Positions 1 to 64,000 of a DNA stretch of 64,000 bases are shown one piece after another. The translations under genes and the position numbers were made by a program. The notes under the pieces are model-generated. The model was not told where the DNA came from. It did no database searches and saw only the letters and a list, made by a program, of their open reading frames with translations. How positions within the stretch are numbered: position 1 is the first letter of the stretch; each line of letters begins with the position of its first letter. The stretch comes from Pelagimonas varians (GTDB lineage Bacteria > Pseudomonadota > Alphaproteobacteria > Rhodobacterales > Rhodobacteraceae). The DNA lies in assembly GCF_003208435.1 (NCBI RefSeq), contig NZ_QKMF01000002.1:248001-312000 (forward strand), in the 5' to 3' direction.

Positions 1-2
1 GC

Positions 3-1241
3 ACAGTGGCCGCGCCGCTTTACACCATGCTGATTGCTATTGGTGTTCTGTCGGGCATGGAAATACCGCTGATCGCCCGCGCGATGGAGGCTGTCGGGGC
101 CTTTGAAAACCGGTTCGAGAATGTCCTGAGTGTTGACTACGTCGGCGCCTTGGTGGCCTCGGTCGCCTTTCCGCTGTTTGTCATCCCTCAACTGGGGTTG
201 ATGTCGGCCAGCCTGGCCTTTGGCGTGCTGAACCTGATGGTGGCGGGCCTGTCGATCTGGCTGTTTCGCGAACACGTCACCAAAGCGATTGTCACGGTTT
301 GGGCTGTGGCCCTGATCGGGGCACTATATGGGTTGATGCAGTCGGAACGGCTTGTCTCGATCACCGAAACCCAGATGTTTGAAGACGACGTGATTTTGAC
401 CGAGGCCACGCCATATCAGCAAATAACTGTCACCCGTTTTCGCGATCGCACCCGGCTGTTCCTGAACCATTCGATCCAGTTCGATAGCCTTGATGAGCAC
501 CGCTATCACGAACCGTTGGTCCATCCGGTGATGTCGCATGCGCCGCGCCGTGCCAATGTTTTGATCCTTGGCGGCGGCGATGGCATGGCCGTGCGCGAAG
601 TCCTGCGATACAGCGATGTCGAAACAGTAACGTTGGTGGATCTTGATCCGCGCGTCACAGAAATATTCCGCAACCATCCTGATTTGTCCAAGCTCAACAA
701 TCACGCGCTTAGCGATCCACGAGTGACGGTTACCAACGCGGATGCATGGCTCTTTGTCGAAACCAGCACTGGCAGCTATGACGTGGTGATAGTTGACTTG
801 CCTGATCCGAAAACAGTGGCCCTTTCCAAGTTGTACACACGCCAGTTCTACGGCTTGTTGATGGAACGCATGACGGCCCAAGGGATCATGGTCACGCAGG
901 CCGGATCGCCGTTTTTTGCCCGTCAGGCCTTTTGGTCCGTTGCGGCAACCTTGGAAAGCACGCGCAATCCGGGGGCACCGGGGCAGGGGCTCGATGTTGT
1001 GGGGTACCACAGTTATGTGCCCAGTTTTGGCGAATGGGGGTTTGTGCTTGCCGGTCCGCAATTGCCCGTAGATCGGGCACCCGAATTGCCCGAAGGTCTG
1101 AGGTATTTCACACCCGAGGTCTGGCAATCTGCGCAGGTGTTCGGAGCCGACATGGATAAGGTTGAGGCCGAGGAAAACACCCTGCAATCGCATGCGCTGG
1201 TGGCCTATTATCTGGATGGCTGGGACTACTGGTTTCGCTAA
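3..1241 (+). CDS. Membrane-anchored spermidine-synthase-like protein (5' truncated by window edge)
   Basis: The reading frame is open to the left edge, so the true start lies outside; the GTG at 6 is only the first possible start inside. The N-terminal ~115 residues visible hold about three to four hydrophobic segments. The C-terminal half is a polyamine aminopropyltransferase-type Rossmann domain: NVLILGGGDG (about residues 184-193) is the SAM-binding loop, VTLVDLDPRV follows, and DVVIVDLPDP is the catalytic-Asp region. Such membrane-fused SpeE-like proteins are usually longer than the 411 residues seen, which agrees with a missing N-terminus. Whether it makes spermidine or another aminopropylated product cannot be told. 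It converges on the GntR gene with a 4-bp overlap at the stops. Confidence 0.82.
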   Translation, partial: TVAAPLYTMLIAIGVLSGMEIPLIARAMEAVGAFENRFENVLSVDYVGALVASVAFPLFVIPQLGLMSASLAFGVLNLMVAGLSIWLFREHVTKAIVTVWAVALIGALYGLMQSERLVSITETQMFEDDVILTEATPYQQITVTRFRDRTRLFLNHSIQFDSLDEHRYHEPLVHPVMSHAPRRANVLILGGGDGMAVREVLRYSDVETVTLVDLDPRVTEIFRNHPDLSKLNNHALSDPRVTVTNADAWLFVETSTGSYDVVIVDLPDPKTVALSKLYTRQFYGLLMERMTAQGIMVTQAGSPFFARQAFWSVAATLESTRNPGAPGQGLDVVGYHSYVPSFGEWGFVLAGPQLPVDRAPELPEGLRYFTPEVWQSAQVFGADMDKVEAEENTLQSHALVAYYLDGWDYWFR

Positions 1242-1915
1242 ATCCGGCTTAACTTGTGCTTTTCAAGCAGGGCAACAATCAAGTCCTTGGCCGCCTGCCT
1301 GTGGGCGCGGTGGATGGCGTGAGCTTGATCTGCGTCGCCTGACTTAATCGCATCGTAGACAAGGCGATGGTCTTCGTTGGATTTCGACGGGGGCGGGCGC
1401 ATATGAAGCGTGATACTTCGCGCACGCCGTACTTGATCAGACATCATTGCAACAACCATCTGGACCCGGCTATTGCCCCCCAAACGCACCAGTTCGGTGT
1501 GGAACCGTTCGTCGGCGTCGGCCCATCCGTCCAAATCAGATTTTGCCAGCGCGACATCCATGTCGGCGATGGCCTTTGCGAGTGGCACCAGTTCGTCTTT
1601 GGATGGCTGTCGCTCCGCGGCCAAACGCGCCGCGAGGCTCTCCAGCTCGGTTAGCACATCGTAAATCTCACGCATGTCGCCGGGCGAGACAGGCAAAATG
1701 CGGACACCTTTGCGGGGGCGCATTTCAAGCAGGCCTTGGCCTTCAAGCGTCAGGGCTGCTTCGCGGACGGGAGTGCGCGACATGCCCAAATGCGCGGCCA
1801 ACTCGCTTTCCAAATGGTCGGATCCCGCCGGAAGATCGCCAGCAAAAATCATTTCACGCAACGCATGGATAGCGCGCTGGGTGTTGGATTGCGGTTTGGT
1901 GTCTGTTTGGGTCAC
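1238..1915 (-). CDS. GntR-family transcriptional regulator, FCD subfamily
   Basis: 225 residues. The N-terminal winged helix-turn-helix (about 12-78) includes HLGMSRTPVREAALTLEGQG, the standard GntR recognition-helix signature. The C-terminal all-helical FCD effector domain (about 88-215) carries the usual acidic/His positions for a metal-dependent ligand pocket (DERFHTELVRLGGN, EDHRLVYDAI, HRAHRQAA). FCD regulators typically sense a small carboxylate or sugar acid and repress their own operon. It is the last gene of a minus-strand set with a Gfo/Idh/MocA oxidoreductase (14 bp upstream) and an isopropylmalate-type dehydrogenase, so it probably controls this island. A GTATAC-centred site at 4106-4123 is the candidate operator. 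The inducer is unknown. Confidence 0.9.
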   Translation of the reverse strand: MTQTDTKPQSNTQRAIHALREMIFAGDLPAGSDHLESELAAHLGMSRTPVREAALTLEGQGLLEMRPRKGVRILPVSPGDMREIYDVLTELESLAARLAAERQPSKDELVPLAKAIADMDVALAKSDLDGWADADERFHTELVRLGGNSRVQMVVAMMSDQVRRARSITLHMRPPPSKSNEDHRLVYDAIKSGDADQAHAIHRAHRQAAKDLIVALLEKHKLSRI

Positions 1916-1929
1916 GCGGGGAAGGGCCT

Positions 1930-2958
1930 CTAGGGGTTAAGTTTGATCTTTTGTCCGGTATCTGCCGAGGCATAGATCGCTTCTTCGATGTCGATCACCT
2001 GCAAATAATCGCGGGCGGTGTTTTCAAGCGGTGTCCCGTTCAAAAGGCCCGAAACCACATGGCTTTGCAAGTGGTGGACGCAATCACCGCCAAAACCTTC
2101 CCATTCATTGGCGGGCAATAGGCAGGTTTCGTGGGTTTCTTGAAACCCGCGCCGCCAGAGCGACCCATCGCCACGTAGTTTAATCGACCCAGCCGTGCCC
2201 TCGATCAGCGCCTCGCCCATGGTGCGGCGGTGGTTGTCGGCAGCATGGTCAAGGTGGCGGTTGCCATCCAGCAGGGCACGGACGCCGCCGGGGTGGTCAA
2301 ACAGCATATAGCCCGCATCTTCGCCTGAAATGACCGGATTCACCTGACGTAAATCGGCATAGACTGCGGTCGGATTGCCCAGAAGATAGCGAAAGGTATC
2401 CACCCAATGGACGGCGGTTTCATGGACCAAGAACCGGCTCATGTCTTGGAAATACGGTTGGCGATCCAGATAGGCGCGTGGCCCCTGTCCATCACCGGGC
2501 CGCAAGCGAAACGTGATTTGCTGCAAGGTGCCCACGGCGTTGCGATCCAACTGTACCTTGAGGGTTCGATACCAAGGCTGAAACCGAAAGTTTTCATGCA
2601 CGATCAGTGTCGCGCCATGGCTCTCTGCTAGGGCGGTGATGTCTTCGGCCTCGGTGTGATCCTGACAAAAGGGTTTTTGACAAATCAAGGTCCTGACACC
2701 CTTGCCCAATGCCAAACGGATGGCCTGCGCCTGCGCAACGGGCGGCAGGATTATGTCCAACAAGTCGGGTTGGGCGTGGTCAATCATCTGCGCCAAATCG
2801 GCAAACGCGGGTAGTCCGGTGCGTTTGGCCGCTTCGATGTCACGATCACATGAGGCGACAAGTTCGACGGTATCCATGCGCGCCCAACTGCCATAGTGGA
2901 ACTGGCTGAAATAGCCCGCCCCGACACAGGCGACTTTGAGAGGGCTATGGGCGGTCAT
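1930..2958 (-). CDS. Gfo/Idh/MocA-family NAD(P)-dependent oxidoreductase
   Basis: 342 residues. The N-terminal Rossmann fold begins KVACVGAGYFSQFHYGSW. The catalytic EKP-type motif appears as QKP (LICQKPFCQDH), a tolerated variant. The C-terminal alpha/beta substrate domain contains HETAVHWVDTFRYLLG, with the conserved His near the active site. The family oxidises or reduces sugars, inositols or sugar acids; the substrate here is not readable. Its ATG overlaps the stop of the upstream dehydrogenase gene (ATGA, 2955-2958), so the two are translationally coupled. The partner dehydrogenase and FCD regulator suggest catabolism of a hydroxy-acid or sugar acid. Confidence 0.88.
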   Translation of the reverse strand: MTAHSPLKVACVGAGYFSQFHYGSWARMDTVELVASCDRDIEAAKRTGLPAFADLAQMIDHAQPDLLDIILPPVAQAQAIRLALGKGVRTLICQKPFCQDHTEAEDITALAESHGATLIVHENFRFQPWYRTLKVQLDRNAVGTLQQITFRLRPGDGQGPRAYLDRQPYFQDMSRFLVHETAVHWVDTFRYLLGNPTAVYADLRQVNPVISGEDAGYMLFDHPGGVRALLDGNRHLDHAADNHRRTMGEALIEGTAGSIKLRGDGSLWRRGFQETHETCLLPANEWEGFGGDCVHHLQSHVVSGLLNGTPLENTARDYLQVIDIEEAIYASADTGQKIKLNP

Positions 2959-4046
2959 GGCAAATCCAATGCGGCAATCACAGCTTTGGCGGCGGCATCG
3001 GTGCCAGCCTCGCCGCCCAGATCGCGGGTCAATATCTGGCCTTGCGCCACGACATGCTCAACCGCTTGTCGGAGCTTGGCCCCGTCGGATGTCATCGCTT
3101 CGACATCGTGGCGAATTCCCAGCCATTCCAACATCATTGCGCCGGACAGGATCATGGCAAATGGGTTGGCGACACCTTGTCCGGCTATGTCAGGCGCTGA
3201 TCCGTGGCACGGTTGGAAGACGGCGTTGTCAGTGCCAATATCGGCGGATGGTGCAAGGCCAAGGCCGCCCATCAACCCCGCGCCTAGATCGGATAGAATA
3301 TCGCCAAACATATTTTCGGTGACCATCACATCAAAATCCCAAGGTTTTTGCACCATCCATAGGGCGGTAGCATCAACATAGGCATGATCTGCGATCAAAT
3401 CAGGGTGCTTGGCGGCTTCGGCATCAAACATCTCGCGGAAAAAGGCAAAGGCGCGGAAAACATTGGCCTTGTCGACACAAGTCACTTTGCCGGGGCCGCG
3501 GCCAGCCTCCTTACGGGTTTTGGCCAAGGCAAAGGCAAATTTGAACAGTTTTTCGGAAATCTCCCGGGTGATTAGCAGCGTTTCACGGGCCTCATCCTTT
3601 GTGACTTCGCCGCGACCTTGGGTGTAGAAAAGCCCTTCGGTGCTTTCACGGATCAAAACAAAGTCGATCTCTTTTCCGTCGGGCATATTGAGCGGTGTTC
3701 GTTGTCCGGCGCGCACCGTTACAGGGCGTACCCCGGCGAAGAGTGTCAGTGCCTTGCGCAAATCGATCTGCGGGGAAATCTCGGTTCCGTCATCGTAGCG
3801 GACATCAGGTAGACCCATTGCCGACAAAAGGATCGCATCGGCACGGCGGGCAATCGCCATGGATGCCTCGGGCAGGGACTCTCCGGTTTTGGCATAATGC
3901 GCGGCCCCGGCGGGCGCGTCGGTGAAGGACAGGCCGTAACTGTTCGAACTGCGGGCCAATTCGGCCAGAATGTTTACGGTAGGACCCGTGATTTCCGGGC
4001 CGATACCGTCGCCTTCAAAAACAGCGATCTCAAATGTCTGGGTCAT
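2955..4046 (-). CDS. Isocitrate/isopropylmalate dehydrogenase-family protein (tartrate- or malate-type decarboxylating dehydrogenase)
   Basis: 363 residues, the size of bacterial IPMDH/tartrate dehydrogenases. EGDGIGPEI near the N-terminus is the family's opening motif. VTENMFGDILSDLGAGLMGG holds the metal-binding aspartates, and HGSAPDIAGQGVANP is the NAD-binding loop, with D rather than the lysine-rich NADP signature. It probably performs NAD- and Mg/Mn-dependent oxidative decarboxylation of a 2-hydroxyacid. A biosynthetic LeuB role is unlikely because leuC/leuD are absent and the neighbours are a Gfo/Idh/MocA enzyme and an FCD regulator. It is the first gene of its operon, transcribed from the 4047-4257 intergenic region. 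Confidence 0.85.
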   Translation of the reverse strand: MTQTFEIAVFEGDGIGPEITGPTVNILAELARSSNSYGLSFTDAPAGAAHYAKTGESLPEASMAIARRADAILLSAMGLPDVRYDDGTEISPQIDLRKALTLFAGVRPVTVRAGQRTPLNMPDGKEIDFVLIRESTEGLFYTQGRGEVTKDEARETLLITREISEKLFKFAFALAKTRKEAGRGPGKVTCVDKANVFRAFAFFREMFDAEAAKHPDLIADHAYVDATALWMVQKPWDFDVMVTENMFGDILSDLGAGLMGGLGLAPSADIGTDNAVFQPCHGSAPDIAGQGVANPFAMILSGAMMLEWLGIRHDVEAMTSDGAKLRQAVEHVVAQGQILTRDLGGEAGTDAAAKAVIAALDLP

Positions 4047-4105
4047 TTCGGGTGTCCTTGGCGTATTTTGATGGGGCAGAAATGCGGCTTTGCATTAATG
4101 TATTT

Positions 4106-4123
4106 TTTAATGTATACGTAAGT
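4106..4123. promoter_or_regulatory. Candidate GntR/FCD operator (GTATAC core)
   Basis: In the AT-rich divergent intergenic region (4047-4257) the stretch TTTAATGTATACGTAAG centres on the palindrome GTATAC (4112-4117) with partly symmetric flanks. Many FCD-type GntR regulators bind T-GTATAC-A-like palindromes. The position between the dehydrogenase operon that encodes the GntR protein and the diverging monooxygenase gene fits an operator serving both directions. The assignment is by pattern only. Confidence 0.4.
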
Positions 4124-4257
4124 GAATAGTAGAAAGCAAGCACCTCTGTCCAATTGCCGTCGCCGCGCCGCATCCGACCTTGAAAGTTGTACTGATTTAC
4201 GCACAAATCATGGGCAACAGACGCAGGGTTGGTTGCCCGAAAAAGGAGATACCCCGA

Positions 4258-4539
4258 ATGTATGTTGTAACTGTGACCTTCCAAATCCACCCGGATCGCA
4301 TGGAGGCATTTTTACCGCTTATGATCGACAATGCCCGCGTGTCGCGCCGGATGGAGGCCGGATGTCAGCTTTTTGATATCTGCCGCGATAAAAACGAAGT
4401 CTTTTTGTATGAAATCTATACAGATCGGGCTGCGTTCGATACCCACCTCGGCAGCAAGCATTTCAAAGCGTTTGAGGCCGCGATCGAGGGGATGGTGGCG
4501 GATAAACGGATCCGGCTATTTGACGAGGTGATCCGATGA
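4258..4539 (+). CDS. Antibiotic-biosynthesis-monooxygenase (ABM) domain protein
   Basis: 93 residues from the ATG at 4258, chosen because an AAAAAGGAGAT Shine-Dalgarno lies just upstream; the frame extends further 5' but without such a signal. The sequence begins MYVVTVTFQIHPDRMEAFL and contains the ABM features NEVFLYEIYTDRAAFDTHL and a histidine in SKHFKAFE. ABM proteins are small dimeric ferredoxin-like folds, acting as cofactor-independent monooxygenases or unknown partners in small-molecule catabolism. It overlaps the following metallo-hydrolase by 4 bp (ATGA), so the pair is coupled and diverges from the GntR-regulated dehydrogenases. Confidence 0.82.
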   Translation: MYVVTVTFQIHPDRMEAFLPLMIDNARVSRRMEAGCQLFDICRDKNEVFLYEIYTDRAAFDTHLGSKHFKAFEAAIEGMVADKRIRLFDEVIR

Positions 4540-5357
4540 GCGCCCGCGTGTCTCATGCCGGCGACACATGGGAAGTGCATGCGATCAAATACGCAGATCG
4601 CAATGCCCGCACCCGTGCTGACAGTTTCATCTTTGACGACAATCACGATGCGCCGCATGCGATGGATTATTTCATGTGGCTTTTGCGTCAGGGCGACCGC
4701 GTGATCCTTGTCGATACGGGTTATGACGATGCCGAAGCCGCCAGTCGCGACAGACCTATTCGGCTAAATCCAGCTCAAGCGCTTGCTCCATTGGGCCTCA
4801 AACCCGAAGACATCACCGAAATCATCGTGACGCATCTGCACTATGATCACGCAGGCGGCTTGGCGCTTTTCCCCAATGCGCATCTACATCTGCAAGCGGC
4901 AGAGATGGCCTATGCCACGGGTCCTTGTATGTGCCATGATGCCTTGCGGATGCCCTTTACGGCAGGCCACATCTGCGAAGCCATCACCCGGCTTTATCGC
5001 GGCAAGATGACTTTCCACGATGGCGATGCCCAGATTGCGGATGGCGTAACAGTGCATTGCATCGGCGGCCACTCACGCGGATTGCAAGCGGTTCGGGTGC
5101 GCACTCAGGTCGGCTGGATGGTTCTTGCCTCGGATGCGGCCCATTACTATGAAAATTTTATGGCCCGCAAACCCTTTCCAATTGTGGTTGATCTCCAAAA
5201 CATGCTCGACGGGTTCGATACACTCTACCGTTTGGCCAGCAAGCCGGAACTAATTGTCCCGGGACATGATCCATTGGTCCGAACCCTTTTTGCCCAAGGG
5301 GCCGCCGACCATATCCACCGCCTCGATCCGGGCCCAATCGCGCCAATCAAGACCTAG
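4536..5357 (+). CDS. MBL-fold metallo-hydrolase (AHL-lactonase-like family)
   Basis: 273 residues. HLHYDH at residues 100-105 is the HxHxDH dinuclear zinc signature. Further ligands are suggested by GHSRGLQAVR (about 180), SDAAHYYENF, and PGHDPLV near the C-terminus. The arrangement with an N-terminal cap (about residues 1-60) resembles the N-acyl-homoserine-lactonase subgroup, but that subgroup also includes many hydrolases of other lactones and esters. The tight coupling to an ABM protein and nearby dehydrogenases makes a catabolic lactonase at least as likely as a quorum-quenching enzyme. No signal peptide is seen, so it is probably cytoplasmic. Confidence 0.85.
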   Translation: MSARVSHAGDTWEVHAIKYADRNARTRADSFIFDDNHDAPHAMDYFMWLLRQGDRVILVDTGYDDAEAASRDRPIRLNPAQALAPLGLKPEDITEIIVTHLHYDHAGGLALFPNAHLHLQAAEMAYATGPCMCHDALRMPFTAGHICEAITRLYRGKMTFHDGDAQIADGVTVHCIGGHSRGLQAVRVRTQVGWMVLASDAAHYYENFMARKPFPIVVDLQNMLDGFDTLYRLASKPELIVPGHDPLVRTLFAQGAADHIHRLDPGPIAPIKT

Positions 5358-5402
5358 AATACTGCTGGTTTTCTCTTGTCCTCAAATATCCCGGGGGTGA
5401 AT

Positions 5403-5438
5403 GGAGCTCTTGAGCTCCAGAGGGGCCTGGCCCCCTCT
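5403..5438. terminator. Back-to-back palindromes between convergent genes (bidirectional terminator or intergenic repeat)
   Basis: Two adjacent inverted repeats lie between the + strand hydrolase and the minus-strand recR: GGAGCTC-TT-GAGCTCC (5403-5418, perfect 7-bp arms) and AGAGGGGCC/GGCCCCCTCT (5419-5438, one unpaired base). No long T-run follows on either strand. The preceding CTCAAATATCCCGGGGGTGA (5381-5400) resembles an intergenic repeat I associate with roseobacter genomes, from memory. Confidence 0.5.
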
Positions 5439-5530
5439 GCACGCTAGAATGACCACATCCAGCGTGATGGCGATTGGCTGTTTAAATGTGAACTGCTGCA
5501 CCCAGTCATGAAACGTGGTCAAAATTGTTG

Positions 5531-6127
5531 TTACAATTTTTTGCGTGCGTTCATGGCTGCGGTGATCGTGCCATCATCAAGATAATCCAGCTCGCCGCCG
5601 ATGGGCACACCTTGGGCGAGCGACGTTAGTTCGACCCGATTTTCCAACTGGTCTGCGATATAATGAACTGTGGTTTGACCATCAATCGTGGCATTGAGCG
5701 CAAGGATGACTTCGGTGATCTCTTCGGCCTGCACCCGTGTGACCAACTGCGGGATACGCAATTCATCTGGCCCAACCCCGTCGAGGGCAGATAGGGTACC
5801 GCCAAGCACATGATATCTGCCTTTGAAAACTCCGGCCCGCTCCATCGCCCACAGATCGGCCACATCTTCGACGACACATAATATCCCGTTGGCGCGGCGC
5901 GCGTCTTCGCAGATATCGCAAATATCCGAGGTGCCGACGTTGCCGCAATTCAGGCATTCGCGGGCCGTGGCAGCGACCTCTTGCAAGGTGTCGGCGAGCG
6001 GGGCTAACAAGATCCCTCGCTTGCGGATCAGATGCAGAACCGCACGGCGGGCAGAGCGTGGGCCAAGTCCGGGCAGGCGCGCCATCAAAGCGATCAAGTC
6101 TTCAATTTTATCAGTGGATTGGGACAT
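5531..6127 (-). CDS. recR: Recombination mediator RecR
   Basis: 198 residues from the ATG at 6127. The N-terminal helix-hairpin-helix is [18 protein letters not shown]4 zinc finger follows, [16 protein letters not shown], and then a Toprim domain with [16 protein letters not shown] and [16 protein letters not shown]. RecR works with RecF/RecO to load RecA onto SSB-coated single-stranded DNA. The start at 6127 overlaps the upstream TraB-family stop as TGATG, so it is coupled into the dnaX-ebfC-traB-recR operon. Length and motifs are complete. Confidence 0.97.
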
Positions 6128-7188
6128 CAAGGGATTTCGCCGGGCAAAGGGATACGTTCCACTGTGTAACCTTCGGCGCGCAGCAGGTCCACCATGCCAA
6201 CCGCGCCGGGCAGGTGATAAGCGCCAACAGCCAGAAAAACGCCGCCCTGCGCTAATTCGGGGCCAGCGGCGGCGAGGAAATCATGATTGCGTTGATCCAA
6301 CAGGTAGCCGTTCATCGTGTCATACAGCGCATCTGCTTGCGGCCCCAATAACCCCAGAACCTCGGCCCGATCGGCCACCATCGAAAGCCCGATGCGCCCT
6401 TGCAGGTACAGGGCCATATGGGCGGCATTTGATGCCGGGCTGTCTTGTGGGGCCAAATAGCTTGCAAAAACGGCAATCATCGCGCGGGCCTGCTCTGCAT
6501 TCTCGGGTTTGTCAAAATGGGATTTGAGCCGTTGAACCGGCTCAAGGCCCAGAACCGGAATACCCGCTATATGGGCTTTGGTTTGCAAATAGCTGTCTTG
6601 GTCGGGAATAATGCCGGCATTAAAATCGTCGCAGGGCGATCTCAGCAACAGCTCGGTCAAACTGCCAAGCGTGAGATGGTCGATGTTATACCCGCCCCAT
6701 CCCAGGCCTTCGATACGGTCAAAAACCCATGTGGTCACGTCGGCTGGCAGGTCTAAATCGGAAAATGTAAAGGTCGATGTCGCAGGGCGAAACACATTCG
6801 GATAATTGACCGTTTGCCAAAAACTGTCCCTGCTTGAAAAGGTGGGATCGATCTCGAAGGCTGCCAACCTTGACTGGTCCAAAGTGTCCATGACAGCGGC
6901 AGGTACATCCAGAATAAACCGGTTTGAGCTGTGATTGGTGCCCCACAAAAAAGATGTTTTTCCGTCTGTTCCGGTGATCTTCCAAAACCGGCCTGTGGCG
7001 TTGGCGATCTTGGCGGCCTCATTTTCCAATGCTTTGAGCGGGACAGAGGCAATGACGGCCGGCACCGTCGGCATTTGCGTGATTTCGCAAACTTCCTTGG
7101 TGGCCCAAGCCTGCGCGAAGGCACCGGACACTGAGCAGAGCAAAGCCAAAAGGCACACTCCAGTCAGAGTCCGGCCACGCAATCTCAT
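6127..7188 (-). CDS. TraB/GumN-family protein, exported
   Basis: 353 residues with a cleavable signal peptide ([20 protein letters not shown]). The TraB/GumN hallmark motifs are present: [10 protein letters not shown] with the GTNH motif in the N-terminal part, and [12 protein letters not shown] near the C-terminus. Members are metal-dependent hydrolase-like proteins of the EreA/TIKI superfamily, and some are proteases. It is predicted periplasmic. It sits between ebfC and recR with TGATG overlaps at both ends, so an envelope protein is locked into a replication/repair operon. Substrate and role are unknown. Confidence 0.85.
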
Positions 7189-7532
7189 CAGAAGGGCAGT
7201 TTCATATCGGCGGGCAGGCCGAGCTCTTGGGTGATTTTTTGCATTTCAGATTGCTCACGCTCTTTGGCTTTGGCTTGAGCGTCCTTGATTGCCGCAAGGA
7301 TCAGGTCTTCGGCGACTTCTTTCTCCGAAGGCACAAAGATCGACGGATCAATATCAAGGCCGGTCAGTTCACCTTTGGCGGTGGCGCGGGCCTTGACCAA
7401 ACCTGCACCGGATTCGCCGATGACAACCGTGTTGTTCAGGTCTTCTTGCATCTGCACAACTTTGGCCTGCATGTCTTGTGCGGATTTCATCATCTTGGCC
7501 ATATCGCCAAGTTGGCCTAGTCCTTTGAGCAT
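7188..7532 (-). CDS. ebfC: YbaB/EbfC-family nucleoid-associated protein
   Basis: 114 residues from the ATG at 7532, chosen because AGGAGAATAGC lies upstream and the family starts MLKGLGQLGDMAKMMKSAQ. The protein is short, with charged helices and the conserved core VVIGESGAGLVKARATAKGE followed by GLDIDPSI. EbfC/YbaB dimers bind DNA and commonly sit between dnaX and recR, as here. A 154-bp gap separates it from dnaX, while its stop overlaps the next start by TGATG. Confidence 0.95.
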   Translation of the reverse strand: MLKGLGQLGDMAKMMKSAQDMQAKVVQMQEDLNNTVVIGESGAGLVKARATAKGELTGLDIDPSIFVPSEKEVAEDLILAAIKDAQAKAKEREQSEMQKITQELGLPADMKLPF

Positions 7533-7686
7533 TGCTATTCTCCTATAGTTTTGGCCTGAGGAATGGCCGATGTGTTGCGCGCGGTTATCGCAGCCATCAA
7601 GATAAGGGACAAGTAGGGAGGCCGGGTCCAAATTTCATCACCGAAACCTGTAAATTCCACCAGCAGATTTTGGCAGTGTCCGCCTC

Positions 7687-9447
7687 CTAGTCTTCTTCAA
7701 ACGGATCCCATTCGTCTTCGACTTCCGCCAAAGACTCCTCAAGCGCGACGGCGGCGATGTCTTCGGCAGTCCGGACATCAACGATTTCGGCTTTGGGAAA
7801 GGCGGCGATGACGGCCTGAACCAGCGGGTGTTCTTCGGCTTTGGCATGCAAGGCGAGTTTCGCAGCATCGCGGCGTTCGACAATGGTTGGCGCATTGCAA
7901 TCACTGACGATTGAAACTGCCCAACGGTTTCCGGTCCAGCGTTGCAAGGCCCCGCCGATCCGTGCCGCCAAATCGGGCGAGGCATTGTCCGCCGGTGCAA
8001 ACTCTATCCGGCCGGGTTGATAGGCGGCCAATCGAACGCTGCCCTCTACGTCGACCAGCAATTTGACATCGCGGTTGATCCGGATCAGCTCCAACACATG
8101 TTCAAACGTGGGATATTTGGCCAAGGCTTGATCGACGGCCACGGCTGCCGCCGCACCGCCACCGCCGGCATAGGCCACCGGGCCAGACGTGCCCGGATGT
8201 GTTGGTGCCGGTAGCCCTTGGGCTGAGGTGTTGTGATGGCTTGGTTGCGCCATCCCGCCTCCTTGGGGCCCCGGAGCAGTGGGTGGCGGCGTGTCTTGAA
8301 GTTTGCGGATCAATTCTTCGGGTGACGGCAGATCGGCAACATGGGTCAACCGGATCACGGCCATTTCAGCCGCCATCATCGAAGACGGGGCGTTGGAGAC
8401 CTCTTCAATCGCCTTGAGCAGCATTTGCCAGGCTCGCGACAGGGGACGCATGCCAAGCCCGTCGGCAAAAGCCAATCCGCGGGTGCGTTCATCGGGTGCG
8501 ATCGTGGGGTCTTCGGCTGCGTCAGGGGTGATTTTCACCACCGAAACCCAGTGTGTCAGTTCGGCCAGGTCGCGCAAGACGGCCAGCGGGTCTGCTCCGT
8601 CGGCGTATTGGCTCGACAGCTCTTGTAGCGCGCCTGCCGCATCACCGCGCATGATCCGTTCGAACAAATCCATAACGCGGCCGCGATCCGCCAGTCCTAA
8701 CATGGCGCGGATTTGATCGGCAGTTGTCTCGCCTGCTCCATGGGAGATGGCCTGATCAAGCAGCGATGTTGCATCGCGCGCCGATCCTTCGGCTGCGCGG
8801 CAAATCAGGGCCAAAGCGTCGTCGGTGATCTGGGCATTTTCACCGGTCGCGATTTTTCGCAGCATGGCAATCATGACTTCGGGTTCGATCCGGCGCAGGT
8901 CAAACCGCTGGCAACGCGACAGTACCGTCACGGGCACCTTGCGGATTTCCGTGGTCGCGAAAATGAATTTGACATGCGCCGGTGGCTCTTCGAGCGTTTT
9001 GAGCAAGGCGTTGAATGCACCGGTCGACAACATATGCACTTCGTCGATGATATAGACTTTGTAGCGGGCAGAAGCCGCGCGATAGTGCACAGAATCGATG
9101 ATTTCGCGGATATTGGCGACACCGGTGTTTGATGCCGCGTCCATTTCCATCACGTCGACATGGCGGCCTTCCATGATGGCGACGCAGTGTTCACAGATGC
9201 CGCATGGATCGGTGGTGGGGCCAGCGTTTCCGTCTGCGCCGATGCAATTCATGCCTTTGGCGATGATGCGGGCAGTGGTGGTTTTGCCGGTGCCGCGAAT
9301 GCCTGTCATCACAAAGGCCTGAGCAATGCGGTCCGCCTCGAACGCGTTGCGCAGCGTGCGCACCATCGGGTCTTGGCCGACCAGATCAACAAAGGTCTCT
9401 GGACGGTATTTGCGGGCAAGAACCTGATATTCGGGCGTGTCGGTCAT
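7687..9447 (-). CDS. dnaX: DNA polymerase III subunits gamma/tau
   Basis: 586 residues from the ATG at 9447 (MTDTPEYQVLARKYRPETF); the frame reaches further upstream but that part has no family similarity. The AAA+ clamp-loader domain has Walker A GIRGTGKTT (about 49-57), zinc-binding cysteines around 68-88 (CGICEHC), Walker B VYIIDEVHML (about 131-140) and sensor 1 FIFATTEIRKVP. The domain III collar follows, then a Gly/Pro/Ala-rich linker and a C-terminal tau region ending in an acidic DEWDPFEED tail. It is the ATPase of the replicative clamp loader. First gene of the dnaX-ebfC-traB-recR set. Confidence 0.97.
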   Translation of the reverse strand: MTDTPEYQVLARKYRPETFVDLVGQDPMVRTLRNAFEADRIAQAFVMTGIRGTGKTTTARIIAKGMNCIGADGNAGPTTDPCGICEHCVAIMEGRHVDVMEMDAASNTGVANIREIIDSVHYRAASARYKVYIIDEVHMLSTGAFNALLKTLEEPPAHVKFIFATTEIRKVPVTVLSRCQRFDLRRIEPEVMIAMLRKIATGENAQITDDALALICRAAEGSARDATSLLDQAISHGAGETTADQIRAMLGLADRGRVMDLFERIMRGDAAGALQELSSQYADGADPLAVLRDLAELTHWVSVVKITPDAAEDPTIAPDERTRGLAFADGLGMRPLSRAWQMLLKAIEEVSNAPSSMMAAEMAVIRLTHVADLPSPEELIRKLQDTPPPTAPGPQGGGMAQPSHHNTSAQGLPAPTHPGTSGPVAYAGGGGAAAAVAVDQALAKYPTFEHVLELIRINRDVKLLVDVEGSVRLAAYQPGRIEFAPADNASPDLAARIGGALQRWTGNRWAVSIVSDCNAPTIVERRDAAKLALHAKAEEHPLVQAVIAAFPKAEIVDVRTAEDIAAVALEESLAEVEDEWDPFEED

Positions 9448-9600
9448 GTCGGTCCAGTCTCGAAGTGTCAGCGCATAAGCTACGCGTTGCAGGCGGGGGC
9501 GTCCACCGCTTGATTTTCTAAAACCGGCGGGGCACTGTGGCTTTGGGCCGTTTGCAGGCGGCCTCCAGATCCGCGGAAAGTGCCAGCACCTGCCAGACGA

Positions 9601-9621
9601 CGAATTTTCGCCGAAAATTCG
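9601..9621. promoter_or_regulatory. Perfect 21-bp inverted repeat in dnaX / ankyrin-gene divergent region
   Basis: CGAATTTTC and GAAAATTCG form perfect 9-bp arms around GCC, inside the 225-bp region between the divergent dnaX (minus) and ankyrin-repeat (+) genes. An operator for an unknown regulator or an mRNA hairpin in the ankyrin leader are both possible; no T-run follows. The rest of 9448-9672 shows no gene. Confidence 0.4.
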
Positions 9622-9672
9622 GTTTCTCTGCCCGACTAGCGGATCAACGGGCAACACATGAGGAGCCCGATA

Positions 9673-11199
9673 ATGACCCTTTCCATAGACAACCTACGTC
9701 GTGCAGCCAAGCAACTGCATCGCGCCTTTGAGGCCGGTGACAAGCTGGCCCGCGAGCGTCTTAAGCAACATCCGCCGCGACCCGCGGGCGAGCTGCTGAA
9801 AAGGGCGGATTTTTTGCATGTTGTCGCGCAAGAGAACAACTTCGCCAGTTGGCCGCAGCTAAAGCATGCGGCCGAAACCATGGGGCTGGATCGCGCAGCA
9901 AAGGTTCAGCGCCTCAAGGTGGCTTTGTTTCATGGACGCAATTCTCTTGTTGAGGCGTTATTGCAGGGCACACCGGACCTTGCGGCGGGGCATTTGGGGC
10001 TGCAGATTGCGCTGTATGATCTGGCAGCGGTGCGCAGGGCCGTGCTGGCAGATGCGACACTTGCCACCAAGGCTTTGGGCCCGCGCCGACCAATCTTGCA
10101 TCTGGCGTTCTCTAGATGGATACATGCCCGACCTGATCTTGCTCCGGATATGATTGGCATTGCCCAACTGTTGGTGGATCACGGTGCGGATGTGAATGAC
10201 GGTTTTGCCCAAAACGCAGGGTCTGATCACAGGCTATCAGCGCTGTACGGCGCGATCGGCCATGCGGACAATATGGTTTTGGGGCGTTGGCTTTTGGATC
10301 ATGGGGCAGATCCAAATGATGGCGAGTCGCTGTATCACGCAACCGAGCTGGGGCATCACCAAGGCTTGGCGATGTTGTTAGAGGCAGGGGCCGATCCCAA
10401 GGGGACCAATGCTTTGTTGCGGGCAATGGATTTTCAAGACCATGCCGCTGTTGAAATGCTGCTGGCTCATGGCGCACGGGCGGATGATTTCAACGATGCC
10501 GAAGTTGGCGGAGAATCCCCTTGGGTGGTGCCCGCCTTGCACCAAGCGGCGCGGCGGGGATGCGACACGCAGATGGTTCAGTTGCTGTTGCAGGCCGGGG
10601 CCGATCCGGCGCGGGTGTATCAAGGTGCCAGTGCTTATGGTTATGCCTGCGTGCATGGAAACCAGCCTGTTATCAGAGCTATTGAAGCACGGCGCGCAGA
10701 GGTGCCTCTGTCCCACGAGGAAAGCTTATTGGCAAAAGCAGCCAAGGGCGAGGATGTCATCGGCAGTTTTATTGATCCCAACAGGCTGCCACCCGCCTAT
10801 ACCAATTTGATCCGCGAAATCTTGCACCTGCCGGGGCGGCTCGATTATGTCAAACGTCTGGTGGTGCTGGGTTTACCCTTTGACACGGCGGATGGCCAAG
10901 GTTTGACACCTATTCAATTGGCAGGTTGGGAAGGACTGCCCGAGGTATTGAATTACTTCCTGAGCCTTGGTTGCGATCTGTCCCATGTCAACGGTTATGG
11001 CGGTACGCTTTTGTCGACAATTCTCCATGGGTCGGAAAATAATCCGGAACGAGCGGGACGCGACTACATTGCCTGTCTGGAACGCGTGCTGCATCACGGT
11101 GTTGCACTGCCCAAACACGCCATCACAATGATCGGGCGCGAAGACCTTCGGGCGTTCCTTGAAGACTGGGCCGAGGCGCGTCCGGGGCAAGTTGTCTGA
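9673..11199 (+). CDS. Ankyrin-repeat protein
   Basis: 508 residues from the ATG at 9673, preferred over the ATG at 9658 because AGGAG sits 7 bases upstream. Repeats are visible from about residue 140 on: LLVDHGADVNDGFAQ, LLDHGADPNDGESLYHATELG, MLLEAGADPKGTNALLRAMD, MLLAHGARADDF, LLLQAGADPARVYQ, and later ones around 410-450. The N-terminal ~100 residues (LHRAFEAGDKLARERLKQHPP..) look like the helical lead-in found before ankyrin arrays in proteobacteria. No signal peptide or transmembrane segment was seen, so it is probably a cytoplasmic protein-protein interaction module. No partner is evident; neighbours are unrelated. Confidence 0.85.
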   Translation: MTLSIDNLRRAAKQLHRAFEAGDKLARERLKQHPPRPAGELLKRADFLHVVAQENNFASWPQLKHAAETMGLDRAAKVQRLKVALFHGRNSLVEALLQGTPDLAAGHLGLQIALYDLAAVRRAVLADATLATKALGPRRPILHLAFSRWIHARPDLAPDMIGIAQLLVDHGADVNDGFAQNAGSDHRLSALYGAIGHADNMVLGRWLLDHGADPNDGESLYHATELGHHQGLAMLLEAGADPKGTNALLRAMDFQDHAAVEMLLAHGARADDFNDAEVGGESPWVVPALHQAARRGCDTQMVQLLLQAGADPARVYQGASAYGYACVHGNQPVIRAIEARRAEVPLSHEESLLAKAAKGEDVIGSFIDPNRLPPAYTNLIREILHLPGRLDYVKRLVVLGLPFDTADGQGLTPIQLAGWEGLPEVLNYFLSLGCDLSHVNGYGGTLLSTILHGSENNPERAGRDYIACLERVLHHGVALPKHAITMIGREDLRAFLEDWAEARPGQVV

Positions 11200-11297
11200 T
11201 CCGAAAAGATCACGCCATTTGACGGCGATAACGAATCATCTGGGCCAATGGCGCACGATGTGTATCATCTCTTGCGTGATTTAAGGGGGAGTGACGT

Positions 11298-12134
11298 ATG
11301 AAATTGCGCGGCATTCGAGGCAGCCGGAATATCGAGGACCGACGCCGACAATCGCGCGGCGGCGGTGCCAAAATTGGCGGTCTCGGGGTTTTGGTTATTT
11401 TGGCCGTCGGCTATTTCGCGGGCATTGACGTGTCTGGTTTGCTGCAAGGCTTGGACGCTCCCGCCCAAAATGCGCCGCAACAGGTCAGTGCCGAGCAAGA
11501 GAAAGCTGCGCAGTTTTCTGCGCAGGTTTTGGCAACGACAGAGACTGTTTGGGGCAAAGAGTTTCCTGCACAATTGGGCCGCACCTATGAGCCGCCTAAA
11601 ATGGTCTTGTTTTCTGGCCAAACAGCGTCGCCCTGCGGCGGTGCCAGCGGGGCCACAGGTCCGTTTTATTGCCCGGCGGATGAAAAAGCTTATCTCCACA
11701 CCGAATTTTTCGAAACCTTGTCGCGCAGTCTTGGGGCGGGCGGCGATTTTGCAGCGGCCTATGTGATTGCCCATGAAGTTGCGCACCATGTGCAGCAGGA
11801 GTTGGGGATATTAGGCGAGGTTAACAAACGTCGCCAAACTGCAAGCGAGACGCAGGCCAATGCTCTAACCGTTAGGCTTGAACTTCAGGCGGATTGCCTG
11901 TCTGGCGTTTGGGCTCGCAATGTTGATGGGCTACTTGAACCCGGCGACATCGAAGAAGCGCTGAACGCGGCCCGCAAAATCGGCGATGACCATTTGCAAC
12001 GCCGTGCTGGTCGCGTGCCGCAGCCTCATACCTTCACGCATGGCACATCGGCGCAGCGGTCGCGGTGGTTTGCACGTGGCTACAATGGGGGGGAAATGCG
12101 TGACTGTGACACCTTCAGCGCCCAAAAACTCTGA
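11298..12134 (+). CDS. Neutral zinc metallopeptidase, YpfJ/KPN_02809 family
   Basis: 278 residues preceded by AAGGGGGAGTGACGT, a good ribosome-binding site. It begins MKLRGIRGSRNIEDRRRQ, the family's characteristic start. A single membrane anchor (about 27-44) follows, then a periplasmic catalytic domain with the zinc motif HEVAHH (159-164) and a downstream third-ligand region RLELQADCLSGVWA. The conserved CGGA..GPFYCPAD segment is present. The family is widespread and largely uncharacterised. Its 3' end overlaps the start of the next gene. Confidence 0.9.
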   Translation: MKLRGIRGSRNIEDRRRQSRGGGAKIGGLGVLVILAVGYFAGIDVSGLLQGLDAPAQNAPQQVSAEQEKAAQFSAQVLATTETVWGKEFPAQLGRTYEPPKMVLFSGQTASPCGGASGATGPFYCPADEKAYLHTEFFETLSRSLGAGGDFAAAYVIAHEVAHHVQQELGILGEVNKRRQTASETQANALTVRLELQADCLSGVWARNVDGLLEPGDIEEALNAARKIGDDHLQRRAGRVPQPHTFTHGTSAQRSRWFARGYNGGEMRDCDTFSAQKL

Positions 12135-12648
12135 TCCTATTGTGATCCACGCGCTGCCTGTTGGTGGCGGCATCTTGGCCTTGTCGACTTTGCCGGGGGC
12201 TGGCGGAAACTATGCTGGCGATATCGAACATTTGTCCAGTTGGACACCGGCCATCGTAATCACGCTTGCCACTGATGCTGAATTGTCCGCAGCGCATGCC
12301 GAGACGCTGGGGGCCGACATGCAAGATAAGGGCGCACGCTGGGTGCATTTCGATATTCCTGCCAATGCGATCCCCGAACGTGCTGGCGGGGAAACATGGG
12401 AACAAGTGAGCGAACGCGCGCGCCGGGCGCTTAAGGGCGGCGGGCGCGTCGTGGTGCTGTGCGGTGATCAAGGTGCACGGTCGGCGATGGTGGCTCTGCG
12501 GCTCATGATTGAAACCGGCGCTGCGCCGGGCGATACCAAGGATAGATTGGCCAATGCCCAAGAGGCTGGAATTGGTAACGAAAATCAGATCAACTGGGCC
12601 AAAGGCGCTGAGCAAAATATGCCATTGTTCATGCGGCACACTCAGTAG
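12100..12648 (+). CDS. Dual-specificity/tyrosine phosphatase-like protein
   Basis: About 182 residues. The start is uncertain: GTG at 12100, after GGGGGGAAATGC, is my choice, and ATG at 12085 is the alternative; both overlap the upstream metallopeptidase end (12134). VVVLCGDQGARSAM contains the CX5R phosphatase P-loop (C-GDQGA-R), preceded by a segment that could supply the general acid (WVHFDIPANAIPE). The family's usual HC pair is LC here. Such small cysteine phosphatases are common in Rhodobacteraceae beside the YpfJ-type peptidase; substrate unknown. Confidence 0.7.
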   Translation: MTVTPSAPKNSDPIVIHALPVGGGILALSTLPGAGGNYAGDIEHLSSWTPAIVITLATDAELSAAHAETLGADMQDKGARWVHFDIPANAIPERAGGETWEQVSERARRALKGGGRVVVLCGDQGARSAMVALRLMIETGAAPGDTKDRLANAQEAGIGNENQINWAKGAEQNMPLFMRHTQ

Positions 12649-12704
12649 TCAGGCCAAAAACTAAGGGGATTGTTGTGCCTGACCTCTGTTTGCCATGCAA
12701 AAGA

Positions 12705-12805
12705 GATGAGGTGAGAGGCTACATCGACCCAAACGGGACTCGTTGTGGCTGCTTCCTTCCGGATCTGACCAGGTTGGCGAGGCGTTCGCCCGCGCAACCT
12801 CTCGA
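12705..12805 (-). ncRNA. ffs: Bacterial small signal recognition particle RNA (4.5S-type)
   Basis: Read on the minus strand, the sequence holds the SRP helix-8 core GGTCAGATCCGGAAGGAAGC followed by AGCCA. This is the near-invariant Ffh-binding element (GGUCAGG-UCCGGAAGGAAGCAGCC class). The ends pair: GAGAGG at 12803-12798 with CCTCTC at 12718-12713, giving a hairpin of about 92 nt, normal for alphaproteobacteria. Exact 5' and 3' ends are estimates. It lies alone and antisense between two + strand genes. Confidence 0.92.
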
Positions 12806-12961
12806 TTCCTCATTTAAGAGAGCGCGCCGGATTTTGCAATGGCCTGTTTTAAATCCGTGACATTTCAAATCGAGGGAGGCCAACGTGTGGCCATGCTTTG
12901 ATTTGAGCATCCGGCTCTCTTTCTTCTCGCGCCTGTGTGCTGCAACGTTTAAAGGGGGCAG

Positions 12962-14068
12962 ATGACCACACACTTCGATATTTTTCTCGCAGCGCCTCCT
13001 GGCTTGGAAGACGTTTTAGCTGATGAGGCCCGCGAGGCGGGCTTTGCCAACCCTCAGGCTGTATCTGGCGGGGTTACCACCTCTGGTGATTGGCCAGACG
13101 TGTGGCGTGCCAATCTGGAGTTGCGCGGCGCTGGGCGGGTTTTGGCGCGTATTGGATCCTTTCGGGCCTTTCATTTGGCGCAGTTGGACAAAAGATCACG
13201 AAAATTTGACTGGGCTGCATTTTTGCGCCCTGATGTGCCCGTTCGGGTCGAAGTGACCTGCAAGGAATCCAAAATCTATCACGACCGTGCAGCGCGTCAG
13301 CGGGTAGAAACCGCGATCCGCGAGACGCTGGGAGCGCCGATAGAATCCGACGCGCCCGTGCGTATTTTGGTGCGGATCGAGGATGATCTTGTCACAATCA
13401 GCCTTGATACATCGGGCGAACCTTTGCACCGGCGTGGCCACAAAGAGGCGATCGGCAAAGCCCCAATGCGCGAAACTCTGGCGTCGTTATTTTTGCGGCA
13501 GTGTGGTTACGATGGGACTGAAACCGTGGTTGACCCAATGTGCGGATCGGGAACCTTTTTGCTTGAGGCAGCAGAGCGCGCGGCGGGGCTTTTGCCTGGG
13601 CGTTCACGAAGCTTTGCCTTTGAAATGCTGGCGAATTATGACGCTGACGCATGGCAGAACATGCGAAGTGCAATACCTGCGGGAGCCGAAGGTCCACCAC
13701 GCTTTTTCGGGTCGGATCGCGATGACGGCGCGATCAGGTCCAGCACGGCCAATGCAAAGCGTGCCGGTGTCGACGCTTTGTGCGAATTTCGCCGTGCAGC
13801 AGTGTCGGATGTAATGCGCCCCGCCGGTAAAACAGGTCTCGTCATGGTAAATCCGCCTTATGGCGCAAGGATTGGCAACCGCAAACTATTGTTCGCCCTG
13901 TATGGCAGTTTTGGTCAAGTGATGAAGGACCGATTTTCCGGCTGGCGAGTGGGCATGATAACCAGCGACGCCGGATTGGCGAAATCAACGGGATTGCCGT
14001 TTAAATCCGGACCGCCGGTGTCATTTGGCGGACTAAAGGTAAAGCTATATCAGACTGGGTCACTATAG
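12962..14068 (+). CDS. THUMP-domain class I SAM-dependent RNA methyltransferase (RlmL/RlmKL-N-like)
   Basis: 368 residues. The N-terminal THUMP-like RNA-binding region (about 45-155) is followed by a Rossmann methyltransferase domain. That domain has DPMCGSGTFLLEAAERAAG (SAM-binding and N6-adenine/N2-guanine class motif I) and NPPYGARIG, the NPPY catalytic motif for exocyclic-amine methylation. This matches the family of the 23S rRNA G2445 methyltransferase, so rRNA guanine-N2 methylation is the likely role. It stands alone downstream of the SRP RNA, with its own upstream region. Confidence 0.9.
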   Translation: MTTHFDIFLAAPPGLEDVLADEAREAGFANPQAVSGGVTTSGDWPDVWRANLELRGAGRVLARIGSFRAFHLAQLDKRSRKFDWAAFLRPDVPVRVEVTCKESKIYHDRAARQRVETAIRETLGAPIESDAPVRILVRIEDDLVTISLDTSGEPLHRRGHKEAIGKAPMRETLASLFLRQCGYDGTETVVDPMCGSGTFLLEAAERAAGLLPGRSRSFAFEMLANYDADAWQNMRSAIPAGAEGPPRFFGSDRDDGAIRSSTANAKRAGVDALCEFRRAAVSDVMRPAGKTGLVMVNPPYGARIGNRKLLFALYGSFGQVMKDRFSGWRVGMITSDAGLAKSTGLPFKSGPPVSFGGLKVKLYQTGSL

Positions 14069-14113
14069 ACTCTGGTGCTGCACGCAAATAAAATTTAGGC
14101 TATATTGAAGCCA

Positions 14114-14135
14114 CCTGCGCCATTTTCTGCGCAGG
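14114..14135 (+). terminator. Hairpin downstream of THUMP methyltransferase gene
   Basis: CCTGCGC and GCGCAGG (7-bp arms, 8-nt loop) lie 45 bp after the methyltransferase stop, in an AT-rich gap of 93 bp before the AAA ATPase gene. Only a weak TGATTTTCTG tract follows, so termination efficiency is uncertain. Confidence 0.45.
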
Positions 14136-14161
14136 CGATATATATGATTTTCTGTATTTGA

Positions 14162-15373
14162 ATGAGTTTTGAATTTTCTATGTGCAAAGATATTTATATC
14201 CCACGTTCGGCTCTGTCCGACCAAATTGCGGCCAAAATTTTGAGCGCAAGCCTGACTGGAACTGCAACCTGTCAGATTTGGAGCTCTGCAAGGCACACCG
14301 GTAAAAGATCCTTTTTTCAAAAGGAGTTGAAGCCGAAACTAAAGGGACTGGGTTGTCACGTTATCTCGATTGACCTTTGGGCCAAAACGGATCTGGATCC
14401 CGGTATGGTTTTGGCGAAAACTCTGAATGACGAATTGGCCATTGTTAGGGATAACGGTTCCAATCTGGTGGACGAATTACCGTTTTCATGGATTACTATT
14501 AACAAACATAAATTGGAAACTCCGGGGCGCGGGCGACGGCGCGGTGGAACACTAAGTGAGGTGTTGCAGGAAATTGCCAAGTATACCGCTGACGACATTG
14601 TCTTGATCGTAAACGAAGCGCAGCAATCACTTGAAACCGCGGCTGGATGTGACGCTATGGCGGCGCTACGATCGGCGTTTGATGAAATGAACGGCGATGG
14701 CACACGGCTGCATTTGGTTTTGTCGGGGTCCCACCGCGACCGGCTTTCGGCGCTTGTGTCCAAACGCAAGGCCCCGTTTATAGGTGTCGAAATCCAAGAG
14801 TTTCCCCGGCTTGGCCGGTCTTTTGTCGAAGAACTTGTGCATCAGGTAAACACGCGTTTGGCCGCAGACAATCAATTGAGCTCAGATGACGTAACCTCGG
14901 CCTTTACTCTGCTTGGGTTTAGGCCCGGGATATTGGCACAAGTTGTTCAAGATCATGCTTTGGGACAGGCAGGAAGTGCCGGTTTGCACCAGACGGTGAC
15001 GGCGCGCGCGGGCACGCTGCAAGCCATGGTTTGGCAACAACATCAAGACGATTACGGGACGTTGACCGAAATTCAACGGGCTGTGTTATTGATCTTGATC
15101 GAAGATGGCAGCGGTTTTTCACCTTTTGCCGCTAAAACATTGGATCGGATTGGTGAGCGGATGGGCGAAATCCTAACCCCGCCAAAGGTGCAAAAGGCTT
15201 TGGATGGTCTGCGTGATCGCGGTATTGTCTGGCGGCCAGGGCGCGGATCATATGCCTTGGAAGACCAGGATATGCGCGATTGGGTTTTGCGGGACACCAA
15301 ACCGCGTTTGGCGGCTTCGATCTATAGCAAGCCGGCAAGTTTGGCCCCGGCCAGCAGATCTGCTGCGCGGTGA
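14162..15373 (+). CDS. AAA/Orc1-Cdc6-like ATPase with degenerate P-loop
   Basis: 403 residues. The layout is that of a family of AAA ATPases: an N-terminal P-loop region, a Walker B-like VLIVNEAQQ (about 147-155), an arginine-rich sensor region (VLSGSHRDRLSALV), and a C-terminal winged-helix-like part (about 305-395, ALDGLRDRGIVWRPGRGSYAL). The P-loop is atypical: SSARHTGKRS (41-50) has the GK but R in place of the Mg-coordinating S/T, and lacks the leading Gly. The start has no clear Shine-Dalgarno; ATG at 14180 is an alternative. The AT-rich 5' flank contrasts with neighbours. Its 3' end overlaps the convergent HAD gene by 52 bp. The role is unknown. Confidence 0.65.
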   Translation: MSFEFSMCKDIYIPRSALSDQIAAKILSASLTGTATCQIWSSARHTGKRSFFQKELKPKLKGLGCHVISIDLWAKTDLDPGMVLAKTLNDELAIVRDNGSNLVDELPFSWITINKHKLETPGRGRRRGGTLSEVLQEIAKYTADDIVLIVNEAQQSLETAAGCDAMAALRSAFDEMNGDGTRLHLVLSGSHRDRLSALVSKRKAPFIGVEIQEFPRLGRSFVEELVHQVNTRLAADNQLSSDDVTSAFTLLGFRPGILAQVVQDHALGQAGSAGLHQTVTARAGTLQAMVWQQHQDDYGTLTEIQRAVLLILIEDGSGFSPFAAKTLDRIGERMGEILTPPKVQKALDGLRDRGIVWRPGRGSYALEDQDMRDWVLRDTKPRLAASIYSKPASLAPASRSAAR

Positions 15374-15960
15374 TGCGAGAAGCGTCCGGTTACGGGCGCG
15401 ACGTCAGGCACCAAAACCACCGTCATTCCCGCAGCATAGGCGGATTGCGATCCTGTTTCGCTGTCTTCGAAAGCGAGGCAGGATTCAGGAGGCACACCCA
15501 ATTGTTGTGCCGCAAAGAGATAGGGATCGGCTGCCGGTTTTGGATTGGTGATTGAATCGACTGAAATCACCGTTTCAAAGCGATATGCAAGACCGGACGC
15601 TTTCAGCTTGCGTTCGGCGGAATGGGCAAAGGAAGAGGTTGCAATCGCTTTGGGCAACCCGAGCTTATCAATCTGGTTCAAGAGCGCGTCGACACCGGGT
15701 TTTGTCGGTATTCCTTGCGTATGAAGTGCTTTGGTTTCTGCAGCCCAGACGGCATCAATTTGATTGAAATCGAGGTCGGGCCATTTTGAAGCAATCAACG
15801 CCAAGCCCGTTTTGAAATCAACGCCAACCAAGGCGTCGAAAAAACCGTCAGGAACTGGAATGCCCATAATCTCGAATGCGCGCATTCCTGCAATAGTCAT
15901 CTGCCGCTCTGTGTCGATCAAGGTGCCGTCCAGATCGAAGATCACTGCACTGTAACGCAT
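15322..15960 (-). CDS. HAD-superfamily phosphatase (beta-phosphoglucomutase/phosphoglycolate-phosphatase-like)
   Basis: 212 residues from the ATG at 15960 (MRYSAVIFDLDGTLIDTE); the longer upstream frame is not supported. HAD motif I is DLDGT, motif II is AIATSSFAHS, the motif III lysine lies in SVDSITNPKPAADPY, and motif IV is AFEDSETGSQSAYAAG. The helical cap between motifs I and II places it in subfamily I, which dephosphorylates small phosphosugars or phosphoglycolate. It overlaps the convergent AAA ATPase by 52 bp and is probably co-transcribed with the small upstream gene ending at 15963. Confidence 0.88.
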   Translation of the reverse strand: MRYSAVIFDLDGTLIDTERQMTIAGMRAFEIMGIPVPDGFFDALVGVDFKTGLALIASKWPDLDFNQIDAVWAAETKALHTQGIPTKPGVDALLNQIDKLGLPKAIATSSFAHSAERKLKASGLAYRFETVISVDSITNPKPAADPYLFAAQQLGVPPESCLAFEDSETGSQSAYAAGMTVVLVPDVAPVTGRFSHHRAADLLAGAKLAGLL

Positions 15961-15962
15961 TG

Positions 15963-16295
15963 TTATTGCATTCCTCCAGGGCAGAAGAACCGGTCGTACA
16001 TGCCAAAGCACGAAGCGGTGCGGTTAAACCCCTCAAGCTTCAGTTTCGCATAGAGGTGGTTGTTCTCAAAAGTCATGTTGATGCCTGAGCGCAAAAGATT
16101 GTAGCAGCCATTCGGATCGACTCGGCACGCCAAAAGCGCCGCTGCGTTCAAGCCGTCTTGTTCCCCCAGCTCTTTGGCGGCGACGATCTCCATCAATTCG
16201 GTTTTGAGCGTCTTTTCGGCATCATCGAGATCTGGATTTGTGAAGAAAGCAGCGACGGCAGCCATGAAGGTCATTCCGGCGAGAAATTTGTACAT
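15963..16295 (-). CDS. Small hypothetical protein with N-terminal membrane anchor/signal
   Basis: 110 residues from the ATG at 16295 (MYKFLAGMTFMAAVAAFFTNP), preferred over a frame-extended start at 16328 because the hydrophobic N-terminus is then at the protein start. After the hydrophobic segment (about 4-19) comes a helical charged stretch (DLDDAEKTLKTELMEIVAAK) and four cysteines in the C-terminal half (LLACRVDPNGC, TASCFGMYDRFFC), which could form disulfides in the periplasm. I do not recognise the family. It ends 3 bp before the HAD phosphatase start and is likely transcribed with it. Confidence 0.65.
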   Translation of the reverse strand: MYKFLAGMTFMAAVAAFFTNPDLDDAEKTLKTELMEIVAAKELGEQDGLNAAALLACRVDPNGCYNLLRSGINMTFENNHLYAKLKLEGFNRTASCFGMYDRFFCPGGMQ

Positions 16296-16358
16296 GAGAG
16301 GCCCTTTGATGGTCTTTGCGGGTGACATAGGGCAGATTGTAATGCTTGTCTAATATAT

Positions 16359-16410
16359 GACGGCGGGACGTCGCTGGTGCGCTGCGCGCACGTCGCCCCG
16401 CCCACCGTCC
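16359..16410. repeat. Dispersed GC-rich palindromic repeat, copy A
   Basis: The segment opens GACGGCGGGACG and closes GCACGTCGCCCCGCCCACCG followed by TCC; the two halves can fold back on each other (GACGG-GGG..ACGT with ACGT..CCC-CCGTC). A closely similar element (shared end GCACGTCGCCCC(A/G)CCC(A/G)CCG then TCC) occurs at 61038-61084, 45 kb away, also intergenic. It is probably a REP-like intergenic repeat. Confidence 0.6.
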
Positions 16411-16425
16411 CTTCAGCACCTAGGA

Positions 16426-16453
16426 TGGCAGGCGCGCCGAAACACGCCTGCCA
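16426..16453 (-). terminator. Stem-loop downstream of cpdB
   Basis: TGGCAGGCG and CGCCTGCCA form a 9-bp perfect stem 19 bp beyond the cpdB stop. No T-run follows on the minus strand, so it may protect the mRNA end or act together with the adjacent palindromic repeat. Confidence 0.45.
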
Positions 16454-16472
16454 AGATGTTATCTGCATGCAA

Positions 16473-18446
16473 TCACAATTGGATGCGGAAGGCCGCAAAC
16501 CCATCGGCACCGTCGCCGGCGTCTTCGATGGTGACCCCTTTGACGTCACCGATATAATCACGCGCCTTTGGGCCAGTCTCGAACAGCACTGATGTGCCTT
16601 CAAGCGGCGCGAAGGACCAGTTGGCATCGGCCTTTGGATCGATAGTACCTTGCTCTACAATGTAGCGGACGATCACGTCACGGTTTGTGTCCGGCGCTTC
16701 GAACACGATTGTATCACCGGTGCCGGGGAAGCTTCCTCCGCCGGATGCGCGGTAATTGTTGGTAGCGATGATGAACTCCATGTCATCTTCAACAGGAGCA
16801 CCATTGTATTGCAGGTTTACAATCCGTGTCGCGGCCGCGTCTACCAGTACCCCCTTGGGGTCAAAGCGTGATGGTTGGCTAAGATCGATTTGATAGGTGA
16901 CCCCGTCCATCACATCAAAGTTGTAAGACGGGAAAGAGGGGTTGAGCAGCAATGCATCCGCCGATCCGGCTTCGATCTGGTTGAACATCCCGGCCGAACG
17001 TTCGAGCCAGCCTTTGACTTGCGCTCCGGTGACGCGCACTGCACGCACGGTGTTGGGGTACAGATAGAGGTCGGAGACGTTTTTGATCGCCACATCGCCC
17101 ACGGCAACATCCGTATAGTATTCCGGACCTCCGCGGCCACCGGCCTTGAAGGGGGCTGCGGCTGACAAGATAGGCAAGCCTGCGTGTTCAGTGCCTTCAA
17201 GCATCTGTTCAATATACCACTTTTGAGCAATCGAGACGATCTGAACGGAAGGATCATCCGCAACCAGCGCGAAATAGCTGTGCAGCGGGGCCGAGGTTTT
17301 GCCAACCGCGCGGCGGACATAGGCCAAGGTTTCCGCGTGATCGGTGGCGGTTGCGTCCAGAACAGCCTGGGTGTCTTCGACCAATGGGGTAATCGAACGG
17401 TCTTCGTTGCGTTTTGAAATCGGGCGCGATTCAGAGGTTGTTGTCACGACGCGCCATTCGTTGCCTTCGCGTTCGAGCAGCAGGTCAATCACCCCGAGAT
17501 GCGAGCCCCAAAAGCCGCCCATGACCGCTGGTTTTCCATGAATGGTGCCTTTGTCGACATCAACGGCGGCGAAGTCGGCATAGGTGGCTGATGGGAAGAC
17601 AAGGTGTGAATGTCCTGTCACAAGTGCGTCAATCCCGTCCACCGCTGCCAAAGGCACTGCGGCGTTTTCCATGCCGCCGGTGTCATCGGCGGATCCGATG
17701 CCCGAATGCGACAAGGCGATGATGATGTCGGCACCTTGTTCCTTCATTTCGGGGATATACGCCTTGGCGGTTTCGACGATGTCGCGGGCCTGCACGTTGC
17801 CTTCCATGTGGCGGCGATCCCAGTTCATCACTTGTGGCGGGGTAAAGCCGATCACGCCGATTTTGATCGGGTGGGTGTCTCCGTTGCCGTCTGTCAACTC
17901 GCGCTCGAGGATCGAATAGGGTTTGAACAGCGTGGTGTCTTCGCGGGCTGTTGCGCCTTGTTCCTTGGCAATGTTCGCCAGAACAATGGGGAAGTCCGCT
18001 CCTGCGGTGGATTTCATCAGGAAATCGAGACCGTAGTTGAATTCGTGGTTGCCGATGGTCGCTGCATCATAGCCGATTGTGTTGAAGGCGGTGATGATCG
18101 GGTGCATGTCCCCTTCTTTCATTCCACGTTCATAGGCGATGTAGTCGCCCATCGGGTTGCCCTGCAAGAAATCGCCATTGTCGACGAGTATAGAGTTTGT
18201 TGCCTCGGCGCGGATGTCACCAATGATGGATGCGGCGCGCGATAGGCCAACGGTGTCGCGGGGCTTGTCCGCATAGTAGTCATAGGGGTGGACGTGCACG
18301 TGAATGTCGGTGGTTTCCATGATGCGCAGATGCGCCTGATTGGTGGCCGCCGCCGCTGAGTAAGGATGCAATGTGATCATTGCAGCACCGGCTGTGGTGC
18401 TGGCCAAAAACTGGCGGCGGGACAAAGATTTCAAAGACTTGGACAT
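16473..18446 (-). CDS. cpdB: Bifunctional 2',3'-cyclic-nucleotide 2'-phosphodiesterase/3'-nucleotidase
   Basis: 657 residues. A twin-arginine signal (SLSRRQFLASTTAGAAMI) indicates folded export to the periplasm. The metallophosphatase domain starts RIMETTDIHVHVHPYDYY and has DNGDFLQGNPMGDY and ATIGNHEFNYG, the dinuclear metal motifs. The C-terminal 5'-nucleotidase-type substrate domain includes ATNNYRASGGGSFPG. It hydrolyses 2',3'-cyclic nucleotides and 3'-nucleotides to scavenge nucleosides and phosphate. The E. coli enzyme is Sec-exported; a Tat signal is seen in some relatives. It is a single gene divergent from nudC, with a 182-bp shared upstream region. Confidence 0.93.
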   Translation of the reverse strand: MSKSLKSLSRRQFLASTTAGAAMITLHPYSAAAATNQAHLRIMETTDIHVHVHPYDYYADKPRDTVGLSRAASIIGDIRAEATNSILVDNGDFLQGNPMGDYIAYERGMKEGDMHPIITAFNTIGYDAATIGNHEFNYGLDFLMKSTAGADFPIVLANIAKEQGATAREDTTLFKPYSILERELTDGNGDTHPIKIGVIGFTPPQVMNWDRRHMEGNVQARDIVETAKAYIPEMKEQGADIIIALSHSGIGSADDTGGMENAAVPLAAVDGIDALVTGHSHLVFPSATYADFAAVDVDKGTIHGKPAVMGGFWGSHLGVIDLLLEREGNEWRVVTTTSESRPISKRNEDRSITPLVEDTQAVLDATATDHAETLAYVRRAVGKTSAPLHSYFALVADDPSVQIVSIAQKWYIEQMLEGTEHAGLPILSAAAPFKAGGRGGPEYYTDVAVGDVAIKNVSDLYLYPNTVRAVRVTGAQVKGWLERSAGMFNQIEAGSADALLLNPSFPSYNFDVMDGVTYQIDLSQPSRFDPKGVLVDAAATRIVNLQYNGAPVEDDMEFIIATNNYRASGGGSFPGTGDTIVFEAPDTNRDVIVRYIVEQGTIDPKADANWSFAPLEGTSVLFETGPKARDYIGDVKGVTIEDAGDGADGFAAFRIQL

Positions 18447-18628
18447 GTTTCACCCTATTGGTTGTTATGATTGGTTCTGCAGGCTGAATGGCAGCGATTC
18501 TCAACAGTACTGTGACACGCTAGCACATCCTTGAGAGTTTCAATTGCAGATTGTTTGCGGTGGACGTTGTTGCATTGCATCCGGCTGCAAGTCGCTGCAA
18601 AGTCGCGCAAACTATAGGGATGCGCGAT

Positions 18629-19597
18629 ATGAAACACGCCGAAGAGGTGACATTTGGCGGGTCTGGTTTGGACCGCGCAGCGGAGATACGCGGTGACATT
18701 CCAGCGCTGGCGACATTGATGCAAGATGCAGGCAGCCGCTGCATTTTGATTTGGCGTGGAAAGCCTTTGGTAAGCGGTGACACAGGGCTGGATCTGGTCC
18801 GCTTGCCGATGGATCATCCGGTTTTGGCTGAGGCCGGGGAGCCGCCGATTTTCATGGGCCGCGAAAACGGGGCAGCGGTCTTCGCATATGATGTTTCCGG
18901 ATGGGAACCTGAACAGTTGGACGCCGACGCTATGGGCCAGTTTCTGGACCCGAGCGAGCAAAAACACCCATTGCTGGAAGCCGGAACACGCTTTGCTGAA
19001 TTGCGGATGATTATGACCCGTCTGTCTGCGCGTGACGCAGAGCTGGCGGCGACGATGCGGTCTGTTGTTTCATGGCATTCATCGCACCAGTTTTGTAGCC
19101 GCTGTGGCACAAAATCCGTGACTCATATGGCTGGCTGGCAACGGATTTGCCCAGATTGCGGTGGTCATCATTTCCCGCGTACTGACCCTGTGGTGATTAT
19201 GCTCATCACCCGCGGAAACAAGTGCCTGCTGGGACGGTCTCCGGGCTGGCCCGAAGGGATGTATTCCTGTCTGGCTGGTTTCCTGGAGCCGGGCGAAACC
19301 ATCGAAGCGGCAGTGCGCCGCGAAGTGTTCGAGGAAGCCGGTGTCCACGTGGGGCAGGTGTCGTATTTGTCCAGTCAGCCTTGGGCTTATCCGTCTTCTT
19401 TGATGATCGGATGCCATGGTGAAGCGCTTAGCGAAGAAATTACCCTTGATACGGTCGAGATGGATGATGCCCGCTGGGTCACCCGAGAAGAGCTGATGGA
19501 TGCGCATGCAGGTCTGCGCAGCGACATTCTGCCCGGCCGAAAAGGTGCAATTGCGCATTTTCTGCTCAGGAATTGGCTGGCTGACAGATTGGATTAA
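18629..19597 (+). CDS. nudC: NAD(+) diphosphatase (Nudix hydrolase NudC)
   Basis: 322 residues from the ATG at 18629, favoured by TAGGGA 8 bases upstream; ATG at 18620 is possible. The zinc ribbon is FCSRCGTKS...CPDCGGHHFPRTDP. The Nudix box reads GFLEPGETIEAAVRREVFEE then AGV, matching Gx5Ex7REUxEExGU. It is followed by SQPWAYPSS, the SQPWPFPxS array that marks the NADH pyrophosphatase subfamily. It cleaves NAD(H) to NMN(H) and AMP and, in E. coli, removes NAD caps from RNA. The N-terminal domain (about 1-120) is poorly conserved, as usual. Confidence 0.94.
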   Translation: MKHAEEVTFGGSGLDRAAEIRGDIPALATLMQDAGSRCILIWRGKPLVSGDTGLDLVRLPMDHPVLAEAGEPPIFMGRENGAAVFAYDVSGWEPEQLDADAMGQFLDPSEQKHPLLEAGTRFAELRMIMTRLSARDAELAATMRSVVSWHSSHQFCSRCGTKSVTHMAGWQRICPDCGGHHFPRTDPVVIMLITRGNKCLLGRSPGWPEGMYSCLAGFLEPGETIEAAVRREVFEEAGVHVGQVSYLSSQPWAYPSSLMIGCHGEALSEEITLDTVEMDDARWVTREELMDAHAGLRSDILPGRKGAIAHFLLRNWLADRLD

Positions 19598-19645
19598 CGA
19601 AGAAGATCTAGTATCCCTTGAACGAGACTTTACACAGGTGACCCA

Positions 19646-20107
19646 ATGGAACTGACCGCACGCGAAGATATCGAAGCGCCCCTAGATCAGGTGTTCGCCG
19701 AGCTTACTGATTTTGAGGGGATCGAACGTCAGGTGTTGCGGCGCGGGATCGATGTGAAACGCACCAACGATACTGGTGCGGCTGCCCAAGGTTTGGCTTG
19801 GCAGGCGGGTTTCAAGTTTCGCGGGAAAACCCGCACCGCTGATATTGAACTTTGTGAATTCGCCGCGCCTGAACAGATGGTATTTCAAAGCGTGTCTGGC
19901 GGGCTTGAGGCGCGCACAGTGGTTGATCTTGTGGCCTTGTCGCGGTCTCGGACGCGCATTGGTGTATCGACAGATTTCGGGGCGAAAACCCTGTCTGCGC
20001 GATTGTTGCTGCAATCGCTGAAATTGGCCAAAGGCGGGTTGGACAAACGGTTCAAAACACGCATGGCCGGTTTGGCCAAAGATCTGGAAAACCGTCTAAA
20101 GGCGTAA
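19646..20107 (+). CDS. SRPBCC (START-like) family protein
   Basis: 153 residues, preceded by AGGTGACCCA. The N-terminus LTAREDIEAPLDQVFAELTD is the characteristic first strand/helix of the SRPBCC hydrophobic-cavity fold, and the remaining strands (AGFKFRGKTRTADIEL, VFQSVSGGLEARTVVDLVAL) and long C-terminal helix (LLLQSLKLAKGGLDKRFK) fit. No catalytic residues can be assigned; the ligand is unknown. It follows nudC by 48 bp and may share its transcript, ending at the hairpin at 20153-20182. Confidence 0.8.
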   Translation: MELTAREDIEAPLDQVFAELTDFEGIERQVLRRGIDVKRTNDTGAAAQGLAWQAGFKFRGKTRTADIELCEFAAPEQMVFQSVSGGLEARTVVDLVALSRSRTRIGVSTDFGAKTLSARLLLQSLKLAKGGLDKRFKTRMAGLAKDLENRLKA

Positions 20108-20152
20108 CTCTGTCACTGACGTTGTCAACGTTTGCGTGGGCCGAATATGGGT

Positions 20153-20182
20153 CCGGTGCCCTGATAGATGAGGCACCGGTTT
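20153..20182 (+). terminator. Rho-independent-like terminator after nudC/SRPBCC genes
   Basis: CCGGTGCC and GGCACCGG (8-bp perfect arms, 11-nt loop) are followed directly by TTT, 45 bp after the SRPBCC stop and just before the convergent OmpA-like gene. Confidence 0.6.
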
Positions 20183-20188
20183 AGACGA

Positions 20189-20929
20189 TCAATGGCAGAC
20201 GGCCCCTGCGGTCTGCAGCACGGCGCCGGGATGGTCCGGCAACCTCAAAAACGTAACGCGACGATTTTCGGCAGCCTTGGGGTCATAGGTGTTTTTGAGC
20301 ACATGCTCTCCGAAACCTACAGGGTAGAGCGGCAATCCGACATAGCTGCTTTCCAGCGCGTGGGTCACAGAGGCCGCGCGGCGTAGAGACAGATCGCAAT
20401 TGTAGCCGACGGAACCCACTGAATCGGTATGCCCGATGACAGCATAAGGCGTTCCTGCCAAAGCGGGATCTTGCAAAGCTTCAACCAGTTGCATCAATTT
20501 CCCGATTTGATCTGCGCGGATATGGTCGCTGTTATAGTCAAACTCGATGGAAATCGCGACAGAGGGCAGGGCGACTTTGCCGCCACTTGGCTTGGTAGGT
20601 GTATGATCCACTGCCGGGGCATCATATACCGGCGGCGTTGCAGGCGGTTCGGTGCTGATTGCGACGTGATTGTCATTGAGGTCCAGAACGAGGGTTTCAT
20701 ACTGCGGCACCACCGCGCTTTCGAACTGAACACCATTGGCATCGCGCCCGACATCGGCGCAATTGGCCGCCGAGGCGTTCAGCATACAGCGCGCCAGCGG
20801 GTTGGTGGGTTGGGGTTTCATCATCGGGATCACTGCTGTGTCACCCGGAATGAAGATTTCTCCGCTTTGCGCTAGGGCTGCCAGAGGCAGCCCCAGACAA
20901 AACACAGAGGTGGCTAAGAGTTTTAACAT
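20189..20929 (-). CDS. OmpA-family peptidoglycan-binding protein, exported
   Basis: 246 residues with a signal peptide (MLKLLATSVFCLGLPLAALA). The C-terminal OmpA domain (about 120-235) has SIEFDYNSDHIRADQIGKL, the helix pairing region PYAVIGHTDSVGSVGYN and LSLRRAASVTHAL, the peptidoglycan-binding signature, then VGFGEHV and NRRVTFLRL. There is no beta-barrel or lipobox, so it is a free periplasmic OmpA-like protein with a Pro-rich middle (about 95-118). It lies 13 bp downstream of the di-heme protein gene on the same strand and is the last gene of that set. Confidence 0.88.
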   Translation of the reverse strand: MLKLLATSVFCLGLPLAALAQSGEIFIPGDTAVIPMMKPQPTNPLARCMLNASAANCADVGRDANGVQFESAVVPQYETLVLDLNDNHVAISTEPPATPPVYDAPAVDHTPTKPSGGKVALPSVAISIEFDYNSDHIRADQIGKLMQLVEALQDPALAGTPYAVIGHTDSVGSVGYNCDLSLRRAASVTHALESSYVGLPLYPVGFGEHVLKNTYDPKAAENRRVTFLRLPDHPGAVLQTAGAVCH

Positions 20930-20942
20930 CTCTGTGCTCCTA

Positions 20943-23348
20943 TCAATGTCCGGTCACAACAACCGAGATTTGCGATTTGATCACGTCGGGGTTGTGATCA
21001 CTGACACCTCGGTAATCGACGCCGGCAACGTTCTGCCTGTCTTTGCCGTTATCCCCAAGGTCGAGGGCAAGCACTTCGTTCACCACTTCTGTGTATTGAT
21101 CCTTGGTCAATGGCTTGTGGCTGGCTGCGCAAGACACTTTGGATGTGTCACGGGTGTGCAGATCAATCGCATCATGTCCGCCATTACAAATGGCCAGAAT
21201 GGTTTCCAGACCTTCATGCGTGGTTTTCAGGCTGCCGCGCGGTGGGAAGACATATTGCGACCCGCCTTTGATGACCTCATCCTCAAGACCGGGGAAGGGG
21301 TACAGCACACAGCTTTGATGACGATCATCGATTGAAATCAAGGTCAGGCGGCAGTCGTGACGCGGTTCAATAAAGACCTGCAACCCTTCGCCAACCACAT
21401 AAGTGGGTTTGTTGGTATAGACGGTCAAATGGCTTTGGGTTGGGACCGAGTGCTGGACCGGATCATGGGCTTTGTGATCGGGCTTGGCAACATCGGCATA
21501 GGTCGTGATTGGCGTATCCTTTTTCGCTGGCGGCGCTGCATAGACGGTCGAGTGATCCGCGGCAGGTGGTGCATAGGGGGTATCTTTGACCACGGCCGCA
21601 ACCGACGCTGTCAAGTTAGCCGGTGCTTTGTGATCGTTGATGATCGGGCGATAATCCGTCAGTTTTTCCATCAACGCAGGGTATGCGGCGGTCCATTCAT
21701 CGCGAGCAATCGGGGACTGTTCCAGTCGCGTCATCAAGCTGGCAAACTGATGTCCAACAAAGGGCATCCGCTTGCGCAGCATATCTTCGGTCATGCCCAG
21801 TTCATTGGCGGCTTGCTGTAGGTCGATGAAATGATCAACGTGATAGACAAACAGCCCGCGGATTGGTTCTAGGCCGCCAGCAGCGGTTTCAGGGTCAATT
21901 CCGGCTGAGCGCAGCGTGTCGAAAAAGGCTTGTTCGTCCTTCTTGAACCACTCTTGCACCACCTTTTGGCCGGGGTAGATGGCATCGATGGTTTGCCGTG
22001 CTTCGGACGGCAGGGCGAGGTTGTTGATTGCCACATCGCGCACAGCATCATCGTTGTAGCGGATGCCTTTGGAATGGCAGGACATGCAGCTGATACCGTT
22101 GATGACTTCACCGGTGCCGTCTGAATAATCATCGTCGCGCACAATGCTGGTGGGGCCGACATCCAAACGCGCACCGTCAGCGGTGTTCAGGTAATAGGCA
22201 TGAAACCCGTTCGGCAGGGTAAAGATCGACTCGCCGCCATCGTGTTCGAACGCGAGGTCGGGGCCGTACACATTTGCTGGCCCAAGCGGATATTCAAAAA
22301 AGCTCTGCCGCCCTTTCGAGCCTGCAAAATCATAGGAGGTCCAGAAAAAACCGGTCCCGAGTGCGTGGCGTTCGATCAATCGGTTGTTGGTAGATACACC
22401 CGAATTTTGAAATCCTGCGCGCACCACTTGTTCATTGGCGATGTTTTTCGCCATGTCGAGGTTGAGCAAACGTTCCAGCCCCTGAACGGTGTCAGGCATG
22501 TCGAGAAGATCGTAGTATAGCGGGGCCACCGGAGCGGTCGACGCAAACCAATCGGCGCGGATGATGGGAATATCAGTGCCAGCCATGTGCTTGAGCGGAT
22601 TCAGATAGGGGTCGGTGTCACTGGCGTACCCGTAGGGGTAGATGGTTTCGAGCCGGTGCCATTTGCTGGCATCCCAATCGATTTCCGGCAGGTAGATCCG
22701 CATCAAAACGCCGTGTTCGTCCACCTGCTCCCACTTGTACGGATCAGGGTTCCAGCTGAGCGCATTGATCAGTTTGACCGTTGCCTGACGATAATTGTCG
22801 TAGTTGTCTGCGCTGATGTCCTTGTCATTGTACAATGGGCGAAGCGAAATATAGCGGATGCGATCACGCCGGTTGGTCGGTTGCTTTTGTAGGTCTTCCT
22901 GCGCCAGCCGGTGAATGTCTTCAAGCGAAACAAACTGCTTTTCAGGGGCGTTTGCGCCTAGGCTTTCGATCCAAAGCTGCAAGACTTCAAGTTCGGCTTC
23001 TTCGGGGGTGCAATCGGGTGACCAGCAGTTGTCTGGCATCGGTGGCGATCCACCGGCGATCACTTGATACAGCTTGGACTTTGCGTGATCGCCAATGGAC
23101 ACAAATTTGGGGTCTTGGGACAATCGGCGCATGTCCAAAACGTGACCAAAGCCGGATTTTGCTTTGGTCAGCCCTTCGTTCAAAGCACCGTCCTGATGAC
23201 ATCCGGCACAGTATTTATCGAGCACCTTATAAGCCGCCTCTTCTTGCGGCGAGGCATCCATGGGTAGAGCGGGTCTTTCGGCCATTGCCGGGCCCGCAAA
23301 CATCGCGGCCGTTGCCAATAAACTGGCTTTGAATAGATCGCGTTTCAT
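20943..23348 (-). CDS. Exported di-heme c-type cytochrome-like protein with C-terminal DUF4384-like domain
   Basis: 801 residues with a signal peptide (SLLATAAMFAGPAMA). Two CXXCH heme-attachment motifs are seen: CAGCH at 47-51 in an N-terminal cytochrome segment (EEAAYKVLDKYCAGCHQDG) and CMSCH around residue 425 (INGISCMSCHSKGIRYNDD). The layout around them resembles DUF1585/planctomycete-type cytochrome proteins without obvious enzymatic motifs. A Pro/Ala/Lys linker (about 610-665) leads to LTVYTNKPTYVVGEGLQVFI and CRLTLISIDDRHQSCVLYPF, which resembles the DUF4384 domain often found with caspase-like and protease proteins. It lies between the multidomain protease and OmpA-like genes. The redox partner is unknown. 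Confidence 0.75.
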   Translation of the reverse strand: MKRDLFKASLLATAAMFAGPAMAERPALPMDASPQEEAAYKVLDKYCAGCHQDGALNEGLTKAKSGFGHVLDMRRLSQDPKFVSIGDHAKSKLYQVIAGGSPPMPDNCWSPDCTPEEAELEVLQLWIESLGANAPEKQFVSLEDIHRLAQEDLQKQPTNRRDRIRYISLRPLYNDKDISADNYDNYRQATVKLINALSWNPDPYKWEQVDEHGVLMRIYLPEIDWDASKWHRLETIYPYGYASDTDPYLNPLKHMAGTDIPIIRADWFASTAPVAPLYYDLLDMPDTVQGLERLLNLDMAKNIANEQVVRAGFQNSGVSTNNRLIERHALGTGFFWTSYDFAGSKGRQSFFEYPLGPANVYGPDLAFEHDGGESIFTLPNGFHAYYLNTADGARLDVGPTSIVRDDDYSDGTGEVINGISCMSCHSKGIRYNDDAVRDVAINNLALPSEARQTIDAIYPGQKVVQEWFKKDEQAFFDTLRSAGIDPETAAGGLEPIRGLFVYHVDHFIDLQQAANELGMTEDMLRKRMPFVGHQFASLMTRLEQSPIARDEWTAAYPALMEKLTDYRPIINDHKAPANLTASVAAVVKDTPYAPPAADHSTVYAAPPAKKDTPITTYADVAKPDHKAHDPVQHSVPTQSHLTVYTNKPTYVVGEGLQVFIEPRHDCRLTLISIDDRHQSCVLYPFPGLEDEVIKGGSQYVFPPRGSLKTTHEGLETILAICNGGHDAIDLHTRDTSKVSCAASHKPLTKDQYTEVVNEVLALDLGDNGKDRQNVAGVDYRGVSDHNPDVIKSQISVVVTGH

Positions 23349-23381
23349 ATCAAGTCTCCTGCTACCAAGGGGGTGGCGAAA

Positions 23382-25592
23382 TCAGTTACAACGAATGGAT
23401 AGATATTTGGTTGACGACCAGCCGCGCTGGCCTGCACTGCCTGAATAGGGCGACAGGCATTGCCCCGAGATACATTCAAGGCGTGCCCAACCGCTGCGCT
23501 GGGCCAAGACGCGCACTTGGTCGCCCAAATAAACTTCAGACAGTTTCTTGCCTTTGGAAGAGGGTTTGGCGCGCATGCTCAGATAGCCGGACCCAGAGGC
23601 GCGTGTGCGGCTGGAATAGGGGTCGAGGTTGACCACACGGGCGTTGCATTGGCGCACATAGGGCTGGGTGGCGGTCAAAAGCGGGCTGTAGACCCAGCCC
23701 TTTTGGCCACTGGGCAAGATAACGTTTGACCATTTGCCCGAAGTGGTGATGACGGACAGACGGGTGCCGACATTGATCTCTGTGAAATAGGGGTAATTCG
23801 TGCCGGGGCCGGGGCGCACATTCAATCCGCCGTCATTGTTATTGGCCACATACATGGTGCGATTTGACGGAGCGGGCGTTGGTGTCGGGACATGGGCATT
23901 GCCCCCTTGCCAAAGAACTTCGGCCACATATAGCCGGCCCGAGGAACAATAGCTGTCACTTGGGACCGCGCCTTGGGATTTCAGATTGTTGATCTGCCAA
24001 TCGGCGTTGGATTTCGACACGGTTTTGACGGTGATGCCATAGTACCCATTGCTTGATTTAAAAATGCGCACGCCAGACCGGCCTGAAAACCATTGGTTGG
24101 CAAAGGCGATCGCCTCAGGGATCGACGGGCGCGAGGCAGTCACGATGTAACACTGGCTGTTGGACAGACGGTAATTGCCGTTCACAACCTGTGGGCTTGT
24201 TTGGGCTGGCGGCGGGGTCACCACTGTCGATTGAAGATAGGTGATCCGGTCGACCACAGCGCTGCCAATGCAAGCGGCATTGCGTCCGCAAGCGTCGCGG
24301 GTGCTTGTACGCCATGTGGCTTGTTGGCGCGACGTGCTGCGTCCGCTTTGGTTGTTGTATGCGTATTCAAGCCGCTCATCGAGGCCAGCCAGATACGCAT
24401 CTGCGCATATCGCCGTTTCTGTCGGGGTCAGATGGGACGCGCTGCACCAAGGGCGCAGATATGTCACGGGGGTCGGTTCAATCGGCTTGGGTTTGATCGG
24501 GGTTGGTTCAACGGGCGGTATCACTTCGGCGCTTTTGCACTGATGGTTGATAAAGCTTTGAGCGAAGGGGGCAAATTTATGCCCTTGGCATTGTTCTGCA
24601 TAGGCACGGTAGGCAAAGCATTCGCCATAGCCCTTGGCCTCGGCATACAGGGCATCACACAGTGCACCCGCCTCGTCCTGATCGGGAACCGGCGTTGGTG
24701 TCGTGTCCACTGGCGGATCAACAGGCACCGGATTTGGATCCGAAGGCGGCGCGTCATTCAGGGTGCTCAACGCTGCCTCAAGGATGTCAGAGCGTTCAAT
24801 AATATCCGCCATCGGGATGGCAAAATTGACGCTGTCGCGCTTTGATCCCGCATGGTGCAGGCCAATCACCATCTGCAAAGAGGCGTCGATCACCGGTGAA
24901 CCGGAATTTCCCGGCAGGGTATCGCATGTGTGGAGCAGGCGATTGTTGGATAGGGCCGGATTGTTGGCTTTGCATTTCTCGCGGCTGATGCGCTGGGCCT
25001 CGCCCATGGGATGGCCGATCACCCAATAGGGATCGCCGTCATTCGGGGCGGCTGCGGCCAGTTTCAGCATGCCATAATCTGCGCTGGGGTCGCCCAGCAC
25101 CTCTAGCAGTGCGTAATCAAGGTCTTCGTATGCCTCAACCGGTGTTGGGCTGACGGTAAATTTCCGTGTGCCCTCTTCAACCCCCTGCTGCGTATAGCCG
25201 GCAACAAATTGCACCGCGTCGATACGGGTGGCACCGGCGCGTTCATTGTTCAAAATGCCCGGCACACAGTGGTAGTTGGTTAGAATGTGTTTCTTGTCGA
25301 CAATAAAGGCGGTGCAGGGGAAAATTCCCTTGTCGGTCAGAATATCCAAGCGGCCGACAGAATGACCGATTTTCGCAAAGATGCTTTGTTCGGAATAATT
25401 GCGGATACTCTCGTTGTTATAATCGCCAACCGAGAGTTCAAATTCGATATCACCGGCGCTGGCCGATTGTTTGCGGTTCAAAACGATATTGCCGAAATCG
25501 CCGCGGTCGAACCCAACGACATCTTGCGCAAAGGCCGGAGTTGATGCGGCAAGACCTGCAAGTAGTGATGTAGTGGCGACGAAATTTCGCAC
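23382..25592 (-). CDS. Exported multidomain trypsin-like serine protease (protease + LprI-like + SPOR-like + SH3b domains)
   Basis: 736 residues with a signal peptide ending AFA near 22. The trypsin-like domain has His108 (TNYHCVP), Asp159 (EDLDYALLEV) and Ser230 (LPGNSGSPVI), so the triad looks intact. After a Pro-rich linker (about 283-308) come a Cys-containing region, an LprI/DUF1311-like segment (LTPTETAICADAYLAGLDER), a SPOR-like part (about 470-565, CYIVTASRPSIPEAIAFANQ) and two SH3-like domains (GLNVRPGPGTNYPYF; YLSMRAKPSSKGKKL). SPOR and SH3b modules usually bind peptidoglycan. It is the first gene of a three-gene minus-strand set, 33 bp before the cytochrome gene. The domain combination is unusual. 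Confidence 0.8.
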   Translation of the reverse strand: MRNFVATTSLLAGLAASTPAFAQDVVGFDRGDFGNIVLNRKQSASAGDIEFELSVGDYNNESIRNYSEQSIFAKIGHSVGRLDILTDKGIFPCTAFIVDKKHILTNYHCVPGILNNERAGATRIDAVQFVAGYTQQGVEEGTRKFTVSPTPVEAYEDLDYALLEVLGDPSADYGMLKLAAAAPNDGDPYWVIGHPMGEAQRISREKCKANNPALSNNRLLHTCDTLPGNSGSPVIDASLQMVIGLHHAGSKRDSVNFAIPMADIIERSDILEAALSTLNDAPPSDPNPVPVDPPVDTTPTPVPDQDEAGALCDALYAEAKGYGECFAYRAYAEQCQGHKFAPFAQSFINHQCKSAEVIPPVEPTPIKPKPIEPTPVTYLRPWCSASHLTPTETAICADAYLAGLDERLEYAYNNQSGRSTSRQQATWRTSTRDACGRNAACIGSAVVDRITYLQSTVVTPPPAQTSPQVVNGNYRLSNSQCYIVTASRPSIPEAIAFANQWFSGRSGVRIFKSSNGYYGITVKTVSKSNADWQINNLKSQGAVPSDSYCSSGRLYVAEVLWQGGNAHVPTPTPAPSNRTMYVANNNDGGLNVRPGPGTNYPYFTEINVGTRLSVITTSGKWSNVILPSGQKGWVYSPLLTATQPYVRQCNARVVNLDPYSSRTRASGSGYLSMRAKPSSKGKKLSEVYLGDQVRVLAQRSGWARLECISGQCLSPYSGSAGQRGWSSTKYLSIRCN

Positions 25593-25613
25593 GGAACGAT
25601 CCTCTCAAAAAAC

Positions 25614-25660
25614 CTTGCCTAGCAAGTGCTTTGATGATCGGCCACTCAAGGCATTTGAGT
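25614..25660. promoter_or_regulatory. Two short inverted repeats upstream of the exported protease operon
   Basis: CTTGC-CTA-GCAAG (25614-25626) and ACTCAA-GGCAT-TTGAGT (25644-25660) lie in the 111-bp gap between the protease start and the rhodanese stop. They are candidate operator sites or the rhodanese terminator; neither has a T-run. Confidence 0.3.
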
Positions 25661-25703
25661 CAACGAAGGAAAACCTGACCCTAGGGTATCTGTTTGTGGC
25701 AAG

Positions 25704-26111
25704 TCAGGTGTCTTCGCGCTCAACAGGGCCTCCTTGGGCCTCCCAAGTTGAAAAACCTTCGCGCAGATGGGCAACGTCGAATCCCATGTCGATCAACGTT
25801 GCCGCGCTGAGGGCTGAGCGCCAACCGGATGCGCAATGCAGCACAAATGTTTTGTCGCAACCGTCTTCGCGGGCAAATACGTCTTTGAAGTAGGGGCTAT
25901 CGGGATCGACCCAAAATTCCAACATTCCGCGCGGGGCGTGAAAGGACCCGGGGATATAGCCGCTGCGGCGGCGCTCGCGGACGTCGCGAATGTCAACGAT
26001 GACAACGTTCGGGTCATCCACCATGGCGATCAGTTCAGGGGTTTCGAATTCGCGGATGCGGGCACGGGCCGACGCGACCATTTCAGCGGCTGTGGTTTTG
26101 AGTTTACGCAT
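25704..26111 (-). CDS. Rhodanese-like domain protein
   Basis: 135 residues. A single rhodanese domain contains VVIVDIRDVRERRRSGYIPG, SFHAPRGMLEFW, and the active-site loop CASGWRS, with the catalytic Cys in VLHCASGWRSALSA. It probably transfers sulfane sulfur to cyanide-like or protein thiol acceptors; there is no signal peptide, so it is cytoplasmic. It follows the amino-acid ABC ATPase gene by 51 bp on the same strand and may be the last gene of that operon. Confidence 0.88.
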   Translation of the reverse strand: MRKLKTTAAEMVASARARIREFETPELIAMVDDPNVVIVDIRDVRERRRSGYIPGSFHAPRGMLEFWVDPDSPYFKDVFAREDGCDKTFVLHCASGWRSALSAATLIDMGFDVAHLREGFSTWEAQGGPVEREDT

Positions 26112-26162
26112 GGTGATCTCCCTTTTGGGGTGGTTTGGCAGCAGGAAGGACCTAGGACAATC

Positions 26163-26891
26163 CTACAAGACCCGTGACAAAAATGCTTTTGTCCGCTCTT
26201 CATTGGGCGCTTCGAAAATCTGGTCGGGTGGACCTTGCTCCAAAATGCGCCCTTGGTGAAGAAAGCAGACTTTGTCGGCCAATTCGCGGGCAAAGCCCAT
26301 TTCATGTGTGGCTAGAACCATAGTCATGCCTTGGCTGCGCAGGTCGCGCAAAACATCCAGAACTTCGCCGACCAATTCGGGATCAAGGGCAGAGGTGATT
26401 TCGTCAAACAGCATGATTTCAGGCTGCATGGCCAAGGCCCGAATGATCGCAACCCGCTGCTGTTGTCCGCCAGACAGCTGATCGGGGAAATGGTTCATCC
26501 GGTCATGCAGCCCGAACCGTGTGAACATCTCTTCGAGGGCGGGGCGCAGCTGCGCCCGCGATCCGCCCAATATCCGGCGAGGGGCCAGCATGGCGTTGTC
26601 CAAAGCGGTCATATGCGGGAACAGATTATAGCTTTGGAACACCATTCCAATACGCTGGCGCACGGGTTGCGGGTCTTTTCCCGGTTCGGAAATATCTGTC
26701 CCGTCCAGAAAAATATTCCCGTCGTCAATGGGCTCAAGCAGGTTCATGCAGCGCAGCAAGGTAGACTTGCCCGATCCTGATGCACCGATGAGGCAAACCA
26801 TTTCCCCCTTGGTGATCGTCAGATCAATTCCGCGAATAACCGGATTGTCGCCAAAGGCCTTTTGCACGTTTTCAAGTTTGAGATCGGCCAT
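26163..26891 (-). CDS. Polar amino-acid ABC transporter ATP-binding protein (GlnQ/HisP type)
   Basis: 242 residues. Walker A is GASGSGKST, the Q-loop is [16 protein letters not shown], the signature is [16 protein letters not shown], Walker B is [14 protein letters not shown] (the polar-amino-acid family usually has DEPTSALDPE; here the P is I), and the H-loop is [13 protein letters not shown]. These identify the PAAT family. The ATG overlaps the permease stop at 26891. With one permease and one binding protein upstream it completes an importer, probably with the single permease acting as a homodimer. Confidence 0.92.
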
Positions 26892-27709
26892 CAGCTGCGT
26901 GCCTTTGACTGTTTGTTCATCAGATAATCGGCATAGCGCGTGGCGGGGATTGTCAGCGCCAGAAAGATAAGGGCCGCTCCGACATAGGGGGTGAAGTTCG
27001 CCATCAGGGATTTGTAGACGCCTGCCTGTCTGAAAATCTCGACCGGCCCAATAAAGCTGAGCAGCGCCACGTCTTTTTGTAGTGCGATGAACAGGTTCAT
27101 ATTGGCCGGAACCACGCGGCGGACGGCCTGCGGTAAAATCACGTAGCGCATGGTATCGCCGCCAGAAAGCCCAAGCGACAGTGCGGCATTGCGCTGGCTG
27201 TCATGGATGCTTTCGATGCCAGATCGGATCACCTCGGCAACATAGGCGCTATAGACCAAAATCAACGCCAGAGAACCCCAGATGTAGGGTGAATTCCATG
27301 GGCGCGGCAAGCCAAGGCCAGGGATGCCAAAGCCAATCAAATAGATCACCAAAATCACCGGTAGCCCGCGAAACACATCGGTATAGGCAATGGCAAGCAA
27401 CCGTACCGGATAAAGCGCAGGGCTGCGCAAATCGCGGGCGATGGCGACGATCAATCCAAGCGCCGCAATCAGCGGGGCACACCAAAGGAAAATGGCGACG
27501 TCCATCACAAAAGCGTTCAGCAGTCCGGGAAAGGTTTTGGCAAAGACAGCCCCGTTAAAAAAGCTGCGTTTGACGTTTTCCCATCCGGGGGCCAGTGGAA
27601 CCAAAAGAACAATGGCGGCCAGCACCGCAAAGGTCGAGGCTGCGGCGATCATATTGGCGCGTTTGCGCTGGCGGGCCTCAAAGGACTGGCGGCGGGTTTG
27701 TGTGGGCAT
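26891..27709 (-). CDS. Polar amino-acid ABC transporter permease
   Basis: 272 residues. A basic N-terminus ([16 protein letters not shown]) precedes about five to six membrane segments. The HisMQ-type permease signature is seen in [20 protein letters not shown] then [20 protein letters not shown], the EAA loop that contacts the ATPase. [19 protein letters not shown] is typical of the family (FRGTPLLVQL class). The substrate cannot be read from the permease. A strong hairpin (27730-27756) lies just upstream, between it and the binding-protein gene. Confidence 0.92.
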
Positions 27710-27729
27710 GGGCGTCCGGTCATTACAGG

Positions 27730-27756
27730 GGCAGCGCCAGAAACTCTGGCGCTGCC
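27730..27756 (-). promoter_or_regulatory. Perfect 12-bp stem-loop between binding-protein and permease genes
   Basis: GGCAGCGCCAGA-AAC-TCTGGCGCTGCC is a perfect inverted repeat with a 3-nt loop in the 72-bp gap between the binding-protein stop and permease start. No T-run follows on the minus strand. By analogy with malE-malF intercistronic repeats it may stabilise the upstream binding-protein mRNA and lower downstream expression. Confidence 0.65.
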
Positions 27757-27781
27757 AATAGGATATAGTGGTGAAAAGCTG

Positions 27782-28594
27782 TTACTTGATCAGCGGAACG
27801 CCGGTTGTGGCCTGCAGCCACTCAGCTTCGATTTCGGCCAGTTTGCCGTTTTCGGTCAGGGCGGTGATGGCCGCATCAACGCATTCTTTGAGCGGAGAGC
27901 CTTTTTCCATCAACATGCCGAACTGATCGGGGTTTTCGCCGCGATCCGCGGGGAACTGACCCAGCAACGCGCCGTCGTTCAGCACAACAGCAGACAGATA
28001 CAGGGCCGTTGGCAAGTCAAACAAAGCGGCGTCGATCTGGCCCGCTTGCATTGCAGCGGTGACATCCGCGTTGTCATCATACAAAAGCGGCGATTTTTCT
28101 GGTGCGATCAGGTCACCCAGCATCGGGACAGCTGTGGTATTGGCGTCCGCGCCCCAGATCAAAGATTTGAGCGAGGCAACATCAGCCGTCGCGCCAGCCT
28201 CCACAACGGATTTGGTGGTCAGAACCGCCATCGCCGAGGTGTAGTAGGGCGCTGAAAAATCAACCATTTCTTCGCGTTCGGGTGTGATCGAAAACTGTTG
28301 CATGTTGACGTCGAATTCTTTGGCACCGGGCTGGATGGCTTGATCAAAGCTGGTACGAATCCAAGCCACATGATCGGCATCAAACCCCATCTCGGCAGCG
28401 ACGGCATATGCCACGGCGGCCTCAAACCCTTTGCCGGTCTCGGGTGCATCATCCATCACCCAAGGAAAATAGGCCGGGTTGCCGGTGGCGACAGTCAGCA
28501 TGCCATCGGTCAGCGTCTTTCCGGTGGCGCAGCTGTCTGCATAGGCGGCGCTGGAGGCCAGCATCAAAGCGGCGGCGGTTGTCCAGAACTTCAT
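27782..28594 (-). CDS. Polar amino-acid ABC transporter substrate-binding protein (family 3)
   Basis: 270 residues from the ATG at 28594, chosen over the ATG at 28600 because GAGGG is then 6 bases away rather than abutting. The signal peptide is MKFWTTAAALMLASSAAYA. The mature protein shows SBP family 3 traits: MLTVATGNPAYFPWVMDD at the start, GKGFEAAVAYAVAAEMGF, then VAWIRTSFDQAIQPG and EMVDFSAPYYTSAMAVLT. It delivers an amino acid or similar compound to the adjacent permease. The nearby BKACE enzyme suggests a beta-keto or amino-acid-derived substrate, but this is inference. Confidence 0.9.
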   Translation of the reverse strand: MKFWTTAAALMLASSAAYADSCATGKTLTDGMLTVATGNPAYFPWVMDDAPETGKGFEAAVAYAVAAEMGFDADHVAWIRTSFDQAIQPGAKEFDVNMQQFSITPEREEMVDFSAPYYTSAMAVLTTKSVVEAGATADVASLKSLIWGADANTTAVPMLGDLIAPEKSPLLYDDNADVTAAMQAGQIDAALFDLPTALYLSAVVLNDGALLGQFPADRGENPDQFGMLMEKGSPLKECVDAAITALTENGKLAEIEAEWLQATTGVPLIK

Positions 28595-28702
28595 GATCAT
28601 CCCTCACTGTTTTTGTTGCGCGCAGTTGACCGCTACGCTGCGCGCTTGTCCAGTGCCAGAACTGGAAAATGCCATCTTGGCGGGGGTTTTCGGACCAAAT
28701 GG

Positions 28703-29533
28703 TCAGCTTGTACGCAGCTCCAGAATGGTGCGGGCTTGTTGCCATGTCGCGACCGGACGCTCATACTTCTCGCACAGCGCTGCGGCGCGGGCGACGAGCG
28801 CTGCGTTCGACGGTGCAAGGGTATTGCGATCAAGACGCATATTGTCCTCAAGCCCGGTGCGGGTGTGGCCACCAGCAGCGATGGCCCATTCATTGACAAC
28901 AATCTGGCCCGGCCCGACACCTGCCGCGCACCATTGGGCGTCCGGTGCAAGGCGCTCCATTGTTCTGACGTAGTAATCAAAGACATCGCGATCGACGGGC
29001 ATGGCATTTTTTACCCCCATGACGAATTGTACATAAAGCTTGCCGGGGATGTCACCACGCTTGCTGCGCGCCACGGCTTGGTGAATATGTGACAGGTCAA
29101 AGGCCTCGATCTCGGGCTTGACGTCATAGGTGCGCATTTCCGAGGCCAGCCAATCGATCAGTTCTGGCGGATTCTCATAGACGCGGGTTGGAAAGTTATT
29201 GGACCCCACTGAAAGCGAAGCCATATCCGGGCGCAAAGACAACATTCCGCCGCGCTCTGTCCCCGCGCCAGATCGGCCGCCAGTAGAAAGCTGCACAATC
29301 ATGCCGGGGCAGTGTTTCTGGATCCCCTCCATCAACCGGCCAAAACGTTCGGGGTCACTGGTCGGTGTCCCGTCATCAAGGCGTACATGGCAATGCGCGA
29401 TACTTGCGCCTGCTTCGAACGCTTCTTGGGTGCTTTCGATTTGCTCGGGCACAGTGATCGGGACTGCAGGATTGGTTTCTTTACGAGGGACAGATCCGGT
29501 TATGGCGACGCAGATGATGCAGGGGTTGGACAT
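28703..29533 (-). CDS. BKACE-family beta-keto acid cleavage enzyme (3-keto-5-aminohexanoate cleavage protein family)
   Basis: 276 residues. A TIM-barrel opens with IICVAITGSVPRKETNPAVP. The zinc-binding HCHVRLDDGTPTSD motif, the second metal/His region around IEAFDLSHIH, and the substrate loop STGGRSGAGTERGGML identify the BKACE family. Members condense a beta-keto acid with acetyl-CoA to give a CoA ester and acetoacetate; Kce of lysine fermentation is the founder, but substrates vary widely (e.g. dehydrocarnitine). It lies 108 bp upstream of the amino-acid ABC operon on the same strand, so transported compound and enzyme may belong together. Confidence 0.9.
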   Translation of the reverse strand: MSNPCIICVAITGSVPRKETNPAVPITVPEQIESTQEAFEAGASIAHCHVRLDDGTPTSDPERFGRLMEGIQKHCPGMIVQLSTGGRSGAGTERGGMLSLRPDMASLSVGSNNFPTRVYENPPELIDWLASEMRTYDVKPEIEAFDLSHIHQAVARSKRGDIPGKLYVQFVMGVKNAMPVDRDVFDYYVRTMERLAPDAQWCAAGVGPGQIVVNEWAIAAGGHTRTGLEDNMRLDRNTLAPSNAALVARAAALCEKYERPVATWQQARTILELRTS

Positions 29534-29837
29534 GAGCTTCCTTAGATATTAAAACCGGTAACGCTTTTGTCGCCGTGAATGTTTCTATTAACATGATTAC
29601 TATTACGCGCGCGTTTTTCAGTCAATGATGTCTCGAACCGGCCTTCTTGGGGCAGCCCTTGCGCGCCGGTGCGCTGACCCGCCGCTGCACCAATGTTCCC
29701 GATTATGTGCAAGTTCCGACGTGTGGTGCGCTCAAAGAGCGGCGGCGCGTTTATGGGTGAGGCGCTTTACCAAACATGAGTTTTTGCGCTAACAGGACTT
29801 GAAACGACCCGAAATGTCAGCGCAAAGGATGCCGCCC
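29534..29837. other. Divergent intergenic region, no gene
   Basis: 304 bp between the BKACE (minus) and galactose-dehydrogenase-like (+) genes. The left third is AT-rich (GTTTCTATTAACATGATTAC at 29580-29599) and is the likely promoter area for the BKACE/ABC operon. The central part is GC-rich without a convincing reading frame. No operator could be singled out. Confidence 0.5.
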
Positions 29838-30749
29838 ATGAAGATTGCTTTGGTTGGAATTGGCAAGATTGCCCGCGATCAACATGTGCCCAGCATCGCT
29901 GCTAGCAATGCTTGGGAACTCGCGGCGACGTGTTCGCGCGCTGGCCGTGTCGATGGGGTTCCGGCCTTTACGGATCTGGACGAAATGCTTGAGTCGCATC
30001 CAGACATTCCGGTCGTGTCGCTCTGTTTGCCACCGGTGCCGCGTTTTGAATTTGCCAAACGGGCCATTTTAGCGGGCCGTCATGTGATGCTGGAAAAGCC
30101 CCCCGGTGCAACGCTGTCGGAATGCCACGCGCTAGAGGATATGGCGCGAAAAGCAGGGGTTTGCCTGTTTGCCTCCTGGCATTCACGAGAAGGGGCACGC
30201 GCCGACGCCGCGCGCGACTGGTTGGCGGACAAGGTCATCACCCGCGCGCACATTACGTGGCGCGAAGACGTGCGCAAATGGCACCCGGGTCAGGATTGGG
30301 TCTTTGATCCCGGTGGCATGGGGGTTTTTGATCCGGGCATCAATGCACTTTCCCTGATGACAAAAATCCTTCCGCAACCGGTTCATCTCAAATCGGCAAC
30401 GCTGGAGTTTCCAGACAACCGTCAAACGCCAATTGCCGCCCAGTTGGACTTTACCGATGGCGTCTCTGCAGATTTCGATTGGCGTCAAACGGGACCGCAA
30501 ACATGGGATATCGAAGTTTGGACGGAGGCTGGCAAGCTGCATCTGACCGATGGCGGTGAGCATATGATGATTGACGGGGTGCCGGCGGGCCAAGACCCAA
30601 GCCTGATCGGTGAATATCCCCGCCTGTATGCCCAGATGGCCGATTTGGTTGCCCAAAGCAAAACGGACATGGATCTGTCACCGCTGCGCCATGTTGCGGA
30701 TGCGTTTATGCTTGGGCGGCGGGTGCCGGTGGACGCATTCCACTTTTAA
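29838..30749 (+). CDS. Galactose 1-dehydrogenase-like Gfo/Idh/MocA oxidoreductase
   Basis: 303 residues from the ATG at 29838, with AAAGGA 8 bases upstream. The start KIALVGIGKIARDQHVPSIA, the EKPPGATLSE motif, FASWHSREG and the block WREDVRKWHPGQDWVFDPGG then GVFDPGINALS closely follow the Pseudomonas fluorescens D-galactose 1-dehydrogenase pattern as I remember it. That enzyme oxidises D-galactose to galactonolactone with NAD. L-arabinose or D-fucose are frequent alternative substrates in the group. It stands alone 379 bp ahead of the sugar ABC operon on the same strand, consistent with a role in the same sugar pathway. Confidence 0.8.
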   Translation: MKIALVGIGKIARDQHVPSIAASNAWELAATCSRAGRVDGVPAFTDLDEMLESHPDIPVVSLCLPPVPRFEFAKRAILAGRHVMLEKPPGATLSECHALEDMARKAGVCLFASWHSREGARADAARDWLADKVITRAHITWREDVRKWHPGQDWVFDPGGMGVFDPGINALSLMTKILPQPVHLKSATLEFPDNRQTPIAAQLDFTDGVSADFDWRQTGPQTWDIEVWTEAGKLHLTDGGEHMMIDGVPAGQDPSLIGEYPRLYAQMADLVAQSKTDMDLSPLRHVADAFMLGRRVPVDAFHF

Positions 30750-31128
30750 CTCTGCGTCCGTCTGACAGCAGCGGTTCTTTGGTGATTCAGCTCTGCTGAA
30801 AGGCATCGCAGCCGGAGTCTGGTCACCCAGCCAGAAACCGGAATTGATACACCCACGAGGTAGCTTTCGTGCAATAGTTTCCAAGTGCGACGATTCGGAC
30901 AGAGGCAGGGTGATTCGCGGTGTGATCGGGGATTTTCCCGGATTTTCGTCTCTGTTCGCTACGCTGTGGGGCAAGGGGTGCGAAGCCTCACAGTCAAACG
31001 TGTAGCAATAATAGATCAATTTTCACTTTGCCGCCCCGGTCAACGGTTGACCGCGCAGGTTTCCTTTCACACTATCGTCGCATCACCCGGCTAACAGGCA
31101 GGGAAAGATACTAGGGAGGAAATTGAAA
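30750..31128. other. Long upstream region of the sugar ABC operon, no gene
   Basis: 379 bp without a supported reading frame. It holds a small palindrome TTCAGC-TCT-GCTGAA (30786-30800) shortly after the dehydrogenase stop, a GC-rich middle, and near its right end the operator/promoter described at 31037-31075. A GGGAGGAAA Shine-Dalgarno precedes the ABC binding-protein gene. Confidence 0.6.
31037..31075 (+). promoter_or_regulatory. Promoter-like element with overlapping 17-bp palindromic operator
   Basis: CGGTCAAC-G-GTTGACCG (31037-31053) is a perfect 8-bp inverted repeat around one base, the format of LacI-type and similar operators. TTGACC within its right arm (31047-31052) is a near-consensus -35 box, and CACTAT (31070-31075) sits 17 bases later as a weak -10. 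A repressor bound to the palindrome would cover the -35. The regulator gene is not in this window. Confidence 0.6.
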
Positions 31129-32424
31129 ATGATGCATGTCAAAGGGATGACTTTGCGTTCGGTTGCGGCGGGTTCCGTGTCGGCCATGGCGATGTTGGTC
31201 GCCGGTGCTGTTTCGGCGGCTGAAATCGATCTGATGATTTCGGACGTGGACGGCAAAGCCGGTTTGGTCAAGGAATTGGTCGACCGTTATACAGCCGAAA
31301 ACCCCGACACAACGATCACCATCAACGCCGTTGGTTACAACGTGATCCGCGAACAGCTTGCGATCCAGCTGGAAGCAGGTTCAGGCCCCGATCTGGCTTT
31401 TGTCACCAACTTGGGGGGATTGAACCCGCACTATGTTGATCTGACACCGCATGTTGATGCCGCCGAATGGGAAGCCAACTATGGCGCGGTTCTGCCGTGG
31501 TATCGTGCGGGCGCACCAGACGGCATTTTCGGTTTCCACACTGAAATGACCGTCACAGGTCCCTATGTGAACCTGACCATGTTCGAAGAGGCGGGCGTTG
31601 ATGTCCCTGCCGCTGGCGCAACATGGGAAGACTGGGCCGAAGCTACCCAGGCCGTCATGGATGGCACCGGTTCATATGCCGGCATGGTCATGGACCGTTC
31701 GGGTCACCGTATGGCGGGTCCTGCGATGTCCTATGGTGCGGCGTATTTCAGCCCCGATGGCAAGTTGATCGCGGATGACGGTTTCAAAACCTTTTCCCAG
31801 CTGATGATCGATTGGCACAAATCCGGCCTGATGCCGCCAGACGTCTGGCCTGCTGTTTCCGGCGCGAAATATGCCAACGGAAATGAGATGTTCTTCAACT
31901 CCGACGTGCCTTTCTACATGTCCGGCTCGTGGAACACCGGCAACGTTCAGTCCAATGTCGGTGACAAGTTCGACTGGACCGTGGCACCCGTTCCTTGTGG
32001 ACCAGCAGGGTGCGGTGTGATGCCGGGCGGCGCGGGTCTTGTGGCGTTTAAATCGGGTGACGCGGATCAAGAAATGGCCGCTGCCAAGTTTGTGGCTTGG
32101 ATGGGGGGCACCGACATTGCCCGCGAATGGTATTCGAAAACATATGCCATTCCAGCCCACTCCGGTCTTCAGGCCGAAGGTCTTGATTATGCCGGTGCTG
32201 GCGCGACCGAAGCTGTTGCAAATGGTCTTGCGGCCTTTACTGCAATGGCCGCAGATGCTGCAGAGCAAACACCGCAGGCCTATCAGCTTCAGGGCAGCCC
32301 TAAGGGTTTCGTGATGTATAATGCCACTGTGCAATACATCGGCGCAGCTTTGAATGGCGAGCTGACCTTGGATGAGGCGATGGCCAAAGTTCAAGAAGAA
32401 CTGGACACCAACGCCAATCAATAA
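31129..32424 (+). CDS. Sugar ABC transporter substrate-binding protein
   Basis: 431 residues from the ATG at 31129; the upstream TTG at 31123 sits too close to GGAGG. A signal peptide with hydrophobic core SVSAMAMLVAGAVSAAE precedes a family-1 (MalE-like) binding protein. Landmarks include LVDRYTAENPDTTITINAVG, AIQLEAGSGPDLAFV, FYMSGSWNTGNVQSN and the closing LGELT-type helices (ALNGELTLDEAMAKVQEELD). It is periplasmic and feeds the two permeases downstream. Sugar identity is unknown; the dehydrogenases around suggest a galactose-, inositol- or glycoside-like compound. Confidence 0.9.
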   Translation: MMHVKGMTLRSVAAGSVSAMAMLVAGAVSAAEIDLMISDVDGKAGLVKELVDRYTAENPDTTITINAVGYNVIREQLAIQLEAGSGPDLAFVTNLGGLNPHYVDLTPHVDAAEWEANYGAVLPWYRAGAPDGIFGFHTEMTVTGPYVNLTMFEEAGVDVPAAGATWEDWAEATQAVMDGTGSYAGMVMDRSGHRMAGPAMSYGAAYFSPDGKLIADDGFKTFSQLMIDWHKSGLMPPDVWPAVSGAKYANGNEMFFNSDVPFYMSGSWNTGNVQSNVGDKFDWTVAPVPCGPAGCGVMPGGAGLVAFKSGDADQEMAAAKFVAWMGGTDIAREWYSKTYAIPAHSGLQAEGLDYAGAGATEAVANGLAAFTAMAADAAEQTPQAYQLQGSPKGFVMYNATVQYIGAALNGELTLDEAMAKVQEELDTNANQ

Positions 32425-32438
32425 GGCGTAGGACTTTG

Positions 32439-32469
32439 GGGCGGGTGCCTGTCTGGAACCCGCCCTTTT
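32439..32469 (+). terminator. Intercistronic hairpin after the sugar binding-protein gene
   Basis: GGGCGGGT and ACCCGCCC (8-bp perfect arms, 11-nt loop) followed by TTTT lie 15 bp after the binding-protein stop and 34 bp before the permease start. It is a partial terminator or mRNA stabiliser that would give more binding protein than membrane subunits. Confidence 0.6.
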
Positions 32470-32502
32470 GCCCCATTGGGGCCCCTTTGATTGGGACGTT
32501 TC

Positions 32503-33927
32503 ATGACACCTGCAGGCTTTACAGTAGCCTTCGCCGCCCTGTTTTGGGGTCTTGGCGGGGCGATCTGGCTTCTTATGCGGCGACGCTATACGCTTCGCCA
32601 GATACCGCAATTCTTTATGGATCTACTGGGGTTTCCGGTGGAACTGGCCCAAAGCCTGTTTGGCCGCGCCGGTGTGCCCTATGCACTGCTGCTGCCCAAC
32701 ATGCTGATTTTCGGTTTTTTCACTTTCTTGCCTATGATCTTGAACTTCTACGTCTCTTTCACAGGTGGGGCGTCCATTTCGCTGTTTGATCGCCCTTGGG
32801 TCGGTCTTGAGAAATACGCGGATATCTTTACCTGCGAGAATTATTTATCGCCGAAATCGTGTTCGAACCCGGGCTATAATTTCTGGACCGGCATGTTCAA
32901 TACGCTTTGGTTTGTACTGATTCAGGTGCCGATCTTATGCGTTGCCGCCCTTGTGACTGCATTGGTGGTGAACCAAAATATTCGTGGGCGTGGGTTTTGG
33001 CGGGCGATGTTCTTTTACCCCGTCATGCTGTCGCCGGTTGTGATTGCCAACATCTGGAACTGGGTTTTGCACCGCAAAGGCGCGCTGAACGCCAGCGTCG
33101 GCGAGGCACGCGACGCCATGACAGGACTTGCGGGCCTAAGCGGCTTCGACATGGTGGCCACAGTGATTTTCGCCGTGATCTTGCTGGTTGTCAGCGAACG
33201 CAGCTTGCGGTCAAACGATGGTCCTTCAGGGTCTTGGACCGCTGTGTTTGGTGTGCTTATCGCAATGCTGGTCTACTGGTCGCAGCCACTGAGCCTGATT
33301 GGCTTGCCCGGTTCCGGCTGGCTTGGTCTAGCACTGGCAGGGGGGCTGTATTGGTCGGTCTCAACGGGGCAAAGCTTTGCCCGCATGGCGATCATCGGCG
33401 CGGGTATCTTGGCCGTGATCATGTTGCTGATGATCCAATTTGACGCCGTCTTCAGTTTTGGCCGCTATCGTCCGATCAACTGGCTTGTCACACCCAACAC
33501 CGGTTGGCCGTTCTTCTGGTTGGTGTTTGTCTTCTGTTGGAGCCATATGGGGTTCTACATGCTGATCCTTTTGGCGGGCCTTCAGGCGATCCCGAGCGAT
33601 CTGTATGAAGCCGCGAAAATGGACGCGACAAAACCGTTCCGTGCCTTTTACCGCATCACCTTGCCGTTGATCATGCCAACGCTGACCGTTGTCTTGGTGC
33701 TTTCGCTGATCCGCAGTTTCCAAATCTTCGATGAGGTCTATTTGCTGACCGGTGGCGGTCCGGGCCGCGAGACGTTTATGGTTGTGCAAAATATCTATGA
33801 AGTGGCGTTTGCCAATGATCATCCTGACTACGGGCAGGCCGCAGCGGGGTCGATCCTGATGGCGATTGTGATCGCTGTGTTCACCTTCTTCCAGCTGTGG
33901 CTGACACGGAGGCAATCTGACCTATGA
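32503..33927 (+). CDS. Sugar ABC transporter permease 1 (MalF-type) with extra membrane insert
   Basis: 474 residues from the ATG at 32503; typical MalF-like permeases of this class are about 290-330. The conserved core is present: PYALLLPNMLIFGFFTFLPM, YVSFTGG, and the EAA loop LYEAAKMDATKPFRAFYRIT followed by LPLIMPTLTVVLVLSLIRSF. Between about residues 210 and 320 there is an additional segment with several hydrophobic helices (VATVIFAVILLVVSE, SWTAVFGVLIAMLVYW, ARMAIIGAGILAVIMLLMI) interrupting the permease domain. An N-terminal extension of about 65 residues precedes the core. It overlaps the next permease by 4 bp (ATGA). Confidence 0.88.
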   Translation: MTPAGFTVAFAALFWGLGGAIWLLMRRRYTLRQIPQFFMDLLGFPVELAQSLFGRAGVPYALLLPNMLIFGFFTFLPMILNFYVSFTGGASISLFDRPWVGLEKYADIFTCENYLSPKSCSNPGYNFWTGMFNTLWFVLIQVPILCVAALVTALVVNQNIRGRGFWRAMFFYPVMLSPVVIANIWNWVLHRKGALNASVGEARDAMTGLAGLSGFDMVATVIFAVILLVVSERSLRSNDGPSGSWTAVFGVLIAMLVYWSQPLSLIGLPGSGWLGLALAGGLYWSVSTGQSFARMAIIGAGILAVIMLLMIQFDAVFSFGRYRPINWLVTPNTGWPFFWLVFVFCWSHMGFYMLILLAGLQAIPSDLYEAAKMDATKPFRAFYRITLPLIMPTLTVVLVLSLIRSFQIFDEVYLLTGGGPGRETFMVVQNIYEVAFANDHPDYGQAAAGSILMAIVIAVFTFFQLWLTRRQSDL

Positions 33928-35009
33928 GCCGTTTAACAACCTTCCTCTCACGCACCGCCGGCAATGGGCCGGACCGTGCGGAGCGTATCGGCATCACCGA
34001 TGTACTAGCCTACAGCTATCTGTTTTTTGGAGTGCTGATCATCCTTGTGCCCGTGCTCTGGACATTTTTCAGTTCGATCAAATCGGACACTGCGGTCGAA
34101 AGCTTTGACACGCGGCTGGCCCCGATGGACCAGATCAGTGAAATGATCGAAGACGTTGGCGAAAAGGACGTCTGGATCTACACGGCCGAAGATGGCAGCA
34201 CCCAGCTGGTCTATAAGGCGGGTCCAACCCGCAAAGTAACCGATGTCGCGCCCGTGGATGACCCCGGTGCTGTCTTCAAAGTGCCGCGCACAAGTTTGGC
34301 CCCGCACGAAGAAATGCGGGTCGCGGTTGAAAACTATCTTGACCCGATTCTGAAACGGAACGGACAGGACAATTTCCACTTCTTCACCTATCTCTATAAC
34401 TCTGTGTTTGTGACGGTGATCGCGACTATGGTCACGCTGTTGATCAACGCAATGGCGGCCTTTGCGCTGTCAAAATACCGTTTTCGCGGGCGGCTGACTT
34501 TTACGATCTTGATTGTGGCAACGCTGTTGATTCCCAGCTCGATCATTCTTGTGTCGCTGTTCTTTGTGGTTTGGTCCTTTGGTTTGTTCGGCTCTCTCTG
34601 GGGGGTGATTATTCCGGCGGCCGCAACGCCTACAGGGGTGTTTTTGCTTCGCCAGTATATGCTGACCATCCCTGATGAACTGCTTGAGGCAGCGCGCATG
34701 GATGCGGCATCTGAATGGCGGATTTTCTGGCGGATCATCATTCCGCTTTCGCTACCGGCTTTGTCAGTTCTGGCAATCTTGTCCGTGATTTGGCGCTGGA
34801 ACGATTTCCTCTGGCCTCTGATCGTGTTGATCTCTGATCCCGCGTCGCACACGCTGCAATTGGGCCTGACGCAATTCGCGGGCGAGTTTGACACCAACTT
34901 CCATTATATCCTCGCCATGACTGTGGTGACGCTGATCCCGATCACGCTTGTGTTCGTTTGGCTCCAGCGCTTCATCACCACCGGCATCGCTACGACAGGT
35001 CTGAAATGA
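33924..35009 (+). CDS. Sugar ABC transporter permease 2 (MalG-type) with periplasmic insert
   Basis: 361 residues; MalG-like permeases are usually about 280. After the first membrane helix (YSYLFFGVLIILVPVLWTFF) comes an insert of about 90 residues (about 47-145) rich in acidic residues and without hydrophobic stretches (DTAVESFDTRLAPMDQISEM..), predicted periplasmic. The core resumes at LYNSVFVTVIATMVTLLINA, with the EAA loop LLEAARMDAASEWRIFWRII then PLSLPALSVLAIL. A P2-loop-like insert could contact the binding protein, as the MalF P2 loop does. It overlaps the ATPase gene by 4 bp. Confidence 0.9.
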   Translation: MSRLTTFLSRTAGNGPDRAERIGITDVLAYSYLFFGVLIILVPVLWTFFSSIKSDTAVESFDTRLAPMDQISEMIEDVGEKDVWIYTAEDGSTQLVYKAGPTRKVTDVAPVDDPGAVFKVPRTSLAPHEEMRVAVENYLDPILKRNGQDNFHFFTYLYNSVFVTVIATMVTLLINAMAAFALSKYRFRGRLTFTILIVATLLIPSSIILVSLFFVVWSFGLFGSLWGVIIPAAATPTGVFLLRQYMLTIPDELLEAARMDAASEWRIFWRIIIPLSLPALSVLAILSVIWRWNDFLWPLIVLISDPASHTLQLGLTQFAGEFDTNFHYILAMTVVTLIPITLVFVWLQRFITTGIATTGLK

Positions 35010-36100
35010 ACGATACATCACACGCCGCAAAAGCACCGGCTCTGCAGCTCTCGGATATTCGCAAAAGCTTTGGCACCGTGGATGTTATTCACGGTATCGA
35101 CTTGGAAATCCAAGAGGGCGAGTTCATCGTTTTCGTGGGCCCGTCGGGCTGCGGAAAGTCCACATTGCTGCGCCTGATCGCCGGGCTTGATGACCCAACC
35201 TCGGGGGACATCAACCTGAATGGCAAACGCGTCAACACCGTGCCCGCATCCGAACGCGGCCTGTCGATGGTCTTCCAAAGCTACGCGCTATATCCGCATA
35301 TGACAGTCGGGCAAAACCTGTCTTTTGGCCTTGAAAATCTGCGGATGGAGCGGGCGGAGATTGAGCGCCGCATCAATGACGCCGCCACGCTTTTGCAGAT
35401 TGATCACCTGCTCGGGCGCCGCCCCGGTCAACTGTCTGGTGGTCAACGCCAGCGGGTTGCCATCGGCCGCGCGATTGTGCGCGAACCGGTGATATTCTTG
35501 TTTGACGAACCTTTGTCGAATTTGGATGCCGAGCTGCGCTTGCAAATGAGAGTCGAGATTTCGGACCTGCATTCCAAGCTTAAAAACACCATGATCTATG
35601 TGACCCACGACCAGATCGAAGCCATGACCATGGCCGACCGGATTGTGGTTTTGCGTGGCGGCAATATCGAACAGATTGGACGCCCGCTGGATTTGTACAA
35701 TCACCCCAAGAATAAATTTGTTGCGGGCTTTTTGGGGGCTCCGCAAATGAACTTTCTTGAGGGGACTTTGGAGGGCAACGTCATTTCCCTAAATTGCGGA
35801 ATGGTGCGCGATGTGCCGGTGGCGCAGCCGGGCACTGGCAAGGTGACGCTGGGTATCCGCCCCGAAAACATCCACGTCAATCTGGACGGGCACGGCGACG
35901 AAACTGTGACTGTGCAAAACTACGAACAGCTGGGCGCGGTGACGTACATTTATGCAACCTTCCCGAACGGCGACACATTGACGGTGCAGCACGCACATCA
36001 AATCCCGCTGCAACGCGGGCAGGAATTGGGGGTCAGTTTCCCATCCGAGGCGTTCCACCTGTTTGGAGAAGACGATGCCTCGATGGAGCTGACAAGATGA
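35006..36100 (+). CDS. Sugar ABC transporter ATP-binding protein (MalK/UgpC type)
   Basis: 364 residues from the ATG at 35006, which overlaps the permease stop (ATGA). Walker A is GPSGCGKST, the Q-loop VFQSYALYPHMTVGQN, the signature LSGGQRQRVAIGRAIV, Walker B IFLFDEPLSNLDAE, and the H-loop YVTHDQIEAMTMADRI. The C-terminal ~120 residues form the TOBE/MOP regulatory domain (GFLGAPQMNFLEG, LGIRPENIHVN). ATPases of this group can be shared between several sugar importers. Its stop overlaps the next dehydrogenase start, so transporter and enzymes form one transcription unit. Confidence 0.94.
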   Translation: MNDTSHAAKAPALQLSDIRKSFGTVDVIHGIDLEIQEGEFIVFVGPSGCGKSTLLRLIAGLDDPTSGDINLNGKRVNTVPASERGLSMVFQSYALYPHMTVGQNLSFGLENLRMERAEIERRINDAATLLQIDHLLGRRPGQLSGGQRQRVAIGRAIVREPVIFLFDEPLSNLDAELRLQMRVEISDLHSKLKNTMIYVTHDQIEAMTMADRIVVLRGGNIEQIGRPLDLYNHPKNKFVAGFLGAPQMNFLEGTLEGNVISLNCGMVRDVPVAQPGTGKVTLGIRPENIHVNLDGHGDETVTVQNYEQLGAVTYIYATFPNGDTLTVQHAHQIPLQRGQELGVSFPSEAFHLFGEDDASMELTR

Positions 36101-37110
36101 AAGTTGCAATGATCGGTCTTGGGATGGTGTCGGGCACATTTGCCGACGCCATCCAAAATTGCAAAGGCGTGGACTTGTCGCTTGTCTATGCACGCTCCGC
36201 CGAAAGCCGCACGCGGTTTTTGGCCAAATGGCCCGATTTAGGCGCAGCCGAGGCGGTTTCGATCGCTGAAATTGCCGCTTCGGACGTGGACTTTGTATTG
36301 CTTACCACGCCGCCCAATGCACGGCAGGACATCGTCGAAGAACTGGTCGCAGCCGGCAAACCGATCTTGATGGAAAAACCTATCGAACGGACGCTGGACG
36401 CTGCAGTGAAGCTGGTGGAAACCTGCGAAACGGCGGATGTGCCGTTGGGAATAATGTTGCAGCATCGGGCGCGACCTGTGGTTAAGGATCTTCGGGCGTT
36501 GTTGCCCCAGCTGGGCGCGCTGCGCATGGCCGAGGTCAATGTGCCATGGTGGCGCCCGCAGGCCTACTATGACGAACCGGGGCGGGGTTCCTACGCGCGG
36601 GACGGCGGCGGCGTCATGATTTCGCAGGCGATTCACACAATGGATTTGATGCTGTCATTGACCGGTCCGGTGACCGAGGTGACGGCGATGAACGCCACCA
36701 CCGGCTTACACAATATGGAGTCCGAAGATTTCATGTGCGCAGGCCTGCGGTTTGAAAACGACGCAGTGGGGCAGTTGTTTGCAACCACCGCCAGCTTTCC
36801 CGGAAAAGGGGAAACGATCACGCTACATTTTGCGCAAGGGTCAACCCATCTTGAGGCGGGACAGTTGCAGATCAATTGGCACGATGGCCGATCTGAAACG
36901 ATTGGTCAGGCCGCCAGTTCCGGTGCCGGTGCCGATCCAATGGCCTTTTCCAGCGACTGGCACCGGTTTGTCATCGAGGATTTCGCCGAAGGGTTGTCAC
37001 AAGGCCGACCGCCCATGATATCCGGCCGGTCAGCGCTGGCGGTGCACCGGTTGATTGCGGCGCTGGAAGCGTCGGGGACATCGGGGCAGCGTGTTTCTGT
37101 ATCAAAGTAA
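36097..37110 (+). CDS. Gfo/Idh/MocA-family oxidoreductase (first of three)
   Basis: 337 residues from the ATG at 36097, overlapping the ABC ATPase stop. The Rossmann start is KVAMIGLGMVSGTFADAI and the catalytic motif is MEKPIERTLD. The substrate domain has PWWRPQAYYDEPGRGSYARD then GGGVMISQAIHTMDLML, where the conserved His of the active site lies. This arrangement (WWR..YY) resembles family members acting on sugar or inositol derivatives. The family uses NAD(H) or NADP(H); the specific substrate is not readable. Its direct coupling to the importer implies action on the imported compound. Confidence 0.9.
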   Translation: MKVAMIGLGMVSGTFADAIQNCKGVDLSLVYARSAESRTRFLAKWPDLGAAEAVSIAEIAASDVDFVLLTTPPNARQDIVEELVAAGKPILMEKPIERTLDAAVKLVETCETADVPLGIMLQHRARPVVKDLRALLPQLGALRMAEVNVPWWRPQAYYDEPGRGSYARDGGGVMISQAIHTMDLMLSLTGPVTEVTAMNATTGLHNMESEDFMCAGLRFENDAVGQLFATTASFPGKGETITLHFAQGSTHLEAGQLQINWHDGRSETIGQAASSGAGADPMAFSSDWHRFVIEDFAEGLSQGRPPMISGRSALAVHRLIAALEASGTSGQRVSVSK

Positions 37111-37184
37111 GTGGCGGGGCACTTTTGTCGCCGAAGCACTTGGTGAATACTATGCCTGCATTTGCAGGCGGGAGAGGAAAACAT

Positions 37185-38192
37185 ATGCCATTCAAACTTG
37201 GCGTTTTGGGCATTGATCACGGCCATATCTTTGGCATGCTCAGCAATATGCAGGCGCAGGGCTGCACCTGCGAAAGCTATTGGACCGACGGTCCTGCCGT
37301 CACCGAAGAAAAGTTCGGCCAAACGTTTCCGGAGTTGACCAAAGCTGCAGACAAGCGCGCGATTTTGGAAGATCTAGACATCGCCATGGTGCTGATTTCT
37401 GCCGTTCCTGCCGACCGCGCCGCATTGGCGATCGAAGCGATGGAGGCCGGCAAGGACGTAATGGTCGACAAACCGGGTTGCACCACGCTGGCGCAACTGG
37501 ATGCGATCAAAGAATGTCAGGCCCGCACCGGACGCATCTGGTCGGTAAATTTCTCGGAGCGGTTTGAAGTGCGCGCCACCACCAAGGCCAGCGCCTTGGT
37601 GGCGCAGGGCGCGATTGGGCGGGTTATTCAAGTCGTTACCTTGGCCCCGCACAAGCAAAACCTCAAAACACGGCCCGATTGGTATTTTGAACGGGAACGC
37701 TATGGCGGTATCTTGACGGATATCGGCAGTCACCAGGTTGATCAGTTTTTGCATTTCACCGGATCAACCGATGTCAAAATTGCCGCGGCGCATGTCGAAA
37801 ACACAACGTTGCCAGCGCATCCGGGCTTTCAGGACTATGGTGAGATGACCCTACATGGCGATGGCGGTCACGGCTATTTGCGGCTTGATTGGTTCACGCC
37901 GGATGGCCTGCCAACATGGGGCGACGGGCGGTTGTTCCTGCTGGGGACCGAAGGCACGATTGAATGTCGCAAATACACTGATATCGGCCAGCCGCATCGC
38001 ACAGATAACCTCTATTTGGTCAACGGGACCGAAAACACGCATATCGATTGCCGCGATGTTGATTTGCCATATTTCCCCAGCTTGACTGCCGATGTTCAGG
38101 ACCGAACCGAAACCGCCTGCGCGCAGGCACATACGTTCCTGACGATGGAAGTGTGCATCAAGGCGCAAATGAAGGCCGAAGAAGATGTATAG
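37185..38192 (+). CDS. Divergent Gfo/Idh/MocA-family oxidoreductase (second of three)
   Basis: 335 residues from the ATG at 37185, preceded by GGGAGAGGAAAACAT. The fold is recognisable (FKLGVLGIDHGHIFGMLSNM at the start, GGILTDIGSHQVDQFLHFTG in the C-terminal domain), but key motifs differ. The glycine-rich loop reads GIDHGH instead of GxGxxG, and the EKP motif is DKPG (VMVDKPGCTTL). A catalytic lysine is retained. These changes may mean altered cofactor handling or a distinct subfamily. A 74-bp gap separates it from the previous dehydrogenase, and it overlaps the next by 8 bp. Confidence 0.82.
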   Translation: MPFKLGVLGIDHGHIFGMLSNMQAQGCTCESYWTDGPAVTEEKFGQTFPELTKAADKRAILEDLDIAMVLISAVPADRAALAIEAMEAGKDVMVDKPGCTTLAQLDAIKECQARTGRIWSVNFSERFEVRATTKASALVAQGAIGRVIQVVTLAPHKQNLKTRPDWYFERERYGGILTDIGSHQVDQFLHFTGSTDVKIAAAHVENTTLPAHPGFQDYGEMTLHGDGGHGYLRLDWFTPDGLPTWGDGRLFLLGTEGTIECRKYTDIGQPHRTDNLYLVNGTENTHIDCRDVDLPYFPSLTADVQDRTETACAQAHTFLTMEVCIKAQMKAEEDV

Positions 38193-39243
38193 GGTTGCGA
38201 TCATCGGGGCAGGGATCGGCGCAGAGCATTTGGCAGGATACAAGACCTTGCCAGACCGGTTCGAAGTCGCCTGTGTCTGCGACTTGAATGCGGTCCGCGG
38301 TCAAGAATTGGCCGACGCGAATGACGTCGGTTTTACGACGGACTTTGCAGCGGTTCTGGCAGATGACAGCATTGATATTGTTGATGTTTGTTTGCCGCCG
38401 CATTTGCATTTCCAAAGTAGTATGGATGCGCTTGAGGCAGGAAAACATGTGGTTTGCGAAAAGCCGCTGGTGGCGTCGGTTCGAGATGCGGATTTGTTGC
38501 TAAAGGCAGCGGAACGGACAGGTAAAAACCTCTTCCCTGTCTTCCAATATCGTTATGGGATCGGTACGGCGCAACTCCAAGCGCTGCAAGAGGCGGGACT
38601 GGCAGGCAAGCTCTATGCCGGTTCAATCGAAACCCATTGGAACCGTGACGCAGAGTATTACGCCGTAGATTGGCGCGGCACTTGGGCAGGTGAACGTGGC
38701 GGGGCGATCTTGGGTCATGCGATCCACATTCACGACTTTCTGCCAGCTTTTCTGGGACCGGTAGCGCAGGTCTATGCTGATCTTGGAACGCGTGTGAATG
38801 ACATCGAAGTCGAAGACTGTGCCGCGTTGTCGATCCGGTTGGAAAGTGGCGCTTTGCTGACCTCTTCGGTGACTTTGGGCTGCGCAACTGACTATAGCCA
38901 CATGCGATTGATGTTCGAAGGGTTTACAGTCGAAAGTAGCACATCGCCTTATGCGCCAGCGGCCGAGGCTTGGAGCTTTGTGGCGCGGTCACCAAAAACG
39001 CAAGAACAGATTGATGCGGTACTGGAGAGTGTTGACCCTGCGCTTACCGGTTTCCCGGGCCTTTTTGCCGCTATGGCGGACGCTTTGGATGGGAAGGGCG
39101 GGCGTGAGGTTACAGCGTTAGATGGCCGTCGCTCTTTGGAATTCGTGACTGCTGTCTATGCGTCGTCGCGCAGTAATTTGCCGGTGAAGTTGCCTTTGGG
39201 GTCGGATCACCCGCTTTATAACGGTTGGCTTCCGACGTCATAA
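38185..39243 (+). CDS. Gfo/Idh/MocA-family oxidoreductase (third of three)
   Basis: 352 residues. It opens YRVAIIGAGIGAEHLAGYKT, has the catalytic CEKPLVASVRD motif, and GGAILGHAIHIHDFLPAFLG in the C-terminal domain with the active-site His. It overlaps the upstream gene by 8 bp and is the last gene of the sugar operon, followed by a strong hairpin at 39267-39298. With two other family members in the same transcript it may catalyse one step of a multi-redox sugar conversion, for example oxidation at one carbon and reduction at another; this is inference. Confidence 0.9.
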   Translation: MYRVAIIGAGIGAEHLAGYKTLPDRFEVACVCDLNAVRGQELADANDVGFTTDFAAVLADDSIDIVDVCLPPHLHFQSSMDALEAGKHVVCEKPLVASVRDADLLLKAAERTGKNLFPVFQYRYGIGTAQLQALQEAGLAGKLYAGSIETHWNRDAEYYAVDWRGTWAGERGGAILGHAIHIHDFLPAFLGPVAQVYADLGTRVNDIEVEDCAALSIRLESGALLTSSVTLGCATDYSHMRLMFEGFTVESSTSPYAPAAEAWSFVARSPKTQEQIDAVLESVDPALTGFPGLFAAMADALDGKGGREVTALDGRRSLEFVTAVYASSRSNLPVKLPLGSDHPLYNGWLPTS

Positions 39244-39266
39244 CCAGCTGGTCCGTTTCAAGATTT

Positions 39267-39298
39267 CAAAGACAGGGACCTGCTGGCCCCTGTCTTTG
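39267..39298. terminator. Bidirectional terminator between sugar operon and small exported gene
   Basis: CAAAGACAGGG and CCCTGTCTTTG (11-bp perfect arms, 10-nt loop) followed by TTGTC on the + strand lie between the convergent stops at 39243 and 39308. A similar T/A-flanked arrangement on the other strand makes it usable in both directions. Confidence 0.75.
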
Positions 39299-39307
39299 TT
39301 GTCAAAT

Positions 39308-39517
39308 TTACTTTGTGACGGCAGATACGTCATGGGAGACCATACCACCGATTTTACCGCAATCATCCGCGCTTTGGGCCAGAACGGTGACGTCATTGGC
39401 AACGCACAAAACGGCCGCTTCGCCATCGGCTCCAAGATCAACACCGATGTGAATGCCAAAAGCATGTGCGGACAGGGTGGAAGATAGAACAAAGGCAGTC
39501 GCTACTAGATATTTCAT
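39308..39517 (-). CDS. Small exported protein of unknown function
   Basis: 69 residues from the ATG at 39517, with TTAGGAAATACC just upstream; the longer frame 5' of this is not supported. The signal peptide is KYLVATAFVLSSTLSAHA, leaving a mature peptide of about 50 residues with two cysteines (AAVLCVANDVTVLAQSADDC) that could pair in the periplasm. I recognise no family. It lies 91 bp downstream of the caspase-like gene on the same strand and may be transcribed with it. Confidence 0.65.
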   Translation of the reverse strand: MKYLVATAFVLSSTLSAHAFGIHIGVDLGADGEAAVLCVANDVTVLAQSADDCGKIGGMVSHDVSAVTK

Positions 39518-39608
39518 GGTATTTCCTAATTTGTTGGTCGAATGACCGGTTGAATTGGATCGCATAGGCTGGGTTATGAAGTCGGCACGCGGCGCGACAT
39601 CATTCGGG

Positions 39609-40451
39609 TCATCGCGACGGTGGGGCCAACAGGCCGTCCGGATCACGAAAAATAGGAGTTTGGTTACAATTGGGTTCAAACCCATTGTTTTTGCGCATCT
39701 GCTCTTTTCTTTGGGCGCAGATCGGGATGGCCCGGGCACTGACATCGCTGTCAACCGATGCAAGTAAGGCAGGCAATGGGGATTTGGCACCGGTGGCAAG
39801 TGCTGCAATGAGAGCCCCTGAAAACAATGGCCTACTCAGATCTTGGGTAAGATTGGCCAGCTGGCCGGGCTTCGCAGAAGATATTGTGGCGACTTGGGTG
39901 CCGGGTGCCGCGACATCGTGCATCACATCTAGCGCAATCGCGCCGGACTGGCAGGCGTCAAACACGGCGATCAGTTCGCCCATTCCCAATTGGTGGAGCC
40001 ATGTGGCAAACTCACCGGCCTTGAGCCATTTGTGTTCGGCGAGTGCGAACTGGGTGACGCGTGGATCTTTTTCAGACCAAAACACCATCACGTCGTTGGC
40101 AGCCGTTGCCGCTGTTCCGGCGTGGTTCGACCCGTTGTGCATAACTGTATAAAGGACAAGGCGGTCAGATTTTGTGAATTCAGGCAACCCGTTCAGAAAA
40201 TCCGCAAGCCCCGCGACTGTGGCCTGTTCATTCAGTAGTGTATGGGTGTTTTGGGCGGGGATCTCAAAACGCTGCGATAGCGCTTGCGACATATCCGCAA
40301 CCGTATCTGTACAGAACCGGGCATCCATCCCCTTCCACGGGGGGCAGACGCCAATGGCGATCAGATGCGTGGTCGATGCAAGGGCTGTCTGCGCCAAAAG
40401 GCACAAACCAAACAACATCGATAACATTTGGAAACGCAGCAAAAGACCCAC
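39609..40451 (-). CDS. Exported caspase-like (peptidase C14) protein
   Basis: 280 residues with an N-terminal signal peptide (MLSMLFGLCLLAQTALA). The caspase p20 fold is visible: THLIAIGVCPPWKGM as strand 1, then SDRLVLYTVMHNGSNH with the catalytic His105, then ELIAVFDACQSGAIAL with Cys167, the expected His-Cys dyad. The usual YFSGHG is YTVMHNG here. A hydrophobic-rich C-terminal third follows. Bacterial metacaspase/orthocaspase relatives cleave after Arg/Lys or serve in stress or cell-death systems. Here the signal peptide places it in the periplasm. It lies 128 bp downstream of urtE on the same strand. Confidence 0.8.
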   Translation of the reverse strand: MGLLLRFQMLSMLFGLCLLAQTALASTTHLIAIGVCPPWKGMDARFCTDTVADMSQALSQRFEIPAQNTHTLLNEQATVAGLADFLNGLPEFTKSDRLVLYTVMHNGSNHAGTAATAANDVMVFWSEKDPRVTQFALAEHKWLKAGEFATWLHQLGMGELIAVFDACQSGAIALDVMHDVAAPGTQVATISSAKPGQLANLTQDLSRPLFSGALIAALATGAKSPLPALLASVDSDVSARAIPICAQRKEQMRKNNGFEPNCNQTPIFRDPDGLLAPPSR

Positions 40452-40579
40452 AACTTACCCCACTGAAAAGGGCCTGGTTTGGCCCCACTGTCTGCACATT
40501 CGGTGCAAAAAGCTTACAGTTGGTTAAGGCTTGCGGGGTCTTTCAAATTGTCGGTTTTTTTGACGGGCGGAGGCCGCGA

Positions 40580-41278
40580 TTACACCGAAACTTTGGCCAA
40601 CAGATCTTCGCGGTTGGTGTCAGCTGCGCTGGCGTCGTGGATGACGTTTCCGCGTTCCAAGGCTACAAAGTGATCCCCCAGATCATAGGCGAAATCAAAG
40701 AACTGTTCGACCAAAAGGATGGCCATGTCGCCCCTATCGCGCAGGTATTTGATCACTTCGCCAATCTGCTTGATGATGTTGGGCTGGATGCCTTCTGTGG
40801 GTTCATCCAGCAGCAAAAGCTTGGGCTTGGCCACCAATGCGCGGGCAATGGAAAGCTGCTGTTGTTGGCCACCGGACAGATCGCCACCCCGCCGGTTGAC
40901 GAAATCTTTGAGGATCGGAAACAGTTCGAAAATCTCGTCCGGAATGAAATGTTCGTCCTTGGGCAGGCAAGCAAATCCGGTTTCCAGATTTTCTCGCACA
41001 GTCATCAACGGAAAGACATCGCGCCCCTGCGGAACATAGCCAACACCCATATGCGCCAAAGCATGGGCAGGGGCGTTCAAACCAACGGTTTGGCCATTGA
41101 TCGACATATCGCCGCCAGACCGTTTATGCGTGCCCGATATTGCCTTGAGAAGCGAGGTTTTCCCGACACCATTGGTGCCCATCAGGCAGGTGGTCTTGCC
41201 CAGTTCGGCCTGCATGGAAACGTCATAAAGGATCTGCGAATGCCCGTAGTGCAGGGTCAGATTTTTGATATCGAGCAT
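40580..41278 (-). CDS. urtE: Urea ABC transporter ATP-binding subunit UrtE
   Basis: 232 residues, LivF-like. Walker A is GTNGVGKTS, the signature is LSGGQQQQLSIARALV, Walker B is LLLLDEPTEGIQPN, followed by VEQFFDFAYDLGD at the H-loop position where Q-F replaces the usual H. The DEPTEGIQPN and lack of a canonical H-loop His are typical of UrtE. It powers high-affinity urea uptake with UrtD. It is the last gene of urtABCDE, 2 bp after urtD. Confidence 0.95.
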   Translation of the reverse strand: MLDIKNLTLHYGHSQILYDVSMQAELGKTTCLMGTNGVGKTSLLKAISGTHKRSGGDMSINGQTVGLNAPAHALAHMGVGYVPQGRDVFPLMTVRENLETGFACLPKDEHFIPDEIFELFPILKDFVNRRGGDLSGGQQQQLSIARALVAKPKLLLLDEPTEGIQPNIIKQIGEVIKYLRDRGDMAILLVEQFFDFAYDLGDHFVALERGNVIHDASAADTNREDLLAKVSV

Positions 41279-41280
41279 GA

Positions 41281-42021
41281 TTAGCGTCCCAGATAAACGT
41301 CAATGACTTCAGGATTTTGGGTGACATGATCAAGGGTGCCTTCGGCAAGAACCGAGCCTTCGTTCAGCACTGTGACCTTGCAGTTCAACCGCCGGACAAA
41401 TTCCATATCATGTTCAACGACCACAACAGCGTGGGTCTTGGCGGCATTCACCAGAATATCGGTGGTTTTTTCGCGCTCGGCCGGGGTCATGCCAGCGGCA
41501 GGTTCATCGACCAACAGAAGGCGCGGGCTTTGCGCCAGCAGCATACCGATTTCCAGCCATTGTTTTTGCCCGTGGCTTAGCTCGCCTGACAGGCGGGGCA
41601 GTTCGTCAATAAGGCCAACCCGCTCTGCCAGCTCTTCGATCCGCTGCGCGCCGTTCTTGGTTTTGCGGTGCCGCAGCACATCAAACGGGCCGCGCGGGTT
41701 TTTCAGAGCGAGGGCAAAGTTTTCCCGCACTGTCTGCGCTTCGAAGACGGTGGGTTTTTGGAACTTGCGGCCGACACCGACCTTGGCAATCTTGCTTTCA
41801 CTCATCCCCAGTAGGGAAATGGATTTTTCGCCAAAGATCACCCGGCCTTCGTCGGGTTTGGTTTTGCCGGTGATGATATCCATAAAAGTGGTTTTGCCAG
41901 CGCCATTAGGACCGATGATGGCCCTCATTTCAGGTTCTGCAATCTGAAATGAAAGATTGTTAATTGCCTTGAACCCGTCAAACGAGACCGAGACGCCGGA
42001 CATTTCGAGAAGGGTGCTCAT
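41281..42021 (-). CDS. urtD: Urea ABC transporter ATP-binding subunit UrtD
   Basis: 246 residues, LivG-like. Walker A is GPNGAGKTT, the region VGRKFQKPTVFEAQTVRENF serves as Q-loop (UrtD-specific FQKPTVF), the signature is LSHGQKQWLEIGMLL, Walker B is LLLVDEPAAGMTP, and the H-loop is VVEHDMEFVRRL. The LSHGQKQWLEIGM variant is diagnostic of UrtD. The start overlaps the urtC stop (42018-42021). Confidence 0.96.
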   Translation of the reverse strand: MSTLLEMSGVSVSFDGFKAINNLSFQIAEPEMRAIIGPNGAGKTTFMDIITGKTKPDEGRVIFGEKSISLLGMSESKIAKVGVGRKFQKPTVFEAQTVRENFALALKNPRGPFDVLRHRKTKNGAQRIEELAERVGLIDELPRLSGELSHGQKQWLEIGMLLAQSPRLLLVDEPAAGMTPAEREKTTDILVNAAKTHAVVVVEHDMEFVRRLNCKVTVLNEGSVLAEGTLDHVTQNPEVIDVYLGR

Positions 42022-43181
42022 GATTTCCTCGTGAGTTTATCGAAGAGGCTGGCAATGCCGCCGGGGAACAAAAGGGTGACCGCGACAAAGGACAGGCCCA
42101 GCAAGACAAGCCACCAGTCGGTCCATTTGACGATATAGAAGCCAAGGTTGATATCGGGTGCACTGCCGCCTGTGAAGTAGCTGGACAGAAGCGAGACAAA
42201 CACTGCGCCGATGACGGCACCATAGAGCTTGCCGCGCCCGCCAATGGCGACCCAGACGGCAAGATAGATCGACGCAATCGGGGCGACTTCGGCAGGGTTG
42301 ATAATGCCAGCCTGCGGATAATAAAGCGCGCCTGCGATACCAGACACAACGGCTGTCAGTGTAAAGACGAAGAGTTTGTAGCTTTCGACATGGTAGCCAA
42401 GAAAGCGCACGCGCTGTTCATCGTCGCGGATCGCACGAATGACGCTGCCCATCTTGCCAGCGGTGACCCAGGCAAATAGCACGTAGCCAAGGGCCAGAGC
42501 GGCGGAGGAGGCCCAGAAGAAGGCGATAGAGATAAACGCCTGCGGGGTTTCTTCGTAGCCGGGAATGTTTTGCAGGCCTGACAGACCGTTGTTGCCGCGC
42601 AACCCGCTGTCATTTTGAAAGAGATAGAGCGCAAGGGCAAGGGTCATGGCTTGGGTCAGGATCGACAGGTAAACGCCGGTGACGCGGCTGCGGAAGGCGA
42701 GCCAGCCAAAAACGAGCGCCAAAAGTCCCGGGATCAGCAATACCATCAACAATTGCAGCGTCAGCGAATGGGCGAAGGACCAGATCAAAGGGAAATCGGA
42801 GGAACCGACAACACCAAAGATCTGATTGCCGATGGCGGTTGATATTTCCACATCGGTGGGCGGGATGATGTTGGCAGACAGGCTTTGGGCTACGATGGCT
42901 TCGGTGCGGGCATACATAAGCCACATACCGATCGCGTAGCCGCCGATACCAAAGAAGGCAAAGTGACCAAGGCTCAGGATGCCGCAATAGCCCCAAACTA
43001 CGTCCATAGCGATGGCGATCAGGCATAGACAGAGGGTTTTGCCCAAGGTTTTAACGAAAGAGGTTGAAACGAGGCCTACGCCAGCAGCTTCTGAAAAAAC
43101 CGAAACCAGCAGGGTAAACAGGCCGAGAAAGGCCAGAACCCAAAGCGTGGACGGGTGGCGGGTGATGAAGGTCTGGCTCAT
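42018..43181 (-). CDS. urtC: Urea ABC transporter permease UrtC
   Basis: 387 residues from the ATG at 43181 (SQTFITRHPSTLWVLAFLGL); the frame further upstream crosses the palindromic element at 43231-43270 and is not coding. It is a LivM-type permease with about ten membrane segments. Family landmarks are WGYCGILSLGHFAFFGIGGY and AIRDDEQRVRFLGYHVESYK, the cytoplasmic loop that couples to the ATPases. It partners UrtB to form the channel for urea import. Confidence 0.95.
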   Translation of the reverse strand: MSQTFITRHPSTLWVLAFLGLFTLLVSVFSEAAGVGLVSTSFVKTLGKTLCLCLIAIAMDVVWGYCGILSLGHFAFFGIGGYAIGMWLMYARTEAIVAQSLSANIIPPTDVEISTAIGNQIFGVVGSSDFPLIWSFAHSLTLQLLMVLLIPGLLALVFGWLAFRSRVTGVYLSILTQAMTLALALYLFQNDSGLRGNNGLSGLQNIPGYEETPQAFISIAFFWASSAALALGYVLFAWVTAGKMGSVIRAIRDDEQRVRFLGYHVESYKLFVFTLTAVVSGIAGALYYPQAGIINPAEVAPIASIYLAVWVAIGGRGKLYGAVIGAVFVSLLSSYFTGGSAPDINLGFYIVKWTDWWLVLLGLSFVAVTLLFPGGIASLFDKLTRKS

Positions 43182-43230
43182 TTTTTGGCTCCGGTGGGGG
43201 AGGTCTGGCGAAGGAAGTGCACCCTGCGCT

Positions 43231-43270
43231 GGGGGAGGGGGCGCTGCCCCCGCGCCTGCGGCGCTCCCCC
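43231..43270. repeat. GC-rich cruciform/REP-like element between urtB and urtC
   Basis: An outer stem GGGGGAG (43231-43237) with CTCCCCC (43264-43270) encloses two perfect inner hairpins, GGGGC-GCT-GCCCC (within 43237-43251) and GCGCC-TGC-GGCGC (43252-43264), a three-way-junction layout. It fills the 141-bp gap between urtB and urtC and may uncouple their expression or stabilise the mRNA. Confidence 0.6.
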
Positions 43271-43322
43271 GGAGTTTAAGTGGCAAGATGAAGATCGGGG
43301 CGCTGTGTGCATGGTCATTGGA

Positions 43323-45248
43323 TCAATCTCCTGCGGCGCGGCCTTTGAGGGCGACGATGCCTTTGGGGCGGAATTGGATGAACAGGATGATGAAGAGGAT
43401 CATGTAGGTTTGAGCGGCCAGAGTATTGGATGGGTTCAGCCATTCGATGCCCTTTTGCAGGGTGCCAATCATGGATGCGCCCGCGAGGGTGCCCCAGATG
43501 TTTCCTACGCCGCCGACAACAACTGTCATGAAGCTTTGAACGATGTAGTCAGAGCCCATTTCCGAGGTGACCTTGGCATATAGACCGATGGCAACACCGG
43601 CGATCCCCGCAATACCGGAGCCGAGGCCAAAGGTGAGCATTTTGATCCGTTCTGGATTGATGCCCATGGACGCCGCCATCCGCGGGTTTTGAGTGACCGC
43701 GCGGGTTTCAAGGCCGAGGCGGGTGCGTTTGAGAATAAAGAGCAGCAAGGTCAGGAACATGACCGCAAGAACAAAGATAGCAATCCGGATGTAGCTGATC
43801 TGGATAACGTCGTTAAAGACCAACGCACCATCGAGCCAAGCGGGCGATGTGAGGGGGCGTGCTTGTGTGCCGAAGATGTTTTTAGCCAGCTGCTGTAGCG
43901 CGATCGAGACGCCAAAGGTAGCCAGCAGGGTTTCAAGAGGACGGTTATAGAGCCAACGGATCACCAGACGTTCCATTGCAACGCCCGCGGCGAAGGTCAC
44001 GATGAAGGCGAGCGGCAGGGCGACGATCAAAGAGACTGTGTAGTTCGGGATGATTTGCTGGACGACATAACCGGTGTAGGCCCCCATCATGATGAACTCG
44101 CCATGCGCCATGTTGATGACACCCATAACACCAAAGGTGATGGCAAGGCCGATGGCCGCGAGAAAGTAGATCGAGGCCAGCGAGATTGCATCCAGTGCAA
44201 GGTCTGCGGACTGGCTGACGTTGACGCGGGTGTTGACGGTGTCTTGGGCGGCTTTTGCGGCTGTTGTGATATCGGCGTTGGGTTCGTCATAGATGTGGTA
44301 GATCTGCCAGTCGTTGAGGGCAGTGGTGATCGCGTCTTCGGTGACGCGCGCCGGGGCTTTTCCAGCGTCAACCAATAGATCATATGCGACGAGACGGGCG
44401 GTGTCTGTGTTTAGGCTAACGGTTGACACTGTGCCTACCTTGCCGCCTTCTACGTTTTCTTCCAGAGACTTGCGTATGTCATCCGAGGTGATCGGCGCGG
44501 GCAGACCGGCTGTGTCGACGAGCAGGGCATAGGCCTCGGCGCGCGGCAGTTCGACCGTGCCTGCGATATTGGCATCAGGGGCAGATTGCGCGGCCAAGGT
44601 TGTGGTTGTCAGGATCTGCGAAAGCGCTGCGCGGGTTTCGACACTGATGCCGCTGGCCAGTGAATTGATGGCCGCGATGCGCTGGCCCGGGGTGTCACCG
44701 AAGCGGGCGGCGATGTAGGTTACCAGCTGTTGTTTGCGGGCCTTCAGGGCAGTGTCGGTTTCGCTGGAAATAGAGGTTTCCAGAGCTCCGAGTTGCGCGG
44801 GATCTAGGTTGCGGGCAAGTGCATCGACCGCATCTTGGCGACGCTGTAGATCCGGGGAAGACAGTTGGAACTGTACGAGCGCTTCGCTGATTGCTTTGCG
44901 GACGCCACCGTTGGGTTTGATCTGTTTGAGCGTGGCTGCGTCAACACCGGATGTGATGACAGCGCTGTCGATATCGGTCAAATCCATGCCCGCGTCGGTT
45001 TCGGCGGCATAGAAGAAAAGGCCATCTTTGGTACGTCGGTAGAGTTCCTTACCCTGCCATTTTTCAAGAAATTCGGGGGCTTGCGGCAAACCGGAAGCAA
45101 CAAGTGCCTCAAGCGCAGGGCCGATTTTCTTGCGCGATGGTTTGGCGATCTGAGCCTGATGCTCTTGCAGGAGTGACTGGAGGTCTTGGGCGAGTACAGC
45201 TGCAGGCAGGCACAGCAGGGTCAAGACCGTGAGAAGGGCACGGAGCAT
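43323..45248 (-). CDS. urtB: Urea ABC transporter permease UrtB
   Basis: 641 residues. A signal peptide (LLTVLTLLCLPAAVLA) and a long helical periplasmic N-terminal part (about 22-330, repeats such as QRRQDAVDALARNLDPAQLG) precede the LivH-type permease domain, with about eight membrane segments. Permease landmarks are GVMGVINMAHGEFIMMGAYT and QNPRMAASMGINPERIKMLT, with FGLGSGIAGIAGVAIG. Proteobacterial UrtB proteins often have such an extended N-terminus, absent from LivH. It is the second gene of the urea importer operon, 67 bp after urtA. Confidence 0.95.
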   Translation of the reverse strand: MLRALLTVLTLLCLPAAVLAQDLQSLLQEHQAQIAKPSRKKIGPALEALVASGLPQAPEFLEKWQGKELYRRTKDGLFFYAAETDAGMDLTDIDSAVITSGVDAATLKQIKPNGGVRKAISEALVQFQLSSPDLQRRQDAVDALARNLDPAQLGALETSISSETDTALKARKQQLVTYIAARFGDTPGQRIAAINSLASGISVETRAALSQILTTTTLAAQSAPDANIAGTVELPRAEAYALLVDTAGLPAPITSDDIRKSLEENVEGGKVGTVSTVSLNTDTARLVAYDLLVDAGKAPARVTEDAITTALNDWQIYHIYDEPNADITTAAKAAQDTVNTRVNVSQSADLALDAISLASIYFLAAIGLAITFGVMGVINMAHGEFIMMGAYTGYVVQQIIPNYTVSLIVALPLAFIVTFAAGVAMERLVIRWLYNRPLETLLATFGVSIALQQLAKNIFGTQARPLTSPAWLDGALVFNDVIQISYIRIAIFVLAVMFLTLLLFILKRTRLGLETRAVTQNPRMAASMGINPERIKMLTFGLGSGIAGIAGVAIGLYAKVTSEMGSDYIVQSFMTVVVGGVGNIWGTLAGASMIGTLQKGIEWLNPSNTLAAQTYMILFIILFIQFRPKGIVALKGRAAGD

Positions 45249-45284
45249 AGGGGATTACCTGTTGGGGGGGAGGGGCAGGGGAAA

Positions 45285-45307
45285 GGGTGCGCGATGGACG
45301 CGCACCC
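45285..45307 (-). promoter_or_regulatory. Stem-loop between urtA and urtB
   Basis: GGGTGCGCG and CGCGCACCC (perfect 9-bp arms, 5-nt loop) lie between the urtA stop and the urtB start. In the minus-strand transcript the stem is followed by TTTCCCC only, so it is more likely an mRNA-stabilising or partial attenuation element that keeps binding-protein levels high. Confidence 0.6.
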
Positions 45308-45315
45308 GATTTGGT

Positions 45316-46599
45316 TTAGTAGTTCGATTTGATCTGAACGCAGGACGCGGTGTCCGTGTTGTACATCCCGCAACCAAGGTCTTTCCAATCGGACTTCAGA
45401 ACCGCAGATTCTGGCAGGAAGTCAGTCCAAGCGTCGCCTGGTACTTCGGAAGTCTGACTGATGATGTCGAACTGGCCATCCGCCTGAATTTCACCGATCA
45501 GAACCGGCTTGGACAGGTGGTGGTTAGGCAACATCACGGCGGTACCGCCAGTCAGGTTTGGATACTCCTGACCGTACATTGCGGTGCGAACAGCGTCCAC
45601 ATCGGTGGTGCCTGCGGCGGTCGCAGCGTTCACCCACATGTTGAAACCGATGAAGTGTGCTTCCATTGGGTCATTGGTCACGCGCTCTTCGCCCATTTTG
45701 GCTTTCCAAGCTTCGATCCATGCTGTGTTTGCTTCGCCTTCTGCGGACTGGAAGTAGTTCCAAGCAGCAAGGTGACCGGTCAGGTTGGCAGTGTCGAGGC
45801 CCGAAAGCTCTTCTTCGCCAACCGAGAAGGCAACGACAGGGATGTCGTCAGCCGAGATGCCGGCGGCTGCCAGTTCTTTGTAGAAGCCGATGTTTGCGTC
45901 GCCGTTGATGGTCGAGATAACGCCGACCTGTTTGCCGTCTTCACCCAGTTTCACAACATCAGCAACGATGGTTGCCCAGTCGGAATGACCAAAGGGGGTG
46001 TAGTTGACGAAGATATCTTCGGCAGGGATACCCTTGGATTTCAGGTAGGATTCCAAGATGTTGTTCGTTGTGCGGGGATAGACATAGTCAGTGCCCAGCA
46101 GTGCGAATTTCTCGACACCCAGCTCGTCCAGGAAATAATCAGTGGCGGGGATCGCCTGTTGGTTGGGGGCAGCACCTGTGTAGAACACGTTCTTGGAGCT
46201 TTCTTCACCTTCATACTGAACAGGGTAGAACAGCAGGCCGTTCAGCTCTTCGATGACGGGCAGAACCGATTTGCGCGAAACCGATGTCCAGTTGCCGAAA
46301 ATGACGTCAACGTCATGCACCGAAATCAGCTCACGGGCTTTTTCAGCGAAAAGCGGCCAGTCAGAGGCGGGGTCAACAACAACCGCTTCGATTTCGCAGC
46401 CCAGCAGACCGCCTTTTTTGTTTTGCTCTTCGATCAGCAGCAGCATGGTGTCTTTGAGCGTGGTTTCAGAAATCGCCATGGTGCCGGACAGCGAATGCAG
46501 AACGCCAACTTTGACAGGATCGGCGCATTCCGCGAATGCAGGGGCCGACAGGGCGGCAAGAGCGGCAGTGCTGGTGAGCAGTTTGGTGAAGCAGTTCAT
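45316..46599 (-). CDS. urtA: Urea ABC transporter substrate-binding protein UrtA
   Basis: 427 residues, preceded by AAGGAGATAACTG, a strong ribosome-binding site. Signal peptide MNCFTKLLTSTAALAALSAP then AFA. The mature protein starts ADPVKVGVLHSLSGTMAISE, with IFGNWTSVSRKSVLPVIEEL and FYPVQYEGEESSKNVFYTGA, the UrtA/FmdD signature that separates it from branched-chain amino-acid receptors. It captures urea in the periplasm. First gene of urtABCDE, divergent from the urease operon. Confidence 0.96.
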   Translation of the reverse strand: MNCFTKLLTSTAALAALSAPAFAECADPVKVGVLHSLSGTMAISETTLKDTMLLLIEEQNKKGGLLGCEIEAVVVDPASDWPLFAEKARELISVHDVDVIFGNWTSVSRKSVLPVIEELNGLLFYPVQYEGEESSKNVFYTGAAPNQQAIPATDYFLDELGVEKFALLGTDYVYPRTTNNILESYLKSKGIPAEDIFVNYTPFGHSDWATIVADVVKLGEDGKQVGVISTINGDANIGFYKELAAAGISADDIPVVAFSVGEEELSGLDTANLTGHLAAWNYFQSAEGEANTAWIEAWKAKMGEERVTNDPMEAHFIGFNMWVNAATAAGTTDVDAVRTAMYGQEYPNLTGGTAVMLPNHHLSKPVLIGEIQADGQFDIISQTSEVPGDAWTDFLPESAVLKSDWKDLGCGMYNTDTASCVQIKSNY

Positions 46600-46981
46600 C
46601 AGTTATCTCCTTGCGGGATGGTGCCTGCATGGTGCGTCCCTATTGCAAGGGGCAGCGCATCTGCTAGCAAGGTCCCGCAACATATGTTGCATCTCGTGTG
46701 GCGGCCCAACGTGAGGTCCAATTCATATGGGTCGTCACACACCCGTTTTCCGAAATTGCGTTTCCTAGCGTCCCGGCGGGTGGCTTAGTCATTGGCCGTG
46801 AGGGGCCGTGGGTCAATTCTGCGTGTGCGAAGAGCACGGCCTTGCTTGAAATTGGTGAAAAATTAGTCACAACTGCGGGGTTTCGATTAAAAAATGGGCG
46901 CAAAGCCCTGTCCTCTATTCTCTTTTCGCCGGAAACATTGCCGGAATCAGGCCTACGTGCTGAACAAAGTGGCGAAACCAA
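46600..46981. promoter_or_regulatory. Divergent regulatory region urtA / ureD, with a 14-bp palindrome
   Basis: 382 bp between the divergent urea-uptake and urease operons; no gene was seen. GCAACATATGTTGC (46677-46690) is a perfect palindrome about 80 bp upstream of urtA. The repeated GCACC in the urtA leader (46626-46646 read on the minus strand) recalls half-sites of nitrogen-control regulators but not in the standard NtrC arrangement. The ureD-proximal part (46840-46920) is AT-rich. No sigma-54 -24/-12 element could be fitted. Confidence 0.45.
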
Positions 46982-47815
46982 GTGACCGAGGAAAAACCGA
47001 TTAACGCCACGTTAAGACATACGATGCCCAAACAGCCCCGCGCTGAAGGAACGCTAAACCTAAGGGCGAAAAATCGCGGCACATGCAGCGCGATTGCGCA
47101 TCTTCGGTCATCCGGCTGTATGAAGGCTTTGTTCCCGCGCAGCAGCGATGCGCTTGAGGCGATTGTCATTAATACAGCGGGCGGTTTGACCGGTGGTGAC
47201 AAAGTGGCGCTTCGGGCCGAGGCGGAAACGGGTGCTTCTTTATGCTTGACGACCCAAGCGGCCGAGCGCGCCTATCGTGCAGCATCGGGCTTTGCGACGG
47301 CGGACAGTGTTTTGACAGCGCAATCCGGTGCACAGATCAACTGGCTGCCCCAAGAGTTGATCTTGTTTGAAGGCGCGGCGCTGCGCCGGTCGCTAAAGGT
47401 TGATCTGGCGTCTGATGCGCGGTTGCTCATGGTGGAGCCGGTGGTCTTTGGCCGCGCGGCAATGGGCGAGGTGCTGCGCAATGTGTCGTTCCAGGACCGT
47501 ATAGAAATCTACCGCAACGGATTGCCCTTATATATGGACGCCTTACGCTTGGACGGTGATCTTGTCGCGCAAATGGCACGATTGGCTAAAGGTGCCGGTG
47601 CGATGGCCAGTTTGGTTTTTGTCGCCCCTGAAGCTGAAGCGCATTTGAGCGCGGTGCGGGCAATGTTGCCCGAAACTGGCGGGGCTTCTCTCTTACATCC
47701 GGATCTATTGGCTCTGCGCCTCGTGGCCGAAGACGGTTTCGAGTTGCGCCGCGCCTTGCTTCCTATTCTTGATCGCCTCAGTGGCGACACACTCCCGACG
47801 TCTTGGAGACTATGA
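46982..47815 (+). CDS. ureD: Urease accessory protein UreD
   Basis: 277 residues if started at the GTG 46982; the ATG at 47024 is an alternative and neither has an ideal Shine-Dalgarno. Family landmarks are [20 protein letters not shown] near the N-terminus, [32 protein letters not shown], and [18 protein letters not shown]. UreD binds the urease apoenzyme and, with UreF and UreG, forms the complex through which nickel reaches the active site. First gene of the ureDABCEFG operon, one base before ureA. Confidence 0.94.
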
Positions 47816-47816
47816 C

Positions 47817-48119
47817 ATGCAATTAACCCCGCGCGAAAAAGACAAACTGCTGGTGGCCATGGCCGCCATCGTCGCCCGCAAACGGTTGGAGCGCGGCGTC
47901 AAGCTGAACCACCCCGAAGCGATTGCGCTGATCACAGATGCAGTGGTTGAGGGGGCCCGCGATGGCCGATCCGTCGCCGACATGATGCAGGCTGGTGCCG
48001 AAGTCATCACCCGCGAAGATTGTATGGACGGCATCGCAGAGATGATCGTCGAAGTGCAAGTCGAAGCAACCTTTCCCGATGGCACCAAATTGGTGACTGT
48101 CCACAACCCTATTCGCTAA
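47817..48119 (+). CDS. ureA: Urease gamma subunit
   Basis: 100 residues from the ATG at 47817 ([20 protein letters not shown]), the standard length and start for the separate gamma subunit. [20 protein letters not shown] and [20 protein letters not shown] then KLVTVHNPI complete the family pattern. It forms the (alpha beta gamma)3 urease with UreB and UreC. The short spacing to ureD supports co-transcription. Confidence 0.97.
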
Positions 48120-48139
48120 CTTTTAGCAGGAGACATCTT

Positions 48140-48304
48140 ATGAAGTATCTTTCCGCCTTCTCACTGCCATCCCTTGTTGTACTTGCGTCTCCCGCCATGG
48201 CCCACGAAGGGGCGCACCTGCATCCGCACGATGGCGGGCTCTGGCTTGGTGTTGTGGCTATTTTGGCTGGTCTTGGCCTGATCGCCCTCAAGGTGCGCAA
48301 ATGA
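48140..48304 (+). CDS. Small His-containing exported/membrane protein within the urease operon
   Basis: 54 residues, between ureA and ureB, with AGGAGACATCTT as ribosome-binding site and a 4-bp overlap (48301-48304) with ureB. It has a signal peptide ([20 protein letters not shown]), then [13 protein letters not shown] with four histidines, then one membrane helix ([19 protein letters not shown]) and a basic end. The [10 protein letters not shown] motif resembles the metal-binding start of HupE/UreJ nickel transport proteins, but the protein is far shorter. A nickel-related role is inferred only from position and histidines. Confidence 0.8.
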
Positions 48305-48606
48305 TCCCCGGAGAGCTGTTTCCAGCCTCTGGAACCCTGACCCTGAATGAGGGGGCAGAAGCCATTACCCTGATGGTCGCCAACACCGGCGACCGGCCGA
48401 TCCAGATCGGGTCGCATTATCATTTCGCCGAATCAAATCCAGGTTTGGATTTCGACCGTGACGCTGCGCGGGGTTTGCGTCTGGATATCGCCGCCGGAAC
48501 AGCCGTGCGGTTTGAACCGGGCCAGCGGCGCGAAGTGCAATTGATCCCGATCTCGGGCGCGCGCCGCGTGTTCGGGTTCAACGGGCAAGTGATGGGTGAT
48601 CTTTGA
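48301..48606 (+). CDS. ureB: Urease beta subunit
   Basis: 101 residues, the usual length. [20 protein letters not shown] at the N-terminus, [20 protein letters not shown] and the closing [16 protein letters not shown] are the conserved blocks. Structural subunit of the urease trimer. It overlaps the tiny upstream gene by 4 bp. A 96-bp gap with a small hairpin (CCGGT/ACCGG, 48629-48645) separates it from ureC. Confidence 0.96.
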
Positions 48607-48702
48607 CCTGCCAGATATGAAGGCATCGCCGGTTTGTGACACCGGTATGCCCATCGCCCTTGCTAAAATCTTTGCCCGAATGGGCCATTCGGAGGCCACT
48701 CT

Positions 48703-50412
48703 ATGCCAGCCACAATAAAACGTTCCGACTATGCCGCCATGTTCGGCCCTACCACGGGTGACCGCCTGCGCCTTGCGGACACTGATCTGATTATCGAAGT
48801 CGAACGCGACCTGACCACCTACGGCGAAGAGGTCAAATTCGGCGGCGGCAAGGTTATCCGTGACGGCATGGGTCAAGCCCAGACCACGCGGGCCCAAGGT
48901 GCGGTGGATACCGTTATCACCAACGCGCTGATCGTTGACCATACCGGTGTCTACAAGGCCGACGTCGGCTTGAAATCCGGTCGCATTCACAAGATCGGCA
49001 AAGCGGGCAATCCAGACACCCAACCCGGCGTGGATGTTATCGTTGGCCCCGGCACCGAAGTCATCGCTGGCGAGGGGCGCATCCTGACCGCAGGCGGTTT
49101 TGACAGCCACATCCATTTCATTTGCCCGCAGCAGATCGAAGACGCGCTACATTCCGGTTTGACCACAATGCTAGGCGGCGGAACCGGCCCCGCTCATGGC
49201 ACACTGGCCACCACCTGCACGCCCGGCCCTTGGCACATTGGCCGGATGATGCAAGCGGCTGATGCCTTTCCGATGAATCTCGCCTTTGCGGGCAAGGGGA
49301 ATGCGTCCCTGCCTGCCGCGCTTGAGGAACAGATCAAGGCCGGTGCCTGCGCGCTCAAATTGCACGAAGATTGGGGCACCACACCCGCCGCCATTGATTG
49401 CTGTCTGACCGTTGCCGACGCAATGGACGTGCAGGTGATGATCCACACCGATACTCTGAACGAATCCGGTTTTGTCGAACACACGGTCGGGGCCATGAAG
49501 GGCCGCACCATTCACGCCTTCCATACAGAAGGCGCTGGTGGCGGCCACGCGCCTGACATCATCAAAATTTGCGGCGAAGAGCATGTCTTGCCCAGTTCAA
49601 CCAACCCGACGCGGCCCTTTACGGTCAATACCGTCGAGGAACATCTCGATATGCTGATGGTCTGCCATCATCTTGATAAATCGATCCCCGAAGACGTGGC
49701 TTTTGCCGAAAGTCGCATCCGCCGCGAGACAATCGCAGCCGAAGACATCTTGCACGATATGGGCGCGTTTTCGATCATCGCCTCCGACAGTCAGGCGATG
49801 GGGCGCGTTGGCGAAGTGCTGATCCGCACTTGGCAAACCGCCGACAAAATGAAGAAACAGCGCGGACGTCTGGCTGAGGAAACCGGTGAAAACGATAATT
49901 ACCGCGTCCGTCGCTATATTGCCAAATACACCATCAATCCAGCGATTGCCCATGGATTGGCGCATGAGATTGGCAGCATCGAAGAAGGCAAACGCGCTGA
50001 TCTGGTGTTGTGGTCGCCTGCCTTCTTTGGTGTGAAGCCGGAGATGGTTTTGCTGGGCGGGATGATTGCTTGTGCGCAGATGGGGGATCCCAATGCGTCG
50101 ATCCCGACACCGCAGCCAGTTTACAGCCGCCCGATGTTCGGGGCCTATGGCCGCGCCGTAGAAAACTCTGCTGTGGTCTTTGTATCAGAGGCGGCTCAGG
50201 CCGACGGGATTGGCAAACAGCTGGGGTTGGCCAAGCAGACTTTGGCGGTGAAAAACACCCGCGGGATCGGCAAGAAAGACTTAAAATTGAACGATGCTTT
50301 GCCAGAAGTCGAAGTGAACCCCGAAACCTACGAAGTGCGGGCGAACGGGGAACTTCTGACGTGCGAGCCTGCAACCGAACTACCTATGGCACAGCGCTAT
50401 TTCTTGTTCTAG
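48703..50412 (+). CDS. ureC: Urease alpha (catalytic) subunit
   Basis: 569 residues, full length. Nickel ligands and active-site residues are visible: [13 protein letters not shown] (HxH), [13 protein letters not shown] with the lysine that is carbamylated to bridge the two nickels, [11 protein letters not shown] and [15 protein letters not shown] with the second pair of histidines, [20 protein letters not shown] with the mobile-flap His, and [12 protein letters not shown] with the last Asp ligand. It hydrolyses urea to ammonia and carbamate in the cytoplasm. No missing residues were noticed. Confidence 0.98.
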
Positions 50413-50514
50413 GAAATCGCAATTTGGGCCGATGGATAGGCGCAAAGCAATACAAATATAACGGCTTAGGCGGCCAGATGTGCCGCCTCGGTTGCTGAAA
50501 TCAAAGGACGCGTT

Positions 50515-51057
50515 ATGAATGTAGACACGCTACCTGTGGCGCAGGTCTTGCTGCGCAAGGGGACTTGGTCCGGTGCGACACAGACCGTGACACTGGACTA
50601 TGATGCACGGTTTTTACGCCGCAAAAAGCTAACCTGCGACGGCGGTTTGGGCTTTGTCGTCGATCTTGAAAAAACCATGTCTTTGGACGCAGGAGATGCC
50701 CTTCAGCTGGGGGATGGCCTGTTGGTCGAAGTCCGTGCCGCTGCCCAAGATGTTCTGGAAGTCAAAGGAAATCTGGCCCGTTTGGCATGGCATATCGGCA
50801 ACCGCCACACCCCATGCCAAGTTGAAGAAGACCGGCTATTGATCCAACGTGATCCGGTGATCCGGCATATGCTGGCGCATCTTGGAGCGACGGTTGTGGA
50901 GGCGGTTGAACCCTTCACACCCGAAGGCGGGGCCTATGGCCACGGGCGCACCCACAGCCATGATCATGGCAACAGCGCCCATGATCATTCAGGCGACCAC
51001 GATCACGATCATACCCACGACCATCACAGCCACGCAGGGCACGATCATGCCCATTGA
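50515..51057 (+). CDS. ureE: Urease accessory nickel chaperone UreE, His-rich tail
   Basis: 180 residues. The core has LTCDGGLGFVVDLEKTMSLD, the metal-binding region AWHIGNRHTPCQ and IRHMLAHLGATV. The C-terminal ~40 residues are extremely His-rich (about 16 His, e.g. SGDHDHDHTHDHHSHAG), as in Klebsiella UreE, and serve to store or deliver Ni. Its 3' end overlaps the ureF start by 11 bp. A 102-bp gap follows ureC. Confidence 0.95.
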   Translation: MNVDTLPVAQVLLRKGTWSGATQTVTLDYDARFLRRKKLTCDGGLGFVVDLEKTMSLDAGDALQLGDGLLVEVRAAAQDVLEVKGNLARLAWHIGNRHTPCQVEEDRLLIQRDPVIRHMLAHLGATVVEAVEPFTPEGGAYGHGRTHSHDHGNSAHDHSGDHDHDHTHDHHSHAGHDHAH

Positions 51058-51688
51058 CGGAAACCTGCTCACCTTGTCGCAATGGTTGTCTCCGGCTTTT
51101 CCCTTAGGGGCGTTTACCTATTCGCACGGGCTTGAAACAGCCATCGAGGCGGGGTGGGTCCACGATGCAATCAGTTTGCAAGACTGGCTTGAGGATCTTC
51201 TGGAGCATGGATCAGGGCGCACGGATGCGATCTGGATCAGGGCGGCGATGTCCGACGGCGCACATTGGCCCGATCTTGATGCCTTGGCGCGTGCGTATTC
51301 GCCTGCGGCTGAGCGCCTGCGCGAAGCGGACAAGCAAGGCGGGGCCTTTGTGAAAACCGTGAACGCAGTTTGGTTCACCAGCTTGCCCGCCTTGGTGTTG
51401 CCGCTTGCGCTTGGGGCTGCGGCGCAAACGCGCCGGATGGACGCCGACACCGTAGTTGCGCTCTACCTCAACGCATTTGTCGGCAATCTCGTGTCGGCAG
51501 CACAACGCTTGATGCCATTCGGGCAAACGCAGGCGCAACAAGTGTTGTCGGCTCTAACGCCGCTATGCTTGCGGGTGACTGCTACGACGCGACCATTGAC
51601 ACCGGATGACCTGTGGTCGAACGCCTTTTTGTCCGACATATCAGCGATGAAACATGAAACCCTGCAACATAGGTTGTTCCAATCATGA
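51047..51688 (+). CDS. ureF: Urease accessory protein UreF
   Basis: 213 residues from the ATG at 51047, the family-typical start ([20 protein letters not shown] then [12 protein letters not shown]). The longer frame upstream is the out-of-frame shadow of the UreE histidine tail. The all-helical body includes [20 protein letters not shown] and [20 protein letters not shown]. UreF bridges UreD and UreG in the activation complex and gates GTP-driven nickel delivery. It overlaps ureE by 11 bp and ureG by 4 bp. Confidence 0.95.
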
Positions 51689-52296
51689 CCCAGTTTAATG
51701 GCCCGCTTCGTATTGGTATTGGTGGCCCGGTTGGCGCTGGTAAAACCACACTGACGGCACGTTTGGCCGAACGGCTGAAGGACAGCTATTCCATCGGTGT
51801 GATCACCAATGACATCTATACTCAAGAGGACGCCGAAGCGCTGATGCGCATGCAAATCTTGCCCTCTGATCGGGTGATCGGTGTGGAAACCGGCGGCTGC
51901 CCGCATACTGCGATCCGCGAAGATGCCTCGATCAATCTGGCAGCGGTGGCGCAAATGCAAGATCGCCACCCAGAAGTGCAGATTGTGTTGATCGAAAGCG
52001 GAGGGGACAATTTGTCTGCCACGTTCAGCCCTGAACTGGCGGATCTGACGCTTTATGTGATCGATGTGGCGGCGGGCGAAGAAATCCCGCGCAAAGGCGG
52101 CCCGGCGATCACCAAATCGGATTTGTTGGTGATCAACAAAACCGATCTGGCGCCCTATGTTGGCGCGTCTTTGGATGTGATGAAAACCGATGCCACGCGG
52201 ATGCGCGGTCCGCGCCCCTTTGTTTTTGCGGCTTTGCGGCACGGGACCGGGGTCGATGAAATTCTTGAGCAGATCAAGGATTTGGCTGGGCTCTAG
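51685..52296 (+). CDS. ureG: Urease accessory GTPase UreG
   Basis: 203 residues. The P-loop is [16 protein letters not shown], then [31 protein letters not shown] with the CPH nickel-binding motif, [20 protein letters not shown] and the guanine-specificity motif [14 protein letters not shown] hydrolysis drives nickel insertion into urease. It is the last recognised urease gene; a VOC-family gene follows 99 bp later. Confidence 0.97.
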
Positions 52297-52395
52297 GCTC
52301 TGGAATGTGGGGTCAGTGAAACCCAAATGCGGCGCGGCCCCCGGATAATGTGATCTGTGTTAGGATGGAATTGGCATTCGACACAGGAGGGGTAG

Positions 52396-52764
52396 ATGCA
52401 ACTCGGAGCGTTTTCAGTTTCACTGGCCGTCAAGGATTTGGCGGCGTCCAAAGCGTTTTATGAAGCGCTGGGATTTCAGGCCTTTGGCGGGGCCGAAGAA
52501 CACAACTTTCTGATTATGAAAAACCGCGAGACATTGATTGGCTTGTTTCAAGGGATGTTTGAGGGCACGATGCTGACCTTCAATCCCGGCTGGGATCAGT
52601 CCGCCAGTGCTGTTGATCCGTTTGAGGATGTGCGGGAAATCAAGGCACGGTTGCTTGAACAGGGGCTTGAGGTCACCCAAGAACAGGGGGGCAAAGCGGG
52701 GCCAGCAAGCTTTGTGGTCACTGATCCCGATGGCAATCCTGTTCTCATCGACCAGCACAGGTAA
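52396..52764 (+). CDS. VOC-family (glyoxalase-fold) protein
   Basis: 122 residues. LGAFSVSLAVKDLAASKAFY then EALGFQAFGG is the classic first VOC half, and SFVVTDPDGNPVLIDQHR the closing strand with its E/D-x-DxxG-NP pattern. A GGAGGGG ribosome-binding site lies upstream. The fold covers glyoxalases, dioxygenases and resistance proteins, so no reaction is assigned. It follows the urease operon on the same strand but has no obvious link with it. Confidence 0.85.
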   Translation: MQLGAFSVSLAVKDLAASKAFYEALGFQAFGGAEEHNFLIMKNRETLIGLFQGMFEGTMLTFNPGWDQSASAVDPFEDVREIKARLLEQGLEVTQEQGGKAGPASFVVTDPDGNPVLIDQHR

Positions 52765-52824
52765 ATTGCTGGTTTGCGCGGACAGGCCTTGGATATTGTC
52801 GTCACCAAGGCCATGCCGCAGGGA

Positions 52825-55440
52825 TCACTCAGCGGCCTCTAGCCGCTGGGTTTGCGCCAAAAGCGCAGCAAGTTCGGGTTTGCAGGATCCGCAATTGGTA
52901 CCGGCCTGTAGCGCCGCGCCAATGGCGTCGACAGTCAGCAAGCCCTGGGTTTCGATGGCCGTCAATATGGTGTTCACACCCACATTGAAACATGAACACA
53001 AAGTGGGGCCGGGATCGGGCATATCGGCCGGTGCGCGGCCCGTTAGGGCGTCGCTCGCAGATGTGCCCGGCAAGGTCGCTGCATAGTCGCGCATCAAGCC
53101 AACCGGTTGTGGCGCAACAAACAACGCTGCCAGCAAAATCCCGTCTTGATAGAGCGCAATACGGGCGACGCCGCGGGCTTTGTCTTGCAAGACTTGGGCC
53201 TCGGCATCCGGCAAACCAAACATGTCGCGCGCGGCTGTTGTCCAGTCTTCCGGTGCCTCGGCTCCGGCCAGCTCCGCTCGAAAACCAGCGGTTGTGCGCG
53301 CTTGCGCCCAGTATTCCGACGTCGGTTTGAATTCGCTGGACGATACGGCAAAACCGTACCACGCGGCTTGGTATTTCGTAGCAGACACTACCGCAGCCTT
53401 GGTTTCAGGTTGACCAGAAACGGGATCAACCACACTGGCAATTGTATCGCAAATCCGCGCAGCCGGAGCGGTTTCTCCGGTCCAATGGATGGGGGCGAAC
53501 AGGCTGCCGGTCTGAACTGCATCGGTGATGCGCGCGCGCAAGATTGACTGGCCTTGAGGGCTGCGCAGACGCACCAGATCATTGGACTTGATTTCCAACT
53601 GGCGGGCATCAGTCGGATGGATTTCAACAAAGGGCTCTGCCAAATGCGCAGAAAGGCGCGGTGACAATGCCGTCCGTGTCATCGTGTGCCACTGATCGCG
53701 CACGCGGCCTGTGTTTAGGCGGAACGGATAGCGCGGTCCGGTTTTGGCCTCTGGTGCGCGGTAGCTGACGGCCAGCATCTTGGCCTTGCCATCTGCATGG
53801 AAAAACTGCCCGTCAGCAAAGAACCGGCCACCTTGCCGCCGCGCCGAAATGGGCCATCGGGCGGGTTCAAGCCCTGCGTATCCCTCATCCGAAAGCTCTG
53901 CGAGGCCCGAGATGTCGAAGTCGCGGTCAAACCCCGCAGCGATGCCCGAAAGGGCAGCATATTCGCGGAAAATCTCTGCGGGTGAAATGAAGTCAAAGGC
54001 GTCTTTCCAGCCCATGCGCCGCCCGACTTCTGCCAGCTGGTCCCAATCGGGGCGGGCGTGGCCGGGGGCTGGTAGAACAGCGCGCTGGCGTGAAATGGTG
54101 CGGTCGGTATTGGTGACACTGCCGTCTTTCTCCGCCCATGCGGTCGCAGGCAGCAGCACATCGGCAAGACGGGCGGTATCGGTCGCGCCCGTGACATCCG
54201 AGACCACGACAAAGTCACAGCCTTTGATGGTGGCCCGCACAGCCTCGGCGTCGGGCATGGATACGGCGGGATTGGTGTGGATGATCCAAAGGGCTTTGAT
54301 CTGACCGGTGCCAACGGCGCGGAACATATCCACGGCCTTAAGGCCAGCGGCCTCGGGCATGGCAGGGGCATTCCAAAATCCGCGCACGGCTGCGCGGTGC
54401 TCTGCGTTTTCCAGATCAAGGTGGCACGCCAGCATATTGGCCAAACCGCCCACTTCACGGCCCCCCATAGCATTGGGCTGACCGGTGATGGACAGCGGCC
54501 CGCAGCCTGGCTTGCCAATCCGCCCGGTGGCGAGATGACAGTTGAGGATGGCGTTGACTTTATCCGCACCGGACGAGCTTTGGTTTACGCCCTGACTAAA
54601 CAAGGTGACGGTTTTTTCGGTGCGGGTGAACAGATCGCAAAAGGTTTTGATGTCCCTCGGGTCTAATCCGGTGACCGATACATCACTGCAAAATGCAGTG
54701 TGCAGTGCTTCGTCAAACCCGTTCACATTGGCCAGATATTCGGCATCCAATGCGCCGTTCTCATAAAGCTGTGTCAGCAAATGATTGAAGAGGGCCACAT
54801 CGCTGCCTGAGGCCAGCGGCAGATGCAAATCCGCAGCGTCGCATGTTGCCGTGCGGCGCGGGTCAATCACAACAATCTTGGTGCCATGCTTTTCGCGTGC
54901 AGCCAAAAGACGCTGGTACAACACCGGATGGCACCATGCGAGGTTGGACCCAACCAGCACGACCAGATCGGCTTCTTCGATATCTTCGTAGGTTTGCGGC
55001 ACGGTGTCCGTACCAAAAGCCCGCTTGTGCCCGGCCACGGTCGACGCCATGCAAAGCCTTGAATTTGTGTCGACATTTGCACTGCCCATAAAGCCTTTGA
55101 TCAGCTTGTTGGCAACGTAATAGTCTTCGGTCAGCAATTGACCAGACAGGTAAAACGCCACGCTGTCAGGACCGTGTTCCGCGAGGGTGTCGCTGAATTT
55201 ATCGGCCACCAATTGCAAGGCGCTGTCCCAGTCACTGTCCGCTCCGTCCACCTGTGGAGACATCAGGCGACTTCCAAGTCCGACTGTTTCACCAAGGGCA
55301 GACCCCTTGGAGCAGAGCCGTCCAAAATTCGCCGGATGATCAGGATCACCTTTGACATCGAGACCGGTGTCTGTCGGGGTCAGCAAAACCCCGCAACCGG
55401 TTCCACAATAAGGGCAGGTGGAGCGAACAGTTCGGGTCAT
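52825..55440 (-). CDS. nasA: Assimilatory nitrate reductase, large catalytic subunit, with C-terminal [2Fe-2S] domain
   Basis: 871 residues, no signal peptide, so cytoplasmic. The N-terminal [4Fe-4S] site is C9-x2-C12-x3-C16-x26-C43 (STCPYCGTGCGV..RLCSKGS). Bis-MGD molybdopterin oxidoreductase blocks follow (LYQRLLAARE, GVNQSSSGADKVNAILNCHL, and the C-terminal Molydop-binding domain with DQWHTMTRTALSPRLSAHL). The last ~70 residues are a BFD-like [2Fe-2S] domain (TLCSCFNVGVNTI..TNCGSCKPELAALL). It reduces nitrate to nitrite for assimilation. It overlaps nirD by 4 bp and is the last gene of the nitrate operon seen here. Confidence 0.96.
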   Translation of the reverse strand: MTRTVRSTCPYCGTGCGVLLTPTDTGLDVKGDPDHPANFGRLCSKGSALGETVGLGSRLMSPQVDGADSDWDSALQLVADKFSDTLAEHGPDSVAFYLSGQLLTEDYYVANKLIKGFMGSANVDTNSRLCMASTVAGHKRAFGTDTVPQTYEDIEEADLVVLVGSNLAWCHPVLYQRLLAAREKHGTKIVVIDPRRTATCDAADLHLPLASGSDVALFNHLLTQLYENGALDAEYLANVNGFDEALHTAFCSDVSVTGLDPRDIKTFCDLFTRTEKTVTLFSQGVNQSSSGADKVNAILNCHLATGRIGKPGCGPLSITGQPNAMGGREVGGLANMLACHLDLENAEHRAAVRGFWNAPAMPEAAGLKAVDMFRAVGTGQIKALWIIHTNPAVSMPDAEAVRATIKGCDFVVVSDVTGATDTARLADVLLPATAWAEKDGSVTNTDRTISRQRAVLPAPGHARPDWDQLAEVGRRMGWKDAFDFISPAEIFREYAALSGIAAGFDRDFDISGLAELSDEGYAGLEPARWPISARRQGGRFFADGQFFHADGKAKMLAVSYRAPEAKTGPRYPFRLNTGRVRDQWHTMTRTALSPRLSAHLAEPFVEIHPTDARQLEIKSNDLVRLRSPQGQSILRARITDAVQTGSLFAPIHWTGETAPAARICDTIASVVDPVSGQPETKAAVVSATKYQAAWYGFAVSSSEFKPTSEYWAQARTTAGFRAELAGAEAPEDWTTAARDMFGLPDAEAQVLQDKARGVARIALYQDGILLAALFVAPQPVGLMRDYAATLPGTSASDALTGRAPADMPDPGPTLCSCFNVGVNTILTAIETQGLLTVDAIGAALQAGTNCGSCKPELAALLAQTQRLEAAE

Positions 55441-55772
55441 GCGGCGCTCCTTTGCGCCACTGTTTCAAGGTCGAGCAAAATCCGGCCATTTTCGACTTTG
55501 ACAGGAAATGTTTCAACGCTGCCCTCATCGGCCCCTTGTGCAAGGCCTGTTTCAAGCGAGATCACCCAGTTATACAGCGGGTCCGTAACCATTCTGCCAT
55601 GAACGATACCTTCGGACAAAGGTCCGTCGCGGTAAGGGCAGGCGTTGACGAGGGCAAAGACATCGTCGTCAATGGTGCGAAACACCGCCAGATCGCGCCC
55701 GGGGGCTTTGATGATACGCGCACCGCGTTTGCGAACGGCCTCTAGGGGGCCAATGTCGATCCAATTGGTCAT
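55437..55772 (-). CDS. nirD: Nitrite reductase (NADH) small subunit
   Basis: 111 residues from the ATG at 55772 (MTNWIDIGPLEAVRKRGARI), overlapping the nirB stop. The Rieske-like fold is visible (FALVNACPYRDGPLSEGIVH, DPLYNWVISLETG). The cluster-binding C-x-H pairs are absent, the first being C-P-Y, as is usual for NirD, which lost the [2Fe-2S] centre. It is required with NirB for NADH-dependent nitrite reduction. Confidence 0.93.
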   Translation of the reverse strand: MTNWIDIGPLEAVRKRGARIIKAPGRDLAVFRTIDDDVFALVNACPYRDGPLSEGIVHGRMVTDPLYNWVISLETGLAQGADEGSVETFPVKVENGRILLDLETVAQRSAA

Positions 55773-58219
55773 TCTGCTGCCTCCAATGTGAGGTTGGCGA
55801 TGGGTTCGTATTGATCGGCCTCTTTGGCGATCTCTTCGGCCCATGGGTCCTTTTGGTATACGCTTTGCGAAATTTTAAAGCGTTCGATCAGGGCGTTACG
55901 TTCGTCTTCATTTTCGACGACCTGCTCTTTCACCCAATCAAGACCAACCTTGGCGACCCATTTATAGGCACGGTCCAAGTATTTGGCGTTTTCACGGTAA
56001 AGCTGCATAAAGGCGATGGTCATATCGAGGACTTCTTGCTCGGTTGCGACATCAGCCAGACGTTCAGTTTCCTTCACATCCATGCCAGCCGCACCCGCGA
56101 CGCCGATCTGATAGCCTGAATCGACGCAGACGACGCCAATGTCTTTGCAGGTGGCTTCTGAACAATTGCGCGGACAGCCAGAGACCGCCAATTTGACCTT
56201 GTGCGGTGCCCATGACCCCCAAAGCGCCTTTTCAAGCTGGATACCCAGACCGGTGCTGTCTTGGGTGCCGAAACGGCAATGGTCTTTGCCCACACAGGTT
56301 TTTACGGTGCGCAAGCCTTTGGCATAGGCATGGCCTGACACCATGCCTGCGTCGTTCAGGTCTTTCCAGATTGCAGGAAGGTCAGCACCTTTTACGCCCA
56401 ACAGATCGATACGCTGGCCGCCGGTGACATGCACAGTGGGGACGCTGTATTTATCAGCAGCATCCGCAATTGCGCGCAATTCATCCGGAGTGGTCATGCC
56501 GCCAAACATACGTGGCACCACCGAATAGGTGCCGTCCTTTTGGATGTTGGCGTGTTTGCGTTCGTTGATGAACCGGCTTTGCGGATCGTCAGAGTATTCC
56601 AAGGGCCAGTCTGCCAGCAGGTAATAGTTCAGAGGCGGGCGGCAGACGTGACAGCCACAAGATGTCTTCCAACCCAGCTCTTGCATCACAGCAGGCATGC
56701 TTTTCAGCTCTTGCGACTTGATCAAACGGCGCACGTCTTCGTGGGTCAGATCAGTACAGCCACACATAGGGGCTTCGGTCGGGACGACAAATTCGTCGCC
56801 CAGTGTGACGGCCAAAACCTGCTCGACCAAACCGGAACAGGTCCCACATGAGGCTGATGCCTTGGTGGTTGCTCTGATCGCGCCGAGATCGGTGGCGCCG
56901 TCATTGATCGCTTTTACGATCTCACCTTTGCAAATGCCGTTACAACCACAAATTTCTGCCTCATCCGGCAAGGCTGCAACGGCTGAGAGCGGGTCCGAGG
57001 AGGAGCCCCCCTGATACGCAGGGCCAAAGATCAGCGTGTCGCGCATGTCGCTGACATCTGTGCCGTCTTTGATCATGCCGTAGAACCAGCTGCCGTCGGC
57101 TGTGTCGCCATACATTACGGCACCGATGATCTTGTTGTCCTGCAAAACAAGGCGTTTGTAGACGCCGCGCGCCGGATCGCGGAACACGATGTCATCGCGG
57201 TCATCGCCTTCGGCGAAATCACCGGCGCTGAACAGATCACAGCCCGTTACTTTGAGCTTGGTCGATACTTCGCGATTGACGAATTCTGCGTCCTCGCCTT
57301 GCAAGACTTTGGCCAGCACTTTGGCTTGGTCAAAGATCGGTGCCACAAGACCAAAGATATCGCCGTTGTGTTCAACACATTCGCCGATGGCAAAGATGTT
57401 TTGATCAGAGGTCCCCAGTTGGTCATCCACATGGATGCCGCGCCCGCAGGCCAGACCGATGTCTGCCGCAAGGCCGGTGTTCGGACGAATACCGACAGCC
57501 ATCACCAGCAGATCGCAGGGCAGTTCGGTGCCGTCGTCCAGCATCAAGGCTTTGACTTTGCCGTTCTCGCCTGTGATCTCTTTGGAGTTGGCTGAACATT
57601 TGACGGTGATGCCTTTGTCGACCAAGGCCTTGCGCAGCAAATAGCCCGCAGGTTCGTCTAGCTGACGTTCCATCAGATGACCCATCAAGTGGACCACAGT
57701 CACCTCAACGCCGCGTGCGGCCATGCCTGCTGCGGCCTCAAGCCCTAGCAAACCGCCGCCAATGACAACGGCCTTTTGGCCAGCTGTCAGCGACATCATT
57801 TCTTGTGTGTCTTCCAGATCGCGGTAGGCAATCACACCGTCCAGATCATGTCCGGGCATCGGGATGATAAAGGGGTTTGATCCAGTGGCAAAAACCAGCT
57901 TGTCGTAGCTGACTTCGCGCCCGTCATCGCCGCGGATAATCTTGGCAACCCGGTCGATTTCGGTGACTTTGACACCAAAACGGGTATCGACGCCCTTGGC
58001 GCTATACCAGTCATCGTCGTGGGTGACGATGTCGCCATATGTCTTGTCGCCAGACAGCACAGGCGACAGCATAATGCGGTTGTAGGTGCCACGTGGTTCA
58101 GCGTTGAACAGGGTGACATCCCAATCCGCGCCTGATCCATTTTCCTGCGCGTCGGTTAGGTGATCCAAAACGCGGCCAGCGGCCATGCCTGCACCAATGA
58201 TAACAAGTTTCTGTGTCAT
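55769..58219 (-). CDS. nirB: Nitrite reductase (NADH) large subunit
   Basis: 816 residues from the ATG at 58219 (TQKLVIIGAGMAAGRVLDHL). FAD/NAD(P)H domains come first (IIGAGMAAG; AVVIGGGLLGLEAAAGMAAR). Two BFD-like [2Fe-2S] segments follow (EICGCNGICKGEIVKAI..SCGTCSGLVEQ; MCGCTDLTHEDVRRLIKSQ..CGCHVCRPP). The C-terminal siroheme/[4Fe-4S] half has TCVGKDHC and SGCPRNCSEA supplying four cysteines. It reduces nitrite to ammonium with NADH. Four bp separate its start from the nrtCD stop, and it overlaps nirD. Confidence 0.97.
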   Translation of the reverse strand: MTQKLVIIGAGMAAGRVLDHLTDAQENGSGADWDVTLFNAEPRGTYNRIMLSPVLSGDKTYGDIVTHDDDWYSAKGVDTRFGVKVTEIDRVAKIIRGDDGREVSYDKLVFATGSNPFIIPMPGHDLDGVIAYRDLEDTQEMMSLTAGQKAVVIGGGLLGLEAAAGMAARGVEVTVVHLMGHLMERQLDEPAGYLLRKALVDKGITVKCSANSKEITGENGKVKALMLDDGTELPCDLLVMAVGIRPNTGLAADIGLACGRGIHVDDQLGTSDQNIFAIGECVEHNGDIFGLVAPIFDQAKVLAKVLQGEDAEFVNREVSTKLKVTGCDLFSAGDFAEGDDRDDIVFRDPARGVYKRLVLQDNKIIGAVMYGDTADGSWFYGMIKDGTDVSDMRDTLIFGPAYQGGSSSDPLSAVAALPDEAEICGCNGICKGEIVKAINDGATDLGAIRATTKASASCGTCSGLVEQVLAVTLGDEFVVPTEAPMCGCTDLTHEDVRRLIKSQELKSMPAVMQELGWKTSCGCHVCRPPLNYYLLADWPLEYSDDPQSRFINERKHANIQKDGTYSVVPRMFGGMTTPDELRAIADAADKYSVPTVHVTGGQRIDLLGVKGADLPAIWKDLNDAGMVSGHAYAKGLRTVKTCVGKDHCRFGTQDSTGLGIQLEKALWGSWAPHKVKLAVSGCPRNCSEATCKDIGVVCVDSGYQIGVAGAAGMDVKETERLADVATEQEVLDMTIAFMQLYRENAKYLDRAYKWVAKVGLDWVKEQVVENEDERNALIERFKISQSVYQKDPWAEEIAKEADQYEPIANLTLEAAE

Positions 58220-58223
58220 GGTT

Positions 58224-59906
58224 TTACTCCGCCGCGATTGTTGTAGGTGCGGGTTTGGGTTTGGGTTTTGCCCCGTGCTCGTATTCCTCAAGGAAATCGA
58301 GCACCTCTTGCCGGTAAGCGTAATAATCAGGATGCTCGAGCAAGGCCTTGCGGGTGCGTGGGCGCGGCAGGTCTACCTTGGTGATTTTGCCGATTGTGGC
58401 TTGCGGGCCGTTGGTCATCATTACAACGCGGTCAGCCAATAGGATTGCCTCGTCCACATCATGGGTTACGCAGATCGCGGTGACTTTGGTCCGTGACCAG
58501 ACCTCCATCAGCACCTCTTGCAGTTCCCAGCGGGTGAGACTGTCGAGCATGCCAAATGGTTCGTCCAGCAACAGCAATTTCGGGCTAAGAGAAAAAGCGC
58601 GGGCGATGCCGACGCGTTGTTTCATGCCGTTCGACATAGAGCTGGCAGGGCGGTCCATTGCATCGGCAAGACCAACACGTTCAAGATAGTATTCCACCAC
58701 GTCCTGACGTTCGGCTTGCGAGGCGCGAGGATAGACCTTGTCAACGCCAATAGCACAGTTTTCACGAGCACTAAGCCATGGGAACAGGTTGGGCGACTGG
58801 AAGACAACCGCACGCTCCGGATCGGCCCCTTCGACGTGGCGACCATCGAGTTTGATCGCCCCCTTTGAGATGTCATTGAGACCGGCAGCCATGGTCAGAA
58901 CGGTGGATTTGCCGCAGCCCGAATGCCCGATCAGCGAAATGAATTCACCGCGATTGATTTTGAGGTTGAAATCCTCAACCACGGTCAATGGGCCTTTGGG
59001 CGTCGGATAGATCTTGTGCAATTGACTGAAGTCGAGGAAACGTTCGTCGATCATGCCTTTTTGTGCTTCGACCACCGCTGCTGGAACACCGTGGATCGGG
59101 GTGACGTCGGGCAGAATTTTAGTGCCTTCGACTTTGCCCTTGATGCCAACGTCCATCAGATAAGTGGTGACCTTGGCGCGCAAGGACTTAAAGCCTTCGT
59201 CGTTGTTCATCTCTATCCGGTCGCGGGGGCGGGGGATGTCGACTTTGAACTCTTCGCCAAGCGTTCCATCGGGGTTGAGCGCGATGATCCGGTCAGCAAC
59301 CAGAATGGCCTCGTCCACATCATTGGTGATCAGCACGCAGGTCTTTTTGCTGCTGTCCCAAATGTTGACGATCTCATCGGCCAAATTGGCACGGGTCAGG
59401 GCATCAAGTGCGGACAGAGGTTCGTCCAGCAACAGCATTTCCGGATCCATCGCCAGCGCGCGGGCCACGTTGACCCGCTGGCGCATTCCGCCAGACAATT
59501 CAGCCGGACGGCGGTGCGCGGCGTGCGACAGGCCAACCATATCAACGTAATGGGTTACCGTTTTCTCTTTCTCGGCTTTCGGCATTTTGGGAAACACCGA
59601 GTCGAGCGCGAGGCGGACATTACCCGCAACGGTCAACCAAGGCATCAGCGAATAGCTTTGGAAGATCACGCCGCGTTCCGGGCTTGGCTCTTTGATTGGT
59701 TTGCCTTTGAAGGTGACGCTGCCGGTTGATGGCTGGTCGAGGCCGGCCATCAAATTAACCAATGTTGTTTTACCGGTGCCCGAGAAGCCGAGGATCACAA
59801 GGAACTCGCCTTCTTGAATATCAAGGTTGATATTTTTCAGAACTTCGGTGCGGTGCGTGCCCTCACCGAAGCCTTTACATGCGTTTTCGAACTTGAGAAT
59901 GCTCAT
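58224..59906 (-). CDS. Nitrate/nitrite ABC transporter ATPase, two ABC domains fused in tandem (NrtC/NrtD-like)
   Basis: 560 residues. The first ABC domain (about 1-235) has Walker A LGFSGTGKTT, signature LSGGMRQRVNVARALA and Walker B MLLLDEPLSALDALT, with D-V in the H-loop position (LITNDVDEAILVAD). After a linker of about 60 residues (DVGIKGKVEGTKILPDVTPI..) the second ABC domain has GHSGCGKST, a degenerate signature MSNGMKQRVGIARAFS, LLLLDEPFGMLDSLT and ICVTHDVDEAILLAD. Cyanobacterial NrtC and NrtD are separate proteins and NrtC carries a solute-binding-like domain that is absent here. One fused chain would supply both nucleotide sites. Confidence 0.93.
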   Translation of the reverse strand: MSILKFENACKGFGEGTHRTEVLKNINLDIQEGEFLVILGFSGTGKTTLVNLMAGLDQPSTGSVTFKGKPIKEPSPERGVIFQSYSLMPWLTVAGNVRLALDSVFPKMPKAEKEKTVTHYVDMVGLSHAAHRRPAELSGGMRQRVNVARALAMDPEMLLLDEPLSALDALTRANLADEIVNIWDSSKKTCVLITNDVDEAILVADRIIALNPDGTLGEEFKVDIPRPRDRIEMNNDEGFKSLRAKVTTYLMDVGIKGKVEGTKILPDVTPIHGVPAAVVEAQKGMIDERFLDFSQLHKIYPTPKGPLTVVEDFNLKINRGEFISLIGHSGCGKSTVLTMAAGLNDISKGAIKLDGRHVEGADPERAVVFQSPNLFPWLSARENCAIGVDKVYPRASQAERQDVVEYYLERVGLADAMDRPASSMSNGMKQRVGIARAFSLSPKLLLLDEPFGMLDSLTRWELQEVLMEVWSRTKVTAICVTHDVDEAILLADRVVMMTNGPQATIGKITKVDLPRPRTRKALLEHPDYYAYRQEVLDFLEEYEHGAKPKPKPAPTTIAAE

Positions 59907-59911
59907 GGGAA

Positions 59912-60997
59912 TTACCGATTGTTCGAGAAAGTGAAGAGCGACTGCAGGGCGAACATGACACGGTCAAGCAAGAAGCCGATGACGCCGATGGTCAGAACTG
60001 CAACGATGATTTTGGCGAGCGACTGGCTGGAGCCGTTCTGGAATTCATCCCAGACGAATTTGCCAAGGCCGGGGTTTTGCGCCAGCATTTCAGCAGCGAT
60101 CAGAACCATCCAGCCCACACCAAGTGACAAGCGCAAACCGGTAAAGATCAGCGGTAGGGCCGAGGGCAAAACCAGTTTGGTGATCTTGGTCCAAGTGTTC
60201 ATTTTCAAGACCTTGGAAACGTTGACCAGATCTTTGTCGATCGACGCCACGCCAAGGGCCGTATTGATCAATGTTGGCCAAAGCGAACAGAGCGTCACGG
60301 TGATGGCGGAGACCAGAAAGCTTTTGGAAAACATGCCGTCGTTTGTGGCATAAAGGGCCGAGACAACCATGGTGACAATGGGCAGCCAAGCCAAAGGCGA
60401 GACCGGCTTGAAGATTTGTACAAGCGGGTTGATCGCAGCATTGGCTGTGGGGGACAGGCCGGCAAGAATGCCCAGAGGAATGGCAATGGCCGAGGCGATC
60501 AAGAAGCCGAAGAAGACGGTTTTGATCGAGGTCCAGATCTGCTCATAATAGCTGGGAGAGCCGGTGTAAGGGATGTCTTTTACTTTTTCGGGTTTGCCTT
60601 GGGCAATGAAACGGTCGTTGCGCTTATCAACCCGTTCTTCGTGGGCGGCCTTTTTGTCGGCCTTGGCCAGTGCGTCTTTGTGCAACAAAACCGTTTCGGT
60701 CCAGACCGCACCGGGGCCGGGGATTGCACCAAGCGAAGTTTGTACTTTGGGGGCCATTGTGGCCCAGAGCATCAAGAAGATCGCGATGGCAAGCAGGGGC
60801 ACGCCGAGCAGCCGCCAGATGTCTTTGAATTGCGCGCGCGGGTTGTCACCTGCGGCGGCTTTGAGGATCGGAGTGATCCAAGCCAAGCCCAGTACCTGGA
60901 ACCATTTGTCGGCTGTATTGATACGCGTAAAAAGGCGGGCGCGGCGCGCTTCGCGTTCGAGGTCTTGGTTTAGGCTGTCTGGGTCGATGGCAGTCAT
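59912..60997 (-). CDS. nrtB: Nitrate/nitrite ABC transporter permease NrtB
   Basis: 361 residues from the ATG at 60997 (MTAIDPDSLNQDLEREARRA). The NrtB/SsuC-type permease core lies in the C-terminal two thirds: SASAIAIPLGILAGLSPTAN class helices (read as FLIASAIAIPLGILAGLSPT), the coupling loop DLVNVSKVLKMNTWTKITKL followed by VLPSALPLIFTGLRLSLGVG, and WMVLIAAEMLAQNPGLGKFV. A charged segment of about 50 residues (DALAKADKKAAHEERVDKRN) lies between the first helix and the core. It is 5 bp ahead of the fused ATPase gene. Confidence 0.95.
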   Translation of the reverse strand: MTAIDPDSLNQDLEREARRARLFTRINTADKWFQVLGLAWITPILKAAAGDNPRAQFKDIWRLLGVPLLAIAIFLMLWATMAPKVQTSLGAIPGPGAVWTETVLLHKDALAKADKKAAHEERVDKRNDRFIAQGKPEKVKDIPYTGSPSYYEQIWTSIKTVFFGFLIASAIAIPLGILAGLSPTANAAINPLVQIFKPVSPLAWLPIVTMVVSALYATNDGMFSKSFLVSAITVTLCSLWPTLINTALGVASIDKDLVNVSKVLKMNTWTKITKLVLPSALPLIFTGLRLSLGVGWMVLIAAEMLAQNPGLGKFVWDEFQNGSSQSLAKIIVAVLTIGVIGFLLDRVMFALQSLFTFSNNR

Positions 60998-61037
60998 GGG
61001 GCAGTCCTTGGAGTGAGATCCTTGGGGAGTATTGTGT

Positions 61038-61084
61038 GGACGGGGGTGACGCTTGTGCTGTGCACGTCGCCCCACCCGCCGTCC
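61038..61084. repeat. Dispersed GC-rich palindromic repeat, copy B (between nrtA and nrtB)
   Basis: Opens GGACGGGGGTGACG and closes GCACGTCGCCCCACCCGCCG then TCC, able to fold into a long imperfect hairpin (GGACGG..GGTGACG against CGTCGCCCC..CCGTCC). Nearly the same sequence as copy A at 16359-16410. It lies between the nrtA stop and the nrtB start inside a co-oriented operon, so it could trim downstream expression. Confidence 0.65.
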
Positions 61085-61113
61085 CATTTGGCGTTTGGGC
61101 AGAAACGTTGGGG

Positions 61114-62481
61114 TTAGCCTTCGATTTCGGAGCCGATAACGCGCTGTTCGGCTTTCAGGCCGATTGGCAGGCTGTCGAGGTAGGCGTTTGGTGCTTTTCC
61201 GTCATAACCAATGCCGTCGATGATATCGGCGGCAGGGGTTGGCGCTTTGTAGCCATCGCTGTCCCAAGGGAAGTCGGCTTCTTGCACCAGACCTTCTTCA
61301 ACCAGCAGTTTTGCGGCTTCGAGATAGATCTCTGGTTTGTAGACCGATTTGGCCACTTCGTCGTACCAGCTGTCAGGCTTCGCTTCGGCGATCTGACCCC
61401 AGCGGCGCATCTGGGTCAGGTACCAGATGGCGTCGGAATAGAAAGGGTAAGTCGCGTTGTGACGGAAGAAGACGTTGAAGTCTGGCACGTCGCGCTTGTC
61501 ACCTTTTTCGTATTCAAAGGTCCCAGTCATCGAGGCTGCGATCACTTCTGGATCTGCACCGACATAATCGGGGCGAGACAGAATTTCCACGGCTTCGGCG
61601 CGATTGGCGTTGTCGTTTTCATCCAGCCACTGAGCGGCGCGGATCAAGGCTTTGACTACGGCCAGTGTGGTGTTGGGGTTTTCCTCGGCAAAGCTGGCGT
61701 TGATGCCGAACACTTTCTCGGGGTTGTTTTTCCACAGCTCGTAGTCGGTGATCACCGGAACGCCGATGCCTTTGAAAACAGCCTGCTGGTTCCAAGGCTC
61801 GCCCACGCAGTAGCCGTCGATTGTGCCAGCTTCCAAAGTGGCAGGCATTTGGGGGGGAGGTGTTACGGACAAGAACGCTTCGGCGTTGATTTGGCCGGTC
61901 ACATTCTCGGGGCTGTAATAGCCGGGGTTGATACCGCCAGCAGCCAACCAGTAGCGCAATTCGTAGTTATGTGTCGACACGGGAAAGACCATACCCATGT
62001 TGAAGGGCTTGCCTTTCGCCTGATAGTTTTCGATCACTGGCTTAAGATAGCTGGCGGAAATCGGGTGGATGATTTTGCCGTCCGCATCGACAGGCAGTTC
62101 AGGCTTGATCATTTCCCAAACATCGTTCGACAAAGTGATACCGTTGCCGTTCAGATCCATCGAAAAGGGCGTGATGATATGCGCCTCGGTGCCGTAACCG
62201 ATCGTGGCGGCCAGTGGCTGACCAGCCAGCATATGTGCGCCGTCCAATGTGCCGTCAATTACACCATCCAGAAGCACCTTCCAGTTGGCCTGTGCTTCGA
62301 GTGTTACAAACAGGCCCTCGTCGTCAAAAAAGCCTTGTTCATAGGCAACGGCCAGTGGGGCCATGTCTGTCAGTTTGATAAACCCAAAGGTCAGTTCGTC
62401 CTTTTCCAGCTCCAGCATTTCGGCGAAGGCTGGGGAGGTGAGGGCGGTACATGCCGCGAGTGCGCAAAGCAGCTTATTCAT
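61114..62481 (-). CDS. nrtA: Nitrate/nitrite ABC transporter substrate-binding protein NrtA
   Basis: 455 residues with a signal peptide ([19 protein letters not shown]). The mature protein starts [20 protein letters not shown], followed by [40 protein letters not shown] and [20 protein letters not shown], the NrtA/CmpA pattern with anion-binding residues around WK and GEPW. No lipobox was seen, so it is a soluble periplasmic receptor rather than the lipoprotein of cyanobacteria. AAAAAGGATACGACCCTG precedes the ATG at 62481. First structural gene after the leader hairpin. Confidence 0.95.
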
Positions 62482-62533
62482 CAGGGTCGTATCCTTTTTG
62501 CATTAGGCTGTGGGCCTTGAGGCCAAAACGGCA

Positions 62534-62587
62534 AAAGCCGCCCGACACGCTGCCAATGGGAGGAGGGGCAGCAGGTCGAGCGGCTTT
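62534..62587 (-). terminator. Leader attenuator hairpin ahead of nrtA (probable NasT antitermination target)
   Basis: Read on the minus strand, AAAGCCGC-T-CGAC-CT-GCTGCC pairs with GGCAGC-GT-GTCG-G-GCGGCTTT around a 12-nt loop, a long GC-rich stem followed by TTTTGCCGTTTTG. It lies in the 260-bp gap between nasS and nrtA, about 50 bases before the nrtA start. A smaller hairpin (CCCCAG/CTGGG-type) lies some 20 bases upstream of it (62599-62614). NasT-type ANTAR proteins relieve exactly such leader terminators when nitrate is present. Confidence 0.75.
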
Positions 62588-62741
62588 GCTCGGGTAAATC
62601 CCAGATCTCTGGGGAATTTTGTAAGATGGCTTCGTTGCCGCCTTGAATTCACTATGTCGCTAAGCGCGTGCAATTCGCAAAAAGTTTTGGGGGTTTTTGC
62701 TGCATTGCAGCGTTGGCCGGTCGAAGCTGCCTATTTTTTAA

Positions 62742-63920
62742 TCAGCCGCAATCGTAGGGGTCAAAAATTACGCCGTCAAAAAAGCGATCTGGTGGAAGAA
62801 TCAGTGTTCCAGTCTCTGCAGGAACGCTGGTGACTCGCTCATTGGCGCCTTCTAGTTTAGATGATGCACCGGGCAATTCTGCTGCGGTGCCGCGTAGCGC
62901 GCTTCGGTAGATGTCAGAGCGGAACACTTCGGCGGCGCTGCGCATGGCTTCGCCCCGTTCCATCCCCATCCGGGATGCCAATTGCAATGCAATCCATTGC
63001 GCCTGACTGCGCCAGGGGAAATTGGCACTGCCTTTGTGGAATTCGAGGAATCCGGGGGCATTGCGCTGCAAACCTTGCTGAGTGACGGTCAGTGGACCGA
63101 TCAGCGCGCGGTCAATTATATCAGCAGGCAGGTCGAGATGCCCGCTGCGAGACAGTAAATCAGCGGCCAAAATTCGCGAGTCAGGGTCCGAGAGCCATTG
63201 GCACGCCCGCCAAATTGCACGGATCAGCCGCTGTGACAGGGCCGTTTCACTGTTGGCCCAATCGCGGCGCACGGCCAGCACTTTTTCAGGAGCGCGTTTC
63301 CAGATTGCCGATCCCGGCAAAAGCAAGGACCCCTCGCTTTGGTCCACGGAAATCGATCCCCACGGCTCTCCGACACAAAACGCGTCGACTTCGCCAGCGC
63401 GCAACGCGTCCGCCATGAGGGCGGGGGGCACTGTGCGAATGTTAATATTTTGTGGGGCCGGAAAACCAAGCGCAGACAGCCAGTAATACAGCAGTTCGGC
63501 GTGCATCGAAAACGGGAAAGGGACACCGATGCGCAGGGGGGATTGCGCGGCCTTGATCAAGGCGCGGCCCGCTTTGTGGGCGTCAGCAAAGTCGAAATCA
63601 TGTCCGTTGTCTGCGAGCCGCGCTGCAAGGTCTCTGCCAACGCCGATGACATTGCCATTTAAAGACAACACCATAAGCGCATCTAAAGGTGCACCCGCAC
63701 TGCCAAGGCCAAGGGCGGTGGCGACAGGCACAGGGGCCAGCATATGGGCGGCATCGACTTGACCAAATGCCAACATGTCACGCAATGACGACCACGACGG
63801 GGCGCGTTTCAGATCGAGTGACAGGCCCTCTTGGGCGGCGAATCCCATGTCTTGGGCGACGAAAAGCGGGGCTGCATCGACCAAAGGTATATATCCGACG
63901 GGTATTGTGGTTTTTCTCAT
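62742..63920 (-). CDS. nasS: Nitrate sensor NasS (NrtA/CmpA-like, cytoplasmic)
   Basis: 392 residues. It is homologous in pattern to NrtA (TIPVGYIPLVDAAPLFVAQD; VDAAHMLAPVPVATALGLGS; DAFCVGEPWGSISVDQSEGS) but lacks a signal peptide, the hallmark of the NasS sensor. In Paracoccus and Azotobacter NasS binds nitrate or nitrite and releases NasT, which then acts on the leader RNA. Its ATG overlaps the nasT stop by ATGA (63917-63920). It lies upstream of the nrtA leader, on the same strand. Confidence 0.9.
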   Translation of the reverse strand: MRKTTIPVGYIPLVDAAPLFVAQDMGFAAQEGLSLDLKRAPSWSSLRDMLAFGQVDAAHMLAPVPVATALGLGSAGAPLDALMVLSLNGNVIGVGRDLAARLADNGHDFDFADAHKAGRALIKAAQSPLRIGVPFPFSMHAELLYYWLSALGFPAPQNINIRTVPPALMADALRAGEVDAFCVGEPWGSISVDQSEGSLLLPGSAIWKRAPEKVLAVRRDWANSETALSQRLIRAIWRACQWLSDPDSRILAADLLSRSGHLDLPADIIDRALIGPLTVTQQGLQRNAPGFLEFHKGSANFPWRSQAQWIALQLASRMGMERGEAMRSAAEVFRSDIYRSALRGTAAELPGASSKLEGANERVTSVPAETGTLILPPDRFFDGVIFDPYDCG

Positions 63921-64000
63921 AACAGTAATCCGGCCGAGGACACCAAGGCCTGCGCAACCTCGGCAAGGCGGCGGTTCTGATCCATCGCGGCTTTGCGGAG
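63917..64000 (-). CDS. nasT: NasT, ANTAR-domain antiterminator (3' end only, cut by window edge)
   Basis: Only the last 27 codons plus stop are inside the window. Read on the minus strand they give LRKAAMDQNRRLAEVAQALV followed by SSAGLLL and TGA. This is the last helix of an ANTAR RNA-binding domain (the conserved LRKxAMxxxxxLxxVAxxL pattern). Its stop overlaps the nasS start by 4 bp. NasT binds leader hairpins and prevents termination upstream of assimilatory nitrate genes. Confidence 0.85.
   Translation of the reverse strand, partial: LRKAAMDQNRRLAEVAQALVSSAGLLL

Follow-up and report, generated by a model that had tools for sequence, protein, structure and literature searches.

The 64,000-nucleotide stretch of Pelagimonas varians DNA analysed here (hereafter the window) contains, at positions 20189–25592, three consecutive minus-strand genes, whose coordinates and intergenic gaps of 33 and 13 bp, first pointed out in a sequence-only reading, were confirmed from the open reading frames. 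The first, PROT (nt 23382–25592), has a GTG start and is predicted to code for an exported trypsin-like serine protease of 736 aa with a LprI-like segment and two SH3b domains. It is followed by CYT (nt 20943–23348), assigned on the basis of its ORF, Pfam matches and a 24-sequence alignment to a putative exported c-type cytochrome of 801 aa with a DUF4384 domain, and by OMPA (nt 20189–20929), coding for a putative exported 246 aa protein of the OmpA family (Pfam OmpA), of the peptidoglycan-binding type. A signal-peptide-like hydrophobic stretch was recognised by eye and by hydropathy score at the N-terminus of PROT, CYT and OMPA alike, in accordance with the export proposed for all three. A terminator scan gave a signal no higher than in shuffled sequence, and a promoter scan was uninformative.

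The peptidase domain of PROT (aa 93–244, nt 24861–25316, minus strand) matched Pfam Trypsin_2 with E=3.8e-20 and 73.5 bits, against a cut-off of 27.6, consistent with PF13365/PF00089 membership. The catalytic triad H108, D159 and S230, already described as intact, is made up of identical residues in all 18 aligned homologues, and a sequence search against solved structures retrieved a glutamyl-endopeptidase (E=4.7e-5). Regarding the C-terminal modules previously claimed, SH3b domains were supported, since Pfam SH3_3 (E=1.7e-17) covered two stretches: the first domain spans aa 588–639 (nt 23676–23831), and the second, SH3b-like, lies at aa 668–732, approximately (nt 23397–23591), where our own profile SH3A also matched with E=2e-5. 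The LprI-like module (aa about 385–457, nt 24222–24440) stood only indirectly. Pfam LprI (PF07007) had no match in the PROT of the window at E<=1 and matched 3 of 18 family members at E<=0.05 (best 0.0031); a profile built from the PROT segment matched caspases of related loci described below, in the same region recognised there by Pfam LprI, and BLASTP linked the segment to the caspases of loci L033 and L034. A SPOR-like domain did not hold, as no SPOR match (PF05036) was obtained for PROT at E<=1 and each SPOR family matched at most one of the 18 members. The single SPOR match seen belongs to a divergent trypsin protein at locus L051. Paralogous trypsins encoded elsewhere in the genome carry Sel1 or beta-helix tails.

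CYT contains two heme-c motifs, CAGCH (aa 47–51, nt 23196–23210) and CMSCH (aa 421–425, nt 22074–22088), both on the minus strand as is the whole gene. Their residues C47, C50, H51 and C421, C424, H425 are found in 24/24 aligned homologues, and both motifs are kept in all 17 homologues of the two-heme (short) form to which the window protein belongs. The DUF4384 domain (aa 649–721, nt 21186–21404; Pfam E=3.5e-7) scored 30.6 bits, above the gathering cut-off of 27, and its cysteines C666 and C721 are present in 24/24 aligned homologues of both forms; the earlier description of an 801-residue protein with two CXXCH motifs and a DUF4384-like end was thus borne out. CYT also has a conserved core (aa 160–560, nt 21669–22871) in which no Pfam family exceeded its cut-off; sequences similar to this core are presumably present also in Planctomycetes. 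The match of the window CYT to Cytochrome_CBB3 (25.4 bits) fell just under the cut-off of 27, which long homologues pass. An assignment as di-heme cytochrome c peroxidase or MauG was not supported, with 15.1 bits for CCP_MauG (cut-off 25.6) and 14.5 bits for NF040606 (cut-off 150), both weak matches (E=0.036 and E=0.016, respectively) lying round the second heme. When compared with solved structures, the single CYT sequence retrieved only an amylase (E=0.29), and the CYT profile retrieved cytochrome domains only, the best being the cytochrome subunit of fructose dehydrogenase (E=1e-6). AlphaFold2 modelling of CYT, with three close homologues, yielded a mean pLDDT of 30.1 with no residue above 50.

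OMPA matched Pfam OmpA (PF00691) with E=1.8e-10 and 41.5 bits, against a cut-off of 27.2. The motif GHTD..G....N..LS..RA..V is present at 17/17 short loci, and its Asp/Arg motif, a criterion for the OmpA-like peptidoglycan-binding family, was also found at the four long loci examined. The domain score and the motif favour OMPA as a putative peptidoglycan binder, as had been suggested, and, together with the SH3b matches of PROT, they support putative wall-binding modules on both the first and the last protein of the block.

Relatives of CYT were detected in 23 of 394 genomes of the family, about one per genus. At the 17 short loci (L039 and L040 are a single contig, counted once), OMPA is always directly downstream of CYT and a related trypsin is always present, being directly upstream on the same strand in 15. 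The two exceptions are L051, with a 728-base gap and the divergent trypsin, and L053, where the trypsin is downstream on the other strand; gaps were measured from the longest ORF start, so that negative values are artefacts of start choice. Neither caspases nor flavocytochrome reductases were found by our own profiles in the stretches examined at these loci (0/17 for both). With thresholds of E<1e-80 for PROT and E<=1e-30 for OMPA, homologues occur in 14 of 383 and 13 of 325 family genomes, respectively. Every one of these genomes has a short CYT, and all 13 OMPA matches lie at the CYT locus; the hypergeometric probability, which ignores phylogeny, is ~1e-24 for PROT and 2e-21 for OMPA. Weaker matches to the protease domain of PROT or to its tail (E 5e-43 to 6e-23) were found in six genomes with no listed CYT match. 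The family-wide comparison of neighbourhoods hence sustains the three-gene unit originally proposed, because with order kept at 15/17 and all three genes present at 17/17 short loci the homologues are not scattered apart. The three-gene block, closely linked in some marine bacteria, is real and not a chance neighbourhood.

In wider samples, CYT was found in at least 2 of 385 genomes of the class sample, both from the family of the window, and in at least 4 of 398 of the phylum sample, three from the family and one (G1092) a partial match without a clear CYT core; these counts are lower bounds because scoring was limited to the top two candidates of each genome. In plasmids, the CYT query matched one record of 72,556, and the long form 635 records, although the 60 listed matched only the N-terminal cytochrome domains of the query, with the exception of one from Neorhizobium.

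This long, four-heme form of CYT was found at 8 loci, one of them on a plasmid of Neorhizobium, which belongs to another bacterial order. All 8 carry caspases (Pfam-confirmed in L030–L034, L036 and L058, and identified by separate search in L035) and a flavocytochrome reductase, adjoining CYT in 7 (Pfam-confirmed in L030, L032, L034 and L036, by own profile in L031, L033 and L035, and by annotation plus own profile in L058); our caspase, reductase, OmpA, trypsin and CYT profiles were built partly from these same loci. An OmpA gene is present at 7 of the 8 loci, 5 of them in operon, none being found in the stretch read of L033, and no related trypsin was found within the stretches read (0/8). 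The seven long-form genomes of the family have 56 caspase domains, of which at least 18 lie near CYT, versus 0.25 expected. The His-Cys dyad motifs are present in 19 of 20 caspase ORFs. Several different caspases occur at each long locus, with tails including SH3b, LprI, Sel1, YARHG, NADase_transloc and PG_binding. The L033 caspase has a LprI-SH3b tail like that of PROT, aligning with PROT aa 378–639 with E=1e-16 in BLASTP, and the LprI module was recovered, by own profile and BLASTP, in other caspases of the long loci. Neither the long CYTs nor the caspases reached the Pfam cut-off for DUF4384; as a bond common to the two, the domain was considered but not confirmed, the Pfam matches being weak (E 0.00037 and 0.029) and our own profile of the CYT DUF4384 missing the caspases.

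Gene content and order across the two sets of loci thus show that these genes occur together in a conserved arrangement, with a trypsin accompanying the short CYT and caspases the long one. Since trypsin is found at short loci and caspases with OmpA at long loci, with a LprI-SH3b tail common to PROT and the L033 caspase, CYT and OMPA look like a core whose protease partner appears to switch between trypsin and caspase.

Literature searches found no description of a system with this set of genes, as the sequence-only reading had stated. Two of the closest known systems involve caspases. The main text of Asplund-Samuelsson et al. (2012; PMC3501461) reports metacaspases as abundant in Alphaproteobacteria and OmpA in 14 of 217 metacaspase operons, a pairing that resembles the long-form loci (caspase 8/8); in contrast, cytochrome, heme, redox and trypsin are absent from that main text, although its Table S2 may list a cytochrome neighbour. 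The triad is not part of a metacaspase-OmpA operon, as no caspase was found in the window or in the other 16 short-locus stretches. An alphaproteobacterial protein combining a trypsin with intact triad, a QC pseudo-orthocaspase and DUF4384 is described in the main text of Klemencic et al. (2019; PMC6426788), and shares with our loci the trypsin, the caspase fold, DUF4384 and the bacterial class. That protein, however, is a single fusion with a degenerate caspase dyad, whereas here separate caspase genes, with the His-Cys dyad in 19/20, stand beside a cytochrome; neither "cytochrome" nor "OmpA" occurs in the main text of that paper.

On these grounds we tentatively propose, with a probability of about 0.4, that the locus encodes an envelope module in which CYT and OMPA form the core and an interchangeable exported protease is gated by the state of the heme, the redox control being inferred. 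OMPA and the SH3b/LprI-type modules would hold the parts at the peptidoglycan, and the heme protein CYT would be the regulatory part. Its heme state, altered by incoming electrons or an oxidant, might gate the protease through a contact of the DUF4384 domain or of the core; in the long form, the neighbouring flavocytochrome reductase could pass electrons from NAD(P)H to the four-heme CYT. Envelope targets would then be cut by the protease in response to stress, damage or attack.

A possible, if rather doubtful, alternative is that CYT functions in the envelope as an electron-transfer or reductase enzyme, and that the proteases serve its maturation or quality control, trimming it or clearing damaged molecules, with no redox control over them. 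The flavocytochrome reductase at 8/8 long loci, the likeness of the N-terminal heme part of the long CYTs to the fructose dehydrogenase cytochrome subunit (E=1e-6) and the weak peroxidase-type matches already mentioned are in line with such an enzyme. A single maturase, however, fits poorly with multiple caspases of varied tails and with trypsin paralogues bearing Sel1 or beta-helix tails, which look more like diversified effectors.

It is unlikely that the module of CYT, OMPA and protease serves defence or programmed death, the protease attacking the envelope of its own cell or invader proteins upon perturbation of the envelope by phages or bacteria. The patchy presence of CYT (23/394 genomes) would fit, and the exchange of caspase and trypsin around a fixed partner has a precedent in antiphage systems, namely the Hachiman/AVAST protease-nuclease pairs and the canu caspase-nuclease loci, as given in the main text of PMC12799240. 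Those are nuclease systems whose main-text description includes no cytochrome or periplasm, whereas the partner is here an exported heme protein with OmpA, and no nuclease match was found in CYT or OMPA by domain-model and padloc searches. Trypsin or caspase modules also recur as alternatives in the vWA-MoxR/iSTAND conflict systems, some iSTAND examples of which have OmpA and Sel1 peptidoglycan domains (main text of Kaur et al., 2020; PMC7159879). These, however, are NTPase-driven, and the two cytochrome mentions in that main text both concern mitochondrial cytochrome c and Apaf-1. Among the genes annotated or Pfam-scanned here, no STAND, vWA-MoxR or similar NTPase was found, the only nearby ATPase being that of an ABC transporter. 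Against a role in defence, moreover, no defence model matched CYT at E<=1, and the padloc matches of PROT and OMPA are at domain level only, so that membership of the triad in a padloc defence system was rejected; in most short loci the triad lies at a conserved chromosomal place and not in an evident defence island.

Also unlikely is a scavenging pathway, in which PROT would digest protein outside the cell, at its surface, and a transporter import the resulting peptides or amino acids, CYT belonging to an unrelated step. Upstream of PROT, and on the same strand, the window carries the ATPase, permease and binding protein genes of an amino-acid-type ABC transporter (nt 26163–28600, named by eye), a possible accessory, separated from PROT by a rhodanese-like gene (nt 25704–26111, minus strand, also named by eye) that occupies this place in 5/17 short loci and is not part of the core. 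The transporter is upstream and co-oriented in 13/17 short loci, and a permease homologue (E<=1e-60) occurs in 4 of 31 genomes, namely in 4/4 with a short CYT versus 0/27 of the others; in this small 31-genome sample, it co-occurs with CYT as cleanly as the triad does. On the other hand, no transporter lies near CYT in 4/17 short loci, other genes separate it from PROT in 7 of the 13, and at the caspase loci no homologue was found except for L030 and L031, where the ATPase gave weak matches. Scavenging would also leave CYT, OMPA and the swap to caspase unexplained.

The conserved neighbourhood is therefore wider than three genes, with downstream genes also in common at 10/17 short loci, so that the conservation is partly accounted for by the shared ancestry of a single chromosomal site. 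Nevertheless, that ancestry alone keeps the genes together, with no functional link, is very unlikely and already disfavoured: flanking genes shared by 10 to 13 of the 17 short loci and correlated gene distances (Mantel r 0.74–0.83 on 15 of the 17 loci, L051 and L053 excluded) are what plain vertical descent would give, but L051, L052 and L053 have the set without those flanks, and the long form, with different surroundings and, in Neorhizobium, in a different bacterial order, again combines CYT and OmpA with a protease of a different family.

If the proposed envelope module works as we suggest, it would be a type of bacterial protease control in which a heme protein takes the role of an NTPase, outside the cytoplasm. 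As there is no pool of ATP in the periplasm, a heme switch could replace there the NTPase of the cytoplasmic caspase and trypsin systems. The swap of trypsin and caspase round the same cytochrome marks CYT and OMPA as the part that matters and offers an experimental handle. Alphaproteobacteria are the bacterial kin of mitochondria, and caspases are the protease family of animal cell death; relatives of CYT adjoining caspases hint that the cell envelope may contain a heme-linked protease system not described so far. It is a bolder and improbable extension that the alphaproteobacterial periplasm houses an ATP-free c-type cytochrome switch gating a peptidoglycan-anchored caspase or, in the form seen in the window, a trypsin in its place. 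Such a switch would be functionally parallel to the control of caspases by cytochrome c in mitochondrial cell death, and might conceivably be ancestral to it. With cytochrome c and caspase genes side by side in alphaproteobacteria, the origin of the link between the two would become directly testable. Should the redox idea prove wrong, an explanation would still be needed for a CYT core that is widespread and has no Pfam family, and for its strict partnership with exported proteases.

The three consecutive genes proposed by the sequence-only reading were confirmed on the minus strand of the window, coding for a trypsin-like protease of 736 aa (PROT, 23382–25592), a putative c-type cytochrome of 801 aa (CYT, 20943–23348) and a protein of 246 aa (OMPA, 20189–20929). 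They are separated by 33 and 13 bp. As expected, two CXXCH motifs and DUF4384 were present in CYT, and OMPA is a member of the OmpA family. PROT combines a trypsin domain with a pair of SH3b domains and a putative LprI-like segment. The SPOR-like domain also attributed to it was not upheld. In the DUF4384 region of CYT, residues C666 and C721 are invariant in 24/24 aligned homologues, which fits a disulfide, either structural or switchable.

A search of 394 genomes of the family, about one per genus, retrieved a CYT match in 23, of which 16 carry a short form (57–87% identity class, two CXXCH) and seven a long form (1103–1232 aa, ≈27–30% identity to the window CYT, four CXXCH). Adding a further congener (L038; L-numbers designate locus stretches from other genomes or elsewhere in the window's own genome), 17 short loci were compared. 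OMPA lies immediately downstream of CYT, on the same strand, in all 17, and a PROT-family trypsin is present at every locus, immediately upstream in 15; it is found 728 bases upstream of CYT in L051, and convergent, just past OMPA, in L053. No gene intrudes into the three-gene set in 15/17. In the reverse direction, PROT homologues at E below 1e-80 were detected in 14/383 genomes and OMPA matches at E ≤ 1e-30 in 13/325, all of them in genomes with a short CYT and, for the 13 OMPA matches, at the CYT locus itself; weaker PROT matches occur in six genomes without CYT among the matches listed. Co-occurrence with CYT was assessed by a hypergeometric test that ignores kinship of the genomes. At the level of sequence, association and gene order are directly observed.

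Conservation extends beyond the three genes. An amino-acid-type ABC transporter (window 26163–28600) is located upstream and co-oriented in 13/17 short loci; in 7 of these 13 it is separated from PROT by other genes. Downstream SRPBCC-type and NudC-type genes are common to 10/17. These shared flanks indicate that most short loci occupy one ancestral chromosomal place, and that their conservation is partly due to descent. The ABC permease itself was found at E ≤ 1e-60 in 4/31 genomes sampled, all four with short CYT. CYT, OMPA and trypsin are kept without either flank in L051, L052 and L053.

Eight long CYTs, seven from the family and one from a Neorhizobium petrolearium plasmid, have two additional N-terminal heme domains. 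The PROT-type trypsin is absent from all eight long-locus stretches examined, and caspases are present in 8/8 (own profiles, Pfam and PF00656 search), as is a ferric-reductase-like flavocytochrome, adjoining CYT in seven. An OmpA gene occurs in seven, within the operon in five and several kb off on the opposite strand in L032 and L036; none was found in the stretch examined of L033. Neither caspase nor reductase was detected in the 17 short-locus stretches. Since caspases are common in long-form genomes, their chance closeness to CYT was estimated: at least 18 of the 56 caspase domains in the seven family genomes lie near CYT, versus 0.25 expected. At least one caspase match, away from the CYT locus, was found in 15/15 short-form genomes tested, versus 4/11 genomes without CYT. 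Active-site His and Cys motifs are present in 19/20 caspase ORFs; the His pattern used gave no match in the Neorhizobium ORF. In L032 (5517–7007) and L036 (10984–12528), caspases adjoining long CYT carry NADase_transloc (F5/8 type C) at the C-terminus.

The L033 caspase matches window PROT over residues 378–639 (26% identity, E=1e-16), and the LprI-like segment of PROT is also matched by LprI modules of further caspases. Judging from these alignments, the catalytic domain has been exchanged, with the tail and the cytochrome/OmpA partners retained; the exchange of protease family and the conserved active-site and heme motifs are themselves read directly from the sequences. The LprI-like module is duplicated in the PROT homologue of L043 (10760–13255), and the homologues of L049 and L050 do not have the segment once called SPOR-like.

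PROT-type trypsins form a family in which a common catalytic part is combined with many different tails. Of the 14 genomes that have a close PROT, 12 show at least one additional protease with ≥44% identity over the catalytic domain; scoring covered two candidates per genome, which makes this a minimum. The window's own genome encodes a trypsin with 57% identity to the PROT catalytic part and a Sel1-repeat tail (L107, 7014–9803), another with 47% identity and a beta-helix (NosD-like) tail (L108, 7266–9455), and a third relative with 31% identity (L109, contig C1:171000–190500). The L109 run (6139–15361) comprises a WD40-caspase, OmpA, a short trypsin, a 1167-aa caspase, an unknown protein and OmpA, the proteases being exported-looking; trypsin and caspases are side by side here, and no CXXCH was found among the minus-strand ORFs listed. 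Elsewhere, a second trypsin fused to a WD40 beta-propeller stands in tandem with PROT (L052, 3886–6096), and L114 (6263–14630) contains four PROT-type trypsins in tandem, of which one or more have a beta-helix tail. L059 (7437–9065), from outside the family, encodes a 542-aa protein that has a single CXXCH and a DUF4384 domain (E=5.4e-12) but no clear CYT core.

In the accessible parts of earlier reports, metacaspase operons include OmpA in 14/217 cases (2012, PMC3501461), an alphaproteobacterial protein joins trypsin, pseudo-caspase and DUF4384 (2019, PMC6426788), trypsin or caspase serve as alternatives in NTPase systems (2020, PMC7159879), and trypsin/caspase exchange occurs around a nuclease (2025, PMC12799240). 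A bacterial c-type cytochrome joined to such proteases does not appear in those parts, nor in the sections of PMC8195603 searched for cytochrome, OmpA and periplasm. Full-text literature searches, which covered main texts and a minority of subscription journals, did not retrieve the cytochrome/protease/OmpA combination. For this partnership, membership in the compared systems failed or could not be assigned; its parts belong to known families.

The proteins would be exported, anchored to the wall and assembled in a complex; the least certain step is that the heme state of CYT may govern the protease. In the long loci, the flavocytochrome is a possible electron source. We give this whole mechanism, an envelope module with CYT controlling a protease through heme state, a probability of about 0.4.
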